A DNA stretch of 52,050 bases, taken from positions 1 through 52,050 of the forward strand of contig JAJXZF010000115.1 in NCBI GenBank assembly GCA_021780225.1, in the 5' to 3' direction. The stretch comes from Deltaproteobacteria bacterium. GTDB taxonomy: Bacteria; Desulfobacterota; Binatia; Binatales; Binataceae. The notes beneath the pieces were generated by a model. The model saw only the letters and a program-made list of their open reading frames with translations. It had not been told where the DNA came from and did no database searches. This document shows positions 1-52,050 of this stretch, piece by piece. How positions within the stretch are numbered: position 1 is the first letter of the stretch; each line of letters starts with the position of its first letter. A program made the translations under genes and the position numbers.

Positions 1-2
1 CC

Positions 3-458
3 CTGGCCGCGCTCGCCGCCTACGGCTGGCCCGGCAACGTCCGCGAATTCGCCCACGCCATGCAGTCCGCCGCCATGCTCTCCGACCACGACCGCATCTG
101 CGTCGCCGACCTGCCGGAGCACATCTTGCGCGCCGATTCGGACGCCTTGAGCTCATTGCCGGAAATCCAGGACCAACGCGTCGGCGAGCCGCATCTGGCG
201 GTGGTTTCGATGGAACCGGTCGAGTCGGCGCGCCCCGCGGAGGAGTCGCCATTCCTGCTTGACGCAATAATCAAACAAACCCTGATGCGCTCATTGGAGC
301 GGACCGACGGCAATCGGCGCCGCGCCGCGGATTTGCTCGGGGTCTCGCGCTCGACGCTCTATCGGATGCTGAGCCGCTACGGATTATCGGACGACGCCTT
401 GGGCCGGCAGGTCGCGCCGAGTCTTGCGAATCCGGCGCCGCGGCGCGGCGCCGGATGA
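3..458 (+). CDS. NtrC-family sigma54-dependent response regulator, C-terminal part
   Basis: The window opens inside this gene; only the last 151 codons are present. The first visible residues contain the GWPGNVREF signature that closes the sigma54-interaction AAA+ domain. They are followed by a linker and a C-terminal Fis-type helix-turn-helix of about 45 residues (RTDGNRRRAADLLGVSRSTLY), the DNA-binding module of NtrC-family enhancer-binding proteins. It would activate transcription from sigma54 promoters by ATP-driven remodelling. Receiver and Walker motifs lie outside the window, so the signal and partner kinase are unknown. The residue after GNVRE is F rather than the usual L. The stop is at 456-458, and the next gene starts 183 bases on, so they need not be co-transcribed. 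Confidence 0.9.
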   Translation: MAALAAYGWPGNVREFAHAMQSAAMLSDHDRICVADLPEHILRADSDALSSLPEIQDQRVGEPHLAVVSMEPVESARPAEESPFLLDAIIKQTLMRSLERTDGNRRRAADLLGVSRSTLYRMLSRYGLSDDALGRQVAPSLANPAPRRGAG

Positions 459-641
459 CCCGTCAGGCGCAATCCGTTCGGCGGCGCTTCAGCCCAAGGC
501 GCTGGAATTGCCGCGCGGATTTGCGCCACAATAATTGGGCGCGGCCGCGAAGCTTCCGGATGCTGATTCCGGACCCCCTCGCGGCGGCCCGTCGCCGCCT
601 ATACCCAACCGGCGCGCCGCTCGCCGCGGGAGCTTTGCTCA

Positions 642-1802
642 ATGCCGGGAGTCGATCAAATCTGGTCCGAAGCGGTTCGCACATTGGAGCGCGATCGCCC
701 GTTTGCGCTCGCTACGGTTGTCAATGTGCGCGGATCCACGCCGCGCGAAGTCGGCGCCAAGATGCTGATTCGCGCGGATGGACAATTCGGCACAATCGGC
801 GGCGGATGCGGCGAGGCCGAAGTTTTTCGCAAAGCGCGCCTGATGCTCGATGAAAACGGCGCTCAAGCCAGACTTGCCGAAGTTGACCTGACCGGTGATT
901 TCGATCAGCAGGATATCGGCGTCTGCGGCGGCATCATGGATGTCTTTATCGATCTTTGGTCGCCGCGCGATCTTCCGGTGGCGCGCAAACTTGCCGAGTC
1001 CGCCGAGAAAAATCGTCCTGCCGCGCTGCTTACGGTGGTCGACGCCGGAGCGGGCCGCGAATTGCCGGTGGGCGCGAAAGCCGTGATCGATCCCTCGGGA
1101 TGCGGCGGCGAAGGCGTGGTTGTCGAGCTGGGCGGCGCCGCCGTCAACCAGCTCGCCGAACGCGCCGCCGACGCGCGGCCGGGTCTGCTCGAAATCGCCG
1201 GCGATGGCGCGTTGCGTCAGGTGGTCCGAATCGAAAGCGCCGGCGCGCCGCGCCTTTACCTTGACCCGATTACAGGCGCGCAACGCCTGATAATCGCAGG
1301 CGCCGGACATATTGCCCAGCCGTTGTGCGAACTCGGCTCGATGCTGGGCTTTCATGTGACGGTGATCGACGATCGCGCGTCGTTCGCCAATCGTGAGCGT
1401 TTTCCGACGGCGGACGCGATTATCGTCAAACCGTTCGCCGCCGCTATCGACTCGCTTGGTTTCGATCGGCGCTGCTATCTCGTTTCGGTCACCCGCGGCC
1501 ATGCCTATGACGAAGAAGTGTTGCGCGCCGCGCTCAAATATTCCGAGGGCTTTGTCGGGATGATTGGCTCGCGCCGGCGGGCGCGCGCCACGCTCGATCA
1601 TCTCGCGGCCGACGGCTACGATCCGCAACGCCTGCATGAAGTCCATGTGCCGCTCGGACTGGACCTTGGCGCCGAAACGCCCGAAGAAATCGCCGTCGCG
1701 ATTATCGCGGAAATTATTCGCGAGCGGCGCCTCGGGGTGCGCGACGAATTCAACCTGGGCGTCAAAAGCGGCCGTCTCAGCCGCCAGCCGCTCAAACGCT
1801 AA
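642..1802 (+). CDS. xdhC: XdhC/CoxI family molybdoenzyme maturation protein
   Basis: 386 aa. The N-terminal XdhC/CoxI domain shows GSTPREVGAKM (31-41) and GTIGGGCGE (50-58). A C-terminal Rossmann domain shows GAGHIAQPL (220-228), VTRGH (283-287) and MIGSRRR (307-313). Family members bind molybdenum cofactor and help sulfurate and insert it into xanthine dehydrogenase / CO dehydrogenase-type enzymes in the cytoplasm. The length fits the two-domain form. The next gene is a MocA-like nucleotidyltransferase 18 bases downstream on the same strand, which supports a cofactor-maturation operon. No large molybdoenzyme subunit is in the window, so the client is unknown. The ATG at 642 begins MPGVDQIW; no strong ribosome-binding site is visible. 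Confidence 0.9.
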   Translation: MPGVDQIWSEAVRTLERDRPFALATVVNVRGSTPREVGAKMLIRADGQFGTIGGGCGEAEVFRKARLMLDENGAQARLAEVDLTGDFDQQDIGVCGGIMDVFIDLWSPRDLPVARKLAESAEKNRPAALLTVVDAGAGRELPVGAKAVIDPSGCGGEGVVVELGGAAVNQLAERAADARPGLLEIAGDGALRQVVRIESAGAPRLYLDPITGAQRLIIAGAGHIAQPLCELGSMLGFHVTVIDDRASFANRERFPTADAIIVKPFAAAIDSLGFDRRCYLVSVTRGHAYDEEVLRAALKYSEGFVGMIGSRRRARATLDHLAADGYDPQRLHEVHVPLGLDLGAETPEEIAVAIIAEIIRERRLGVRDEFNLGVKSGRLSRQPLKR

Positions 1803-1820
1803 CCCGCTTCGGATCGGTTG

Positions 1821-2423
1821 ATGAGTCAAGCGGGCATTTGTGCGATCTTGCTGGCCGCTGGCGAATCGCGCCGGATGGGGTATCCGAAGCCGCTGCTCAA
1901 GATTGGCGACGATACCTTTATCGGTCATTTAGCGGCTGAAATTCTCGAAGTCATCCCAAGACTCGTTATCGTGTTGGGCGCACATGCCGACCGCGTGCGT
2001 CCCGCGATACCCCGCGACGGCCGAATCGCGGTCCTCGACAATCCCGCCTACGCCCGCGGCCAGCTTTCCTCGCTGAAGGTCGGATTGCGCTTCGCAATCG
2101 CGGAACATGCGCGCGCCGTGGTGGTGCATCTTGCGGACCATCCGAAAGTCGCCGCGACGACCTTTCGCGAGCTGGTCGCCGCGCATGATCGGCTGTCGCG
2201 GCCGATCGTTATCGCACGCTATCAGGGCCGTAGAGGCCATCCGGCGCTCTTTGACGCGGCGGTCTTCGACGAGCTTCTGGACGCTCCCGAGGATCAGGGC
2301 GCGCGGGTGGTCGTCAACGCCGATCCCGGGCGCGTCGCCTACGTTGACGTCGATGATGCGGGGGTGGCGCTCGATCTCGACACGCCAGACGATTTAATCA
2401 AGGCCGGCCTAAAGCAGCATTGA
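1821..2423 (+). CDS. mocA: MobA/MocA-like molybdenum cofactor nucleotidyltransferase
   Basis: 200 aa NTP-transferase fold protein. The N-terminal nucleotide-binding loop is LLAAGESRRMGYPKPLL (about 10-26), and VHLADHP (mid-protein) and GRRGHPALFD match the MocA/MobA_2 group. These enzymes transfer CMP or GMP onto molybdopterin to make the dinucleotide cofactor used by xanthine dehydrogenase-family enzymes. The preceding xdhC gene makes MCD synthesis (MocA type) the likelier role; GMP transfer cannot be excluded from sequence. A TTG sits directly before the ATG at 1821; the ATG was chosen. It is probably co-transcribed with xdhC. Confidence 0.85.
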   Translation: MSQAGICAILLAAGESRRMGYPKPLLKIGDDTFIGHLAAEILEVIPRLVIVLGAHADRVRPAIPRDGRIAVLDNPAYARGQLSSLKVGLRFAIAEHARAVVVHLADHPKVAATTFRELVAAHDRLSRPIVIARYQGRRGHPALFDAAVFDELLDAPEDQGARVVVNADPGRVAYVDVDDAGVALDLDTPDDLIKAGLKQH

Positions 2424-2494
2424 CGACCTATTGGGATTCACTGCGCGACTAGGCATTATGAGAATGTTCAATCGCAATGGCACGATGCGAAATT

Positions 2495-2521
2495 TGTAAC
2501 CGAAACCGGGTATTCGGCGTA
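2495..2521 (+). promoter_or_regulatory. candidate ECF-type promoter for the sigma factor operon
   Basis: TGTAACC (2495-2501) is followed after 16 bases by CGTA (2518-2521), just upstream of the ECF sigma gene at 2535. An AAC core in the -35 and a CGT core in the -10 element are common to many ECF promoters, and autoregulation by the encoded sigma factor is usual. Transcription would begin near 2527-2530, leaving a very short leader. The sequence match is direct; the assignment is inference. Confidence 0.4.
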
Positions 2522-2534
2522 ATAAACGTCAGAG

Positions 2535-3176
2535 ATGTCTGCCGTGCCCGCAATCGAACGTCTTCGGGGGATGACTGCCGTCAGAACCGATGAGGAACTG
2601 ATCGCCGAAGTCCTGTCCGGAGAGACTGCGGCGTTTGCGGAACTGGCCTCGCGCTATCGCGAAAAGGTCGAGCGGTTGTGCGCGCGATTCTTTTCCGATC
2701 GTGAGTTGATTCGCGATCTTGCCCAGGAAAGCATCATCCGTTCGTTTGCCGGCTTGTCCAGCTATCGGGCGGACATGCCGTTTATCGGATGGTTGCGCGC
2801 GATCGTCGCCAACGTCTGCTATGACGAGTTGCGTCGCCGGCAGCGCCGGCCCGAGGAGCTGGTCGCCGACTTCACCGCGGCCGAGCACTTATGGGTGCAA
2901 CTGGTCACTGAGGCCACGCCCGAAGAAATCGTTGAAGCGGCCGAGCAGCGGCGCGAGGCGCATGACCTCGCCCATCAACTGCTCGATTTCCTGCGTCCCG
3001 AAGATCGGATGGTGATGGTGCTCAAGGAGTCGGAAGACCTCAGTGTCAGCGAAATCGCGCAAATTATGGGGTGGAGCGAAGCCAAGGTCAAAATTCGGGC
3101 GTTTCGAGCCCGGCAGATGTTACGCAAGCAAGCTGAGCGGATGTTAACCGTAAAGCGGGGACGAGCGGCGCGATGA
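2535..3176 (+). CDS. ECF-type RNA polymerase sigma factor (RpoE-like)
   Basis: 213 aa, the normal ECF length, with no sigma region 3. Region 2 (about 30-100) includes FAELASRYREKVERLC and DLAQESIIRSFAGLSSYR, then FIGWLRAIVANVCYDELRRR. Region 4 (about 150-205) contains LRPEDRMVMVLKE and the recognition helix area SVSEIAQIMGWSEAKVKIRAFRARQML. It directs core polymerase to stress promoters. Its stop overlaps the next start as ATGA (3173-3176), and the next product is a membrane anti-sigma factor, so the sigma factor is probably held inactive until an envelope signal releases it. A second in-frame ATG at 2571 is possible, but 2535 sits better behind the candidate promoter. Confidence 0.93.
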   Translation: MSAVPAIERLRGMTAVRTDEELIAEVLSGETAAFAELASRYREKVERLCARFFSDRELIRDLAQESIIRSFAGLSSYRADMPFIGWLRAIVANVCYDELRRRQRRPEELVADFTAAEHLWVQLVTEATPEEIVEAAEQRREAHDLAHQLLDFLRPEDRMVMVLKESEDLSVSEIAQIMGWSEAKVKIRAFRARQMLRKQAERMLTVKRGRAAR

Positions 3177-3682
3177 ATTGTTTTGAAGCGCGCAAAGAAT
3201 TTGTTTCGTTTTGGCGGCGGACGCTGGACTTGGAGCGGCGCGCCGGCTTTTCCAGCCATCTGGAGAATTGCGATCGCTGCGACCGATCGTTCCGGCTCTT
3301 CGCGCTTGGCGCTCCGGTGTTTCATTCCGACCGCGAACCCGAAATGGCCTTGCGGCCGGTTTCCGCGCCGCTGCGGCCGCGAATCGCGGTCGCGCGCCGG
3401 CCGATGCGGCTGCGGCGCAGTCCGGCGGTGACCGCGCCGTGGCAAGCGATGGCCGTGGCGGCGCTATTCCTGATGATTGGCGGCGCGTCGGTCTGGTCGG
3501 TGCAGCAATTTCCGTTGCGCGATTTTCCCGACACTTTCGCGGCCGACGATCTGCGCGCCGCGCCCACCGCTTATTTCCCGGATGGCGCGGCGGTCGAGAA
3601 TCCGGCGGAAGAACCCGCGCTGTTCGAATCGATCGCGCCGGATCCAGCCAGTCCAATGAAGGATAATGGCCTTACAGGGTAA
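3173..3682 (+). CDS. membrane anti-sigma factor with zinc-finger (ZAS) motif
   Basis: 169 aa. The N-terminal cytoplasmic part has C3 and H29-x3-C33-x2-C36, the zinc-binding anti-sigma pattern. A basic, proline-rich linker leads to one hydrophobic segment (about 89-106, MAVAALFLMIGGASVWSV) and an acidic periplasmic tail. It should bind and sequester the sigma factor encoded just before it, whose stop codon it overlaps by four bases. It also overlaps the following Spy-like gene by 17 bases. The order sigma, anti-sigma, periplasmic sensor recalls metal-responsive ECF modules such as CnrYXH, although CnrY itself has no zinc finger. The inducing signal is not known. Confidence 0.85.
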   Translation: MNCFEARKEFVSFWRRTLDLERRAGFSSHLENCDRCDRSFRLFALGAPVFHSDREPEMALRPVSAPLRPRIAVARRPMRLRRSPAVTAPWQAMAVAALFLMIGGASVWSVQQFPLRDFPDTFAADDLRAAPTAYFPDGAAVENPAEEPALFESIAPDPASPMKDNGLTG

Positions 3683-4166
3683 GTACGGCTGGTTGGTGTT
3701 GGCGGCCGCGCTGCTGGCCGGATCAGCGATCGGATTCGCCAGCACCACGCTGGCGTATCGGATGCACTGGCTCGAAGCCCCCGGACAAAACCTGATCGAT
3801 CGGATGAGCGAGGATCTCGCGCTTACGCCGTCGCAGCGCGAACAGGTCGGCGAGGTGATGCGCGGCACGCATGACCGAATCACGAACATGCGTGCGGATT
3901 TTCAGCATCAACGGCGCCGCTTGCTGCTCGACGCCTATTTGAAAATCGCCGCGGTTCTTTCGCCGCAACAGCGCGCGCGCTTTGACGGCGAATTCGTGCC
4001 GCCGCGCTTTCGGGAAGATGCGCTCAAGATGGGCCGCAGTTTCGACGCGCCCACGGCTCCGGCCGGCGCGCCGGCGCCGCCCGCCGCCGGAAACCTGCCG
4101 AATTCGTCGGCGCAGACCGCGCCGCGGAACGCCGCCGGGATGCCGATTTCGGCGCCGGCGCCCTGA
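3666..4166 (+). CDS. Spy/CpxP/CnrX-like periplasmic sensor-type protein
   Basis: 166 aa. One N-terminal hydrophobic segment (about 7-27) acts as anchor or uncleaved signal. A helical domain follows with LTPSQREQVGEVM and LSPQQRARFD, the LTxxQ-type repeat of the Spy / ZraP / periplasmic heavy-metal sensor superfamily. The C-terminus is a Pro/Ala-rich tail. Relatives act as periplasmic chaperones or metal sensors that signal to an anti-sigma factor. The gene starts inside the end of the anti-sigma gene (17-base overlap), so the three are one translational unit. No His/Met-rich metal site is obvious, so a misfolding sensor is as likely as a metal sensor. Confidence 0.75.
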   Translation: MALQGKYGWLVLAAALLAGSAIGFASTTLAYRMHWLEAPGQNLIDRMSEDLALTPSQREQVGEVMRGTHDRITNMRADFQHQRRRLLLDAYLKIAAVLSPQQRARFDGEFVPPRFREDALKMGRSFDAPTAPAGAPAPPAAGNLPNSSAQTAPRNAAGMPISAPAP

Positions 4167-4190
4167 CCGCGAAAAAGCCTGATCAAACTG

Positions 4191-4859
4191 TCAAGAGCCC
4201 GCGATATCGCGAATCAGCCGATCCGCTTGATTCGCGATATCCGGATTTTTCGCGCGATCGCCGCTCGCCAGCTTGAGATAGCGCAGCGCCGCGTCGCGAT
4301 TCCCCTGCGTTGCGTAGATCTGCCCGATCCGCAGTTCGGCGAACGACGAGGTCGGATCGATTTGCAGCGCCTTTTGATAGTTCGGCAGCGCCTCGTTCAT
4401 CCGCGGCGGAGTGAACGACATGTAGGCTTCGCCGATATTGAGATAGACGCTCGCTTCGTGCGGCTGGTATTTGAGGAGTTTCTGATAGACTTCGATTACC
4501 TTGCCGAAGTTCGAGCGCGAATTGTAAAACAGCGCCAGGTAGAGGTAGGCGTCGTCGTAGGCCGGATCGAGATCGGTCGCCTGCCACAACAGCTTAACCG
4601 CCTGTGAGCTGTCGGTCATGTTGATCGCGGCCGCGACCAGCGCGCGAGCCTTTTCCGCGTTGGATTCGTCGGCGGGGGCGGCGGACGGCGGCGCGGCCGC
4701 CGGTGCTGGAACGCCCGGAGCGCCGGGAAGCGGCGGCGAGCCGCCGGCCGATTCGGCGATTCCCGCGGGCGAATTGCCCGCGCCGGCAAGCGACGGCGCG
4801 AGCGGAACGATTAGCAGCAGTCCGGCTAGGAACCAGGCATGGGATGTGCGCTCGAACAT
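4191..4859 (-). CDS. exported TPR-repeat protein
   Basis: 222 aa from the ATG at 4859. That start was chosen because it begins with a signal peptide (MFERTSHAWFLAGLLLIVPL...SLAGA); a longer reading upstream has no such feature. A Pro/Ala/Ser-rich linker (about 30-65) precedes TPR repeats (about 75-215): DPAYDDAYLYLALFY, EASVYLNIGEAYM, NEALPNYQKALQIDP, SFAELRIGQIYATQGNRDAALRYL. TPR domains mediate protein contacts; the partner is unknown. It is transcribed away from the alpha/beta hydrolase pair at 4969, with 109 bases between the divergent starts. Confidence 0.85.
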   Translation of the reverse strand: MFERTSHAWFLAGLLLIVPLAPSLAGAGNSPAGIAESAGGSPPLPGAPGVPAPAAAPPSAAPADESNAEKARALVAAAINMTDSSQAVKLLWQATDLDPAYDDAYLYLALFYNSRSNFGKVIEVYQKLLKYQPHEASVYLNIGEAYMSFTPPRMNEALPNYQKALQIDPTSSFAELRIGQIYATQGNRDAALRYLKLASGDRAKNPDIANQADRLIRDIAGS

Positions 4860-4968
4860 AGGTTTCGGATGGAGAGGTCCTGAGCAAAATGGTTGCACGA
4901 TTGAAGTCGATTGCAAAGCCGCCGCGAACGAATTGCGCGCGCGTGGCGGCCCGCGCCGAAGGCCGCCG

Positions 4969-5787
4969 ATGAAAACCTGCGCGTTCGCGGTTGGCGACGG
5001 GATTAAACTCAATTGCGTCGATTTCGGCGGCGAAGGCAAGCCGCCGGTGCTGCTGGTTCATGGCGGCGCGGCGCACGCGCGCTGGTGGGATTTTGTGGCG
5101 GCGGATTTGATCGATCGCTATCACGTGCTGGCGATCGATCAGCGCGGCCATGGCGACAGCGGCTGGAGCGCGGATGGAAGCTACGGCACCCGGCACTATA
5201 TCGCCGATCTCCACGCCATTATCGGGCAATGGGATTTAGGGGCGCCGGTCTTGGTTGGCCACTCGATGGGCGGCCATAACGTGATGTGCCACGCGATTCG
5301 CCACAGCGCGAGCCTGCGCGCGATCGCCGTGATCGACAGTCCGCCGAATTATCCCGCCGACGCGGTCGCGTCGTTGCGCGAGCTGGCGGCGAAACCGGGC
5401 CGCCGTTTCGATTCGCTGGCGGAGGCGATCGCCGGTTTCCGGACCATTCCGGCCGATACGATCGCGACGCCGGAAATTCTCGGGCATGTCGCCGCGCTGT
5501 CGTTTCGGCAGGGCGAAGACGGCAAGTGGGACTATAAATCCGATCGGCGCACGATGATTCGCGATCCGATTCGCGCGTGGGACGGGCTCAAGCAAATTCG
5601 CTGTCCCGCCCTGTTCGTGAAACCCGAAAAGAGCGTGCTCCCGCCCGGCGTGGCGGAGAAGATGGTGGAGCAGCTGGGGCGCGGCCGGATCGCGACCGTA
5701 CCCGCGTCGCATCATCATGTGCCGCTGGACAATCCGCGCGGGCTTGCGGCGGCGCTGCGTCCGTTCCTGGACGACGTGTTTGCATGA
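4969..5787 (+). CDS. alpha/beta hydrolase, first of a tandem pair
   Basis: 272 aa from the ATG at 4969; longer readings run back across the divergent TPR gene and lack homology. HGG (31-33) forms the oxyanion region, RGHGDSGW (59-66) is typical of the family, the nucleophile elbow is GHSMGG with Ser99, and the base is within HHH (248-250). The usual Asp after strand 7 is not obvious; KPEKS carries Glu220 there instead. The fold suggests ester, lactone or C-C bond hydrolysis in the cytoplasm; the substrate cannot be read from sequence. Its last codons overlap the start of the next hydrolase gene as ATGA (5784-5787), so the two are translationally coupled paralogues. Confidence 0.9.
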   Translation: MKTCAFAVGDGIKLNCVDFGGEGKPPVLLVHGGAAHARWWDFVAADLIDRYHVLAIDQRGHGDSGWSADGSYGTRHYIADLHAIIGQWDLGAPVLVGHSMGGHNVMCHAIRHSASLRAIAVIDSPPNYPADAVASLRELAAKPGRRFDSLAEAIAGFRTIPADTIATPEILGHVAALSFRQGEDGKWDYKSDRRTMIRDPIRAWDGLKQIRCPALFVKPEKSVLPPGVAEKMVEQLGRGRIATVPASHHHVPLDNPRGLAAALRPFLDDVFA

Positions 5788-6611
5788 GCGATCCGTCGAG
5801 CGGCTTTATTGAGGGCGAACCGCGGCTTCATTATCTCGAATGGAATCGCACGGCGCCGGCCGCGCTCATCTTGTTGCATGGCAATTCGGCCAACGCATGG
5901 TGGTGGCGCGGCTTCGCCGCGCGGCTCGATCCGCGCCGCTACCGATTGATCGCGCTCGATTTGCGCGGTCACGGCGACAGCGGATGGGCGCGGCCGGCCG
6001 CCTACGCGCCTGAAGATTACGCCGCCGACGCCTTGCGCGCGCTGGCGGCGTTGCGCGTGAATCAGCCGGTGGTGATTGGCCACAGCATGGGCGGAATCGC
6101 GACGGTCGCCTTCGCCGCACGTTATCCGCATGCGGCGCGCGCCGCAGTCGCGGTGGATATCGCGGTGACTTCGTCGCCGCGGCGCAATCGCTACCTGGCG
6201 CGGCTGAAGGCGCTGCCGACCGTTATCTATCCTGACCTTGAGACGGCGCGGGCGCGCTTTCGCCTGATGCCGAACGACGGCGAAATTCCGCCGGAGGCGA
6301 TCGCGGAAATCGCCGAACGGAGCCTCAAGCGGCTGGACGACGGCCGCTACACGATGAAGTTCGATCGCGAAAGCTTCTTCGGCAGCGACGGACTTGACGT
6401 GCCCGCCGCGCTCGCGTCGATGCGGATGCCGACCTTGCTGGTGCGCGCCGGGATGAGCCGGATCATGACCGCGGAGGCGGCCGCGCGCGCCGCCGCCTCC
6501 AATCGGCTCGTCGAGCTGGTTGAAATTCCGGCGACTCATCATCATCTGCCGCTCGAACGGCCCGATCTGTTGGCCGCCGCCGTCGCCGATTTCGTCGCGC
6601 GGCTTGGCTAA
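5784..6611 (+). CDS. alpha/beta hydrolase, second of a tandem pair
   Basis: 275 aa from the ATG at 5784, which overlaps the stop of the preceding paralogue. HGNSANAWWW (32-41), RGHGDSGW (61-68), GHSMGG with Ser101 and HHHLPLERP with His252-254 align with the first copy, so this looks like a tandem duplication. At the usual acid position the sequence is RAGMSRIMT with no Asp or Glu, so the catalytic acid must sit elsewhere or the activity is altered. The two proteins may handle related substrates or act in sequence. Substrate unknown. Confidence 0.9.
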   Translation: MSDPSSGFIEGEPRLHYLEWNRTAPAALILLHGNSANAWWWRGFAARLDPRRYRLIALDLRGHGDSGWARPAAYAPEDYAADALRALAALRVNQPVVIGHSMGGIATVAFAARYPHAARAAVAVDIAVTSSPRRNRYLARLKALPTVIYPDLETARARFRLMPNDGEIPPEAIAEIAERSLKRLDDGRYTMKFDRESFFGSDGLDVPAALASMRMPTLLVRAGMSRIMTAEAAARAAASNRLVELVEIPATHHHLPLERPDLLAAAVADFVARLG

Positions 6612-6732
6612 ACCGGCCGCATGAACGCGGCGTCTGAATCGTTACGACTCGATCGGCGCTATGCTAGGTTGCGCTCAAGCGGTCGTTTGCTTGATTGGCG
6701 GCGCGCTTGATCAACGGTGACGGCAGGTCGCA

Positions 6733-7740
6733 ATGCCCCAAATCAAAGAGACGATTTTCGCGCCGCCGCTTGAAGGCGGCGAATGGTTGCAGCACGGGCC
6801 GGTCGATCTGGAACGGGTGCGCGGCAAAGCGGTCATCCTGGTCGATTTCTGGGACTATAGCTGCGTGAATTGTCTGCGGACGCTTCCTTATGTCGCGGAG
6901 TGGCATCGCCGCTACGCGGATTCCGGATTGATTATCGCCGGGGTCCACGCGCCGGAATTCAGCTTCGCCCGCGACCGCCCGCTGGTGGCCGCGGCGATCG
7001 GCGAACTGAAACTTGAATATCCGGTGGTGCTTGACAGCGACTACCGAATCTGGCGCGCCTACTCGAATCGCTACTGGCCCGCCAAATATCTAATCGACGC
7101 CCAGGGCAGGCTGCGCTATTACCATTTCGGCGAAGGAATGTACGCCGAGATCGAGACGCGAATTCAGGCTTTGCTCAATGAGCTTAATCCCGCCGCGGCC
7201 TTTCCGCCGCCGATGGCTCCGGTGCGGCCGAGCGACCATCCGGGCGCGCTCTGTTATCGGGTGACGCCGGAGCTTTATCTTGGTTACGAACGCGGTCAAT
7301 TCGGCAATCCCGCGGGCGTGGTTCAGGAATGCGAGGCGGATTATGTCGATCCGGGCCGCCACGCCGAGGGCGCGATCTACCTCGGAGGGCGCTGGACGGT
7401 CGGCCGCGAGGGGGCAAGCGCCGCGGCTTCAGGCGCCACGATTTCGTTACGTTACACCGCGCGGGACGTGAATCTGGTGATGAGTCCATCGGCCAACGGC
7501 GCGGCGCGCGTCGCAATCGAACTGACCGGAAACCATCGCCCCGGCGCCGACGTGAAAGTTGACGGCGGCCGAATGGCCGTCAATGTCGATCGCGCACGGA
7601 TGTACGAGCTGGCGACCAACGATTCCGTCGAGGCGGGCGGCATGACGCTGCGCATGCCGGATGCGGGCGCGACCGCCTATGCCTTCACTTTCATTTCTTG
7701 TGTGGCCGCAGGGGAGGGCGCTGATGAAAAAGCCAGATGA
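6733..7740 (+). CDS. thioredoxin-like redoxin with DipZ-type C-terminal domain
   Basis: 335 aa. The N-terminal thioredoxin fold carries the redox motif WDYSCVNCLR, with Cys44 and Cys47, the variant typical of redoxin/DipZ (CcdA-Trx) proteins. The C-terminal half (about 180-325) is beta-rich and resembles the carbohydrate-binding-like domain that follows thioredoxin in DipZ. Unlike full DipZ there is no CcdA membrane domain, and no signal peptide is visible, so it is predicted to be cytoplasmic. It may act as a disulfide reductase or peroxiredoxin-like protein. The sirtuin gene begins inside its last 17 bases, so the two are coupled. Confidence 0.8.
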   Translation: MPQIKETIFAPPLEGGEWLQHGPVDLERVRGKAVILVDFWDYSCVNCLRTLPYVAEWHRRYADSGLIIAGVHAPEFSFARDRPLVAAAIGELKLEYPVVLDSDYRIWRAYSNRYWPAKYLIDAQGRLRYYHFGEGMYAEIETRIQALLNELNPAAAFPPPMAPVRPSDHPGALCYRVTPELYLGYERGQFGNPAGVVQECEADYVDPGRHAEGAIYLGGRWTVGREGASAAASGATISLRYTARDVNLVMSPSANGAARVAIELTGNHRPGADVKVDGGRMAVNVDRARMYELATNDSVEAGGMTLRMPDAGATAYAFTFISCVAAGEGADEKAR

Positions 7741-8521
7741 GCGCGCATCCGACGCCGAAATAATCGCCGCGGCGCACGCGATCGCCGGGGCCGAATATGC
7801 GATCTCGCTGACCGGCGCTGGATTGTCGGTCGAAAGCGGGATTCCGCCGTTTCGCGGACCCGGCGGGTTGTGGACCAAATACGGCGAGCCGCCGATGAAC
7901 GGCTATCAGATTTTCCTCGATAATCCGAAGAAAGCCTGGGAAGAACGGATTCGCCGTCAAAATGACGAATTGTGGGGGCCGCTCAAAGTCGCCCAACCGA
8001 ATCCCGGCCATCGCGCGCTCGCCGAACTTGAAGCGATGGGCGTGCTCAAGTTTTTGATCACGCAGAATGTCGATGACTTGCATCGGCAGTCCGGCCAAGC
8101 GGAGTTGGCGGAAATTCATGGCAACTGGAAGCTGGTGCGATGTATCGATTGCGGCGCGCGATTTCGCGCGGAGGAGATCCGGCTCGAGACGCTGCCGCCG
8201 CCCTGCCCGCAATGCGAAGGCCTGCTCAAGAGCGACACGGTCGCGTTCGGCGAACCGATTCCGCGCGACGTGCTCGGGCAATGCATGGAACATTCGGCGC
8301 GCGCCGATCTGGTGATTGTCGCCGGGACGTCGGCGACCGTCTATCCGGCCGCCGGGTTCGCGCTTGAAGTGAAACAGCGCGGCGGCGTGCTGGTCGAGGC
8401 GAATTTGTACGATTCGGAAATCACCGCGGTTTGCGATTTCAGCCTGCGCGGCCCGACCGGAGAAATCCTGCCGAGACTGGCCGCGGCGGTCAGCGATATA
8501 CGCCGGGCGCGATATTCTTAA
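7724..8521 (+). CDS. cobB: Sir2-family NAD-dependent protein deacylase
   Basis: 265 aa. The ATG at 7724 was chosen because a GGGGAGGG ribosome-binding site lies just upstream. Motifs are GAGLSVESGIPPFR (31-44), TQNVDDLH (113-120), catalytic His132 in EIHGNW, four zinc cysteines (140, 143, 161, 164) and GTSATVYPA (201-209). It removes acyl groups from protein lysines with NAD+. The Tyr-x2-Arg pair that marks desuccinylating sirtuins is not seen; the equivalent stretch reads WEERIRRQ, so deacetylation is more likely. It overlaps the redoxin gene by 17 bases. Its TAA overlaps head-on with the stop of the convergent glycosyltransferase gene (8518-8521). Confidence 0.93.
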   Translation: MKKPDERASDAEIIAAAHAIAGAEYAISLTGAGLSVESGIPPFRGPGGLWTKYGEPPMNGYQIFLDNPKKAWEERIRRQNDELWGPLKVAQPNPGHRALAELEAMGVLKFLITQNVDDLHRQSGQAELAEIHGNWKLVRCIDCGARFRAEEIRLETLPPPCPQCEGLLKSDTVAFGEPIPRDVLGQCMEHSARADLVIVAGTSATVYPAAGFALEVKQRGGVLVEANLYDSEITAVCDFSLRGPTGEILPRLAAAVSDIRRARYS

Positions 8522-10419
8522 ACGCCGCGTTTGGACGTTGCGCTCGAATCAGCTGACGGAGCGGGCGCGGGATTGTGTGGCGGAGCCGCTTTCGGTTCAG
8601 CCGGCGGTTGCAAACCGGGAACCCGCCGCAGCAGGAGCATCCGGCTGGTTCCGTCGAAAGCCGTCGGATTGCTGAGCGCGACGCGTTCGTACTCCGCCCG
8701 CATCCGCGGTCCCAGCAGGCGAAAATCGTCTTCCGAGCAGACGACGTATTCGTACGGCGCGGCCAGCGTGGTGACGAAGCGGACGTTGCGTCCGCTGTAA
8801 AAGGCGAAATCGTAATCGAGGCTGCCGATGTAGCCGATCGGGTTCGCCCCGGCCATCTTAAGCGCCTGCTGGGCGAATCCGCGCAGCGTCAGGGTGTCGG
8901 CGACCGCGGGTTCGACGACGCAGTTGACCGCGACCGCGATCGCCGCGAATCCAAACGCCGTGGCGAGGAAGACTTTGGCGACCGTCGCGCGCGTGCGGCA
9001 GAGCTGCCAGCCGAGGCCGCCGACGCAGAGCGGAAGCGCGATTCCGAGCGGCAGCCACTTGAGGAATTCGACGCGCAAATTCGCCGGCAACTGCGCGAGC
9101 AGAATATCGAACCGGCCGAGAATCCAGAGCAACCCCGCGGGCGCGAGAAAGATTAGAAGCAAACCGAACACTGACGCGACGCCGGCGGCGACGAAGAAAC
9201 CGCCGGTCGCGCGCGCGAGCAGGCGGGCGGATCGCGCGACCGGCTCCGGCGGATCCGCAATCGCGTCGGCGAGAAAAATCGCGACGAGCGCGGCGAGCGC
9301 CGGATAGATCGCGAGCAGATAGACGCCGCGCTTGCTCGCCGGCAGGTTGTAAAAAACCAGCACTGCGAGCGTCCACACGACGAGATAGCCGAGCCGGGAA
9401 TCGAGCGGGCGCGGGCGATTGAACGCCTGCAATCCCGCCAGCAGCGCGAGCGGCGTCCACGGCATGAAACCGGCCAGCAGCGCGAGGTCTTCGTAATAAA
9501 ACGGATGCGCGTGGCCGACGTTGACGCCATGATGGCCGATCAGCCGGTAGAGATTTTCGTTCAGAAGCTGTTTGTGAATGAACGCCGATCCGCCGACGAT
9601 CGCCGCCGCGAGGTACCATCCGCCGCCGGCGATCGCGACGAGCGCGGCGCCGCGCGCCCATCGGAGCCGCGGAATCACGTCGAAGCGGCGGCTCAGAACG
9701 AGCCACAGGACGGCGGCCATCGCGGGCAGCGCCGCGCCGATCGGGCCTTTGGTCAGCACGGCGAGCGCGGCGGCCAGATAGAGCGGAATGGTCGCGTCGC
9801 GCAGTCCTTCAGCAACCATCAGAAATTCGAAAAACGCGATCGTCGTGAAGAACGTGAGCGTCATATCGACGCGCGAGCCGGTACCGGCTTGCAGATACTG
9901 GAATGACGATCCGGCGATTATCGCGGCGAGCAGCCCGGCGCGGCTATCGAAGAGGCGGCGGACATAAAGATACATCGCGAGCATCCCGGCGATCGCCAAA
10001 ATCGCGGAGGGCAGCCGGACGGTCCATGCCGAAACGTCGCCCGCGGTACTCGAGATCAGCGCCGCCAGCCAATGCATCAAGAGCGGTTTCGAGGGAATTT
10101 CCACTCCTGCGCGCAGCGGCAGGATGACACCGCCGCCGTGCACGATGTCAAAGACGGTTACGGCCTCGCGCGGTTCGCCCTTGGTGTAAAGCGGCGCGGC
10201 GCCGAGGTTCAGGATGAAAAGAATCAGTCCGATCGCGAGCAGCAGGGGTATCGCGAGCGCGGGCGCGCTCAACCGCTCGAGCCATCGCGGGACATTCGGC
10301 GCGGCGGTCGCGGACGGTCCGGCAGGGGCGGCGTCGGGCGGCGAAATGGCGCCGCGGGACGTGTCGGGCGCGGCGGTGGATACGGACGGTTCGAGAGCGG
10401 TCGTGGCGTCGGAATTCAT
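8518..10419 (-). CDS. ArnT-like (GT39/GT83) membrane glycosyltransferase
   Basis: 633 aa from the ATG at 10419; upstream in-frame codons are poor coding sequence. After a Pro/Ala-rich cytoplasmic segment (about 1-60) there are roughly ten to twelve membrane segments. The first periplasmic loop has PLYTKGEPREAVTVFD and, further on, PSKPLLMHW, matching the acidic site and KPPLxxW pattern of ArnT/PMT enzymes. Such proteins move a sugar from a polyprenyl-phosphate donor to lipid A, protein or another lipid on the outer face of the inner membrane. The C-terminal soluble part (after about 500) is small. The acceptor is unknown. The undecaprenyl-diphosphatase gene nearby shares the lipid-carrier theme but is a separate unit. 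Confidence 0.85.
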   Translation of the reverse strand: MNSDATTALEPSVSTAAPDTSRGAISPPDAAPAGPSATAAPNVPRWLERLSAPALAIPLLLAIGLILFILNLGAAPLYTKGEPREAVTVFDIVHGGGVILPLRAGVEIPSKPLLMHWLAALISSTAGDVSAWTVRLPSAILAIAGMLAMYLYVRRLFDSRAGLLAAIIAGSSFQYLQAGTGSRVDMTLTFFTTIAFFEFLMVAEGLRDATIPLYLAAALAVLTKGPIGAALPAMAAVLWLVLSRRFDVIPRLRWARGAALVAIAGGGWYLAAAIVGGSAFIHKQLLNENLYRLIGHHGVNVGHAHPFYYEDLALLAGFMPWTPLALLAGLQAFNRPRPLDSRLGYLVVWTLAVLVFYNLPASKRGVYLLAIYPALAALVAIFLADAIADPPEPVARSARLLARATGGFFVAAGVASVFGLLLIFLAPAGLLWILGRFDILLAQLPANLRVEFLKWLPLGIALPLCVGGLGWQLCRTRATVAKVFLATAFGFAAIAVAVNCVVEPAVADTLTLRGFAQQALKMAGANPIGYIGSLDYDFAFYSGRNVRFVTTLAAPYEYVVCSEDDFRLLGPRMRAEYERVALSNPTAFDGTSRMLLLRRVPGLQPPAEPKAAPPHNPAPAPSADSSATSKRGV

Positions 10420-10613
10420 TGAATCGTGCAACAGAATAGCCGCCCCCGCGCCAGGTTGCATCGACGGTATGGGCGCGAATGTGGGTCGGGAAAAACACAA
10501 TAGATTGCGCGCAAAATTGCGCGCGATTGACTCGGACGCGGCTGGTGGTCTTTGATTGCGCCGGGTGCGGCGTCGGTACGCCGGACGCGACATTCAAAGG
10601 AGCGAGATAAACG

Positions 10614-10817
10614 ATGGCGCGAATGGTAAAGCATGACAAGAACGGTCCGTACGAGGTGCCCGAGGGCACGGAACTGCCGGCTTGGATTTGCGGCTGCGGA
10701 TTGTCGAAGAACAAGCCGTTTTGCGACGGTACGCATAAGAAGACCCGCGACGAAAATGCCGGCGACGTGTACGTCTATGACGAACATGGGCGGGTAAAAG
10801 TCGGTACGGAATATTAA
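10614..10817 (+). CDS. CDGSH-type iron-sulfur protein
   Basis: 67 aa. ICGCGLSKNKPFCDGTH gives the complete CDGSH cluster-ligand set: Cys26, Cys28, Cys37 and His41, which hold a labile 2Fe-2S cluster in mitoNEET-type proteins. This is the short single-domain bacterial form and has no membrane anchor. AAAGGAG lies 12 bases before the ATG. It stands alone between divergent and convergent neighbours and is followed by a strong hairpin. It is probably a redox or cluster-transfer protein; the partner is unknown. Confidence 0.93.
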   Translation: MARMVKHDKNGPYEVPEGTELPAWICGCGLSKNKPFCDGTHKKTRDENAGDVYVYDEHGRVKVGTEY

Positions 10818-10827
10818 ACGACTGGCC

Positions 10828-10862
10828 GCGGACGGCCGATTTACTTCGCGTCGGCCGTCCGC
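10828..10862. terminator. 12-bp perfect hairpin between convergent genes
   Basis: The left arm 10828-10839 and right arm 10851-10862 are exact reverse complements of 12 bases, with an 11-base loop. The pairing can extend a few bases outward with one bulge. It lies 10 bases after the CDGSH gene stop and about 70 bases past the stop of the convergent uppP. There is no T run, so it is either a factor-assisted or bidirectional terminator or an mRNA-end stabiliser. Confidence 0.5.
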
Positions 10863-10934
10863 GCCAGATGCGGCCCGCGGCGCCATTTCGCGTACCGTCA
10901 GCGGATTCGCCCGCCCGTCTCCGCTTGGTTCGGG

Positions 10935-11723
10935 TTAGCCGCGCAGAATCACGACCGCAATCACAAAAGCCCCCGCCAGAACCCGGTACCATGCGAATGG
11001 CTCGTAGGTGCGGGTGCGGACGAATCGGACCAGGCCGGCGATCGCGATCAAGCCGAAAATCGCCGCCGCGGTGAAGCCGAATACGACGGCAAGATCGATG
11101 CTGTGCGCGAGATGACGGCCTTCGACCAGGCCGGCGCCGGCGATTATTGGCGCGGCCATCAGGAACGAGAAATTCGCCGCATCCTCGCGCTTGACGCGCA
11201 ACAGACGCGCCATCGTGATCGTCGCTCCGGATCGCGATACGCCGGGAAAAATTGCGAAGGCCTGACTCAAACCAATCAAAAGGGCGTCGCCGAACGTAAT
11301 CTCGGTCATCGAGCGGCTTTGCGGCATCGCCCGATCGCTGAACCATAATGCGACGCCCAATGCGGCCAGCGCCACGGCGATCAGCGCGGGCGCCCGGAAT
11401 ACGGTTTCCGCCTCCTTCTCGAACAGCAGCCCGATAATTGCGCCGGGAACCGACGCGACGATCAGCATAAACAGAAGGTGGCGGCTCTTGCGGTCGGAGG
11501 AAAAGAGCGAAGCGCCCAACGTAAGCCATTCCTTCCAATAATAAACAATTAAGGCGACGAGCGTGCCGAGATGCAGCGCAACGTCGAAGGCCAGGCCGGG
11601 ATCGTCCCAATTCATCAGCCACGGCGTAATCACCAGATGAGCCGAACTGGATACGGGAAGAAATTCCGTTAGTCCTTGAATCGCGCCGAGGACGATCGCT
11701 TCAAGCCCTGAGGCAGACGCCAT
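10935..11723 (-). CDS. uppP: undecaprenyl-diphosphatase (UppP/BacA)
   Basis: 262 aa from the ATG at 11723, preceded by AAAGGAAATTT. GAIQGLTEFLPVSSSAHL (13-30, with Glu20) and FPGVSRSGATI (159-169, with Arg164) are the two conserved active-site blocks of the BacA family, within about seven to eight membrane segments. It dephosphorylates undecaprenyl diphosphate on the periplasmic side, recycling the lipid carrier for peptidoglycan and other envelope polymers; high dosage gives bacitracin resistance. It is transcribed divergently from a small unknown gene, with an AT-rich stretch between them. Confidence 0.95.
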   Translation of the reverse strand: MASASGLEAIVLGAIQGLTEFLPVSSSAHLVITPWLMNWDDPGLAFDVALHLGTLVALIVYYWKEWLTLGASLFSSDRKSRHLLFMLIVASVPGAIIGLLFEKEAETVFRAPALIAVALAALGVALWFSDRAMPQSRSMTEITFGDALLIGLSQAFAIFPGVSRSGATITMARLLRVKREDAANFSFLMAAPIIAGAGLVEGRHLAHSIDLAVVFGFTAAAIFGLIAIAGLVRFVRTRTYEPFAWYRVLAGAFVIAVVILRG

Positions 11724-11784
11724 AAATTTCCTTTGTGAGCGGACATTTGGTTGGTTGAGAAGGAGATTGAGCCGCGCATCTTGG

Positions 11785-11820
11785 CTAATAAAACATTTTA
11801 AAACATTTAAAAATACAAAT
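11785..11820. promoter_or_regulatory. AT-rich divergent promoter region with a 10-base tandem repeat
   Basis: In an otherwise GC-rich window this 36-base stretch is almost all A/T. It contains a near-perfect tandem repeat of AAACATTT(T/A)A (11791-11800 and 11801-11810). It lies between the divergent uppP and small-protein genes, so it is probably a promoter or protein-binding site serving one or both. No exact -35/-10 pair was assigned. Confidence 0.35.
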
Positions 11821-11910
11821 TTGCGAGCTGTTTGAACCTTGGCATCTTCCGCCAACTTCAATAGAATCGAGATTCGGAAGGGGCCGGCTACTCGGGAGGC
11901 CATTCAATCC

Positions 11911-12228
11911 ATGGCTCGAAGCTCCAAGCAGAAAGTGGTGCCGTTGCGCGACAGCAGCGTAATCGGCGAACAGATTTCGACGCCGTCCGCGGCGCACGTC
12001 GGACGGTTCGACGAACCGCGCCGGTTTCCGATGGTATCGACGCTGCCGCGACTGCCTTTGATGATCCCTGATGAAATCCTCGACTACTACGGATGGGTTT
12101 TCTGCCAGGGCGGGTTTCTGAACCTGCAGATGACGTTCGAGCAGTTCTTGGCGGTGGTCGCGGCCGTCAGCCCTTCGGGCTTGTGCCCGGAATACGACGA
12201 CTCGGGCTCGATCACCGTCAGCGAGTAA
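11911..12228 (+). CDS. small protein of unknown function
   Basis: 105 aa from the ATG at 11911, with GGGAGG 11 bases upstream; an in-frame ATG at 11839 would add 24 residues. I do not recognise a family. The N-terminal half is polar with no signal peptide. The C-terminal half contains IPDEILDYYGWVFCQGGFLNLQMTFEQFLAVVAAV, an amphipathic helical segment with a single Cys, then an acidic tail. Residue composition is protein-like and unlike a chance reading. It is divergent from uppP and convergent with a lipoprotein gene. Confidence 0.6.
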   Translation: MARSSKQKVVPLRDSSVIGEQISTPSAAHVGRFDEPRRFPMVSTLPRLPLMIPDEILDYYGWVFCQGGFLNLQMTFEQFLAVVAAVSPSGLCPEYDDSGSITVSE

Positions 12229-12344
12229 TTTTTCCAGATCGGCAAACGGCTCGAGGGCGCCGCGCGCCCCGGCGGACGGTATAGCGCGCCGCGTGTGACG
12301 GCTCGCGCATAGGCGCCGGCCGCTCGGCGCGCGCAACGCCCGCA

Positions 12345-13031
12345 TCATTGCGCGGGCGTCTGCTTGAGCAGGCTGTTGCGAACCCAAACGTTTTCAAACG
12401 GTTTGACGTCGCTGTCGGATTTCAATCCGTTGTCCTTTGCGATTACCTGCCAATTGTCCGCATTGCCGGTGACCCGCTGAGCGAGGGCTTTGAGGTCTTC
12501 GTTGGGCAGAACGGTAAAATTCACGCCGCCGCTCGCGGGCGTGGTGGACGAGGGCGGCGACTTGAGCGCAACCTCGTCAATTTCCTTGAACAATTCGAAG
12601 CGGTTGCTGGCCTTGTATTCGGGCAGTTTATCGTCGGGAATATTCTCGGCATGCGCGTTGACGATGATTTTCGTCTGTTTCGGGGCCGTCTGGACAAAGG
12701 AAATCTCGTACCGATAACGCGGCGGCACATTGATAATCAGCGGGATGAATTCGTTCGGACTCTGAAAATCCGCGTTGCGCCAAAACGTCACGATCGAGTT
12801 GTCCGGCTGAACCTCGAACAGCAATCCATCGCTGCGCAGCACCGCCTCGGTAATCTGACGCGCTTCAGTCGGGGCGAAATTCACGACGTGCTCCTCGCCC
12901 AACGCCGCTTCGTCGAAGTCCGCATGTTCGGTTTGGTGCTGATAGCGCAGATAGCATCCGGCGAACGCCGTCAGAGCGCATACGATCGCGGCGAAAACCC
13001 ATCTGCGCGCGGATTTCGAAGGGCGGTACAT
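12345..13031 (-). CDS. lipoprotein with C-terminal LysM-like domain
   Basis: 228 aa. The N-terminus is a signal with a lipobox-like FAGC at Cys26 (-3 residue Phe, slightly atypical). The middle (about 45-150) is an unrecognised alpha/beta domain. The C-terminal part (about 172-222: VLPNEDLKALAQRVTGNADNWQVIAKDN...VWVRNSLL) has the spacing of a LysM fold, which binds peptidoglycan or other glycans. A periplasm-facing lipoprotein tethered to the cell wall is the likely picture. It is a single gene, convergent with the small protein and divergent from the reductase at 13260. Confidence 0.75.
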   Translation of the reverse strand: MYRPSKSARRWVFAAIVCALTAFAGCYLRYQHQTEHADFDEAALGEEHVVNFAPTEARQITEAVLRSDGLLFEVQPDNSIVTFWRNADFQSPNEFIPLIINVPPRYRYEISFVQTAPKQTKIIVNAHAENIPDDKLPEYKASNRFELFKEIDEVALKSPPSSTTPASGGVNFTVLPNEDLKALAQRVTGNADNWQVIAKDNGLKSDSDVKPFENVWVRNSLLKQTPAQ

Positions 13032-13259
13032 CGCGGGATCAGAAAAACATGCGCGGGATTTACGCGCAAGCCGAGCGCGGCGAAGAGCAGCGCGTGCGGT
13101 TAATCAGCGGCGGCGCGATGTGCTAGAAAATTCCGCATCGAGATTGCGTGCGCGAGGCGCACGCAGGCGCGGCGTTTCCGGAAGGCGGCGCAGCGAATAA
13201 GGTGAACTGATTGCCCGAAGCCGCGCCCGGCAAGAGCGGCGTGGAGAATGCGCATCATT

Positions 13260-14627
13260 ATGGCTGAAAGCGTACAACCGAATCCGACACACGTAGTCGC
13301 GGTAATCGGCGGCGCGACCGCAGGCTCTGAAATCGCCCGTATCCTCGCCGAGCGGAAGACGGCGGTGATCGTCGTCGAGCAGAATCCGCGTCCTTACGGA
13401 AAGATCGAAGACGGTTTGCCGCGCTGGCATGTGAAGCAGCGGCGCGACGAATACGAAGAGATCAACAAGCGGCTCGACCATCCGAATATCCATTACCTGC
13501 CGCTGACCCGGCTGGGCCGCGATCTGGATTTCAACGAATTGCGGGAAGGATGGGGTTTGAGCGCGGTGGTGCTGACCAACGGCGCATGGCGGGACCGGCC
13601 GTTTCCCGTCGATGGCGCGGACGAATGGATTGACAAGGGTCTGGTCTATCAAAATCCGCTGATTTACTGGTTCAACCATTATCCGGAGGCGTCCTATAAC
13701 GGTCCGCGTTACGAGTTGCAGCCCGGCGCGACCGTGGTCGGCGGCGGACTCGCGTCGATCGACGTGGTCAAGGTCCTGCAAATCGAGATGACGCTGAAAG
13801 GACTTGCGGCGCGCGGAATCCGGGAGGACATGCTCAAGCTGGAGCGTGAAGGAATCGAGCCGGTGCTGAAGCACCACAATCTGGCCTGGAGCGATTTAGG
13901 CGTCGCACCCTGCACGCTTTACTATCGCCGGCGCGTGCTCGATATGCCGCTCTCGGATATTTCGCCTGACGCTCCGCCGAAACGGGCCGAGGCGATGCGG
14001 CTGGCGCGGGCGAAGATTCTGGAGAAAGCCCAGCGCAAATTTCTCTTCGAGTTTCGTGAATTGAGCGTACCCACCGGCTTGATCGTCGAAAATGGCCGGA
14101 TGACGGGAATACAGATGAGCCGGACGGAGGTCGCCGACGGCAAGGTGCGGACGGTTCCGGATTCGGCGCGCCCGGTGCTCGCGCCGATGACGATCAGCTC
14201 GATCGGCAGCATCCCGGAACCGCTGGCGGGAATTCCGACCAAAGGCGAGGTGTATCAGTACGTAAACGCCGATATCGGCCTGTTGCTCGAAGGACGCACG
14301 GCGATTTACGCCGCGGGAAACGTTTTGACCGGCAAAGGAAATATCAAGGATTCGCTGGTCAGCGGAACGCAGATCGGTACGCATATCGCCGAGACATATC
14401 TGGGCTTGAAGCCGGAGGGTCCGGGCGTTCCCTTAACTGACGCCGCGCGCGAGCGGGCGCATCAGGAGGGCCTGCGAATGGCGGCGAGCATCGAGGCGCG
14501 CGAGCTTCTTTCAAGCGAAAAAGTGGCGAATATCCTGGCGCGGGTGCGCGAGCGTCAGCGGGCGATCGGCTATGAGGGCGGCTATCGCGGATGGATCAAA
14601 AAGGTGACGCCGGCCGATCTTCAATAA
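13260..14627 (+). CDS. FAD/NAD(P)-dependent oxidoreductase (ferredoxin-NADP reductase / GltD-like)
   Basis: 455 aa. Two dinucleotide-binding motifs are seen: VIGGATAGSEIARIL near the N-terminus for FAD and VVGGGLASIDVVKVL around residue 165 for NAD(P)H. The second (GxASIDV) and the absence of a CxxC disulfide resemble adrenodoxin-reductase / FprA-type and GltD-type enzymes more than thioredoxin reductase. It probably passes electrons between NAD(P)H and a small electron carrier. The ATG at 13260 has GTGGAG 13 bases upstream; an ATG at 13248 is only one base from that site and is less likely. It is followed 68 bases later by glyA on the same strand. Confidence 0.8.
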   Translation: MAESVQPNPTHVVAVIGGATAGSEIARILAERKTAVIVVEQNPRPYGKIEDGLPRWHVKQRRDEYEEINKRLDHPNIHYLPLTRLGRDLDFNELREGWGLSAVVLTNGAWRDRPFPVDGADEWIDKGLVYQNPLIYWFNHYPEASYNGPRYELQPGATVVGGGLASIDVVKVLQIEMTLKGLAARGIREDMLKLEREGIEPVLKHHNLAWSDLGVAPCTLYYRRRVLDMPLSDISPDAPPKRAEAMRLARAKILEKAQRKFLFEFRELSVPTGLIVENGRMTGIQMSRTEVADGKVRTVPDSARPVLAPMTISSIGSIPEPLAGIPTKGEVYQYVNADIGLLLEGRTAIYAAGNVLTGKGNIKDSLVSGTQIGTHIAETYLGLKPEGPGVPLTDAARERAHQEGLRMAASIEARELLSSEKVANILARVRERQRAIGYEGGYRGWIKKVTPADLQ

Positions 14628-14695
14628 GGTGCGGTTTTGCCTTGGCCCGCGCCGGACGGTAGCCTTTTCTGACAGTCCCGCGACGGAGTGTACGA

Positions 14696-15943
14696 GTGGA
14701 TCAATTGCGGCAACACGATCCGGAAATCTACCGGCTAATCAAAGACGAAGAACGTTATCAGATCGAGTCGGTGCGGCTGATCCCGTCGGAGAATTATGTT
14801 TCTCCGGCGGTGCTCGAAGCGACCGGCTCGGTTTTGACCAACAAATATTCCGAGGGGTACGCGCACAAGCGCTACTACGAAGGCCAGCGTTATATCGATG
14901 AGATCGAGACGCTGGCGATCGAAAGGGCGAAGGCGCTGTTCGGGGCCGAGCACGCCAATGTGCAGCCCTATTCGGGGTCGCCGGCGAATCTCGCGGTCTA
15001 TTTCGCGCTGCTCAAGCCGGGCGACACGCTGATGGGTCTGGCGCTGCCGCACGGCGGCCATCTGACGCACGGATGGAACGTCAGCATCACGGGTTCGTTC
15101 TGGCGTCCCGTGCATTATGTGGTCGATCGCGAGACGCAGCGTATCGACTATGACGCGGTGCGGGAGCTCGCGCGCAAGGAGCGGCCGAAAATTATCGTCA
15201 CCGGCGCGACGGCCTATCCGCGCCAGTTCGATTTCAAGATTTTCGGCGAAATCGCGAAGGAGGTCGGCGCCTACCTGCTGGCCGACATCTCGCATATTTC
15301 CGGGTTGGTCGTCGCCGGCGTCCATCCGGATCCGGCGCCGTACGCGGACGTCGTGATGACCACCACGCACAAGACGCTCCGCGGTCCCCGCGGCGCGATG
15401 ATCATGTGCCGCAAGGAATTCGCCGAGAAAATCGACAAGGCGGTCTTTCCGGGATTGCAAGGCGGCCCGCACAATCATACGACGGCGGCGATCGCGGTCG
15501 CGCTCAAGGAGGCGGCGACGCCCGAATTCAAAGAGTACGGCCGCCAGGTGGTGCGCAACGCGCAGGCGCTCGCGGCCGGGCTGATCGATCGCGGCTTCAA
15601 TCTGGTGTCGGGCGGCACGGACAACCATCTGGTGCTGATCGACCTGACGAACAAGAAAGTGATCGGCAAGAAAGCCGCGCGCGCGCTCGATCGCGCCGGC
15701 ATCATCTGCAACTACAACACCGTGCCCTACGATCCGCGCAAACCGTTCAGTCCGAGCGGCGTGCGGATGGGATCGCCGGCGGTGACCTCGCGCGGAATGG
15801 GCGAGGGCGACATGAAGCGGGTGGCGGCGTGGATCGACGAGGTCGTGCGCAACGTCGAGGACGAAGCGGCGATCGATCGCGTCGGCGCCGAAGTGCGCGA
15901 ATTCTGCCGCGCTTTTCCGGCGCCCGGATGCCTGCTCGGATAA
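14696..15943 (+). CDS. glyA: serine hydroxymethyltransferase
   Basis: 415 aa, full length, starting with GTG (GGAG 8 bases upstream). LIPSENYVSPAVLEATGS, NKYSEGYAHKRYYEG and the PLP-lysine segment TTTHKTLRGPRGA are the family signatures. The enzyme converts serine and tetrahydrofolate to glycine and 5,10-methylene-tetrahydrofolate in the cytoplasm. Several normally fixed positions differ slightly (LADISHISG for ADIAHIAG, SPAVTSRGM for TPAxTTRG), so this is a divergent member or a paralogue with related aldolase activity. The gene stands at the end of a rightward run and faces copD. Confidence 0.93.
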   Translation: MDQLRQHDPEIYRLIKDEERYQIESVRLIPSENYVSPAVLEATGSVLTNKYSEGYAHKRYYEGQRYIDEIETLAIERAKALFGAEHANVQPYSGSPANLAVYFALLKPGDTLMGLALPHGGHLTHGWNVSITGSFWRPVHYVVDRETQRIDYDAVRELARKERPKIIVTGATAYPRQFDFKIFGEIAKEVGAYLLADISHISGLVVAGVHPDPAPYADVVMTTTHKTLRGPRGAMIMCRKEFAEKIDKAVFPGLQGGPHNHTTAAIAVALKEAATPEFKEYGRQVVRNAQALAAGLIDRGFNLVSGGTDNHLVLIDLTNKKVIGKKAARALDRAGIICNYNTVPYDPRKPFSPSGVRMGSPAVTSRGMGEGDMKRVAAWIDEVVRNVEDEAAIDRVGAEVREFCRAFPAPGCLLG

Positions 15944-16004
15944 GAAGCCTGCCGTAGGCGCGCGGGGCTTTTAAGCGCGGCGGCGCAGCTAATCTTCTGA
16001 GCGG

Positions 16005-16886
16005 TTAATGGACCGGCGGCGTGTTCGCGAGCATCGCGGCCAGCCCGAACACGCCGAGGATGAAGACGCATTCGACGGCGACCAGGCGCACGAGCGTCCG
16101 TCGCGACGCCCGCTCGCGAACGTTCGGCATCAGCCGATAGCGGTTGTAGCCGCCGACCGCGACCGCCGCGGCGAAGGCCGCGATTTTGAAGATCAACGCG
16201 CGGCCATACGCGGAGTAAAGCAGGCGGCTTGAATCGAAGCCCAGCGCACGCACGGTCAGGATGGCGCCGGTGGCGAACAAGGCGCCGACGGACCATCCGG
16301 CGGCCGTCGAAACCCGTTGTGCGACTTCATGAATCCAGTGCGCGGCCGGATCGCGATCGCCGAAATATTCGCCGTAACAGAGCGCCAATAAGGCGCCCGC
16401 CCACATGCTTGCGGCGGCCTGATGAAGGAAATTCATCGCGACCATAAAGAGGCCCCAGTCATAGGCGTGGCTGGAAAGCGCGCCCGCCAGGATCAGAACC
16501 GCCGCGAACGCGGCGAGCGCCGCGGGGGCGCGATCATGATCGGCGCAGCGGAACGCGACGGCAGCGACGGCGGCGATGGCGATCAGCCGCACGATCCAAA
16601 GCCGTCCGCCGTGAGTTTCGCGCAAGACCTCGGGGACAAAGGCGATCGCCGTGCGCCATGGCGCCGCAGCCATCGCGGACACCTGCGTGAGCAGGGCGAC
16701 CGGAGCAGCGGCTATCAAGACAGCGGCGAGACCGATCCAGAAAGGCGCGAGCTCGCGAAGCAGCGGCGAACGCGCGCCGGGATCGCGCGGCGCTAGAGCG
16801 ACCTCAAAGGCCGCCGTGCCGAATATGATCGCCTGCGCGGCGACGATCGGCCATTGAGCGAGCGCGTTCGCGCCGATCGGAGTCAA
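16005..16886 (-). CDS. copD: CopD family copper resistance / uptake membrane protein
   Basis: 293 aa, about eight membrane segments. ETHGGRLWIVRL, SHAYDWGLFM, FLHQAAASMWAGALLAL and YGRALIFKIAAF...GGYNRYRLMP match the CopD pattern, including His residues that could carry copper through the membrane. CopD acts with periplasmic CopC in copper handling. The start is given as the TTG at 16886, which overlaps the copC stop (TTGA); an ATG at 16958 would need a 76-base overlap with copC and adds no membrane or signal sequence. It is the last gene of the leftward copper operon. Confidence 0.85.
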   Translation of the reverse strand: MTPIGANALAQWPIVAAQAIIFGTAAFEVALAPRDPGARSPLLRELAPFWIGLAAVLIAAAPVALLTQVSAMAAAPWRTAIAFVPEVLRETHGGRLWIVRLIAIAAVAAVAFRCADHDRAPAALAAFAAVLILAGALSSHAYDWGLFMVAMNFLHQAAASMWAGALLALCYGEYFGDRDPAAHWIHEVAQRVSTAAGWSVGALFATGAILTVRALGFDSSRLLYSAYGRALIFKIAAFAAAVAVGGYNRYRLMPNVRERASRRTLVRLVAVECVFILGVFGLAAMLANTPPVH

Positions 16887-17260
16887 TGCGGGGAGCCGCT
16901 CACGGTAAATTGATACGATCCCTCCGTGCGATGGCTGTCGCGGCAAACGACGCTCCACGCGACTTTGTAATCGCCCGGCTTTAATAGGGGCAGGGCGGCC
17001 GAGAGACGCTTTCCGGCGTCGCCTACCACCGGTTCCGAGGCGAGATTGCGGCCTGAAGAATCGAGCACCGTGAGCTTGGCGAACAGCTTCTCGATCGGCG
17101 CGTCGAAGTCGATCGTCACCTGCGAGGGCGGCGAATTGAGGGTCGCGCCCGCGGCGGGATTCTCACGTTTGGGGAATGCATGGGCGCTCGCCATTCGCGG
17201 CGCCAGCATGATAGCGGCGCACAATGCGGCGATCGTCAGGATGTTTTTGCGGTAGAGCAT
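16883..17260 (-). CDS. copC: CopC copper-binding periplasmic protein
   Basis: 125 aa from the ATG at 17260, with GGAG 9 bases upstream. A signal peptide ends in MASA, so the mature protein starts with His27. The domain has HAFPKRENPAAGA, then VCRDSHRTEGSYQFTV, which supplies Asp108 and His110. Mature N-terminal His with a later Asp-x-His is the Cu(II) site of CopC. It shuttles copper in the periplasm and delivers it to CopD. It starts 5 bases after the outer-membrane protein gene and overlaps copD by 4 bases. Confidence 0.92.
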   Translation of the reverse strand: MLYRKNILTIAALCAAIMLAPRMASAHAFPKRENPAAGATLNSPPSQVTIDFDAPIEKLFAKLTVLDSSGRNLASEPVVGDAGKRLSAALPLLKPGDYKVAWSVVCRDSHRTEGSYQFTVSGSPH

Positions 17261-17265
17261 TACCG

Positions 17266-18174
17266 TCAGCCTCCAAACAGCGTCCAATTTCCTTGCGGAA
17301 TGATGGAATCGTAAAAGATATCGAGCAATCCGATCGCCGACGCGTGGGTTCCCGGAACGCTCGCATTATTGAGCGCGAACTGGGTTCCAAAACTCAACTC
17401 GAACCGGTAGCCGACGTAAGCGATGCCGGGGGTCGCGACCAGATTCGGAAAAGTCTGGCCGGACGGTCCCGCGATCAGTTGGGAGTAATTGAACTCGCTG
17501 AAAAGGAACAGGTTGCGCAAAGGCCATTGCAACCCGATATCCTTGACGGATTCGCTTAAATACGGAAGCGAGTATTCGACCACCTGATCGCCGAACATCA
17601 GATGGCTGGTGTGGCCGCCGAGCGCGGGCAGGTAACCGAAATCGCCCTGCAGGCCGAACGGGCGGAAGAATTTCACGATCGGCCAATTCGGCAGATCGCC
17701 GAGGCCTTTTTCCCAGACGAGTTCGGGGCCAAGGCTGGTATGGTTTTGCGTCTGAACGTGCGGATCGCCGAGCGGCGCCTGCAGGTCGAGCATCGCGCCC
17801 ATCAGGAATTCATGCTGCGGAACCACCAGAAAAGCATATTTGATGAAAAGGTCGAGATCGTTGAAGCCATTTACATTGGGTCCGTTCTTGGGCGACTGGC
17901 AGATCCACGAATCGCCGACGCCGACGCTCAGCCGCGGAAGCTCATTGGAATCTATCGCGAGGATTTTTTCGATCGAAGTGCCGAGCGAAAAAGTACGGCC
18001 TTCGCTGGTTTTGGTCCATTGAGGCTGAACGATGTCGAACTCGTTCGCGGGTGTCGGATCTTCGGCGATCAGCGGCTCAAGAAACATGTAATCGCCGACC
18101 ACGCCGTGCGCGAACGCGATTCGCGCCGGCGCGAAGATCGTCAAGAGCGCAATCGCGCTGATAAAATGCCTCAA
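17266..18174 (-). CDS. putative outer-membrane beta-barrel protein of the copper operon
   Basis: 302 aa. The start is taken as TTG at 18174: GAGG lies 5 bases upstream, and it opens a clean signal peptide (RHFISAIALLTIF...IAFA) before a mature HGVVGDYMFLEP. No ATG is available at that place. The mature chain is rich in alternating aromatic and polar strands and ends in a gene-to-copC gap of 5 bases, so it looks like an outer-membrane channel or transport-type barrel. I do not recognise a named family. The tight coupling to copC and copD suggests that it moves copper or a copper-linked substrate across the outer membrane; this is inference. Confidence 0.7.
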   Translation of the reverse strand: MRHFISAIALLTIFAPARIAFAHGVVGDYMFLEPLIAEDPTPANEFDIVQPQWTKTSEGRTFSLGTSIEKILAIDSNELPRLSVGVGDSWICQSPKNGPNVNGFNDLDLFIKYAFLVVPQHEFLMGAMLDLQAPLGDPHVQTQNHTSLGPELVWEKGLGDLPNWPIVKFFRPFGLQGDFGYLPALGGHTSHLMFGDQVVEYSLPYLSESVKDIGLQWPLRNLFLFSEFNYSQLIAGPSGQTFPNLVATPGIAYVGYRFELSFGTQFALNNASVPGTHASAIGLLDIFYDSIIPQGNWTLFGG

Positions 18175-18283
18175 TTTAACCTCAGATGCGGCGACCGAGC
18201 CATCGTCGAATGACTGGCCGCGCGCGTCCGGACGATACAAGGGTATCGGCCGGGCGGCGGCCTAAAAATGGGATTTTGGAGGG

Positions 18284-18598
18284 TTAAATCAAAGCGCGGG
18301 GCGGAGGGGGATCGGGCGCGTCGGACGGCCGATCGAACTGGGACGCGGCAAAGAGCGCGATCGCGCCAAAATCGCGATCGACAAGCGCCGGGAAGTGAAC
18401 GATACGGGTCGGCGCGGCCTCGCACAGAGTCGTCGAGACGTTAACGCCGGGCAGCGGATGGCAGATGTTGACGGTAAGCGTCGGCGACCCGCCGGACAAC
18501 GGAGCGTCGGCGACGATCGGAACGCCGGCGAGAAGGATCGCGACGATCAGCATGAGCGCGAGCGCCCATCCAGTGTCGGAATTGAGCCGGCGCGCCAT
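18284..18598 (-). CDS. small exported protein, DUF2946-like
   Basis: 104 aa. One N-terminal hydrophobic segment (about 11-30) acts as signal or anchor. The mature part has two cysteines (NICHPLP... and TTLCEAAP) and His residues, and ends in PPPPRALI. The Cys-His segment and the terminal PPPPRA are reminiscent of DUF2946 proteins, which are often found beside copper receptors. Its ATG overlaps the TGA of the upstream DUF2318 gene by one base, so the two are coupled. The next gene in the operon starts 109 bases on. A copper-binding role is inferred from context. Confidence 0.6.
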   Translation of the reverse strand: MARRLNSDTGWALALMLIVAILLAGVPIVADAPLSGGSPTLTVNICHPLPGVNVSTTLCEAAPTRIVHFPALVDRDFGAIALFAASQFDRPSDAPDPPPPRALI

Positions 18599-19050
18599 CA
18601 GAAGAGCGAGCGTCCTTTGACCAGATCCGCGACTTTGATTTCAACCCGATCGCCGCGATCGGTCGTGTTCAGCCGCACCGGCACGCAGGAGGCGATGCCG
18701 CGATCGAGATGTTCGAGCTTGTAGCGATTTCCGCACAACCGGCAAATCAGGTAGCCGTGCGCGACGGCGTAGCCCTTATGGTAGCGGTAGCATTGGCTGC
18801 ACGCGTCGAACACCGCGTGCATTTTTCCTTCGGCGTCGCGCGCGAGAATGAAGCGCAGGCGCTTCCCGGCCGCGGTCCGGTAACAGAAGAATTTTGCGGT
18901 ATTGTCGGGGAGATTCGCGACGCCAATGCCGACGTTTTCGGCGCCGGTCACGGCGGTGCAGGCGGACCGCGCGAACGGCCGCGTGAACATCAGCGCGCCC
19001 AGAAGAACGAATGCGGCAAGCGCGGCTATGGTGAACCCCGGCCGGCGCAT
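18598..19050 (-). CDS. DUF2318 (FtrD-like) membrane-anchored protein
   Basis: 150 aa from the ATG at 19050; a TTG at 19086 is also open. One N-terminal membrane segment (about 6-22) precedes a periplasmic domain with FDACSQCYRYHKGY and ICRLCGNRY, placing Cys84/Cys87 and Cys103/Cys106 as a metal- or redox-active set. This is the DUF2318 pattern found in FtrD of iron/copper uptake systems. It heads the leftward operon that ends in copC-copD, so it may reduce or bind copper at the outer face of the inner membrane. It is divergent from the LLM gene at 19139. Confidence 0.8.
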   Translation of the reverse strand: MRRPGFTIAALAAFVLLGALMFTRPFARSACTAVTGAENVGIGVANLPDNTAKFFCYRTAAGKRLRFILARDAEGKMHAVFDACSQCYRYHKGYAVAHGYLICRLCGNRYKLEHLDRGIASCVPVRLNTTDRGDRVEIKVADLVKGRSLF

Positions 19051-19103
19051 CGGGGAAATAATCGCAGGGATGTTCCGGCGGAGCAAGTGCCGCCGACGCG
19101 GGG

Positions 19104-19132
19104 TTGACAGCCTTGGAGATCAACGGGATAAC
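19104..19132 (+). promoter_or_regulatory. sigma70-like promoter placing the transcript start at the ATG
   Basis: TTGACA (19104-19109, a perfect -35) is followed after 17 bases by GATAAC (19127-19132), four of six bases matching TATAAT. A transcript start about 7 bases later falls at 19139, the A of the start codon of the LLM gene. No ribosome-binding site is seen close to that ATG. A leaderless mRNA is therefore plausible. Confidence 0.45.
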
Positions 19133-19138
19133 CGCGCC

Positions 19139-20221
19139 ATGGCGACGATGAAAATCGAAAGATACCTGAACTGGGGAACTCCATATACGCCGGAGATGGA
19201 TGCGGGCGGCAAACGCCCCGCGCCGCGATGGGATACGCTGCGCGAACAGGTGCGCGAAGCGACCGCGTTGGGGTACGACACGGCGGTCGCGGTCGAAACG
19301 CAACACGATCCGTTTCTGGCGCTGGCGGTCGCGGCGCAGGAGCCGTCGCCGATCGAGTTGGGCACGGGAATCGCGCTGGCGTTCACCAAGAGTCCGGTGG
19401 CGACCGCGTATGTCGCGTGGGATTTGCAGACGATGAGCGGCGGACGGCTGGTGCTCGGACTTGGCTCGCAAGTCAAAGGCCACGTGACGCGGCGGTTCGG
19501 GATGCCGTGGTCGAAACCGGCTCAGCGGATGAAAGATTACGTCGGCGCGATGCGCGCCTGCTGGCATTCGTGGCAGACCGGCGCGCCGCTGAATTTCCAA
19601 AGCGAGCATTACAACATCTCGCTGATGACGCCGAATTTTTCGCCGCCGCCGATCGACAAGCCGCACATTCCGGTGCTGATCGCGGCGGTTCAGGAGCGGA
19701 TGCTGCAAGTCGCGGGCGAGGTTTGCGACGGCGTGCGGCTGCACGGAATCGTTACGCGCAGGTATCTCGACGAAATCGCGTTCCCGAATCTGAAAAAAGG
19801 CTTCGCACGCTCGGGCAGGCCGCAGGCGGCGTGGAAAGACTTCGAAATCGGCGGCGGCGGTTTCCTGTGCGTGGCGCGCGACCGCGACGAGCTGGCGAAA
19901 GCGGTCGAGAAAATGAAAGCGACGATCGCGTTTTACGGATCGACGCGCTCATATCGCTCGAGCTTCGAATTGGACGGATGGTCGCGCCAGGCCGACGAGC
20001 TTCATCGCCTGTCGATCCAGCAAAAATGGGGCGAGATGCCGAAGGTCATCAGCGAAGAGATGGTGCGCGCGTTCGCGGCGGTCGGGACCTACGACGATAT
20101 CGCGGGCGTGATCAAGAAGCGCTTCGCCGGGGTGACCCGCGTCGCGTTTGAAATTCCCGTGCACAACGATCGCGATCGCGGCGTGTTGCGCGAAATCGTT
20201 CAGGATTTGAAGCGCCCGTAG
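19139..20221 (+). CDS. LLM class flavin-dependent oxidoreductase (F420-type candidate)
   Basis: 360 aa luciferase-like monooxygenase TIM barrel. Supporting segments are YDTAVAVETQHDPFLALAVAA, IELGTGIALAFTKSP, LQTMSGGRLVLGLGSQVKGHVTRRFGM and IPVLIAAVQERMLQVAGEVCDG. The pattern resembles the actinobacterial-type F420-dependent LLM subfamilies more than FMN-dependent luciferases, but cofactor choice cannot be proven by eye. The substrate is unknown. The start was set at ATG 19139; an ATG at 19148 is also possible. A TTGACA promoter lies directly upstream. It is divergent from the copper operon and convergent with a cytochrome c gene 23 bases away. Confidence 0.85.
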   Translation: MATMKIERYLNWGTPYTPEMDAGGKRPAPRWDTLREQVREATALGYDTAVAVETQHDPFLALAVAAQEPSPIELGTGIALAFTKSPVATAYVAWDLQTMSGGRLVLGLGSQVKGHVTRRFGMPWSKPAQRMKDYVGAMRACWHSWQTGAPLNFQSEHYNISLMTPNFSPPPIDKPHIPVLIAAVQERMLQVAGEVCDGVRLHGIVTRRYLDEIAFPNLKKGFARSGRPQAAWKDFEIGGGGFLCVARDRDELAKAVEKMKATIAFYGSTRSYRSSFELDGWSRQADELHRLSIQQKWGEMPKVISEEMVRAFAAVGTYDDIAGVIKKRFAGVTRVAFEIPVHNDRDRGVLREIVQDLKRP

Positions 20222-20244
20222 CGTCCGCTCGGGAACGCCAAACT

Positions 20245-20727
20245 TTATTGGCGCTGGATCGTTCGAATGTAATCGACCAGCGCGTCGATGCGCGCCTTCG
20301 CGAGCGCTTCGCTCTTCGGCGTGAACTCCTTGTCCGACGCTTGAAAGTTGACGCCCCAAAACGGCATATCGAAACGTTTGTGCGACGGAATCGATTTGCG
20401 GCCGTCGATCGTGTCGGCGACCTGTTTTGCCGGGAAGACTCCGCCGTTCCGCATGCTGAGCACCGTGAGATCGGGCGGATGAATGTCGGGAATCAGATTG
20501 ACTTCGGGCCCGTGTCCGCGGCCGTTGGTTCCATGGCACGGCGCGCAGTGTTTCATGAAGTCCTGCTTGCCGCTGACCGGATGGTCTTCGCTGGCGGGAT
20601 GGTAAACGTCGGGATAATCTTGCGCGCTCGCCGGCATCGCGCGGAATGCAATTAGAGCCATCAGCGCCAGCGCGCCAGCGATTCCGGCCGCCGGACCAAT
20701 TCTATAGATCGAAAAACCGTCTCCCAC
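20245..20727 (-). CDS. class I c-type cytochrome, single haem
   Basis: 160 aa with a GTG start (GGAGG 8 bases upstream). A signal peptide (IAGALALMALIAF...MPASA) is followed by CAPCHGTNGRGHGPEV, giving the CxxCH haem site near residue 61. A Met in FDMPFWG is a good distal-ligand candidate. The HPPDLT segment is common in cytochrome c / cbb3-type domains. It is a periplasmic electron carrier; partner unknown. It stands alone between two rightward LLM genes. Confidence 0.9.
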   Translation of the reverse strand: MGDGFSIYRIGPAAGIAGALALMALIAFRAMPASAQDYPDVYHPASEDHPVSGKQDFMKHCAPCHGTNGRGHGPEVNLIPDIHPPDLTVLSMRNGGVFPAKQVADTIDGRKSIPSHKRFDMPFWGVNFQASDKEFTPKSEALAKARIDALVDYIRTIQRQ

Positions 20728-20986
20728 TCCCGGTTCCTCCCCAGTCCTGGTCGCGCGGGAGCGTCAGGCTCCGCGCGCCGCTAGTTAGGATGACACGCCG
20801 TCGCCGAAACGCAATCCGATCGGCTCATCGACAGCACGCGCGATTCGTAGCGGATGCGCGATAGTCCGATAGCGGACGAAGCGGCGATAGCGAGGGACCG
20901 GTCTTCGCGTTATCCTTCTGGCGCGCTCGGGCGCGTCAATCCGGATCTTTGCGGCGTGCGGCCGCGGATTCCCGCGAGAGGAACGA

Positions 20987-22042
20987 ATGAAATTTTCGCT
21001 GTTTTATCTGCCGACTTTCTGGCAGCCGCTCAATGGCGCGGTCGCGAACCTTTACGAAGATATTCTTAAAGAGGTCGAATTCGCCGACCAAAACGGCTTG
21101 GAGGCCGTCTGGTTCGCGGAACATCACTTTTTTGGCTACGGCGGCGTAATTCCGTCGGTCCCCGTGATTGCGGCCGCGGCGGCGCAGCGTACGCGGCGCA
21201 TCCGCATCGGGTCGGGCGTGGCGTTGATCGGATTGAACGATCCGCTGCGCGTCGCCGAGGAATTCGCGATGCTCGACAATCTTTCGGGCGGGCGCGTCGA
21301 TTTTGGAATCGGACGCGCTTTTCAACGGGCGGAATATGACGCGTTCAACGTGCCGATGAATGAAAGCCGCGCCCGGTTCGACGAGGCGCACGAACTAATC
21401 CTGCGCGCATGGCGTGACGAACGAATCAATTACGCGGGCAAATATCGCACGCTTAAAAATGTAAATGTGCTGCCAAAACCGGTTCAGCGGCCGCATCCGC
21501 CGATTTATGTCGCCTGCATCATGACGCCGGAGTCCTTCGAGTTCGCGGCGCGCAACGGCTACCACCTGATGTATGTGCCATACGTCGGCAGTCCCGAGGA
21601 CGGCGTCGCCCGCGTGCGCCATTACCGGGCGACGCTCGAGAGTTCGGGCCACGATCCGGCGAGCCGTGAAGTCATGATGTGCATGCACGCTTTTTGCGGG
21701 GAATCAGCCAGCCATGCGCGCGATTTTCCGCGTCCGTTTCTGACCAATTACTTCGAACTCGCGGCCGAAGCGAATCGCAACGACGCCGATCCGGATCAAT
21801 ACAAGGGCTACGCCGGAATCGGAAAGATTTTCCAGCATATCCACGAGAATTACGATTTCATGTATCCCAACCAGGTGATATTCGGCGATCCAGAACAATG
21901 CCTCGCGAGAATTGAGTATTTCCGATCGATGGGCGCGACGCAGATTTCTCTGATCACGAATTTCGGCGGGATGCCGCATCGGGAAATCATGCGTTCGCTC
22001 GAACGCTTTGTTAAAGACGTGATTCCTCACGTGCCCGAATAA
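20987..22042 (+). CDS. LLM class flavin-dependent oxidoreductase (luciferase-like)
   Basis: 351 aa, with AGAGGAACG before the ATG. LEAVWFAEHHFFGYGG (about 39-54), IRIGSGVALIGLNDPLRVAEEFAMLDNLSGGRVDFGIGR and PVQRPHPPIYVAC are typical of LuxA-like FMN-dependent monooxygenases. The AEHHF motif supplies the conserved His residues near the flavin. It probably oxidises an organic substrate with reduced flavin and O2. It has only modest resemblance to the LLM gene at 19139, so the two are not recent duplicates. It is convergent with the amidohydrolase gene, and a hairpin lies between them. Confidence 0.88.
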   Translation: MKFSLFYLPTFWQPLNGAVANLYEDILKEVEFADQNGLEAVWFAEHHFFGYGGVIPSVPVIAAAAAQRTRRIRIGSGVALIGLNDPLRVAEEFAMLDNLSGGRVDFGIGRAFQRAEYDAFNVPMNESRARFDEAHELILRAWRDERINYAGKYRTLKNVNVLPKPVQRPHPPIYVACIMTPESFEFAARNGYHLMYVPYVGSPEDGVARVRHYRATLESSGHDPASREVMMCMHAFCGESASHARDFPRPFLTNYFELAAEANRNDADPDQYKGYAGIGKIFQHIHENYDFMYPNQVIFGDPEQCLARIEYFRSMGATQISLITNFGGMPHREIMRSLERFVKDVIPHVPE

Positions 22043-22108
22043 ATCGTCGAAGAATCGCCGCCGCGCATGTTTGTCGAACGCGGCGATAAATACGCGAGTG
22101 CTGAAAAA

Positions 22109-22137
22109 GCAGGGCCGGATCGAAAATCCGGCCCTGC
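22109..22137 (-). terminator. intrinsic terminator for the amidohydrolase operon
   Basis: A perfect 12-base-pair stem (22109-22120 with 22126-22137, GC-rich) has a 5-base loop. On the minus strand it is followed by TTTTT (plus-strand A run at 22104-22108). It lies about 50 bases past the stop of the leftward amidohydrolase gene. The hairpin could also end the rightward LLM transcript, but no T run follows on that strand. Confidence 0.8.
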
Positions 22138-22185
22138 GTGTATCACGGCAATTTTTAATCGAGAAGAACCGTAAGGAAGCGGCCG

Positions 22186-23700
22186 TCATCGAGCCGCGGC
22201 GGTTATATCCTCCGAAGTCCGGGGCAGCTCGCCGTTCGCCCGCAATTCGGCAAGCGCCTTTTCGGCCTCATTTTCGAGAATGGTGCCTTTAAAGAAATTT
22301 GGATTCATTCCGGCGTGCAACTTGACCGGATTCGTGAAGACGAAGTCGCGGAAGTCGGTTGCGGTCATCAAGCCGTCCTCGACGCCCTCGTATGCCTCGG
22401 CCGCCGCGAGTTTGAAGTCGGTCAAATCGTAATGGCCAAGGTCGGAACCGTAGATTGCATTGAGCCGTGCGCCCAGCGGGTTGCGGCGCGAGTCGAACGC
22501 GAGGGAGGTCATGCGATCGTCCCCTTCGCAGCCGAAGAAAAAGTTCGGCACGAAGCGGTCACGGATATCTTCGGCCCGTGCGATTCCGCAATTCACCCAC
22601 TCGTCGCGTTCATGCGGATCGCCGCCCCCGCCGCCTTCAAGCTCCGAAGGCGCGAGGTCGCCGTCGAGCCGGCCGCGCGTGAATTCCGCGCCGAATTTTT
22701 CGCATAGTTCGCGATACAATTTTCGATCGAGATTAGCCGGATCGCAGTTTTCCATCATCGCGAGGCTGCGCTTGTGCCAGCGCTCGAAAAGCGCGCAGTA
22801 GAGGGTCGCCGCCCACGCGACGCCGCCCTCCTTGAACGCGAATTTAAGAGCCGGAAAGCGCCGCGTGACGCCGCCGAGAAAAAGCGCTTTGCAGATTCCT
22901 TCAGCGGCGGCCGCGAAATGACCGATCTGGTTGTAAATGAAACTTGAAATCGAGATGCGCATCCCCCAGTTCAAGCCGAAGGAATGAAAGGTCGGCGCGA
23001 TGCCGAGTTCGACGCATTTCGCCCAGACCGGGTCGTAGTCGTATTCGCTGTCGAGGCAAAGGTTATCCATCCAGGTCAGGTAGCGGGCGAAATCGGGCGT
23101 CTGCTTCGCGAGTCCGGGAATCGGCCGGCGGACAAAGCCGGCCATCATCACGACTTTCAGGCCCAGCTCCGCCACGTGCTCGAGCTCCTCGATCGCCTCG
23201 GCCGGAGTGTGCATCGGAACGCAGGCCGCGGGCGTGATGCGATCCGAATATTCGCGGAAAATATCCGCGTGATAATTGTTGAACGCGCGGCACACGGCGC
23301 GGCGCAGGTCTCGATCTTCTATATGGGACGCGAACAGCCCCTGGCTCGGATTGAGGACGGTGAAGTCCAGACCCATCTCGTCAAGGCGCTGGTAGAGCAG
23401 TTTGGGCAGCGCCGCGGTCGCGCGATCGTAAGTGTTCTTTGTCGGATAGGGCCACCAGACCGGCCGCGGCACGCGGAATTCGCGCCGCTCGGCGGGGGTC
23501 ATGTGGTTCCATCGGAAATAGAAGGCGGTGTCGAAGGCGGTCTTGTACCGCTCCAGGATGGAATTGCCGCCGACGTCGCGGATGTAATCGAGCAGGGCGG
23601 GTTCGAATTCAACCACATGCCCGTCCGAATCGATGATTGGATGGCCGACGCGTTCGCGAATTTCGGCTGAACGGGTTTTGTCTTTGGCGATTATTTCCAT
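22186..23700 (-). CDS. amidohydrolase-2 family metal-dependent hydrolase
   Basis: 504 aa TIM-barrel protein with GGAG 8 bases before the ATG. IIDSDGHVVE (22-31) provides a D-x-D-x-H start to the barrel, and ASDxGHxD-like YGSDLGHYDL near residue 430 supplies the late Asp/His metal ligands. PTFHSFGLNW and ALKFAFKEGGVAW fit the family. These enzymes hydrolyse or decarboxylate carbonyl compounds (ACMSD / gamma-resorcylate decarboxylase type). The long form of about 500 residues is common beside LLM oxidoreductases in soil bacteria. The methyltransferase gene lies 105 bases upstream on the same strand, followed further up by the SDR, so a shared operon is possible. Confidence 0.85.
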   Translation of the reverse strand: MEIIAKDKTRSAEIRERVGHPIIDSDGHVVEFEPALLDYIRDVGGNSILERYKTAFDTAFYFRWNHMTPAERREFRVPRPVWWPYPTKNTYDRATAALPKLLYQRLDEMGLDFTVLNPSQGLFASHIEDRDLRRAVCRAFNNYHADIFREYSDRITPAACVPMHTPAEAIEELEHVAELGLKVVMMAGFVRRPIPGLAKQTPDFARYLTWMDNLCLDSEYDYDPVWAKCVELGIAPTFHSFGLNWGMRISISSFIYNQIGHFAAAAEGICKALFLGGVTRRFPALKFAFKEGGVAWAATLYCALFERWHKRSLAMMENCDPANLDRKLYRELCEKFGAEFTRGRLDGDLAPSELEGGGGGDPHERDEWVNCGIARAEDIRDRFVPNFFFGCEGDDRMTSLAFDSRRNPLGARLNAIYGSDLGHYDLTDFKLAAAEAYEGVEDGLMTATDFRDFVFTNPVKLHAGMNPNFFKGTILENEAEKALAELRANGELPRTSEDITAAAR

Positions 23701-23805
23701 GCGCGCGACTCCGATCGATCAAACACTTTGCCCCCTCGCGCCGTTGGAGGCAATCGCTTGATCGAAGAGTCCGCTCACGCCAAAGGCGACGGGCGATTCG
23801 AGCCG

Positions 23806-24879
23806 TTACGAACGCAATTCATAAAGCACGGCGAAATCGTCCTTGATCGGGAGGCGCATGAATTGTTTGAACCCCGCGGCTTCGGCCAATTCGCGCGCTT
23901 TGGCTTCGCCCATCGCCGCGCCGATTCCCGCGCCGCCGTGCGACAGCGACGTCGTCATGCAGTAAAGGGTGCTGACCGAATAGATCATCTTGCCGAGAGT
24001 GCGGATATTGTCCTTGACGTCATCCGACACGTTCACTTCCTGCACCAGGTAGCTGCCGCCGGGCTTGAGCGCGCGGCGCACGCCGCGCATCAGGCCAACC
24101 GGATCGATCGCGTCATGCACCACGTCGAACGTCGTCACCAGATCGAACCGCCCTTCGGGCATTTCCGCGCCGTTGGCGACGGTGAAAGTAACGCGACCGG
24201 CGACGCCCGCGGCCGCGGCATTGCGCCGGGCGCGTTCAACGGACTCGGCGTGAATATCGAATCCGGTCACGCGGGTTTTTGGAAACGCCTCAGCGATCAT
24301 GATCGCGGCGCGACCGCCGCCGCATCCGACGTCCGCGGCCATGCCGCCGGCATTCAACGCTTCAACCACGTGCGGCATCGCCGGAATCCATTTGCGCAGC
24401 AGTTTGTGTTTGTAGCGCGTGAGCGAATTGCGCTCGGCGGCCTCGAAAAACGATGCGGGGTATTCGGCCTGCGTCACGCCCTTGCCAGTGCGAAAGGCCT
24501 CGGCGACTTTGGGCGCGACGCTGACAGCCGCCTGCGCCATCTGGAAGTAGCTGCCGATAAAGAACGGCGAATCGTCGTCCGCCAGCGCCGCGGCGTATTC
24601 GGGCGTCAGGAGGTAGGTCTTTGCGCCGGGGTCGTATTCGACATACTGCGCGGCGGTCATCGCGTTGAGCCATTCGCGGAGATAGCGCGGCGCGAGACCG
24701 GTTCTGGCCGCCAATCCTTCGATCGTCAGAGGACCGGCGCCGGCCATCGCCTTGAAGATTCCCAACCGGTCGCCGATAAAGCTCATCGCTCCGTGAACCA
24801 TCGACGCAACGTCGCCGATAACGCTTTGCGCCGCGTTCTTGGCGCGTTCGATATCAAATTTGGGAGGTTCGCTGGCCAT
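23806..24879 (-). CDS. SAM-dependent methyltransferase with N-terminal winged helix
   Basis: 357 aa; the ATG at 24879 has GGAG 9 bases upstream. The N-terminal third (about 20-110) is a winged-helix dimerisation segment: LGIFKAMAGAGPLTIEGLAARTGLAPRYLREWL. The C-terminal Rossmann domain has ADVGCGGGRAAIMIAEAFP (SAM loop), VTGFDIH and FDLVTTFDVVHDAIDP. This layout matches the Rv2258c-like O-methyltransferase group. The methyl acceptor is unknown. It is transcribed between the BadH-like SDR (61 bases upstream) and the amidohydrolase, so it may modify an intermediate of the same pathway. Confidence 0.85.
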   Translation of the reverse strand: MASEPPKFDIERAKNAAQSVIGDVASMVHGAMSFIGDRLGIFKAMAGAGPLTIEGLAARTGLAPRYLREWLNAMTAAQYVEYDPGAKTYLLTPEYAAALADDDSPFFIGSYFQMAQAAVSVAPKVAEAFRTGKGVTQAEYPASFFEAAERNSLTRYKHKLLRKWIPAMPHVVEALNAGGMAADVGCGGGRAAIMIAEAFPKTRVTGFDIHAESVERARRNAAAAGVAGRVTFTVANGAEMPEGRFDLVTTFDVVHDAIDPVGLMRGVRRALKPGGSYLVQEVNVSDDVKDNIRTLGKMIYSVSTLYCMTTSLSHGGAGIGAAMGEAKARELAEAAGFKQFMRLPIKDDFAVLYELRS

Positions 24880-24940
24880 CTTTTCTCGCTCCAATTTAAA
24901 GGTTGCGGGTGACGCCGGTTGCCGCGACGGCTTTAATCCG

Positions 24941-25711
24941 TCAGCCCGCCATCGTCAGGCCGCCGCTGATGCTGATTACCTGACCGGTCGCATAATCCGC
25001 ATCCGGGGAGGCGAAGAACGCGACGGCGCCGGCAAGATCTTCCGGCTTGCCGAGGCGGCGCAGCGGGATTCCGCGCTGCATCGCTTCGAGCACTTTCGGC
25101 CGATCTTCCATCACCCCGCGAAGCAGCGCGGTGTCGGTCGGACCGGGGCAAACGACGTTGACGTTGATTTTGTTGCGGGCCAGTTCGCGCGCGAGCGTCT
25201 TCGAAAAGGCGATAATTCCGCCTTTGCATCCCGAATAGACGGCCTCGCCCAGCGATCCCACCCGGCCGGCGTCGGATGCGATCGAGACGATTTTCCCGCC
25301 GCCGTGCCCGATCATGCGAGGAACGGCCGCTTTGCAACAGTTCAGCGGGCCTCTGAAATTGATCGCGACAACCTTGTCCCAGGTCTCCGGCGTGCTTTCG
25401 ATAAAGGGTTCGAGCTTGTCCCATCCGGCGTTGTTGACCAGGATCGCGAGCGGACCGAGTTCGCGTTCGACCTGCGTCACCGCGGCCATGGCGCTATCAA
25501 GGCTGGTAACGTCGAGCCGCACGGCGACCGCGGCGCCTCCGGCTCCTCTGATTTCTTCGGCGGTGCGTTTCGCCACGTCTTCCTGAATATCGCATACGGC
25601 GACCTTCGCGCCCTCGGCCGCGAGCCGGGTCGCGATTGCGCGGCCGATTCCCTGAGCCGCGCCGGTCACGATCGCCGTCTTGTCTTTAAGCCGTGTAATT
25701 CCAGACGCCAT
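24941..25711 (-). CDS. SDR-family dehydrogenase, BadH-like
   Basis: 256 aa classical short-chain dehydrogenase. TGAAQGIG (17-24) binds NAD(P), NNAGWDKLEPF follows, and the catalytic set is Ser in SIASDAGR plus Tyr-x3-Lys in YSGCKGG. NVVCPGPTDTALL and the terminal SGGLTMAG closely resemble BadH, the 2-hydroxycyclohexanecarboxyl-CoA dehydrogenase of anaerobic benzoate / cyclohexanecarboxylate breakdown. It would oxidise a beta-hydroxyacyl-CoA. A divergent enoyl-CoA hydratase gene 240 bases away is consistent with that. FabG-type activity is the alternative. Confidence 0.88.
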   Translation of the reverse strand: MASGITRLKDKTAIVTGAAQGIGRAIATRLAAEGAKVAVCDIQEDVAKRTAEEIRGAGGAAVAVRLDVTSLDSAMAAVTQVERELGPLAILVNNAGWDKLEPFIESTPETWDKVVAINFRGPLNCCKAAVPRMIGHGGGKIVSIASDAGRVGSLGEAVYSGCKGGIIAFSKTLARELARNKINVNVVCPGPTDTALLRGVMEDRPKVLEAMQRGIPLRRLGKPEDLAGAVAFFASPDADYATGQVISISGGLTMAG

Positions 25712-25731
25712 CGAATCTTCGCTCCTGATTG

Positions 25732-25743
25732 GATTAATTAATC
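25732..25743. promoter_or_regulatory. perfect 12-base palindrome upstream of the SDR gene
   Basis: GATTAATTAATC is an exact inverted repeat 20 bases upstream of the SDR start, in the space shared with the divergent enoyl-CoA hydratase gene. It is AT-rich in a GC-rich context, which suits an operator for a small dimeric regulator. No regulator gene is adjacent, so function is a guess. Confidence 0.3.
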
Positions 25744-25951
25744 GCGGTCACACCCTGGCTGCGGAATATCCGAAATCTCCGGCCGCCGTCAATTTGCGCC
25801 GCTGAATCAGGCCGCGTTCCGCACGCCTGATGGCCGCAACCATAGCGCATCGGAGCGCCGATCCGTTAGCGAGTCCGCAGCTTCGTCGTGGTTAACGATG
25901 GCAATCGCGACGGCGCGCGTTATATATCTCGGCTCATCGGGAGGAGGCGCC

Positions 25952-26779
25952 ATGGATTACAGCGATTATCAATTTCTTAAAGTGGAAGTTGCCGAGCGCG
26001 TGGCGACGGTCACGATCAATCGGCCGGATTCGCTCAACGCCGTGAACAGCCGGATGCATCATGAACTGGAGCAGGTCTGGATCGATCTCGCGGCGGATCA
26101 TGCGGTCAATGCGATTATCCTGACCGGAGCGGGACGGGCGTTCTGCGCCGGCGGCGATGTTAAGGGAATGGCTTCCGGAACGCTTGTCGGCGGCGGGCAA
26201 AGCGGCAGCCGGTTCGATCGCGGTCCGATCGGCGCGGCCAACGGACGGCGGCTGGTGGAAAATATCCTCGACGTTGAGCAGCCGATCATCGGCGCCATCA
26301 ACGGCGACGCGGTTGGACTCGGCGCGACGCTCGCGCTGCTGTGCGATATCACGGTGGTTTCCGAAAAAGCGCGTTTCGCCGATACGCACGTGAAGGTTGG
26401 CGTGGTCGCCGGCGACGGCGGCGCGGTTATCTGGCCGGTGCTGATCGGGCCGCATCGCGCGAAAGAATTCCTGATGCGCGGGAATTTCATCAACGGCGCC
26501 GAAGCCGGAAAAATCGGGATGGTCAATTATGCCGTGCCGGCTGAGCAGGTGATGGCGAAGGCGCGAGAGCTGGCGCAGGAACTGGCCGACGGTCCGACTT
26601 GGGCGATTCGCTGGAGCAAGCTGTCGGTCAACAAGTGGCTCAAGCAGCAGGCGAACCTGATCATGGACGCGTCGCTCGCGTACGAGATGATGACCTTCAA
26701 GACCGGCGATCACAAAGAGGCGGTCAAGGCTTTCGTCGAAAAGCGCAAACCGGATTTCGTTCGTTCCGGCGGCGAATAA
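25952..26779 (+). CDS. enoyl-CoA hydratase/isomerase family protein
   Basis: 275 aa from the ATG at 25952, preceded by GGGAGGAGG. VATVTINRPDSLNAVNS, GAGRAFCAGGDVKGM (first oxyanion-hole block) and INGDAVGLGATLALLCDITV (second block) place it in the crotonase superfamily. The usual pair of catalytic Glu residues is not complete: FADTHVKVGVVAGDGG has Asp where many hydratases have Glu, so hydratase, isomerase or another CoA chemistry is open. It probably acts in beta-oxidation-like degradation with the divergent BadH-like SDR. Its stop abuts the stop of the AlkA-like gene with no gap. Confidence 0.88.
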   Translation: MDYSDYQFLKVEVAERVATVTINRPDSLNAVNSRMHHELEQVWIDLAADHAVNAIILTGAGRAFCAGGDVKGMASGTLVGGGQSGSRFDRGPIGAANGRRLVENILDVEQPIIGAINGDAVGLGATLALLCDITVVSEKARFADTHVKVGVVAGDGGAVIWPVLIGPHRAKEFLMRGNFINGAEAGKIGMVNYAVPAEQVMAKARELAQELADGPTWAIRWSKLSVNKWLKQQANLIMDASLAYEMMTFKTGDHKEAVKAFVEKRKPDFVRSGGE

Positions 26780-27736
26780 TCAGACGTCGGCGGGCGCATG
26801 ACGGGATGCGCCCGCCTGCGCGGCGAGGCTCGCAAGGCGTTTTTCCGCGAGCGCATGCAGCATCAGCGCCTGCGCCACGGCGGCCGACTCGCCCCAATGA
26901 GCAGTGGCGCGCCGGGTCTCCGCTTCGGACGGCCGCGCACCGCCCATGTATCCGATCCCGATCGCTTTGCGCATGCCGAGGTCGCCGGCTACGACGCGCG
27001 GACGGCCCAGCGAACGCGCCAAAATCCATTCCGCCGTCCACAAACCGATTCCGCGAATCGCAGACAGCCGGGCGATTACGTCGTCATCGGCGGCGTTCGC
27101 CAGCATCTCCATCGTCAGATTGCCGCTCGCAATCATCCGCGCGATATTCACGAGGTACTCGGCTTTGCGGCTGGTTAATTGCAGCGCGCGGATTTTTGCC
27201 GGGTCAAGCTCGGCGATGCGGTCGGGAGCGAGGCTGTAAACTTCCGCGCCGCCGACCCGGTGAAGCTCTCCAAACGTCTCGGCCAGGCGTCGGCGGCAGG
27301 TCGCCGCCCAACGCAGATTCACCTGCTGGGTCGTCACGCATCGGATTAGCGCCCCGAACAGATTGGACTGCCGAACCGATCGAACGCCGGGGTATGCGCG
27401 TTCCAGCGCATCGACGAGCGGATCGCGTCTCCGCAATTCACGATATTCGCCGGGCGGCTTGACGAACATCGCGCGCACCACCGGTTCAACGACTTCGCGA
27501 TCGCGCGGACGTTCCAGAACGACATGCGCGGCGAGTCCGTCCCGGCGATTTTCAAAAGAGGTCGTGAAGGCGACCGGCTTGCGGTCCGCCAATACCGTGC
27601 GGACATACACGCGGCCGTCCCACCGATCGAGCAGGTCATCGCCCGTGCGCCGGAACATTTCGAGCGACCCGGCCGGATCGATCGGATGCGGCAGGTCAAC
27701 GAGAAATTCACTCCGTTTGCTTGACGGCGCGCGCAA
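26780..27736 (-). CDS. AlkA-like DNA-3-methyladenine glycosylase (HhH-GPD)
   Basis: 318 aa, apparently with a TTG start at 27736; no ATG lies before the conserved region begins. The C-terminal half holds the HhH-GPD domain: LSAIRGIGLWTAEWILARSLGR is the helix-hairpin-helix and VVAGDLGMRKA supplies the catalytic Asp. SNLFGALIRCVTTQQVNLRWA is typical of the preceding helices. It excises alkylated bases from DNA. It starts 8 bases after the PEP mutase-like gene, so the two share a transcript, although their roles do not obviously connect. Confidence 0.85.
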   Translation of the reverse strand: MRAPSSKRSEFLVDLPHPIDPAGSLEMFRRTGDDLLDRWDGRVYVRTVLADRKPVAFTTSFENRRDGLAAHVVLERPRDREVVEPVVRAMFVKPPGEYRELRRRDPLVDALERAYPGVRSVRQSNLFGALIRCVTTQQVNLRWAATCRRRLAETFGELHRVGGAEVYSLAPDRIAELDPAKIRALQLTSRKAEYLVNIARMIASGNLTMEMLANAADDDVIARLSAIRGIGLWTAEWILARSLGRPRVVAGDLGMRKAIGIGYMGGARPSEAETRRATAHWGESAAVAQALMLHALAEKRLASLAAQAGASRHAPADV

Positions 27737-27744
27737 GCGATCGC

Positions 27745-28590
27745 TCAGCCGCGGCGCGCCATCAGCGCGTTGGCGTTGGAATGCGGAATCGTGTCGCCGC
27801 CGTAAATGCCGAAATCGCCGTTTTCGAGCAAATCCTGCGCGGCTTTCCGAATTGCGGTCATCGCGAGCCGCGTCGGACCTGACGCCGTGCTGACTCGGGC
27901 GACTCCGAGGCGTTGTAATTCCGCAACCGGCGGCGTCCCCGGCAATCCCATCACGTTCAAGGGGCCTTTAACCGCCCGCACCAGCCGGCCGATTGTCTCA
28001 GCGTCGAAATAACCCATCGCATAGAGACAATCGGCGCCGGCCTCGCGATAGGCGTTGAGCCGCCGCGCCGCCTCATCGAAGCGGCCGGATTTCTCTCCGA
28101 TGCCGAGCAAAAAAACGTCGGTCCGCGCGTTGATTACGATCGGAACGCTGGCGGCCCGCGCCGCCTCGCGCGCCGCGCCGATCCGCGCGACGGCCTGCGG
28201 CAGATCGTAGAGCGTGCGCCCCGCGCCTTGCACCGTGTCTTCGAGGTTGACGCCGACCGCGCCCGCCTGAATCGTCCGCCGCACGGTTTCCGCAACGTCG
28301 CTCGCCGCCGCGCCGAATCCCGATTCGATATCCGCCGTGACCGGAATCGCGACGGAGTCCGAGATTCGGCGGATCGCCGCGATCATTTCGTCGCGCGGCG
28401 CCAACTCGCCGTCCGGCCAGCCGAGCGAATACGACACGCCGGCGCTGGTGGTCGCGACGACCGCGAATCCGGCGGCTTCAAAGATTCTCGCGCTCATCGC
28501 GTCCCATGCGTTCGGAAGCAGCAGGATTTTGCCGTTGCGATGCATCCGGCGGAATGTTTCGGCTTGCTCTCGCTGGGCATCGCTATTCAT
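27745..28590 (-). CDS. isocitrate lyase / PEP mutase family protein
   Basis: 281 aa from the ATG at 28590, preceded by GAGGAGG. LLLPNAWDAMSARIFEAAGF, ATTSAGVSYSLGWPDGE, PVTADIESGFG (Asp87, Glu89) and GVNLEDTV (Glu117) are the metal-binding and substrate blocks of the phosphoenolpyruvate mutase/isocitrate lyase superfamily. The short (about 280 residues) form includes oxaloacetate hydrolases, 2-methylisocitrate lyases and carboxyvinyl-phosphonate mutases; the KKCGH-type lyase motif is not present, so true isocitrate lyase activity is unlikely. Substrate unknown. It is followed by the alkA-like gene in the same orientation. Confidence 0.85.
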   Translation of the reverse strand: MNSDAQREQAETFRRMHRNGKILLLPNAWDAMSARIFEAAGFAVVATTSAGVSYSLGWPDGELAPRDEMIAAIRRISDSVAIPVTADIESGFGAAASDVAETVRRTIQAGAVGVNLEDTVQGAGRTLYDLPQAVARIGAAREAARAASVPIVINARTDVFLLGIGEKSGRFDEAARRLNAYREAGADCLYAMGYFDAETIGRLVRAVKGPLNVMGLPGTPPVAELQRLGVARVSTASGPTRLAMTAIRKAAQDLLENGDFGIYGGDTIPHSNANALMARRG

Positions 28591-28735
28591 CGTCGATGGT
28601 CCTCCTCTTTCGTAGCGTTCGACGGAGCCGGAATGGCGGATGTGTGACGTAATTCTTCGGACGGTTGCGCTGCCGTTGACGCGAATCATACGGCAGTCCT
28701 AAGCTCCGAGACAAAACCGATCGAGGGAAACCGCC

Positions 28736-29191
28736 ATGACCAACAGCGAACTCGAAAAAATGGTCACGCAACTTGCCGATATCGAAGCGATCAAGCAGCT
28801 TAAGGCGCTTTATTGCGAAATCTGCGATGACGATCATAATCCCGATCGCATCACCACGATCTTCGCCGAGGACGGCGTCTGGGAAGGCGGCGATTTCGGC
28901 AAAGCTCAGGGCCACGCCGCGATTCGAGAGCTGTTCAAGGGATTTCAGAAGCTAATCAGCTTTTCGCAGCATAACGTCTTCAATCCGCGCATCACGATCA
29001 ACGGCGATCGCGCGACCGGTTCGTGGTATCTGCTCGGACCGTTCACTTTCCGGGCTGACCATAAGGCGCGATGGATCGCATGCCGCTACGACGACGATTA
29101 CGTGAAGGTGAATGGCGTCTGGAAGTACCAGCACTTGCGCGCGAACATCCGGATCGCCGCGCATTACGACAAGGGATGGGCGGCGGCGTGA
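28736..29191 (+). CDS. SnoaL/NTF2-like protein
   Basis: 151 aa, with GAGGGAAACC before the ATG. ADIEAIKQLKALYCEICDDDHNPDRITTIFAEDGVWEGG and GHAAIRELFKGF are the start of the cone-shaped alpha+beta fold, followed by HNVFNPRITINGDRATGSWYLLGP. The SnoaL-like group includes cyclases, dehydratases and isomerases as well as non-catalytic proteins. It often stands beside LLM and SDR genes in degradation clusters. No catalytic set can be assigned. Confidence 0.8.
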   Translation: MTNSELEKMVTQLADIEAIKQLKALYCEICDDDHNPDRITTIFAEDGVWEGGDFGKAQGHAAIRELFKGFQKLISFSQHNVFNPRITINGDRATGSWYLLGPFTFRADHKARWIACRYDDDYVKVNGVWKYQHLRANIRIAAHYDKGWAAA

Positions 29192-29275
29192 TGAATTTCC
29201 GGATCGCCGGCGGACTCGGCCGGCGATCCAGAAAGTGACGGAAGTTTTTTCGTCGAGTTGGAAGTTCGATCTCGT

Positions 29276-30604
29276 CTAAAACTCCAGGTGCGCGAGGGGG
29301 CCGCGATCGGCCACCGGCTCGCGCTTCACGCCGGGCGCGAGCTTCACCGATCCGGGTTGGCGTTCGAACGGGTCCAGGATGCCGATCGCTCTGGCGTGTT
29401 CCTTGAGCGCGGGGATCACTTCTTCGCCAAACAACCGCATGCTGGTCCGACGCTGGTCGTTCGTCGCCGGGCCTTGCAAGCTCAGGATTATGAAGATTCC
29501 GGTGCGCAGCACGCTGAGGATGGTTTTGAGCTTCGGGATGACCGTCTTCGGCGTGCCGACGATTACCTGCAAATTCTTTTCGCCGCGCAACAAGGCCGCA
29601 TGCAGCTTGCGCCGGATCTCGGCGTAGTCGATATCGCCGGTCGCGGCGTCCTGCAACTGCTGCTTCATCTTTTCGCCGCTCAGCCCCAGCCAGGCGCTGG
29701 TCTGCTGCTTCGCCAGCACGCGAATCGCGGCCTTGGAGTTGTAGCCGGGCGGCATCGTGTACTGCGCTGCGGAAAAGGCGTTCTGTCCGCCTCCGTACAC
29801 GAATCCGGCGGCGGCTTCCTGCGCCTTTTCCTCGGTTTCGGCGACCGCGGTCGCAACCATGTAGCCGAAATTTTCCGGACCTGCCTGGTAGCCGTGTTTC
29901 GCCGCTTCGTCCGCGTAAAAATCCCAAAGGTCACAGGTCGGCGCCAACTGCGTGCCGAGACCGATATACGGGTAGCTGTGCGCGGCGCACCATTCGACCG
30001 TCTCGGGACTGAGAGTGCCCGGAATCCACATCGGCGGATGAGGCCGCTGGTAGGGCAGGGCCCACGGATTCACATGCCGATAATGGAAATGCTTTCCTTC
30101 GTAGCGCCACGGTCCGGGACGGGTCCAGGCCTGCACTATGAAATCGTGGGCTTCGTTGAACAGCTCGCGGTTGTAGGCCGGATTCGCGTTATTGAAGATT
30201 TGCTCGGAACCGGCGCCGCGAACCCATCCGGTAACCAGCCGGCCGCGCGATATCAGATCGATTTCGGCCAGCTCTTCAGCCATCCGCAACGGATGCTTGA
30301 TCACCGGAAGGGGATTTCCGATCAGCACCAGACGCGCTCGCTTGGTGCGATAGGCCAGCACCGCGGCCTCGACGTTCATTACCGATCCCATGCAGATCGG
30401 GTTGCCGTGATGCTCGTTCAGGGCTAGCACGTCGAAGCCGAGGTCTTCGGCGTAGCAATACTCGTCAAGGTAATAGTTGTAGTCCTCGGACGCTTTTTCG
30501 CGGTCGTAGTATTTGTTTGAAACGGCGAAAAAGGCCTGATTTCTCAGAAGCTCTTCTTCGGGTAGCCAGCGGTACGGGCGCTCGGTGAAATATCCGATCT
30601 GCAT
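29276..30604 (-). CDS. LLM class flavin-dependent oxidoreductase, long form
   Basis: 442 aa, the longest of the three LLM proteins here. AEDLGFDVLALNEHHGNP, ARLVLIGNPLPVIKHPLRMAEELAEIDLISRGRLVTGWVRG and PYQRPHPPMWIPGTLSPETVEWCA are the luciferase-like core. It has an extension of about 80 residues after the usual end of the barrel. NEHH supplies the conserved His pair. FMN is the more likely cofactor. No ribosome-binding site is strong at the ATG. It is convergent with the SnoaL-like gene and divergent from the MBL gene. Substrate unknown. Confidence 0.85.
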   Translation of the reverse strand: MQIGYFTERPYRWLPEEELLRNQAFFAVSNKYYDREKASEDYNYYLDEYCYAEDLGFDVLALNEHHGNPICMGSVMNVEAAVLAYRTKRARLVLIGNPLPVIKHPLRMAEELAEIDLISRGRLVTGWVRGAGSEQIFNNANPAYNRELFNEAHDFIVQAWTRPGPWRYEGKHFHYRHVNPWALPYQRPHPPMWIPGTLSPETVEWCAAHSYPYIGLGTQLAPTCDLWDFYADEAAKHGYQAGPENFGYMVATAVAETEEKAQEAAAGFVYGGGQNAFSAAQYTMPPGYNSKAAIRVLAKQQTSAWLGLSGEKMKQQLQDAATGDIDYAEIRRKLHAALLRGEKNLQVIVGTPKTVIPKLKTILSVLRTGIFIILSLQGPATNDQRRTSMRLFGEEVIPALKEHARAIGILDPFERQPGSVKLAPGVKREPVADRGPLAHLEF

Positions 30605-30801
30605 TGCGAAAACTTAACGTTTTCCAGCCCGCCTTCGCAAACGATTCGCGAAGAACCCCACCGGTCACGTTTCCGCGCCGCTTTTCCGCTTAAGCAACGC
30701 CGTGAAAGCACGGATTCTCGAATGATTTGCCGACGGCGCTTGCGGCTACCATCGCATCTGCTCTACGGTTCGGCTGAGCGTAGGTTCAACTGGTAAAAGC
30801 G

Positions 30802-31788
30802 ATGACCAACACGATCAGCCCTGCCTTGCTGGACAAAATCGAGATTCAGGTTCTTGTCGATAACGCCACCGACAGCCTGTCGAGCATCCCGGCGCATGCG
30901 GAATCGGAATTCGCCTATCTTGACCGGCACGGGATGAACGAGCTTTCGGGCGACGCTTTATGCTGCGCCTGTCACGGCTTTTCGCTCTTGATTACCGCGA
31001 CGTGCGGCGAGCGGAAACATGCCGTTCTTTTCGATAGCGGCCCCGAGGAGTACGCCTTCGAGCGCAATGCGAACCGCTTGAGCCTCGACCTTGGAATTGT
31101 CGAGAGCGTCGTGTTGTCTCACGGCCATTGGGACCATTCCGGCGGGATGCTCAAAGCGGTCGATATGGTGCGCGCGAAGAACGGCGGCCGCACGGTTCCC
31201 TATTATGCGCATCCGGGAATGTTTCGATCGCGAGCGCGCCGCCTGCCCAGTGGAGAGTTCCGGCCGATGAGGGATGTTCCTTCGGTGGAAGCGTTGACGG
31301 CGCGCGGCGCCGAAGTCATCGCGACGCGGGAAGCGCGAGCATTGTTCGACGGCATGTTCGTGATTAGCGGAGAGATTCCGCGGGTCACGCCGTTCGAGCG
31401 TGGGTTGCCCGGCCATTTTCAAAAATCCGACGACGGGAGCTGGGTTCCCGATCCGTTGATAATCGACGAACGATTTCTGATGGTGAACGTGAGGGGCAAG
31501 GGGCTCGTCGTATTTACGGCCTGTTCGCACGCCGGCGTCGTGAATGTGCTGAAACACGCCCGCAGCCTTGCGGGAAACGCCGCGATTCACGCGGTGATCG
31601 GCGGATTCCATCTGGCAGGCCCGAATCAGAAGATTATTCCGGAGACCGTCGAAGCTCTGCTCGAATTGCAGCCTCGCGTGATCGCGGCCGGCCACTGCAC
31701 CGGATGGCGCGCAATCGTCGCGCTGGCAAACGCCTGCGGCGACGGCGTGCTGGATCCTTCCGTGGTCGGCAAACGTTATACGTTCTGA
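30802..31788 (+). CDS. MBL-fold metallohydrolase, COG1237-like
   Basis: 328 aa. The metal motif is SHGHWDHSGG (His107, His109, Asp111, His112), with further ligands in TACSHAGVVN, GGFHLAG and AAGHCTGW. This pattern and length match the 7,8-dihydropterin-6-yl-methyl-4-(beta-D-ribofuranosyl)aminobenzene 5'-phosphate synthase-like group (COG1237), whose bacterial members have mostly unproven roles. It is a cytoplasmic enzyme with no signal peptide. An insert with two cysteines (LCCACHGF, 53-60) precedes the metal motif. It is probably monocistronic. Confidence 0.82.
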   Translation: MTNTISPALLDKIEIQVLVDNATDSLSSIPAHAESEFAYLDRHGMNELSGDALCCACHGFSLLITATCGERKHAVLFDSGPEEYAFERNANRLSLDLGIVESVVLSHGHWDHSGGMLKAVDMVRAKNGGRTVPYYAHPGMFRSRARRLPSGEFRPMRDVPSVEALTARGAEVIATREARALFDGMFVISGEIPRVTPFERGLPGHFQKSDDGSWVPDPLIIDERFLMVNVRGKGLVVFTACSHAGVVNVLKHARSLAGNAAIHAVIGGFHLAGPNQKIIPETVEALLELQPRVIAAGHCTGWRAIVALANACGDGVLDPSVVGKRYTF

Positions 31789-31984
31789 ACTGCTCGCGGC
31801 GCATCCGGGCGATGGACGAATCGCCGCCGATCAAAACTGGCCGAGCCGCTTGCCAGTCGCATGCGGGTCGCTGGATTTGGTCGCTCACGATCCGCCAAAG
31901 TCATTGTTTGGGTTGAGCGCGCTGTAGCTGGCGACTCGGCGTATCCAGCGAAACGAACGCGGCGGTGGCGAATCGAGGAGTCTA

Positions 31985-33295
31985 ATGAAAACGAAAGACC
32001 GACAGGACGCGGACCGCAATCTGGTCAAAGAATTAATGCAATTCCCGTTGCTGGGAGCGATCTTCGGCCGGCGCGCGCGGCGCTTTGGCATGGGTATGAC
32101 GATTCCTGACGGGCCGCTCGCTTATGAATCGAAGCTCGACCCGGTTCCGCTCAACGATCTCGAGCGGGCGTTGCTGGTGCTTTGCGGCGCCGGAATCAAC
32201 GGTTGGAACACCGGGATGGAGCATACCGCGGCGGGGCTGCCCGACACCGGGTGCAACTATCCGATACGTCTGTTGGGCCGCACCTACCCCAGCGGCGCCG
32301 GAATCTATGCTACGGAACTGATCTTCACGGACGATAGCGGGACCTACCTCACGCGGTTTCGCGGTCTTGATCCGCAAGCGTTCAACCGATTGGGAGACGG
32401 CGAGCCGGAGCGGCTAATCGATTTCGTCCGGCGGAATTGCGTCAAGCTTGCCGACGGCCGCGTCGAGGCGCCGGTGCGTATTCCCCATATCAGCGCCCAC
32501 AATCTGTGGAACGCAAACAAGCCCGGAACTACCGTCTTTGCGCCGGTAATCGATCTGTCCGAGCAGATGTTCGATCTTTTGGCGGTTTACATGGGGATGG
32601 GTTTCACGCCCTACGATCCCAAATTCGACAGAATCTGCGGCGACCTCCGGCCCTGGATCGAGCGCGGACTGATAGATCCGGCAAAGCGATTTTCGATGGT
32701 CGATTTTGACCAGTACTGTCTGGCGACCGGAGCGATGGAGCTGTCGCTGGTCTGCCACAATATGACCTTGATGCTGCAGGCCATGGGACTCGGCGGATGG
32801 CTCTTCACGGGAATCAATCCGCCCAGCCTGATGGGGGCGTTCGCGCCTGAAGGAATCAAAGGCCTGGGCTTCCGCTTTGCGCGCGGAGGCGCGCTGCCGG
32901 CGCCGAATCCGATCGGAATCGATGGACAGTTTGAAGGCCTGTGCCCACCCTATTGCGCCGATATGAGGGAAGCGGCCGTCCGGTTCAGCGATCGGAAGTT
33001 CGGACCCGGCGGCGCCTTCGATCCGGCGCAGCCCGGACCGTTTCGAGATAACGCCGCGGTCAAAGCAAGAGTCGAGCGCTATACGCCGGAATTTATCGAG
33101 ATGCTGGGCGAAACCGCGCAATATCTGTATGACGCTTACGGACGATTCCCGGCGACCATTCCGACCTTCTATATGCGCGTCTACACGCAGGCGCATCACC
33201 TTGATCAGGGCTTCTACGACCAGCACTTTGGCCCGGACTTTTACCTGGACAGCCATCGCAACCACATGAGCAAGTGGCATTCCGGCGAACGTTAG
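31985..33295 (+). CDS. protein of unknown function, 436 aa
   Basis: GAGGAGTCTA before the ATG gives a good start. I do not recognise the family. The chain is soluble with no signal peptide. The N-terminus has RRARRFGMGMTIPDGPLAYESK and ERALLVLCGAGINGWNTGMEH, faintly like the N-terminal RRSxR-type segment and helix of nitroreductases, so a flavin-binding fold is one possibility. The middle has TGINPPSLMGAF and GLGFRFARGG. The C-terminus is rich in His, Tyr and Phe (TQAHHLDQGFYDQHFGPDFY, then HRNHMSKWH), which could bind metal. It precedes the oxalate genes by about 135 bases on the same strand. Confidence 0.75.
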   Translation: MKTKDRQDADRNLVKELMQFPLLGAIFGRRARRFGMGMTIPDGPLAYESKLDPVPLNDLERALLVLCGAGINGWNTGMEHTAAGLPDTGCNYPIRLLGRTYPSGAGIYATELIFTDDSGTYLTRFRGLDPQAFNRLGDGEPERLIDFVRRNCVKLADGRVEAPVRIPHISAHNLWNANKPGTTVFAPVIDLSEQMFDLLAVYMGMGFTPYDPKFDRICGDLRPWIERGLIDPAKRFSMVDFDQYCLATGAMELSLVCHNMTLMLQAMGLGGWLFTGINPPSLMGAFAPEGIKGLGFRFARGGALPAPNPIGIDGQFEGLCPPYCADMREAAVRFSDRKFGPGGAFDPAQPGPFRDNAAVKARVERYTPEFIEMLGETAQYLYDAYGRFPATIPTFYMRVYTQAHHLDQGFYDQHFGPDFYLDSHRNHMSKWHSGER

Positions 33296-33397
33296 GCGCG
33301 ATTTTTTCCTTCGCCGCTCGGCCGGCGCTTTTCCGTGCGGCGGATTCATTCAGCCGCTCGCGGGGCGTGTATCTTTCGCATGGATTTATTGACGGCT

Positions 33398-33418
33398 ATC
33401 GGCTAATGCTAAGCCGAT
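33398..33418. promoter_or_regulatory. inverted repeat upstream of the oxalate-CoA ligase gene
   Basis: ATCGGCT (33398-33404) and AGCCGAT (33412-33418) are exact 7-base inverted repeats around a 7-base spacer. They end directly before the TTG at 33419 and 12 bases before the ATG at 33431. They could be an operator or a hairpin affecting start-codon access. Weak evidence. Confidence 0.3.
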
Positions 33419-33430
33419 TTGAGCGTCAAT

Positions 33431-34933
33431 ATGTCGCAATTAACTCTGACTGAACTCTTTCAGGATGCGCGATCTCACGATCCCGCCATTATCTCGCTCA
33501 GTCCCGCCGCGACCGTTTCGTACCGCGATCTAGCCGCGCGAATCGAACAGACCGCGCGACAGGTCTCCGGCTCCGGACTGAAGCCCGGCGACTGCGTCGC
33601 GATGTTCCTGCCCAACGGGCTCGAATTCGTCGAATTGTTTCTCGCGCTGACGCATGCGCGGGTGATTGCCGCGCCGCTGAATCCCGCCTTAAAGGAAAAC
33701 GAATTGCGCGCTTCGCTGGAGCAAAACGGAGCGCGAGCGATCATCGCTCAGGCTGGCGATGACGTCGTGCGAACAGTTGCGGCGAAGGTTGGAACACCCG
33801 TATGGCAAGCCGGGGTTGACGCCTCCGGTAGCGTTTCGCTTGCCGGGCCGTCTCCGTTGATGCGGGGCGATCATTCGCCTGCCGCCGCGGACGACATCGC
33901 CTTGTTTTCAAATACCAGCGGAAGCACCGGCCTGCCGAAATTGGTTCCGCTGACGCATGCGAATTTGGCTTCGTCCGCGCGCATCATCGCGGCTCATTAC
34001 GCTTTGACCGCGGTTGACAGGTGCTTGCTGGTGATGCCGCTGTTTCACGGCCATGGTTTGATCGGCGCGGCCCTGGCGACGCTCTCGTCGGGAGGAACGC
34101 TGGTAATCCCGCCGCGCTTCTCAGCCTCGGCCTTCTGGGACGCCTTTGCGGCGCATCGCGCGACCTGGTACACGGCCGTGCCGACTATCCATAGCGTGTT
34201 GCTGGCGCGGGCGGACGCCGACGGCGCGCCGCACAACGGCCCGCGATTCATTCGTTCCTGCTCCGCGCCGCTCGCTCCCGCCGTCCTTGGCCAAATCGAG
34301 AACCGATTCGGCGCTCCGGTGATCGAGGCCTACGGCATGACCGAAACCGCCCATCAGGCCTCGTCCAATCCGTTGCCGCCGCGGCCGCACAAGGCCGGGT
34401 CGGTTGGAATCGGCACGGGAGTCGAGCTTGCGATTATCGATCCTGCGGGAAATCGGCTGCCGGCGAACCAAGCCGGCGAAGTGATCGTGCGCGGCGCCAA
34501 GGTGATGAAGGGTTACTGGAACAATCCTAAAGCAAACGCGGAGGCTTTTCTCAACGGATGGTTCCGCACCGGCGACGTCGGGGTTATCGATAACGACGGG
34601 TATCTCTCGTTGACCGGACGTATCAAAGAGCTGATCAATCGCGGCGGCGAGAAAATTTCACCCACCGAGGTCGAGGCCGCGCTTTTGGAAAATTCCGCAG
34701 TGGCCGAAGCCGCGGCTTTTGGCGTGCCGGACGCCAAATATGGAGAGGAAGTGTGGGCGGCGGTGGTGCTCAAGGGCGCCGCCGAACCTGATCGTCTGCG
34801 CGATTTTTGCCGCGAGCGTATCGCGGATTTTAAGACGCCGAAAGTGATCCGGGTCGTGTCCGAATTGCCGCGCAATGCGACGGGCAAAATCGATCGGCGG
34901 AAAGTCGCTGCGCTCTTCAAGCCGGAAACCTAG
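33431..34933 (+). CDS. oxalate-CoA ligase (AMP-dependent synthetase family)
   Basis: 500 aa from the ATG at 33431; an in-frame TTG at 33419 adds four residues. The adenylate-forming signature is FSNTSGSTGLPKLVPLTHANL. EAYGMTETAHQASSNPLPPRPHKAGSVG, GWFRTGDVG, GRIKELINRGGEKISPTEVEA and PRNATGKIDRR complete the family motifs. The segments WYTAVPTIHSVLL, RFIRSCSAPLAP and SSNPLP closely match the plant/fungal AAE3 oxalyl-CoA synthetases. It would activate oxalate to oxalyl-CoA with ATP and CoA. The next gene is oxalyl-CoA decarboxylase, which supports the assignment. The TAG stop (34931-34933) is formed at the junction with a MITE-like element. Confidence 0.9.
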   Translation: MSQLTLTELFQDARSHDPAIISLSPAATVSYRDLAARIEQTARQVSGSGLKPGDCVAMFLPNGLEFVELFLALTHARVIAAPLNPALKENELRASLEQNGARAIIAQAGDDVVRTVAAKVGTPVWQAGVDASGSVSLAGPSPLMRGDHSPAAADDIALFSNTSGSTGLPKLVPLTHANLASSARIIAAHYALTAVDRCLLVMPLFHGHGLIGAALATLSSGGTLVIPPRFSASAFWDAFAAHRATWYTAVPTIHSVLLARADADGAPHNGPRFIRSCSAPLAPAVLGQIENRFGAPVIEAYGMTETAHQASSNPLPPRPHKAGSVGIGTGVELAIIDPAGNRLPANQAGEVIVRGAKVMKGYWNNPKANAEAFLNGWFRTGDVGVIDNDGYLSLTGRIKELINRGGEKISPTEVEAALLENSAVAEAAAFGVPDAKYGEEVWAAVVLKGAAEPDRLRDFCRERIADFKTPKVIRVVSELPRNATGKIDRRKVAALFKPET

Positions 34934-35134
34934 TGTGGTGTCCCGCAAATAACTTCCGCCTGACGCCTGATCGGCTCGGCGCGCAGGTCGCTCACCGCGG
35001 GGCGACCAGGGATGGATTGCCGGGTCTGGGCCTGGCAATGACGAACAGGGTTAGTCATGCCCGGACTTGATCTGGGCATCCACGCGGAGCGCAAGGCAGA
35101 CGCGGAGTGCAAACTTATTTGCGGGACGCCACAC
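34933..35134. mobile_element. MITE-like element with 20-bp terminal inverted repeats and TA duplications
   Basis: The 20 terminal bases at 34933-34952 and 35115-35134 are inverted repeats matching at 19 of 20 positions. TA flanks both ends (34931-34932 and 35135-35136), the target duplication expected of IS630/Tc1-mariner elements. The 202-bp interior has no open frame of note but holds two imperfect palindromes (35016-35039 and 35057-35079) of the kind found in dispersed repeats. It separates the ligase from the decarboxylase gene and supplies the third base of the ligase stop codon. It is non-autonomous; no transposase is present in the window. Confidence 0.75.
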
Positions 35135-35149
35135 TAGGGAGAGAGCGGC

Positions 35150-36850
35150 ATGGCCCAATCAAACGTCACTGACGGGTTTCACCTCGTCATCGACGCGCTC
35201 AAACTCAACGGCTTGGAGACCATTTTCGGCGTCGCCGGAATTCCAATCACGGATTTGGCGCGCCTGGCGCAGGCGAAGGGTCTGCGCTATCTCGGATTTC
35301 GCCACGAGCAGTCCGCGGGACACGCCGCGGCGATCGCCGGTTTCCTGACCAAAAAGCCCGGAATTTGCCTCACCGTATCCGCGCCCGGCTTTTTGAACGG
35401 GATGGCCGCGCTCGCCAACGCGACGGTCAACGGCTTTCCGATGATCCAGCTCAGCGGCTCGAGCGACCGTGCGATCGTCGATCTCCAGCAGGGCGATTAC
35501 GAGGAGCTCGATCAGATGAACGCCGCCAGGCCGTATGCGAAAGCGGCGTACCGGGTAAATCGTCCACAGGATATCGGCGTTGGAGTCGCCCGCGCGATCC
35601 ATGCCGCCCTCTCCGGCAGGCCGGGCGGAGTATATCTCGACCTGCCCGCCGACGTCCTGAGCGCCGCGCTCGATACCGCGGCCGCGGAGCAATCGCTGGT
35701 GAAGGCGATCGATCCGGCGCCACGGCACATCCCTTCGCCGGAATCGATCCAGCGCGCTGTCGAAGTGCTGGCCAGGGCCGAGCGCCCGCTGGTCATTCTG
35801 GGCAAGGGCGCGGCGTACGCTCAGGCCGACGAATCCGTGCGGGCATGGATCGAGACCACGCGGATTCCTTACTTGCCGATGTCGATGGCGAAGGGATTGT
35901 TGCCCGACAATCATCCCCAATCGGCGGCGGCCGCCCGCTCCTTTGTCCTCAGTCAGGCTGACGTGGTGATGCTGATTGGCGCGCGGCTGAATTGGCTGCT
36001 GGCTCACGGCAAGGGGCCGCAGTGGCCGCCGGCGGCCAAATTCGTGCAAATCGATATCGCGCCCACGGAAATCGACAGTAATCGGCCGATCGCCGCGCCG
36101 ATTGTCGGCGATATCGGCTCGGCGCTGTCCTGCCTTCTCGAAGCGAATAAGCCGGGACGGATTCAGCCCAGCGCCGCGTGGCTCGATGCGGTTGCGGCGC
36201 GCAAGCGCCAGAATGCCGAACGGATGCGGGCGAATCTCGACGCCAACGCGACGGCGATGAATTTTTATGGCGCGCTGGGCGTGGTTCGCGAAGCGATCGC
36301 TCGACGGCCCGATGTTTACGTCGTCAATGAAGGCGCCAACACGCTCGATTTTGGCCGCAACATCGTCGATATGTCTTTGCCGCGCAAACGCCTCGACAGC
36401 GGCACTTGGGGCGTGATGGGTATCGGCATGGGGTATGCCATCGGCGCTGCGGCCGTCAGCGGCAAACCGGTGCTCGCGATCGAGGGCGACAGCGCGTTCG
36501 GATTCAGCGGCATGGAAATCGAGACGATCTGCCGCTACCGGCTGCCAATTGTGGTCGCGGTCTTCAATAACGGCGGCATCTACCGCGGCGACGACGTCAA
36601 CCGCGGCGGGGGATCCGATCCCGCGCCGACGGTGCTGATGAGAAGCGCGCGCTACGACAGGCTGATCGAAGCCTTCGGCGGCGCCGGCTATCACGTGACG
36701 GCTCCCGCGGATTTCAAAACCGCGCTCGCCGAGGCTTTGGCGTCAGGCCAGCCCGCGCTAATCAATTGCGCGATCGATCCGGCGGCGGGAACCGAGAGCG
36801 GCCATATCCAAAACCTCAACCCGAAAAGCTCCCTGTCTCGATCCAGGTAA
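35150..36850 (+). CDS. oxc: oxalyl-CoA decarboxylase
   Basis: 566 aa ThDP-dependent enzyme. The N-terminal Pyr domain has GLETIFGVAGIP and GFRHEQSAGHAAAIAGF with its catalytic Glu, and the C-terminal PP domain has RKRLDSGTWGVMGIGMGYAIG and EGDSAFGFSGMEIETICRY (from about residue 443), then NNGGIYRG. These blocks match oxalyl-CoA decarboxylase closely. The reaction is oxalyl-CoA to formyl-CoA plus CO2. Together with the upstream ligase it forms a route for oxalate use; formyl-CoA transferase is not in the window. GGGAGAG precedes the ATG, and the MITE-like element ends 15 bases before it. Confidence 0.95.
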   Translation: MAQSNVTDGFHLVIDALKLNGLETIFGVAGIPITDLARLAQAKGLRYLGFRHEQSAGHAAAIAGFLTKKPGICLTVSAPGFLNGMAALANATVNGFPMIQLSGSSDRAIVDLQQGDYEELDQMNAARPYAKAAYRVNRPQDIGVGVARAIHAALSGRPGGVYLDLPADVLSAALDTAAAEQSLVKAIDPAPRHIPSPESIQRAVEVLARAERPLVILGKGAAYAQADESVRAWIETTRIPYLPMSMAKGLLPDNHPQSAAAARSFVLSQADVVMLIGARLNWLLAHGKGPQWPPAAKFVQIDIAPTEIDSNRPIAAPIVGDIGSALSCLLEANKPGRIQPSAAWLDAVAARKRQNAERMRANLDANATAMNFYGALGVVREAIARRPDVYVVNEGANTLDFGRNIVDMSLPRKRLDSGTWGVMGIGMGYAIGAAAVSGKPVLAIEGDSAFGFSGMEIETICRYRLPIVVAVFNNGGIYRGDDVNRGGGSDPAPTVLMRSARYDRLIEAFGGAGYHVTAPADFKTALAEALASGQPALINCAIDPAAGTESGHIQNLNPKSSLSRSR

Positions 36851-36869
36851 ATCGAAAGAGAGCGCAATC

Positions 36870-37129
36870 CTAACGCCGCCGCGCGCGGAAATTAAAGTCA
36901 TTGATTTGGCCGGCGTACCGGCCACGGCCGGCGCCGCCGCGCCCTTATCGGCAGCGACGAGGTTTATCAGCTTGCCGTGGCCATCATAGCTGGATTTGGT
37001 CGTGGCGCCGCTGGCGTCGGCGATCTGCGTTATCCAGCCGGGCTTGTCGTAAGTCAGATTTACAGCGACCCAAGACTCGCTCCGCTTGTACGATAGGCAT
37101 CCGCCTTTAACAGCAATCATTCCGTACAA
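36870..37129 (-). pseudogene. YD-repeat-like fragment or small unknown gene in the oxc-HEAT gap
   Basis: The 388 bases between oxc and the HEAT gene hold one open frame on the minus strand with coding-like composition. It begins at a TTG (37129) or ATG (37120). It contains WITQIADASGATTKSSYDGHGKL, which resembles a YD (RHS-type) repeat, followed by an Ala/Lys-rich stretch. The open frame runs on into the end of oxc as antisense (stop at 36758), so its true end is unclear. It is more likely a remnant or a chance-extended fragment than a functional gene. Nothing else is seen in this gap. Confidence 0.3.
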
Positions 37130-37238
37130 TAGCCGGAAGCGGGGAACTTTAATATGCTATAACGCAAGATGACGACAGCTCACGTTCCAAAGCGCGGCCG
37201 CTCACAGACTGGAGAAGGTGGCGCAGGAGTAATTTGAC

Positions 37239-40200
37239 ATGAGCCGAGATTCTTATTCGTATTCGGTGGTTTTAGCCATCCTGCTTCTCGGCATGATTTT
37301 CGCGCCCGCGATTTCGGCACAAAGCGCAGCGGCGAGCGGTGCGAACGCCTCACCCGAGGTATCTTCGCTGATCGCGCAATTGGGTAGTCCCGAACTACAG
37401 TCGCGACGCGATGCGGCGCGGCGGCTCGCGGCTATACAGCCGATGCCCGCGGAGGTAATTCGGGCGCTTGCGAATTTTCTTCAGACGGCTGAAAAGAATG
37501 ACGCAAGCCAGCGCTATGCGATCCTCGGCCTCGCCAAGGCCGGCGCTCCCGCGCTTCCCGCGGCGACTCGCCTGCTCGGCAGCCCTAACGCCGTGACCTG
37601 CGAAGCAGCCGAAGAAATTCTGGATCGAATGGCGCTGACTGTGCCCGCAGCGTCGCCAATTCTGATCGCGCGTTTCAAAAAATCGCCCTTTGGCCCGTGG
37701 CCAGTCGCCTACGAACTGGCGCACGCAGGGCCGCCGGTGGTTCCCCTGTTGGTTCGCGCGCTGAAAGACCCGGACCCGAGCACGCGGATGGGCGCGGCCG
37801 CGACGCTGGCCGAGATGGCGAACTTTGCGCGGCTCTATAAAGATGCTTCGGCGCAGGCGCGCCGCCAGAGCGGTGTCGTATTGGCAACCTCTCGCGACCT
37901 CGCGCCCGCGGCTCCCGAACTGGCCGATGCGCTCAACGATCGCGACCCGGAAGTGCGCAATTGGGCCGCGGTTGCACTGGCATACGCGAATCCAGCCGAC
38001 GCCAGATCGATTCCGATCCTGGTTCAGCTTCTCGACGATAACAACTTCATTATTCGCGACGAGGCTACTTCAGCACTCGAGAACATGGGTAGTGCGGCGA
38101 GGTCTGCCGCGCCTGCTCTCGAGCGAGCCTTGGCGAGTAATCCAAACGTCGATGTACGGGTTGGGGCCGCGCGCGCGCTGCTTCCAGTCGCCGGCCGAGA
38201 CGCCTGCGGCGCGCTCGCTCACGCGGTTGGGACGGACACGGCCCCCAACGTGCGCGTATGGGCCGCACGCTCGCTCGTCGCAATTCATCCGCGATGCGCG
38301 CGGATGCTGCCGGTGTTGCTCGAAACTCTTGGCAATTCGGCATATTCGGCGACCGGCGAACTCGCCGGAATCGGGGCTCCTGCGGTTCCAGGGCTGCTCG
38401 CGGCTCTTAAGAGCGGAAACCTCTATGTTCGCCAGGATAGCGTCACGGCGCTGGCGCGAATGAAGCCGATGCCGCCGGAGGCGAAGCGCGCTCTCATGGT
38501 TGCGCTCAATGACAAAAGCCTCGACGTCAGATCAGCCGCCGCGAGTGCGTTGCTGGACGCGGGCGGGGCGGCTCAGCGCGCAGCCCAAGCAGAGACGGCG
38601 CGCGAGGAGAAGATTTACGCTCAGGAATCGAAGCCTGATATGCGGACGTATACCGGACGGGAGATTGCCGCGCCGGTTCCCGCCGACCCCAATCATGTAT
38701 ATCCGCTTTCACTGAGCTACCTGGTTCCAGTTGTCGCGACTGAGGAACCCATCCGGCGGGCGCAGTTTCTGATTGCGCTCTATTCCGGTCGCGACCGCCC
38801 GGAGCGGTTGGTTTTCTGGCGGAAAGTCGGTCCCGACGCTTACCGCAAGGCCGTAGTCGTCCAGTCTCAGGATCCAGATTTTCGCGAAGAGTATTACGAG
38901 GTCCCGGACATTTTCACGGCCAAGGTTCGTATCCGGGGCCAAGAAGCGCAGCGGGAGCGGACGCAACTGTTCGTCGATGTGCCAGTGGACGGATGGCGCA
39001 GCCACACGGACCAGTTGTTCGCCGTCGTTGGCGGCAAGCTTCATTCGGTGCGAATCCAGTCCGCTCAGAAAATATATCAACCCAAACTCACGCCGCGCGA
39101 AATTATCTGGTACCCGGCCTACAACAGTTTTTCCGACGACGAATTAAAATTCTCGATGTCGATTTGGAACGACGATGACCCTATGTGTTGCCCCAACGCG
39201 GGTGACGTGACCGGAACCTACATGATCATCGAGACGCCCGCTGCTCCCGGCGCCCGGCCGACATGGATGATGCTCGTCGCGAGCGCGAAGCGGGAAATGC
39301 GCTCCCCGCAGCCGCGGTTGCCGAAAAAACGTCGCGAGGACAAACTGGCAATCTGGACCCGGGAAGCCGGCCACGGTTCGCCGCCGACCCTCTCCGAACT
39401 GCTGGCGGCGTTGAAAAGCGCCGATCTGCAAGATCGAAACGCCGCTGCGATCATGCTCATGCGGATGAAGCCTTTGCCGGCGGTTGCGATTCCGGCTTTG
39501 GTCGAGGCGCTGAGTACTCCAGATCCACAAAACAGGTTTCAGTTCTCGGTATTCGATGCGCTGGGCGACGGCGGCGCGGCGGCGGTTCCCTTTCTAGCTC
39601 AACTGGCGCATAGCGATGACCCGATGCGGCAACGGGTGGCGTTCCAGGCGTTAGGCAGGATCGGATTACATGAGCCTGCGGCGTGGCCGATTCTGATTAA
39701 CGGATTGAAGTCCGCCGGCGCCGATGCGGCGCAATCGGCGCTGGCGAACATCGGCGCTCCGATCGTGCCCTTGCTTCGCAAATCTCTCGAAGATCCCGAC
39801 CCCAGAATCCGCGCTGGCGCCGCAGCGGCTCTCGTAAGCATGGCGAGCGTCACCCGGATGATTGGAAAATTGCCGCCGCTTTCTCTGCCGCCGACTCTCG
39901 CGTTCGCCGCTCTGTCGGTTCTGGAGACGGCGAAACCTGATCTAACGGAGGCTTTGCACGATCCCAACTCGAACGTGCGTTCCCAGGCGGCTGTCGCACT
40001 CGCTTCGATCGATCCAGCCGACACGCGGACGCTCCCTGTTCTTGTGGCGTTAATAGGTTCCAGCGACCCTGCGCTCCGCATAACCGCCTTGAGAACCCTG
40101 CAACTTATGGGGAGCGCCGCGAAAGAGGCTATTCCACCGGTCGAGCGTGCACTGCAAAGCGATCCCGACCCAGGAACTCGCGGTCAAGCGGCGCGTACCC

Positions 40201-41444
40201 TCGCGGAGATCGCAGGAACCCGCGCTTGCCCGACGTTAGCTCGCGCGGCTGCGAATGATAAAAGCGCGGCCGTGCGCGGAGGGATGATGGCGGCTATGGC
40301 GCAGGAATCGCCCGCTTGCGATCATGCTCTGCCCGATCTGATTGCGGCTCTCGGCCGGAATCAAGTCGCCGACCGCACGCTAACATGCTATTCGCTGGCG
40401 AGGTTGGGAAACGCCGCGGTTCCCCGGCTGGCCGCTGCGCTGAAAAGCCCGGACCTGCATGTGCGGGAAGACGCGGTACGCGCGCTCGGGCAGATGAATC
40501 CGCTTACGCCTGAAGCGGCGGATGCTCTTTTGATCGCGCTAAATGACAAGAGTATCGGCGTCAGATCGATGGCCGCAGAGGCGTTACAGAACGCACAGGG
40601 CGAGCCGAAACATGCAGGCGCCGTCGAACTCAAACGTGAGCGGCGGCTTCTTGCCCGGCAATCGAAGCCAGATGCTCGCCGATATCGTAAGGAAGAGATA
40701 ATCGCGCCAGCGTCCTTCGGAGCCGGTCGCGCTAATCCGATAACTCTCGCTTGTCTCCTCCCTTCCTCCCGAGATGGCGGTTCTGCTGACAACGCGCCAT
40801 TCCTCGCCTCAGTCTATCGTTTAGCGGACGGCGCCGAGCGTGTCGCATTCTGGCGCAGGACCGGCGACGACCAGTATCAGTCGCTGAAGCTCGTCGGTTC
40901 GATGGGTCCGGGTCTCGTCGTTTGGCGCGTCGGATTGCCAATTTTTTTCGTCGTGAAAGTCGAGTCGTCGTGGAGCGAATGGAGTTCCTTCGTCGACGTG
41001 CCCGGCTTCAACGGCGAGGGACGGCGCGACCGGGTTTTCGTTTTCGGCGGCGACCATGTGAATCCCGTGGAAATCGAATCGCCGGAGAAGTGGTATCAAG
41101 GCAAACTCGGCAAGAATGAAATCATCCGCGGCCCGGTCGCGAACTCATTCGCTAATGGCGAGCTGAAATTTGCATTCTCAATCTGGAAAGCTGGCGATCC
41201 GCCATGCTGTCCGACGGCGGGGCGGGTCGTAGGGACGTACAAGGTCGAGATTGAGCCGCCAATGCTGGCCATCAGCGGCGGACTCGGATTGATGTCGGCT
41301 TCCGGCGCCTACAGAACCGTCAGGGGCGTTTATCCGCTCCGGCCAACCGAGCCAGCCTGGAAACTGGTTGTGGCCGCCGCCGAACGAAAGGCTATCGGAT
41401 CTCTTTCGGTCGTCCCCCCGCATTCGATCTCCCGCAGTTTTTGA
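37239..41444 (+). CDS. secreted HEAT-repeat protein with internal tandem duplication
   Basis: 1401 aa with AGGAGTAATTTGAC before the ATG. A signal peptide (about 10-27, ILLLGMIF...AISA) sends it out of the cytoplasm. The rest is two homologous halves. Each has a long array of HEAT repeats (about 40-445 and 715-1120) followed by a beta-rich domain (about 470-680 and 1150-1340). The halves align at the HEAT/beta junction (SKPDMRTYTGREIAAP against SKPDARRYRKEEIIAP) and near the end of the beta domain (DDPMCCPNAGDVTGTY at 646-661 against GDPPCCPTAGRVVGTY at 1319-1334). HEAT solenoids are protein-binding scaffolds; the paired cysteines could form a disulfide or metal site. Function unknown. It appears monocistronic. 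Confidence 0.85.
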   Translation: MSRDSYSYSVVLAILLLGMIFAPAISAQSAAASGANASPEVSSLIAQLGSPELQSRRDAARRLAAIQPMPAEVIRALANFLQTAEKNDASQRYAILGLAKAGAPALPAATRLLGSPNAVTCEAAEEILDRMALTVPAASPILIARFKKSPFGPWPVAYELAHAGPPVVPLLVRALKDPDPSTRMGAAATLAEMANFARLYKDASAQARRQSGVVLATSRDLAPAAPELADALNDRDPEVRNWAAVALAYANPADARSIPILVQLLDDNNFIIRDEATSALENMGSAARSAAPALERALASNPNVDVRVGAARALLPVAGRDACGALAHAVGTDTAPNVRVWAARSLVAIHPRCARMLPVLLETLGNSAYSATGELAGIGAPAVPGLLAALKSGNLYVRQDSVTALARMKPMPPEAKRALMVALNDKSLDVRSAAASALLDAGGAAQRAAQAETAREEKIYAQESKPDMRTYTGREIAAPVPADPNHVYPLSLSYLVPVVATEEPIRRAQFLIALYSGRDRPERLVFWRKVGPDAYRKAVVVQSQDPDFREEYYEVPDIFTAKVRIRGQEAQRERTQLFVDVPVDGWRSHTDQLFAVVGGKLHSVRIQSAQKIYQPKLTPREIIWYPAYNSFSDDELKFSMSIWNDDDPMCCPNAGDVTGTYMIIETPAAPGARPTWMMLVASAKREMRSPQPRLPKKRREDKLAIWTREAGHGSPPTLSELLAALKSADLQDRNAAAIMLMRMKPLPAVAIPALVEALSTPDPQNRFQFSVFDALGDGGAAAVPFLAQLAHSDDPMRQRVAFQALGRIGLHEPAAWPILINGLKSAGADAAQSALANIGAPIVPLLRKSLEDPDPRIRAGAAAALVSMASVTRMIGKLPPLSLPPTLAFAALSVLETAKPDLTEALHDPNSNVRSQAAVALASIDPADTRTLPVLVALIGSSDPALRITALRTLQLMGSAAKEAIPPVERALQSDPDPGTRGQAARTLAEIAGTRACPTLARAAANDKSAAVRGGMMAAMAQESPACDHALPDLIAALGRNQVADRTLTCYSLARLGNAAVPRLAAALKSPDLHVREDAVRALGQMNPLTPEAADALLIALNDKSIGVRSMAAEALQNAQGEPKHAGAVELKRERRLLARQSKPDARRYRKEEIIAPASFGAGRANPITLACLLPSSRDGGSADNAPFLASVYRLADGAERVAFWRRTGDDQYQSLKLVGSMGPGLVVWRVGLPIFFVVKVESSWSEWSSFVDVPGFNGEGRRDRVFVFGGDHVNPVEIESPEKWYQGKLGKNEIIRGPVANSFANGELKFAFSIWKAGDPPCCPTAGRVVGTYKVEIEPPMLAISGGLGLMSASGAYRTVRGVYPLRPTEPAWKLVVAAAERKAIGSLSVVPPHSISRSF

Positions 41445-41501
41445 TTGATCGCATCTTCGCGCGGAAGAACTGAGAATTTCCCCCGGCTGCGCGACGCGAC
41501 G

Positions 41502-41533
41502 TGCCCCGGCCGGGAGTCGAACCCGGACTCGCC
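41502..41533 (-). pseudogene. tRNA 3'-end fragment (T arm and acceptor strand), candidate attachment site
   Basis: On the minus strand CCGGG-TTCGACT-CCCGG (41526 to 41510) forms a perfect five-pair T arm with a canonical loop. It is followed by a seven-base acceptor 3' strand CCGGGGC (41509-41503) and discriminator A (41502). No matching 5' acceptor strand GCCCCGG occurs within 150 bases on the expected side, and no CCA is encoded. This is the piece of a tRNA gene usually left at the far end of an element that integrated into the tRNA 3' end; with this orientation the element lies to the right. Confidence 0.55.
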
Positions 41534-41692
41534 CTATCAGCAAAGCACATCCAATGCCGACCAAGAAAAGCAAGTAAGATCGCGGCCTTTTGCCTTCCCG
41601 GTTGGCTTGGCGATGTGAGCGTTTACCCGGATTTGCTGCAGCGTTTGCCAAACCCCAGCCAAACCGTTTTGGCAAGTCCCGCAGGCAATGCT

Positions 41693-41709
41693 ATATATCC
41701 TTGATATAT
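41693..41709. promoter_or_regulatory. VapBC operator-like inverted repeat
   Basis: ATATAT-N5-ATATAT (41693-41698 and 41704-41709) overlaps the vapB start codon at 41708. Antitoxins of the AbrB/VapB type commonly bind such AT-rich inverted repeats at their own promoters to autoregulate. A second palindrome, GCCAAACCGTTTTGGC (41658-41673), lies 35 bases further upstream and may be another half of the control region. Confidence 0.5.
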
Positions 41710-41956
41710 GGCGAAGAAGAAGACGAGACGAGCAACCGCTAAAGTGTTCACCAGCGGTCGCAGTCAGGCGGTGCGCATCCCGAAGGAATACCGGTTCTCC
41801 TGCGATGAGGTCTCAATTGAGCGCGAGGGCGAGCGCGTGATTCTCACCCCGCGCCCCAAGTCATGGCGCGAGTACTTCGCCCGCGCATCCCGGTTCAGCG
41901 ACGACTTTCCCGATCGCATCGAGGATCGGCAGGCGCAGGAGCGTGAGGGCTTCTGA
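41708..41956 (+). CDS. vapB: VapB-type antitoxin (AbrB fold)
   Basis: 82 aa. [20 protein letters not shown] (11-30) is the swapped-hairpin AbrB DNA-binding motif of VapB antitoxins. The C-terminal acidic/basic tail ([19 protein letters not shown]) would wrap the toxin. It neutralises VapC and represses the operon. Its TGA overlaps the vapC ATG by one base (TGATG). An operator-like repeat overlaps its start. Confidence 0.93.
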
Positions 41957-42363
41957 TGCCGCGTTTGATGCTGGACACCAACATCTGTATCTACGCGATC
42001 AAGCGCAACGAACCTGAAATCGTTCGTCGCCTCGAGAGGACCCGGCCGCAGGACGTGGCTATTTCTTGCATGGTCGCCGCGGAGTTGTGGACGGGAGTGG
42101 TGAAGTCGCGCGAACGCCAGCGCAACGAACACGCTTTAAATGAGTTCCTGGCCTTTGTTGAGGTTCTCGATTGGCCTGGCGAAGCCGCCCGGATTTACGG
42201 TGAAATTCGCGCCGCGCTGGAAGCCAAGGGCCGAACGATCGGCGCGATGGACCTGCTCATCGCCGCGCACGCCATTCACGAGCGGGCGACCCTCGTAACT
42301 CGAAATGCCGACGAATTCACGAGGGTCGGGAGCCTCAAGACCGAGAGCTGGAAACCAGAGTAA
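41956..42363 (+). CDS. vapC: VapC-type PIN-domain ribonuclease toxin
   Basis: 135 aa PIN domain. LMLDTNICIYAIK supplies the first Asp (residue 7), SCMVAAELWTGV the Glu, and AMDLLIAAHAI the third acid, followed by TRNADEFTRV. VapC toxins cleave specific RNAs, often initiator or other tRNAs, when the antitoxin is degraded. The one-base overlap with vapB makes a classic pair. It is the first intact operon right of the tRNA-like fragment and may stabilise the putative island. Confidence 0.94.
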   Translation: MPRLMLDTNICIYAIKRNEPEIVRRLERTRPQDVAISCMVAAELWTGVVKSRERQRNEHALNEFLAFVEVLDWPGEAARIYGEIRAALEAKGRTIGAMDLLIAAHAIHERATLVTRNADEFTRVGSLKTESWKPE

Positions 42364-42377
42364 GAGAGCGCCAACCG

Positions 42378-42693
42378 ATGGCGCGGAGATTCTGGTCTGC
42401 TCGGTTCCAGCGAGCTGTTGGTCATCTGGCCTTAGCCTTGGATCAGGACCAGTGCATGATCGCACAGCCAATCTCGACTCGCATTGGAGGCTCACCCAAC
42501 GGTCTGGCGCGCATCCAAGTGCCTGACGACTGCTCCTTGGCGCGCCTCCACGGGATCATTCAGGCCGTGATGGGGTGGCAGGACTACCACCGCACGAGTT
42601 TACGGTTAACGCGGTCGGGCTTAGGGTGATCCTGAAGTAGACAAGGAGAATCGGCTGTCGAGGATCGTACCGTTCGTCTGCGGAACCTCGTTC
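42378..42693 (+). pseudogene. decayed pRiA4b ORF-3-like gene, at least two frameshifts
   Basis: The first frame reads ...ARIQVPDDCSLARLHGIIQAVMGWQDYH (to 42590). After a lost base it continues in another frame as HEFTVNAVG (from 42593). After a second shift it reads GDPEVDKENRLSRIV and GTSF (42625-42693). Joined, these give the N-terminal part of the plasmid pRiA4b ORF-3 / IS1096-type passenger family (VPxxxxLxxLHxxIQxxMGWxxYHLHEF). The rest of that protein, including its YDFGD motif, is missing. It is a broken remnant of a mobile-element gene, left beside the toxin-antitoxin pair. Confidence 0.65.
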
Positions 42694-42702
42694 CCGCAAT
42701 CG

Positions 42703-42789
42703 GGGACCTATCGGCTGATCGAGAACGCCGTCGAGATCGTCCGCGTGATTCATGGCGCGCGCGATGTCGAGAGTTTGTTCGAGCCGTGA
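42703..42789 (+). pseudogene. C-terminal remnant of a RelE/ParE-type toxin
   Basis: The frame GTYRLIENAVEIVRVIHGARDVESLFEP ends at a TGA (42787-42789). VEIVRVIHGARDVE is the conserved C-terminal strand and helix of RelE/ParE toxins. It follows in the same frame directly after the pRiA4b remnant, so two unrelated gene pieces were joined by deletion. There is no N-terminus and no antitoxin. The remaining bases to 42965 hold no recognisable gene. Confidence 0.55.
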
Positions 42790-42965
42790 GGCTTCGCGTG
42801 CGACAATCATTGATAAGGGTCGAGAGGGCGAAGCGGACCACCGAGTTTAGGACTTCGCGATGCGTAGTTTGGGCAAGTCGATGCTGGCAAAGCTGACGAG
42901 TCCGAGCCATCGGCAGCGAGCGCATTGACCCAACAGAAAAGAAAATACGGGGAAACTGGTAGAGG

Positions 42966-45443
42966 ATGGCCGATCAATTAAGCCTCGCACAGCAGGAAAG
43001 CGGCACAATGGACATCCCAAGGGCTTCCTGGCTGACCACAGAAGAGGCTCATGCTCGGCTTGGGCGATTCGGGCCGAATCAAATCTTCCGTCCGAGCCCT
43101 GTGCGCTTCTGGGGAATTGCGCGCGAGGAGATCACGGAGCCGATGATCCTCCTCCTGCTGACGGTGGGCGTTGTCTATAGCCTGTGGGGCGCGGCCTCCG
43201 ACGCGGCCACCATCTTCGCCGTCATCATCACCCTTGTGCTGGTGGAGGTCTACAACGAGTTCCGCGCCAAACGCGCCATCGCCGCGCTGGAGCGCATTGC
43301 GGCCCCGAAGGCGCGAGTCGTGCGGGACGGGGTGGCCGTGGACGCTGAGACGGAAGCGGTTGTGCCCGGAGACCTGTTGGTCCTTATTCCCGGCACACGC
43401 ATTCCGGCCGACGCGCGGATGAGCGAAAGCCGCAATCTTGCCTGTGATGAAGCGGCATTGACCGGTGAATCGGTTGCCGTCGAGAAGAGCGTCGACGACA
43501 TCGTCTACGCCGGCAGCGTCGCGGTCGCTGGTCAGGGCGAGGCCGTGGTGACGGCCACTGGGGCCTCCACCCGAATCGGCGCGATCGCCCTGACGCTTGA
43601 GCAGGTCCGCCGTCCCAGAACCCCATTGCAACTGGCAATGAAGGAGCTGGCCGGGAAGCTGGTCTGGGTTGCCGCGTTTTTCGCCGTTCTGATCCCGCTG
43701 ATCGGCATCCTGCAGGGCCAGAACTTCCGCCAGATGATCCTGACGGGATTGTCGCTTGCCTTTGCGACAATTCCCGAGGAGCTTCCGATCATCATTACGA
43801 TGGTGCTCGGGCTGGGCTCTTACGCGCTCTCGCGCAGCAACTTCCTTGTCAAACGCATCCACGCCGCAGAGACGCTCGGCGACGTGACGATCATCGCGAC
43901 GGACAAGACAGGGACGATCACCGAAAGCCGCATGCAGGTGGCCGGCGTTTATCCTGATGGGCATGCAGAGACCGTGCTCCGAACCGCCCTCGCCAATCTG
44001 TCCGAACACGTGATCGATCCGTTGGAACAAGCTATCGTCGAAGCGGCGCGAGCGGTGGGACTGACATTGCCCACATCAGAGATTGTGCGCGTTCGGCTGG
44101 TCGGCAACGGGCGCAAGACCAAGGCTACGCTCCGGCGCGCAGGATCAGCACTGCATCTGTTCGTGAGCGGTGCGCCGGAAGAGGTGCGCAACTTGGCGGC
44201 GAATGTGTTCGACGAGTACGACAGATTCGTCGGCCAGGAGGCGGCGAACGGCCGACGAGTCATCGCCGTTGCAACGCGCGCTCTGACGGCAGAAGAGGCC
44301 CAGATCGGTTTCACCGAGATCGAGCGCGACCTCGAGATTGTAGGACTGATTAGCTTCGAGGACCCGCCTCGCCCGGGAGTCAAGGAAACGATCGCTCGGG
44401 CCGCCGCAGCGGGTATCCGCACGCTCATGGTAACCGGCGACCATCCAGCCACAGCCGCGTCGATTGCCGGCCAGGTTGGCATCCCGGCCGACAGGGTGCT
44501 CGTTGGCAGCCAACTCGACCAGTTGTCCGATCTGGCGCTGGACGAGGCGCTTGGGCAAACATCCGTCTTCGCGCGCACATCGCCCGAGCATAAGTACCGC
44601 ATCGTCGAAGCCTTGCAGCGTGCGGGTGAAGTCGTGGCCGTCACTGGCGATGGAGTCAATGACGCGCTTGCGCTCAAGGCCGCCGACGTTGGGATCGCGA
44701 TGGGGACGAAGGGCACCGATATCGCAAAAGAAGCGGCGGAAGTGGTGCTTGCGGATGACAACTACGTTACGATCACGCGTGGCGTGTTTGAAGGGCGTAA
44801 GTTCTACGACAATCTGCGCAAGGGCGTCGGCTATTATCTCGCAGTCAAGCTCGGCCTAATTCTGATTTTTCTTCTGCCGGCGATTACCGGCCTGGCGATG
44901 CCGTTCTCGCCGATTCAGATCATCGTACTCGAGCTTTTCATGGACCTCGCCGCTTCGGCCGGGTTTGTAGCGGAACCGGCCGAGCGCGCCATTTTCGCGC
45001 GCCGCCCTCGGCGGCGTGGCGCCGGAAGGCTCCTGGATCGCGCCGCAATGACGGCAATTGTTGTGAAAGGAGGTCTCTTGTTCACGGCGGTAATGGCGGC
45101 CTACGGCTGGAGCTGGCTGCGCGGGGCGACAACCGAGGAGATTCAAACAGCCGCATTCGCGGCCTGGATGGTTGGTCATGTGATGCTCGCTTTCGTCTCG
45201 CGGTGCGAGTGCGAGTCGGTGCTCGCGATCGGTCCGTTCGGCAACTATGTCATCGACCTGTGGGCGTTGGCCGCCATCATGTTTCTTGCGGTGGCGATCC
45301 ACACTCCGGTGCTTCAGGAGAGCCTCAAGTTAGCGCCGATACCAATCGGCCGGCTCGCTGGGGTTGCCGCGATGGCATCGGCCATCACAGCTCTGGGAGG
45401 GGTTGCGAAGACACGCCGAGGAGTTGCGGCAGCAGGCAAATGA
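42966..45443 (+). CDS. P-type cation-transporting ATPase (P2-like)
   Basis: 825 aa. The phosphorylation site is DKTGT with Asp313, the A-domain loop is TGES (166-169), the M4 motif is PEELP (270-274), and TGDGVNDA forms the P-domain hinge. There are about ten membrane segments. PEELP, the Cation_ATPase_N segment (TTEEAHARLGRFGPNQI) and the lack of CPx or N-terminal metal-binding domains place it with Ca2+/Na+-type P2 ATPases rather than heavy-metal P1B pumps. The ion is not certain. A second start at ATG 43008 (AGGAAA upstream) is possible. It is followed by the HlyD gene 72 bases on, so it may belong to the same transport cluster. Confidence 0.9.
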   Translation: MADQLSLAQQESGTMDIPRASWLTTEEAHARLGRFGPNQIFRPSPVRFWGIAREEITEPMILLLLTVGVVYSLWGAASDAATIFAVIITLVLVEVYNEFRAKRAIAALERIAAPKARVVRDGVAVDAETEAVVPGDLLVLIPGTRIPADARMSESRNLACDEAALTGESVAVEKSVDDIVYAGSVAVAGQGEAVVTATGASTRIGAIALTLEQVRRPRTPLQLAMKELAGKLVWVAAFFAVLIPLIGILQGQNFRQMILTGLSLAFATIPEELPIIITMVLGLGSYALSRSNFLVKRIHAAETLGDVTIIATDKTGTITESRMQVAGVYPDGHAETVLRTALANLSEHVIDPLEQAIVEAARAVGLTLPTSEIVRVRLVGNGRKTKATLRRAGSALHLFVSGAPEEVRNLAANVFDEYDRFVGQEAANGRRVIAVATRALTAEEAQIGFTEIERDLEIVGLISFEDPPRPGVKETIARAAAAGIRTLMVTGDHPATAASIAGQVGIPADRVLVGSQLDQLSDLALDEALGQTSVFARTSPEHKYRIVEALQRAGEVVAVTGDGVNDALALKAADVGIAMGTKGTDIAKEAAEVVLADDNYVTITRGVFEGRKFYDNLRKGVGYYLAVKLGLILIFLLPAITGLAMPFSPIQIIVLELFMDLAASAGFVAEPAERAIFARRPRRRGAGRLLDRAAMTAIVVKGGLLFTAVMAAYGWSWLRGATTEEIQTAAFAAWMVGHVMLAFVSRCECESVLAIGPFGNYVIDLWALAAIMFLAVAIHTPVLQESLKLAPIPIGRLAGVAAMASAITALGGVAKTRRGVAAAGK

Positions 45444-45515
45444 TCGATCTGACGCATAAGCCGAAAACTCTCTCCTCCCTCTTTATCTCTTCGAAGCCCA
45501 CACCTGAATTCGGCA

Positions 45516-46592
45516 GTGTTTAACTCGAAGTACGTTTCATTGTTGTTGAAGGTGGCCGTTGTCGCGGTCATTGCTGTAGGCGCCCTTTTGACATGGAAGT
45601 TTCTCAAGCCGAAAGGGCTGCCGGAGGGATTTGCAAGCGGCAATGGCCGGATAGAAGCGACGGAAGTCGACATTGCCACCAAGATCGCGGGGCGTATCAA
45701 AGACATCCTCGTGCATGAAGGCGATTTCGTGCATGCCGGGCAGATTCTGGCCCGGATGGACACTGATGTGCTCATGGCGCAGCGGAGGGAAGCGGAGGCA
45801 GGGCTACAGCGCGCGCTTATCGCCGTCGAGACCGTTCAGAGCAGGGTCAGGCAACGGATCGCTGAGAAGGCGGCGGCCGTGGCGGTAGTAGCGCAACGAA
45901 AAGCCGAGCTCGATGCCGCTCAGAAACGATTCGCGCGAACGGAAGAGTTGGCATCGAAAAGCGTTGTTCCGATCCAGACGCTGGATGACGATCGCGCGCG
46001 CTTTGAGGACGCGAAGGCGGCGGTCAGCGCCGCCCAAGCGCAATCCGCGGCGGCGGACGCCGCGATCAGTACCGCCAGATCCGAAATCGTTGACGCGCAA
46101 TCGCAAGTGGAGGCGGAAAAGGCCACGATCCAACGTATCCAGGCGGACATCGACGACAGCGAGCTTCGCACACCGGTGGACGGGCGCGTACAGTATCGCG
46201 TTGCCGAACCGGGCGAGGTTCTTCCGGCGGGTGGACGAGTGCTCAACCTGGTCGACCTCAGCGATGTCTATATGACTTTCTTCCTGCCAACCAGGCAGGC
46301 CGGTCGCGTGCGGCTCGGCGCGGAAGTGCGGCTGGTGCTCGATGCCGCACCCCAGTATGTCGTTCCCGCAAAGGTCTCTTTTGTCGCCGATGTCGCCCAG
46401 TTCACGCCCAAGACGGTGGAGACGGCGGAGGAGCGACAGAAGCTGATGTTCAGGGTCAAGGCGCGGATCGCGCCCGAGTTACTGCGGCAGCACCTCCACC
46501 AAGTCAAGACCGGCCTGCCCGGCATGGCCTATGTTCGGCTCAATCCGCAAGCCGAATGGCCCGCTGAGCTGCAAATTCGGCTTCCGCAGTGA
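45516..46592 (+). CDS. yhiI: HlyD/YhiI-family membrane fusion protein
   Basis: 358 aa with a GTG start at 45516. One N-terminal membrane anchor (about 9-29) is followed by a lipoyl-like half ([39 protein letters not shown]), a long coiled coil (about 85-215), and the second lipoyl half and beta-barrel ([32 protein letters not shown]). It is the periplasmic adaptor of an ABC exporter. It overlaps the rbbA-type gene by 4 bases, and a permease gene follows, the same order as yhiI-rbbA-yhhJ of enterobacteria. Confidence 0.9.
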
Positions 46593-49366
46593 TGAACCTC
46601 CCTCAACATGTCCAACCGGTGGCGCGGTTGCGCGATGTGAGCCTGCGGTATGGCCGGACGCGGGCCCTGGATGAGATCAGCCTGAATCTCCCCGCCGGTT
46701 GCATGGTCGGGGTGATCGGGCCGGACGGGGTTGGGAAATCAAGCCTGCTCGCCCTGGTCGCTGGCGCCCGTGCGGCGCAGACGGGAGAGATCGAAGTGCT
46801 GGGCGGCGACATGCGCGCCGCCGTTCATCGCCAGCGGGCCTGCCCGCGCATCGCGTACATGCCCCAAGGCTTGGGCGGAAATCTCTATGCGACGCTTTCG
46901 GTTTTCGAGAATATCGACTTCTTTGGGCGCCTTTTCGGTCAGGACCTGGCAAAACGCGAGCGCCGAATCACCGAGCTTCTGGAAAGCACGGGTCTAGCCC
47001 CCTTTGCCGCGCGCCCAGCGGGCAAACTCTCCGGCGGGATGAAACAAAAGCTGGGCCTGTGCTGCGCGTTGATCCACGACCCGGACCTTCTGATCCTCGA
47101 TGAACCTACCACCGGCGTCGATCCGCTTTCACGCCGTCAGTTCTGGGAATTGATCGCGCGAATCCGCGCTGGCCGGCCGGGGATGAGCGTTCTGGTGGCG
47201 ACCGCTTACATGGAAGAGGCGGCGCGGTTCGATTGGCTGGTGGCGATGGACGCAGGCCGGGTGCTCGCAACCGGCTCGGCGCAAGACCTGCTTGCCCGCA
47301 CCGGCACGCCTTCGCTGGAGGCCGCGTTTATCGCGCTGCTCCCCGAAGAAAAACGCAAGGGTCACCGGCCGGTGGAGATGACGCCACGCGAAGCGGCCGA
47401 GAGCGCCGAAGTCGCTATCGAAGCCCGGGACCTGACGATGCGTTTCGGAGCCTTTGTCGCCGTTGATCACGTGAGCTTCCGCATCTACCGAGGCGAAATT
47501 TTCGGCTTCCTCGGCTCAAACGGATGCGGCAAAACGACGACCATGAAGATGCTGACAGGGCTGCTCCCGCCGAGCGAGGGTCAAGCCTGGTTGTTCGGCC
47601 AGTTGGTTAATCCATACGATCTCGATACCCGCTGTCGCGTAGGCTACATGTCGCAGGGCTTTTCGCTCTATAGTGAATTGACCGTCCGGCAGAACCTCGA
47701 GCTTCACGCCCGGCTTTTTCACGTCCCGACTGAGGAAATCCAGGCGCGCATCGAGGAACTGGCGCGGCGGTTCGATCTGACCCAAGTGATCGACGCGTTT
47801 CCAGGCGCTCTGCCCCTGGGCCAGCGCCAGCGCCTCTCTCTGGCAGTGGCGATGATTCATCGCCCGGAGATGTTGATTCTCGACGAGCCAACCTCGGGAG
47901 TCGATCCGGTTGCGCGCGATGGCTTCTGGCAGATTCTGATCGAGCTTTCGCGCCGCGACCGGGTCACAATCTTCATATCCACGCATTTCATGAATGAGGC
48001 CGAGCGCTGCGACCGCATATCGCTGATGCACGCGGGCCGCGTGCTGGTCAGCGATGCTCCTGGCGCGCTGATTAAAAAGCGCGGCGCGGCAGGCCTGGAG
48101 GAGGCCTTCATCGGCTATCTCGAAGAAGCGGCGGCTGACGTGCATGAAAGCGCGGCGGCGTCGGGGGTAAAAGTCGCGACCGCCGGCGCGAGGCCCGGCG
48201 TTGGTCTTTCTGACCCGCATCAACCTGATCGTCGTCCGGCCTTCGATTTCAGGCGAATGTTCAGTTATACGCACCGTGAGGCGCTTGAATTGCGGCGCGA
48301 TCCGGTTCGCGGAACGCTGGCGCTGCTCGGCACGGTCATCCTGATGTTTGTCATGGGATACGGCATCACCATGGACGTGGAGAACCTGTCTTTCGCCGCG
48401 CTGGATCGCGATCAGACCACCACGAGCCAGAACTATATACTGAATCTCGCCGGTTCGCGCTATTTTATCGAGCATAAGCCGATCATCGACTACGCCGATC
48501 TGGATCGGCGCATGCGCTTGGGCGAGCTCAGCCTGGCGATCGAGATTCCGCCCAATTTCGGACGGGATGTGGCGCGTGGCAGGCCGGTGCAGATTGGTGC
48601 ATGGATCGATGGCTCGATGCCATCGCGCGCCGAGACGATCCGCAGTTATGTCCAGGCGATGCACGCTGAATGGCTGGCCCAGAAGGCCTCTCGGGCGCCA
48701 GGGGGGCCGGCGCCGGGCGGGCTCGTCACGATTGAGACGCGCTTCCGCTACAACCCGGACGTCAAGAGCTTGGTGGCGATGGTACCGGCGGTGATCCCGC
48801 TCCTGTTGCTCATGATCCCGGCGATGCTGGCCGCGCTCAGCGTGGTGCGGGAGAAAGAACTTGGCTCCATCGTCAATCTTTACGTTACGCCAGTGACCCG
48901 GCTGGAGTTCTTGCTTGGCAAGCAGCTTCCGTACATCGCGCTCGCGATGTTTAATTTCGCGCTGCTCGCCGTCCAAGCGGTCGTGGTGTTCCAGGTGCCG
49001 ATCAAGGGCAGTTTCCTGGCGCTGACCGCGGCGACTCTTCTCTATGTCACCGCCGCCACCGCCATGGGACTGCTGATGTCAACCTTCATGCGCAGCCAGA
49101 CTGCCGCCATCTTCGGCACGGCGATACTCACGCTCCTGCCCGCCACCCAGTTCTCCGGCATGCTCGATCCGGTCTCCTCCCTTGAGGGGGTCGGAGCGTT
49201 CATCGGCCGCATTTTTCCGACCACCTATTACCTCATCATCTCGCGCGGAATCTTCTCCAAGGCGCTGAATTTCTGGGGCCTGCGGACATCGTTCATTCCG
49301 CTGCTTCTCGCGGTGCCATTGTTGCTGTCGCTCTGCGCGACGTTGCTGAGAAAGCAGGAGGCCTGA
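46589..49366 (+). CDS. rbbA: RbbA/YhiH-type double ABC ATPase fused to ABC-2 permease
   Basis: 925 aa. The first nucleotide-binding domain has Walker [10 protein letters not shown] (44-52), LSGGMKQK and [13 protein letters not shown]. The second has [10 protein letters not shown] (near 308) and a degenerate signature [13 protein letters not shown] with [12 protein letters not shown] and [14 protein letters not shown]. The C-terminal third (about 550-925) is an ABC-2 permease with roughly six membrane segments and a large outer loop. This fusion and the second-domain wording match RbbA (YhiH), reported as ribosome-associated in E. coli but encoded in a drug-exporter-like operon. It acts here with the HlyD protein and the following permease. 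Confidence 0.92.
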
Positions 49367-49369
49367 GTC

Positions 49370-50491
49370 ATGCGCCTGGCGAACGTCATAAATCTGGGCA
49401 TCAAGGAGCTGCGCAGCCTGGCTCACGATCCGATAATGCTGATCCTGATCGCCTATTCCTTTACTCTCTCGGTCTACGCAGCGGCGACGGCCATGCCTGA
49501 GACGCTCAGCAGGACGCCGATTGCGATTGTTGACGAAGATCGATCGCCGCTTTCGACCCGGATCACCGAGGCCTTTTATCCGCCTTATTTTCTTCCGCCA
49601 GTGACGATTAACCGGGCTGAGATGGACGAGAGGATGGATGCGGGACTCGACACCTTCGCCCTGGATATCCCGCCGGATTTCCAGCGCGATGTGTTGGCGG
49701 AGCGCAACCCGGCGATCCAGCTCAACGTTGATGCGACCCGGATGAGTCAGGCGTTCACAGGGAGTGGCTACATACAGACCATCGTTACCCGCGAGGTGGA
49801 GGAGTTCGTAAAACGCTACCGTCCGTCGGCGACCCTGCCCGTGGACCTTGCCCTGAGGTCGCGCTTCAATCCGGAGCTCAACAAATCCTGGTTTGGTGCG
49901 GTTGTGCAGGTGATCAACCAGGTGACAATGCTGTCGATCGTGCTTACCGGCGCAGCCCTGATTCGCGAGCGCGAGCACGGAACGATCGAGCATCTGCTGG
50001 CGATGCCCGTCACGCCGTTCGAGATCATGACCAGCAAGATATGGTCGATGGCGCTGGTTGTGCTGGCGGCGTGCGCATTCTCGCTTGTCTTCATGGTGCA
50101 GTGGCTGTTGGCAGTCCCGATTCAGGGCTCGCTCGCGCTGTTTCTGGCGGGGGCCGCGATGAACCTTTTCGCCACTACGGCGCTGGGCATATTCCTGGGG
50201 ACAATCGCGCGTTCGATGCCGCAATTTGCCCTGCTGATGATCCTGATTATACTTCCCCTGGAGATGCTGTCGGGAGGGAGGACACCCCGGGAGAGCATGC
50301 CCGAGGTCGTGCAGTTCGTGATGCTTGGCGCGCCCACGACCCATTTCGTCATGCTCGCGCAAGGGATTCTGTATCGAGGTGCAGGTATCGGGATCGTCTG
50401 GAAACAATTCGCCGCCCTCGCGTTGATCGGCCTTGCCTTGTTTACCTACGCGCTCGCGCGCTTCCGCGGGGCCATTGGCTCGATGACATGA
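49370..50491 (+). CDS. yhhJ: ABC-2 type permease, YhhJ-like
   Basis: 373 aa. An N-terminal membrane segment, a large extracytoplasmic domain (about 45-175) and five further membrane segments make the ABC-2 layout. GTIEHLLAMPVTPFEIMTSKIWSM and LGIFLGTIARSMPQFALL are the conserved permease blocks. It starts 3 bases after the RbbA-type gene. The paired permeases (this one and the RbbA C-terminus) would form the membrane channel with the HlyD adaptor. The exported compound is unknown. Confidence 0.92.
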   Translation: MRLANVINLGIKELRSLAHDPIMLILIAYSFTLSVYAAATAMPETLSRTPIAIVDEDRSPLSTRITEAFYPPYFLPPVTINRAEMDERMDAGLDTFALDIPPDFQRDVLAERNPAIQLNVDATRMSQAFTGSGYIQTIVTREVEEFVKRYRPSATLPVDLALRSRFNPELNKSWFGAVVQVINQVTMLSIVLTGAALIREREHGTIEHLLAMPVTPFEIMTSKIWSMALVVLAACAFSLVFMVQWLLAVPIQGSLALFLAGAAMNLFATTALGIFLGTIARSMPQFALLMILIILPLEMLSGGRTPRESMPEVVQFVMLGAPTTHFVMLAQGILYRGAGIGIVWKQFAALALIGLALFTYALARFRGAIGSMT

Positions 50492-50661
50492 GCAGGAAAC
50501 GCGCGGCAGACGGCCGACGAGTGGGCGAAGGACTTGGATGAAAAGCTCGGCTCGCTACTTGAGCGCGCCACATCGGGCAGTTGCTTGACGCCGCCGGTTT
50601 AACAATGAATATCAACGTGTGTCCGTTCGAAAACAGTCAGCTTCGGCCAAGGAGTAAACCA

Positions 50662-51270
50662 TTGAGCAAGCGCAAACCCATGGCCGCAGCTCTGCTGAGC
50701 CTCGTGCTCGCGATGTCGGTGGCGGCGCGTGCCGCGAGCCAGCCTTCCGAGACGCTCAAAAATCTACAGGCCGCCTACAACGGCGAAAGCAACGCGCACG
50801 CCAAGTACCTGGAATTTGCCAAACAGGCGGAGAAGGAAGGCTACGGTAGGGTAGGCAGTCTCTTTCGCGCGGCGGCGGCCGCCGAGCAGATCCATCGCAC
50901 CTGCGAAGCCAACGTGGTCAAGGAAATGGGCGCGACGCCTGAGGCGAGGATAAATCTGCCTCCGATCAAGTCCACCGAGCAAAACCTCGAGGAGTCCGCC
51001 AACAAAGGCGAGGCCTACGAACGCGACACCATGTATCCCCGCTTCATTCGCCAGGCGCGCAAGGACGGAAGCAAAGCTGCGGAACAATGCTTCGAATGGG
51101 CGCGAGCGGCCGAAGCCGAGCATTTCAAGCTCTTTAAAGCGGCAGCGGCCAATCTCGGTCAGATGACCGGCGGGCCCGAAAGCTACTATGTCTGCAAAGA
51201 AGGCGGCTACACGATGGCCAAGCTCGACCCCGCCAAATGCCCCGGCGGTAAGTACGAGGAGGTGAAGTAA
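50662..51270 (+). CDS. exported rubrerythrin-like diiron protein
   Basis: 202 aa from a TTG at 50662, chosen because AAGGAG lies 7 bases upstream and a signal peptide follows (KRKPMAAALLSLVLAMSVAARA). The ferritin-like domain has the ligand pattern YNGESNAH, AAAAEQIH, NKGEAYERD and AAEAEHFKLF, giving the Glu and His residues of a diiron site. The C-terminal rubredoxin-like part (YYVCKEGGYTMAKLDPAKCPGGKYEEV) keeps only one Cys of each CxxC pair, so it probably cannot hold the usual iron centre. Rubrerythrins reduce peroxide in the cytoplasm; an exported form with a degenerate electron-transfer centre is unusual. Confidence 0.85.
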   Translation: MSKRKPMAAALLSLVLAMSVAARAASQPSETLKNLQAAYNGESNAHAKYLEFAKQAEKEGYGRVGSLFRAAAAAEQIHRTCEANVVKEMGATPEARINLPPIKSTEQNLEESANKGEAYERDTMYPRFIRQARKDGSKAAEQCFEWARAAEAEHFKLFKAAAANLGQMTGGPESYYVCKEGGYTMAKLDPAKCPGGKYEEVK

Positions 51271-51275
51271 CGACC

Positions 51276-51718
51276 GTGATTCGCGTGCTCAAGTTCGCTG
51301 GGCTCGCGCTCGTGGTGCTTCTGGTTGTCGCGCAGGCGTTTCGCATCGACAAGACCAATCCTCCGTCACCGCCGACCTGGAAGCGCCGACTCCAGTCAAG
51401 CAGGTGATGGTGCGCGCGTGCTACCCATGCCATTCCAACGAAACCGTCTGGCCGTGGTACAGTAACGTGGCGCCGGCGTCGTGGGTGGTCGCTCATGACG
51501 TCCACAAGGGCCGCGCCGAACTGAATTTCTCGCAGTGGGGAGCCTACCCGCAGGCAAAGCGTCTGAAGAAGCTAAGGGAGATTCGCGATGAGATTACCGA
51601 AGGCGAAATGCCACCTTGGTACTATGTCTACTCGATGCACCCCGAGGCCCGGCTGTCTGCGGCGGACCGCGCGGCCATCAATGGCTGGATCGCCTCCGAG
51701 TCAGCGGGGCTGAAATAG
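51276..51718 (+). pseudogene. haem-binding domain protein gene with a frameshift near 51364
   Basis: From the GTG at 51276 the frame gives IRVLKFAGLALVVLLVVAQAF and RIDKTNPP, an N-terminal membrane anchor, then runs to a stop after about 43 codons. In the +2 frame, the continuation from 51365 reads VTADLEAPTPVKQVMVRACYPCHSNETVWPWYS, NFSQW and GEMPPWYY, the DUF/haem-binding domain with its CxxCH motif. One base is missing at about 51363-51365. Either the gene is recently inactivated, or this is an assembly or sequencing error, or the frameshift is programmed. The gene begins 5 bases after the rubrerythrin gene, so the pair likely served the same periplasmic redox task. Confidence 0.75.
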
Positions 51719-51851
51719 GAAAGGCGCTGCCCGACATTGTCGCAGCCACCCGACACTGCAAAGCGAGGCGTCATCGGCACGTGGCTCACCAGGCGGTTCA
51801 TGTGAAATATGAGGAAGCGAACGGACACACCGAGAATCAATGAGGTGAAAT

Positions 51852-52013
51852 ATGCAGCCCGTATTGGTATGTGTTGCACAGAATCAGGAAAAGGCTCAGC
51901 ACATCGTTAATCGTCTTCGCGAAGGGTGGTGTCTCCCAATTGGTGGAAAAGCTATAAAAGCGACACGACGGTTGAGCGATTTTACTAGCAACCGATTACG
52001 CAGCCTCCGCTGA
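51852..52013 (+). CDS. small ORF, possible truncated stress-protein-like start
   Basis: 53 codons with GAGGTGAAAT before the ATG. The first 25 residues (QPVLVCVAQNQEKAQHIVNRLREG) resemble the start of DUF1269/general-stress-type proteins, where an aliphatic strand is followed by a helix with A-x2-IV-x2-L. The remainder (residues 26-53) does not continue that family, so a frameshift or recombination is suspected. Between 51719 and 51851 nothing else is seen, except that GTGAAATATG occurs twice (near 51800 and 51845). After 52013 the window ends without a further gene start. Confidence 0.3.
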   Translation: MQPVLVCVAQNQEKAQHIVNRLREGWCLPIGGKAIKATRRLSDFTSNRLRSLR

Positions 52014-52050
52014 TTTACTACTGGAGCCGAGTTCCCGCCAGCCGACCAGC

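What the first reader, a model, noticed from the sequence alone, without database searches (positions are those of the whole stretch)
37239..41444. Secreted 1401-aa protein made of two copies of a HEAT array plus a CC-motif beta domain
The two halves repeat the same order of domains with clear local identity: SKPD(M/A)R-x-Y, DPxCCPxAGxVxGTY, and a preceding FWR(K/R)xGxDxY strand. HEAT-repeat proteins with signal peptides are known in environmental bacteria, but this beta domain with paired cysteines is one I do not recognise. It could be a surface or periplasmic scaffold with a new ligand- or metal-binding domain.
Basis: partly seen in the sequence, partly recalled or inferred. Interest (0 to 1): 0.7.

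Follow-up and report, generated by a model that had tools for sequence, protein, structure and literature searches.

The report
Exported protein with duplicated HEAT-beta modules
A bacterium known only from its genome encodes a large, probably exported protein built from two copies of the same unit, a coiled helical arm ending in a rare beta head with a paired-cysteine loop; it looks more like a binding protein than an enzyme, and its ligand is unknown.

Summary
ORF 37239-41444 (+) encodes 1401 aa. Its halves align over 670 aa at 39% (E 7e-125); the beta domains alone align at 36% (E 8e-45), 139 bits against at most 24.3 in 200 shuffles. A likely export signal precedes two HEAT arrays, each followed by an about 230-aa beta head with DPxCCPxAGxVxGTY. 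The isolated heads match no Pfam, NCBIfam, PHROGs, PADLOC or PDB-sequence family at threshold. The cysteine hairpin resembles LppP/LprE lipoproteins (PF14041): sub-threshold in Pfam, hhalign 84%, nearly all of it from the CC motif. The motif is shared; membership is not shown. Three of 148 class genomes carry the head: this one, one with two modules and a collapsed first arm, and one with a single module, where CC becomes CxxC. By identities, duplication predates the split of two genera. The gene lies between a TPP-enzyme gene and a 29-bp tRNA-Arg(CCG) remnant, at an integration site. Most likely an exported binding scaffold; ligand, metal and disulfide are untested. New variant of a known kind, modest interest.

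The parts
37239..41444 (+). whole gene, 1401 aa, tandem HEAT-beta protein
37239..37319 (+). predicted signal peptide (residues 1-27, cleavage ISA|Q; no lipobox cysteine)
   Evidence: read by eye; same ...SA|Q pattern in the two relatives; no predictor run
37353..38573 (+). HEAT array 1 (about residues 39-445), cysteines 323 and 353
   Evidence: Pfam HEAT_2/HEAT; aligns to array 2, 40% over 421 aa
38631..39305 (+). beta domain 1 (about residues 465-689), nearly all beta
   Evidence: best of five models pLDDT 80.8, pTM 0.78; aligned with 4 other copies
39186..39191 (+). vicinal cysteines C650-C651 in the DPMCCPNAG loop
   Evidence: loop between strands 182-190 and 201-212 of the model
39384..40598 (+). 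HEAT array 2 (about residues 716-1120), cysteines 997 and 1027 at the same places as 323 and 353
   Evidence: Pfam; model with 23 helices before the beta domain; cysteines
40662..41393 (+). beta domain 2 (about residues 1142-1385)
   Evidence: 36% identical to beta 1; similar order of strands in the module model, lower confidence
41205..41210 (+). vicinal cysteines C1323-C1324 in the DPPCCPTAG loop
41501..41529 (-). 29-bp 3' remnant of tRNA-Arg(CCG), 100% identical to the end of the intact gene in G004: probable attachment-site scar of an element to the right
36758..37129 (-). open frame with one RHS/YD repeat (perhaps a remnant) between the TPP-enzyme gene and the HEAT-beta gene
   Evidence: PF05593 E 1.6e-4, 22.4 bits against cut-off 22

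Best explanation
An exported binding scaffold. The protein is moved across the inner membrane by a cleaved signal peptide (inferred from sequence) and stays in the periplasm or outside the cell, with no lipid anchor seen. Each of its two modules is a HEAT array (shown by Pfam; helices in the model) ending in a compact beta head (predicted by the model). A loop near the end of the head carries an adjacent cysteine pair that probably forms a disulfide in an oxidising compartment and pins the hairpin (inferred). HEAT arms and heads bind partner macromolecules without catalysis (inferred from what HEAT solenoids generally do); doubling the module gives two heads per chain (shown). The gene is optional and without conserved neighbours, and in this genome it sits at a tRNA-Arg integration site (shown), so its role is accessory rather than housekeeping (inferred).
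For: Tandem modules. HEAT. Helices, then strands, in two models. Signal sequence without lipobox cysteine, with ...SA|Q in all three proteins. A cysteine pair is kept in all 5 heads found, as CC in four and as CxxC (DCHACP) in G040. 43 invariant columns over 5 heads. Present in 3 of 41 family genomes and, one chance match dropped, 3 of 148 class genomes, own genome counted. At E<=1e-6, none of the 12 other window genes tested matches the G017 contig and one weakly (luciferase type, 24%, E 1e-8) the G040 contig. Integration site.
Against: No partner, ligand or operon points to binding. Fold matches are at background level (Foldseek none at E<=0.001; VIA-align best Z 8.0, rmsd 3.8, 143 aligned, a level the tool calls common), so function cannot be read from structure. 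The head model rests on five sequences, and its five versions range from pLDDT 64.3 to 80.8. An enzymatic role for the head is not excluded: it has invariant Asp, Trp, Lys and Arg. Export is inferred by eye.
Confidence: 0.5

Rival explanations
1. A periplasmic immunity or conflict protein: a HEAT-repeat immunity protein or effector carried by mobile elements, protecting against or acting on neighbours.
For: Sits at a tRNA-Arg integration site beside a frame with an RHS repeat; in G003 the same gap holds an integrase-like remnant (24.8 bits, cut-off 27.1) and an AbiU2 gene. HEAT-repeat immunity proteins (Imm-HEAT) are described in PMC3482391 (passages read). PADLOC HEAT-ARM_XIII hit E 3e-21 with its best stretch in HEAT array 2.
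Against: No polymorphic-toxin gene was recognised beside it, but in G017 and G040 only frames of 250 aa or more were looked at, by eye; in the window the toxin-antitoxin pair lies beyond the tRNA remnant. At 1401 aa with a duplicated module it is larger than usual immunity proteins (recalled). The RHS frame is 123 aa and points the other way. Isolated heads have no PADLOC hit.
Confidence: 0.2
2. A periplasmic metal- or redox-handling protein: the CC/CxxC loop is a metal or thiol-redox site, serving the P-type ATPase and HlyD/ABC exporters encoded downstream.
For: Cysteine pair kept as CC or CxxC in 5 of 5 heads; P-type ATPase at 42966, HlyD and ABC genes 45516-50491; in G040 HlyD-, FUSC- and TolC-like frames lie near (labels by eye).
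Against: In the window the exporters lie across the tRNA remnant. The ATPase matches Cation_ATPase_N/C, with no heavy-metal-binding domain reported at E<=0.001. G017 has der-, guaA- and gltX-like neighbours instead (by eye). No other cysteine or histidine column is invariant over the 5 heads.
Confidence: 0.12
3. The beta head is a true, extended member of the LppP/LprE lipoprotein family fused to HEAT arms (a claim on descent, which can hold together with the scaffold reading).
For: PF14041 sub-threshold at residues 629-662, E 0.027, and E 0.081 for one of 5 heads; the only plasmid tblastn hit of the CC segment is annotated LppP/LprE (E 9, 24 residues); hhalign 84%, score 41.9 against at most 22.1 in 200 column shuffles and 11.9 for the reversed profile.
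Against: 15.1 bits against a cut-off of 25; 4 of 5 isolated heads give no report. The match spans 32-34 columns of about 250 and falls to 19.7, within the range of the shuffles, when the two Cys columns are masked. No lipobox. PF14041 itself was found in 0 of 98 class genomes at E<=0.01.
Confidence: 0.15

Closest known systems
LppP/LprE lipoprotein family (Pfam PF14041)
   Same: D(P/A)xCC(P/H)(S/T)G hairpin, seen in four Streptomyces plasmid members
   Different: Heads are about 230 aa against an 87-position profile; no lipobox; score below cut-off; similarity beyond the CC motif not demonstrated
HEAT / HEAT_2 repeat proteins (PF02985, PF13646)
   Same: Arms match above cut-off, 13 HEAT_2 stretches
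   Different: Probably exported, and each array is followed by a beta domain that these profiles do not include
Imm-HEAT immunity proteins of polymorphic toxin systems (PMC3482391, passages only)
   Same: HEAT repeats; here also a mobile-element setting
   Different: Tabulated there as all-alpha; no beta head; no cognate toxin recognised here
Parts of beta-propeller proteins (sialidase 2sil, DPP4, DDB1; grouping by me)
   Same: Runs of antiparallel strands
   Different: Z at most 8.0 with rmsd 3.5-6.4 over the 50 rows shown, at the tool's background level; 4-14% identity

Membership tests
HEAT repeat (PF13646, PF02985) | Score above curated cut-off | tested here: met
   244.4 bits against 27.7 and 137.9 against 23.5
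HEAT repeat (PF13646, PF02985) | Antiparallel helix pairs stacking into a solenoid | tested here: inconclusive
   23 helices before the beta domain in the module-2 model, 31 of the first 42 ten-residue blocks with pLDDT above 80, pTM 0.54; coordinates not inspected
LppP/LprE lipoprotein (PF14041) | Score above curated cut-off (25 bits) | tested here: not met
   15.1 bits for the whole protein; isolated heads no report in 4 of 5, E 0.081 in one
LppP/LprE lipoprotein (PF14041) | CC hairpin motif of the four members aligned here | tested here: met
   in G040 changed to DCHACPSGG
LppP/LprE lipoprotein (PF14041) | Lipoprotein signal with lipobox cysteine (from the family's name) | tested here: not met
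   No cysteine before residue 121
LppP/LprE lipoprotein (PF14041) | Same fold | not tested
Imm-HEAT immunity protein | Encoded beside a cognate toxin gene | tested here: inconclusive
   No polymorphic-toxin gene recognised in the window or among frames of 250 aa or more in G017 and G040, by eye; a 123-aa RHS-repeat frame lies upstream; smaller frames in the relatives not examined
Beta-propeller | Closed ring of 4-stranded blades | tested here: inconclusive
   VIA-align Z up to 8.0 to parts of propeller proteins; closure not examined

The most novel reading that the evidence does not exclude
The beta head founds an undescribed domain family, a distant and enlarged sister of the LppP/LprE hairpin in Gram-negative bacteria, used as a disulfide-pinned receptor or adhesion head on HEAT arms that grow and shrink by recombination between repeats, and spread as accessory cargo of a tRNA-Arg hotspot in inter-bacterial or phage conflict.
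Probability: 0.15. Interest if true: 0.55.

Novelty: new variant of a known kind. Interest (0 to 1): 0.33.

Why it matters
It adds a compact beta domain that the curated protein libraries searched here do not name, with five copies in three genomes, and a natural series of one module, two modules, and two modules with a collapsed arm that suggests how such HEAT scaffolds are built. It also gives the CC hairpin of LppP/LprE lipoproteins a possible relative outside actinobacteria. Without a ligand the importance stays modest.

Tried and rejected
Head searched alone: Pfam 0 families at E<=10, NCBIfam 0 at E<=5, PDB sequences 0 at E<=10 with the profile, PADLOC 0 and PHROGs 0, plasmids and phages by tblastn no match at E<=1, viral contigs none. 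The whole protein's NCBIfam and PADLOC hits have their best stretches in HEAT repeats, except a weak TIGR04454 hit (E 0.25) over residues 9-69; its plasmid tblastn hits lie in HEAT array 2. Foldseek against PDB and BFVD: nothing at E<=0.001. VIA-align list led by parts of propeller proteins at Z at most 8.0, judged background.

G140 match (E 0.0077): 35 columns inside a helicase-like frame (label by eye), dropped as chance. CC pattern in the class: 12 sites in 10 of 145 genomes; 2 sites for the reversed control pattern. Four sites, in two genomes, are the HEAT-beta genes. The other eight (all translated) lie in frames of 17 to 818 aa that do not look related by eye. Rfam found nothing at 36700-43000 with E<=1 and ARAGORN no complete tRNA in the window. 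The tRNA-Arg site was not found beside the TPP-enzyme gene of G007. Beyond the class, the search was a 395-genome draw of the phylum, some of it from the class, and peptide patterns over 84,980 species, which would miss diverged heads.

Papers: 'HEAT repeat' with 'Binatota' 0; 'LppP LprE' 0; LprE with LppP and lipoprotein 3 listings, none read; four-term searches 2 and 1 listings, of which PMC3482391 was read in two passages only.
Full report
OBSERVATION. The reading frame 37239-41444 (+) gives 1401 aa. The halves align over 670 aa at 39% identity (E 7e-125). The beta domains alone align over 241 aa at 36% (E 8e-45), and the named motifs are at 464/1142, 526/1204 and 650/1323. Separately, the HEAT arrays give 40% over 421 aa, and beta 1 against beta 2 gives 139 bits, while the best of 200 shuffles gives 24.3. 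The repeat is therefore a whole-module duplication and not a HEAT artefact.

ANATOMY. Signal peptide of 27 residues (by eye), HEAT array, beta head, linker, HEAT array, beta head. Pfam gives HEAT_2 at 8e-74 with 13 stretches and HEAT at 7e-42. The head modelled from five aligned copies has pLDDT 80.8 and pTM 0.78 in the best of five versions (the others 64.3 to 74.2), with strands at 36-44, 56-62, 69-77, 80-88, 103-111, 118-131, 134-143, 146-152, 174-177, 182-190, 201-212 and 221-232, and helices at 19-23 and 155-162. The CC pair lies in the loop between strands 182-190 and 201-212. The module-2 model (pLDDT 75.4, pTM 0.54) has 23 helices before a head with a similar order of strands; the head is modelled less well there. 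Cysteines 323 and 353 of array 1 recur at 997 and 1027 of array 2 and at 686 and 716 in G017's second array, not in G040. A disulfide between neighbouring HEAT repeats is possible, but it is inference.

DISTRIBUTION. Own genome counted, the head was found in 3 of 96 relatives, 3 of 41 family genomes and, by profile, in 3 of 148 class genomes plus one chance match. A draw of 395 genomes from the phylum, which did not show the other two carriers, gave only the window's own. A peptide-pattern scan of the 84,980-species collection found two loci, with the contig lengths (9343 and 16005) of the two relatives: MAGs titled 'Deltaproteobacteria bacterium' FK1.bin62 and palsa_1089. A whole-protein scan found none. 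From memory such MAGs may belong to Binatota; this was not tested. Viral, phage and plasmid collections: none.

THREE ARCHITECTURES. G040 (826-aa frame): one array, one head, and the cysteine motif is DCHACP instead of DPxCCP. G017: two heads, but the first array is reduced to about two repeats. Its sequence passes from the counterpart of window residue 66 to that of residue 408 at the shared words PMPxExxRAL, 342 residues apart, as if recombination between HEAT repeats had removed the middle. The contig's title gives a coverage of 1.15, so an assembly effect is possible. Head identities: window 1 to G017 1 71%, window 2 to G017 2 51%, heads of one protein 36%, any head to G040 31-35%. By these identities (no tree was built) the duplication predates the split of the genera of G000 and G017.

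THE CYSTEINE HAIRPIN. PF14041 (LppP/LprE lipoprotein) touches residues 629-662 at E 0.027, 15.1 bits against a cut-off of 25; of the five isolated heads, one gives E 0.081. A 41-aa piece around CC, searched against 72,556 plasmids, has one match (24 residues, E 9), and it is annotated LppP/LprE. With that Streptomyces domain as query, four plasmid records match, itself included. All four domains pass PF14041 (one lies in a protein annotated alpha/beta fold hydrolase) and align in D(P/A)xCC(P/H)(S/T)G. Profile comparison gives 84% probability over 34 columns. In a rerun the score is 41.9; 200 column shuffles reach at most 22.1, the reversed profile 11.9, and masking the two Cys columns lowers it to 19.7, masking D, P, CC and P to 11.6. 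The shared motif is thus well above chance, but nearly all the signal is the motif itself. Common descent of the hairpin is plausible but unproven; membership is not met. PF14041 proper was found in 0 of 98 class genomes.

SETTING. Upstream is a TPP-enzyme gene (35150-36850), 91% identical in G003 and G004, where it also follows the AMP-binding gene; at E<=1e-150 it is in 12 of 40 family genomes, so it is not universal. In G004 it is followed after about 0.5 kb by an intact tRNA-Arg(CCG) on the opposite strand. In the window the HEAT-beta gene fills that place, and 56 bases beyond its stop begin 29 bases identical to the 3' end of that tRNA (41501-41529). Then come a MazE-type antitoxin and PIN-domain gene pair, a P-type ATPase and exporters. 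On contig 118 of this genome an intact tRNA-Arg(CCG) stands beside a phage-type integrase frame and is followed by 5.8 kb that matches the G004 flank at 86.6%; that this is the far end of the window's island is inferred, as the contigs are not joined, and contig 86 holds another such tRNA with an integrase. In G003 the same gap holds an integrase-like remnant (below the Pfam cut-off) and an AbiU2 gene before a 45-bp tRNA remnant; a large-terminase gene and, 13.5 kb on, an intact tRNA follow. In G007, no tRNA was found in the 13.5-kb stretch taken, which runs on downstream of its TPP-enzyme gene. This is an integration site used more than once. The HEAT-beta gene lies on the TPP side of the present scar, where an older element could have left it; that origin is inferred. 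G017 and G040 carry the gene elsewhere: at E<=1e-6 none of the 12 other window genes tested matches the G017 contig, and one weak hit (24%, E 1e-8, a luciferase-type gene) falls on the G040 contig.

FUNCTION. Best reading (0.5): exported accessory binding scaffold with two disulfide-pinned beta heads on HEAT arms. Shown: modules, HEAT, cysteine pair in 5 of 5 heads, sporadic presence, integration site. Predicted: the beta fold. Inferred: export, disulfide, binding. Rivals: conflict/immunity protein (0.2), metal/redox protein (0.12), true LppP/LprE member (0.15, which concerns descent and can hold together with the first). Against my reading: there is no partner, ligand, operon or fold match, and the head's invariant polar residues leave an enzyme possible.

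VERDICT. A real, tidy and rare architecture; a new variant of a known kind (HEAT scaffolds), interest 0.33.

Noticed in passing
window 41501-41529 (-), G000 contig 118:6228-6300, G003 contig 12, G004 contig 8: tRNA-Arg(CCG) integration site next to the TPP-enzyme gene: intact in G004, prophage-like with a large terminase in G003, toxin-antitoxin pair and exporters beyond a 29-bp remnant in the window.
   Followed up: partly
window 36758-37129 (-): A 123-aa frame with a single RHS/YD repeat (22.4 bits, just over the cut-off of 22) opposite and upstream of the HEAT-beta gene, perhaps a remnant.
   Followed up: partly
window 41708-41956 and 41956-42363 (+): MazE/AbrB-type antitoxin and PIN-domain gene overlapping by one base, shortly after the tRNA remnant.
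   Followed up: partly
L046 (G003) 2439-2948, 3767-4471, 5289-7004: Integrase-like remnant, AbiU2 HEPN protein and large terminase at the same site in a sister species.
   Followed up: partly
L061 (G000 contig 86): A second intact tRNA-Arg(CCG) with an integrase, a terminase-like frame and a 45-bp remnant 12.4 kb away; its 0.4-kb flank is 80% like the G004 flank that contig 118 also matches, so it may be a contaminant contig or a second site.
   Followed up: no
L007 (G017) 7442-7552: First HEAT array apparently collapsed to about two repeats by fusion at PMPxExxRAL.
   Followed up: partly
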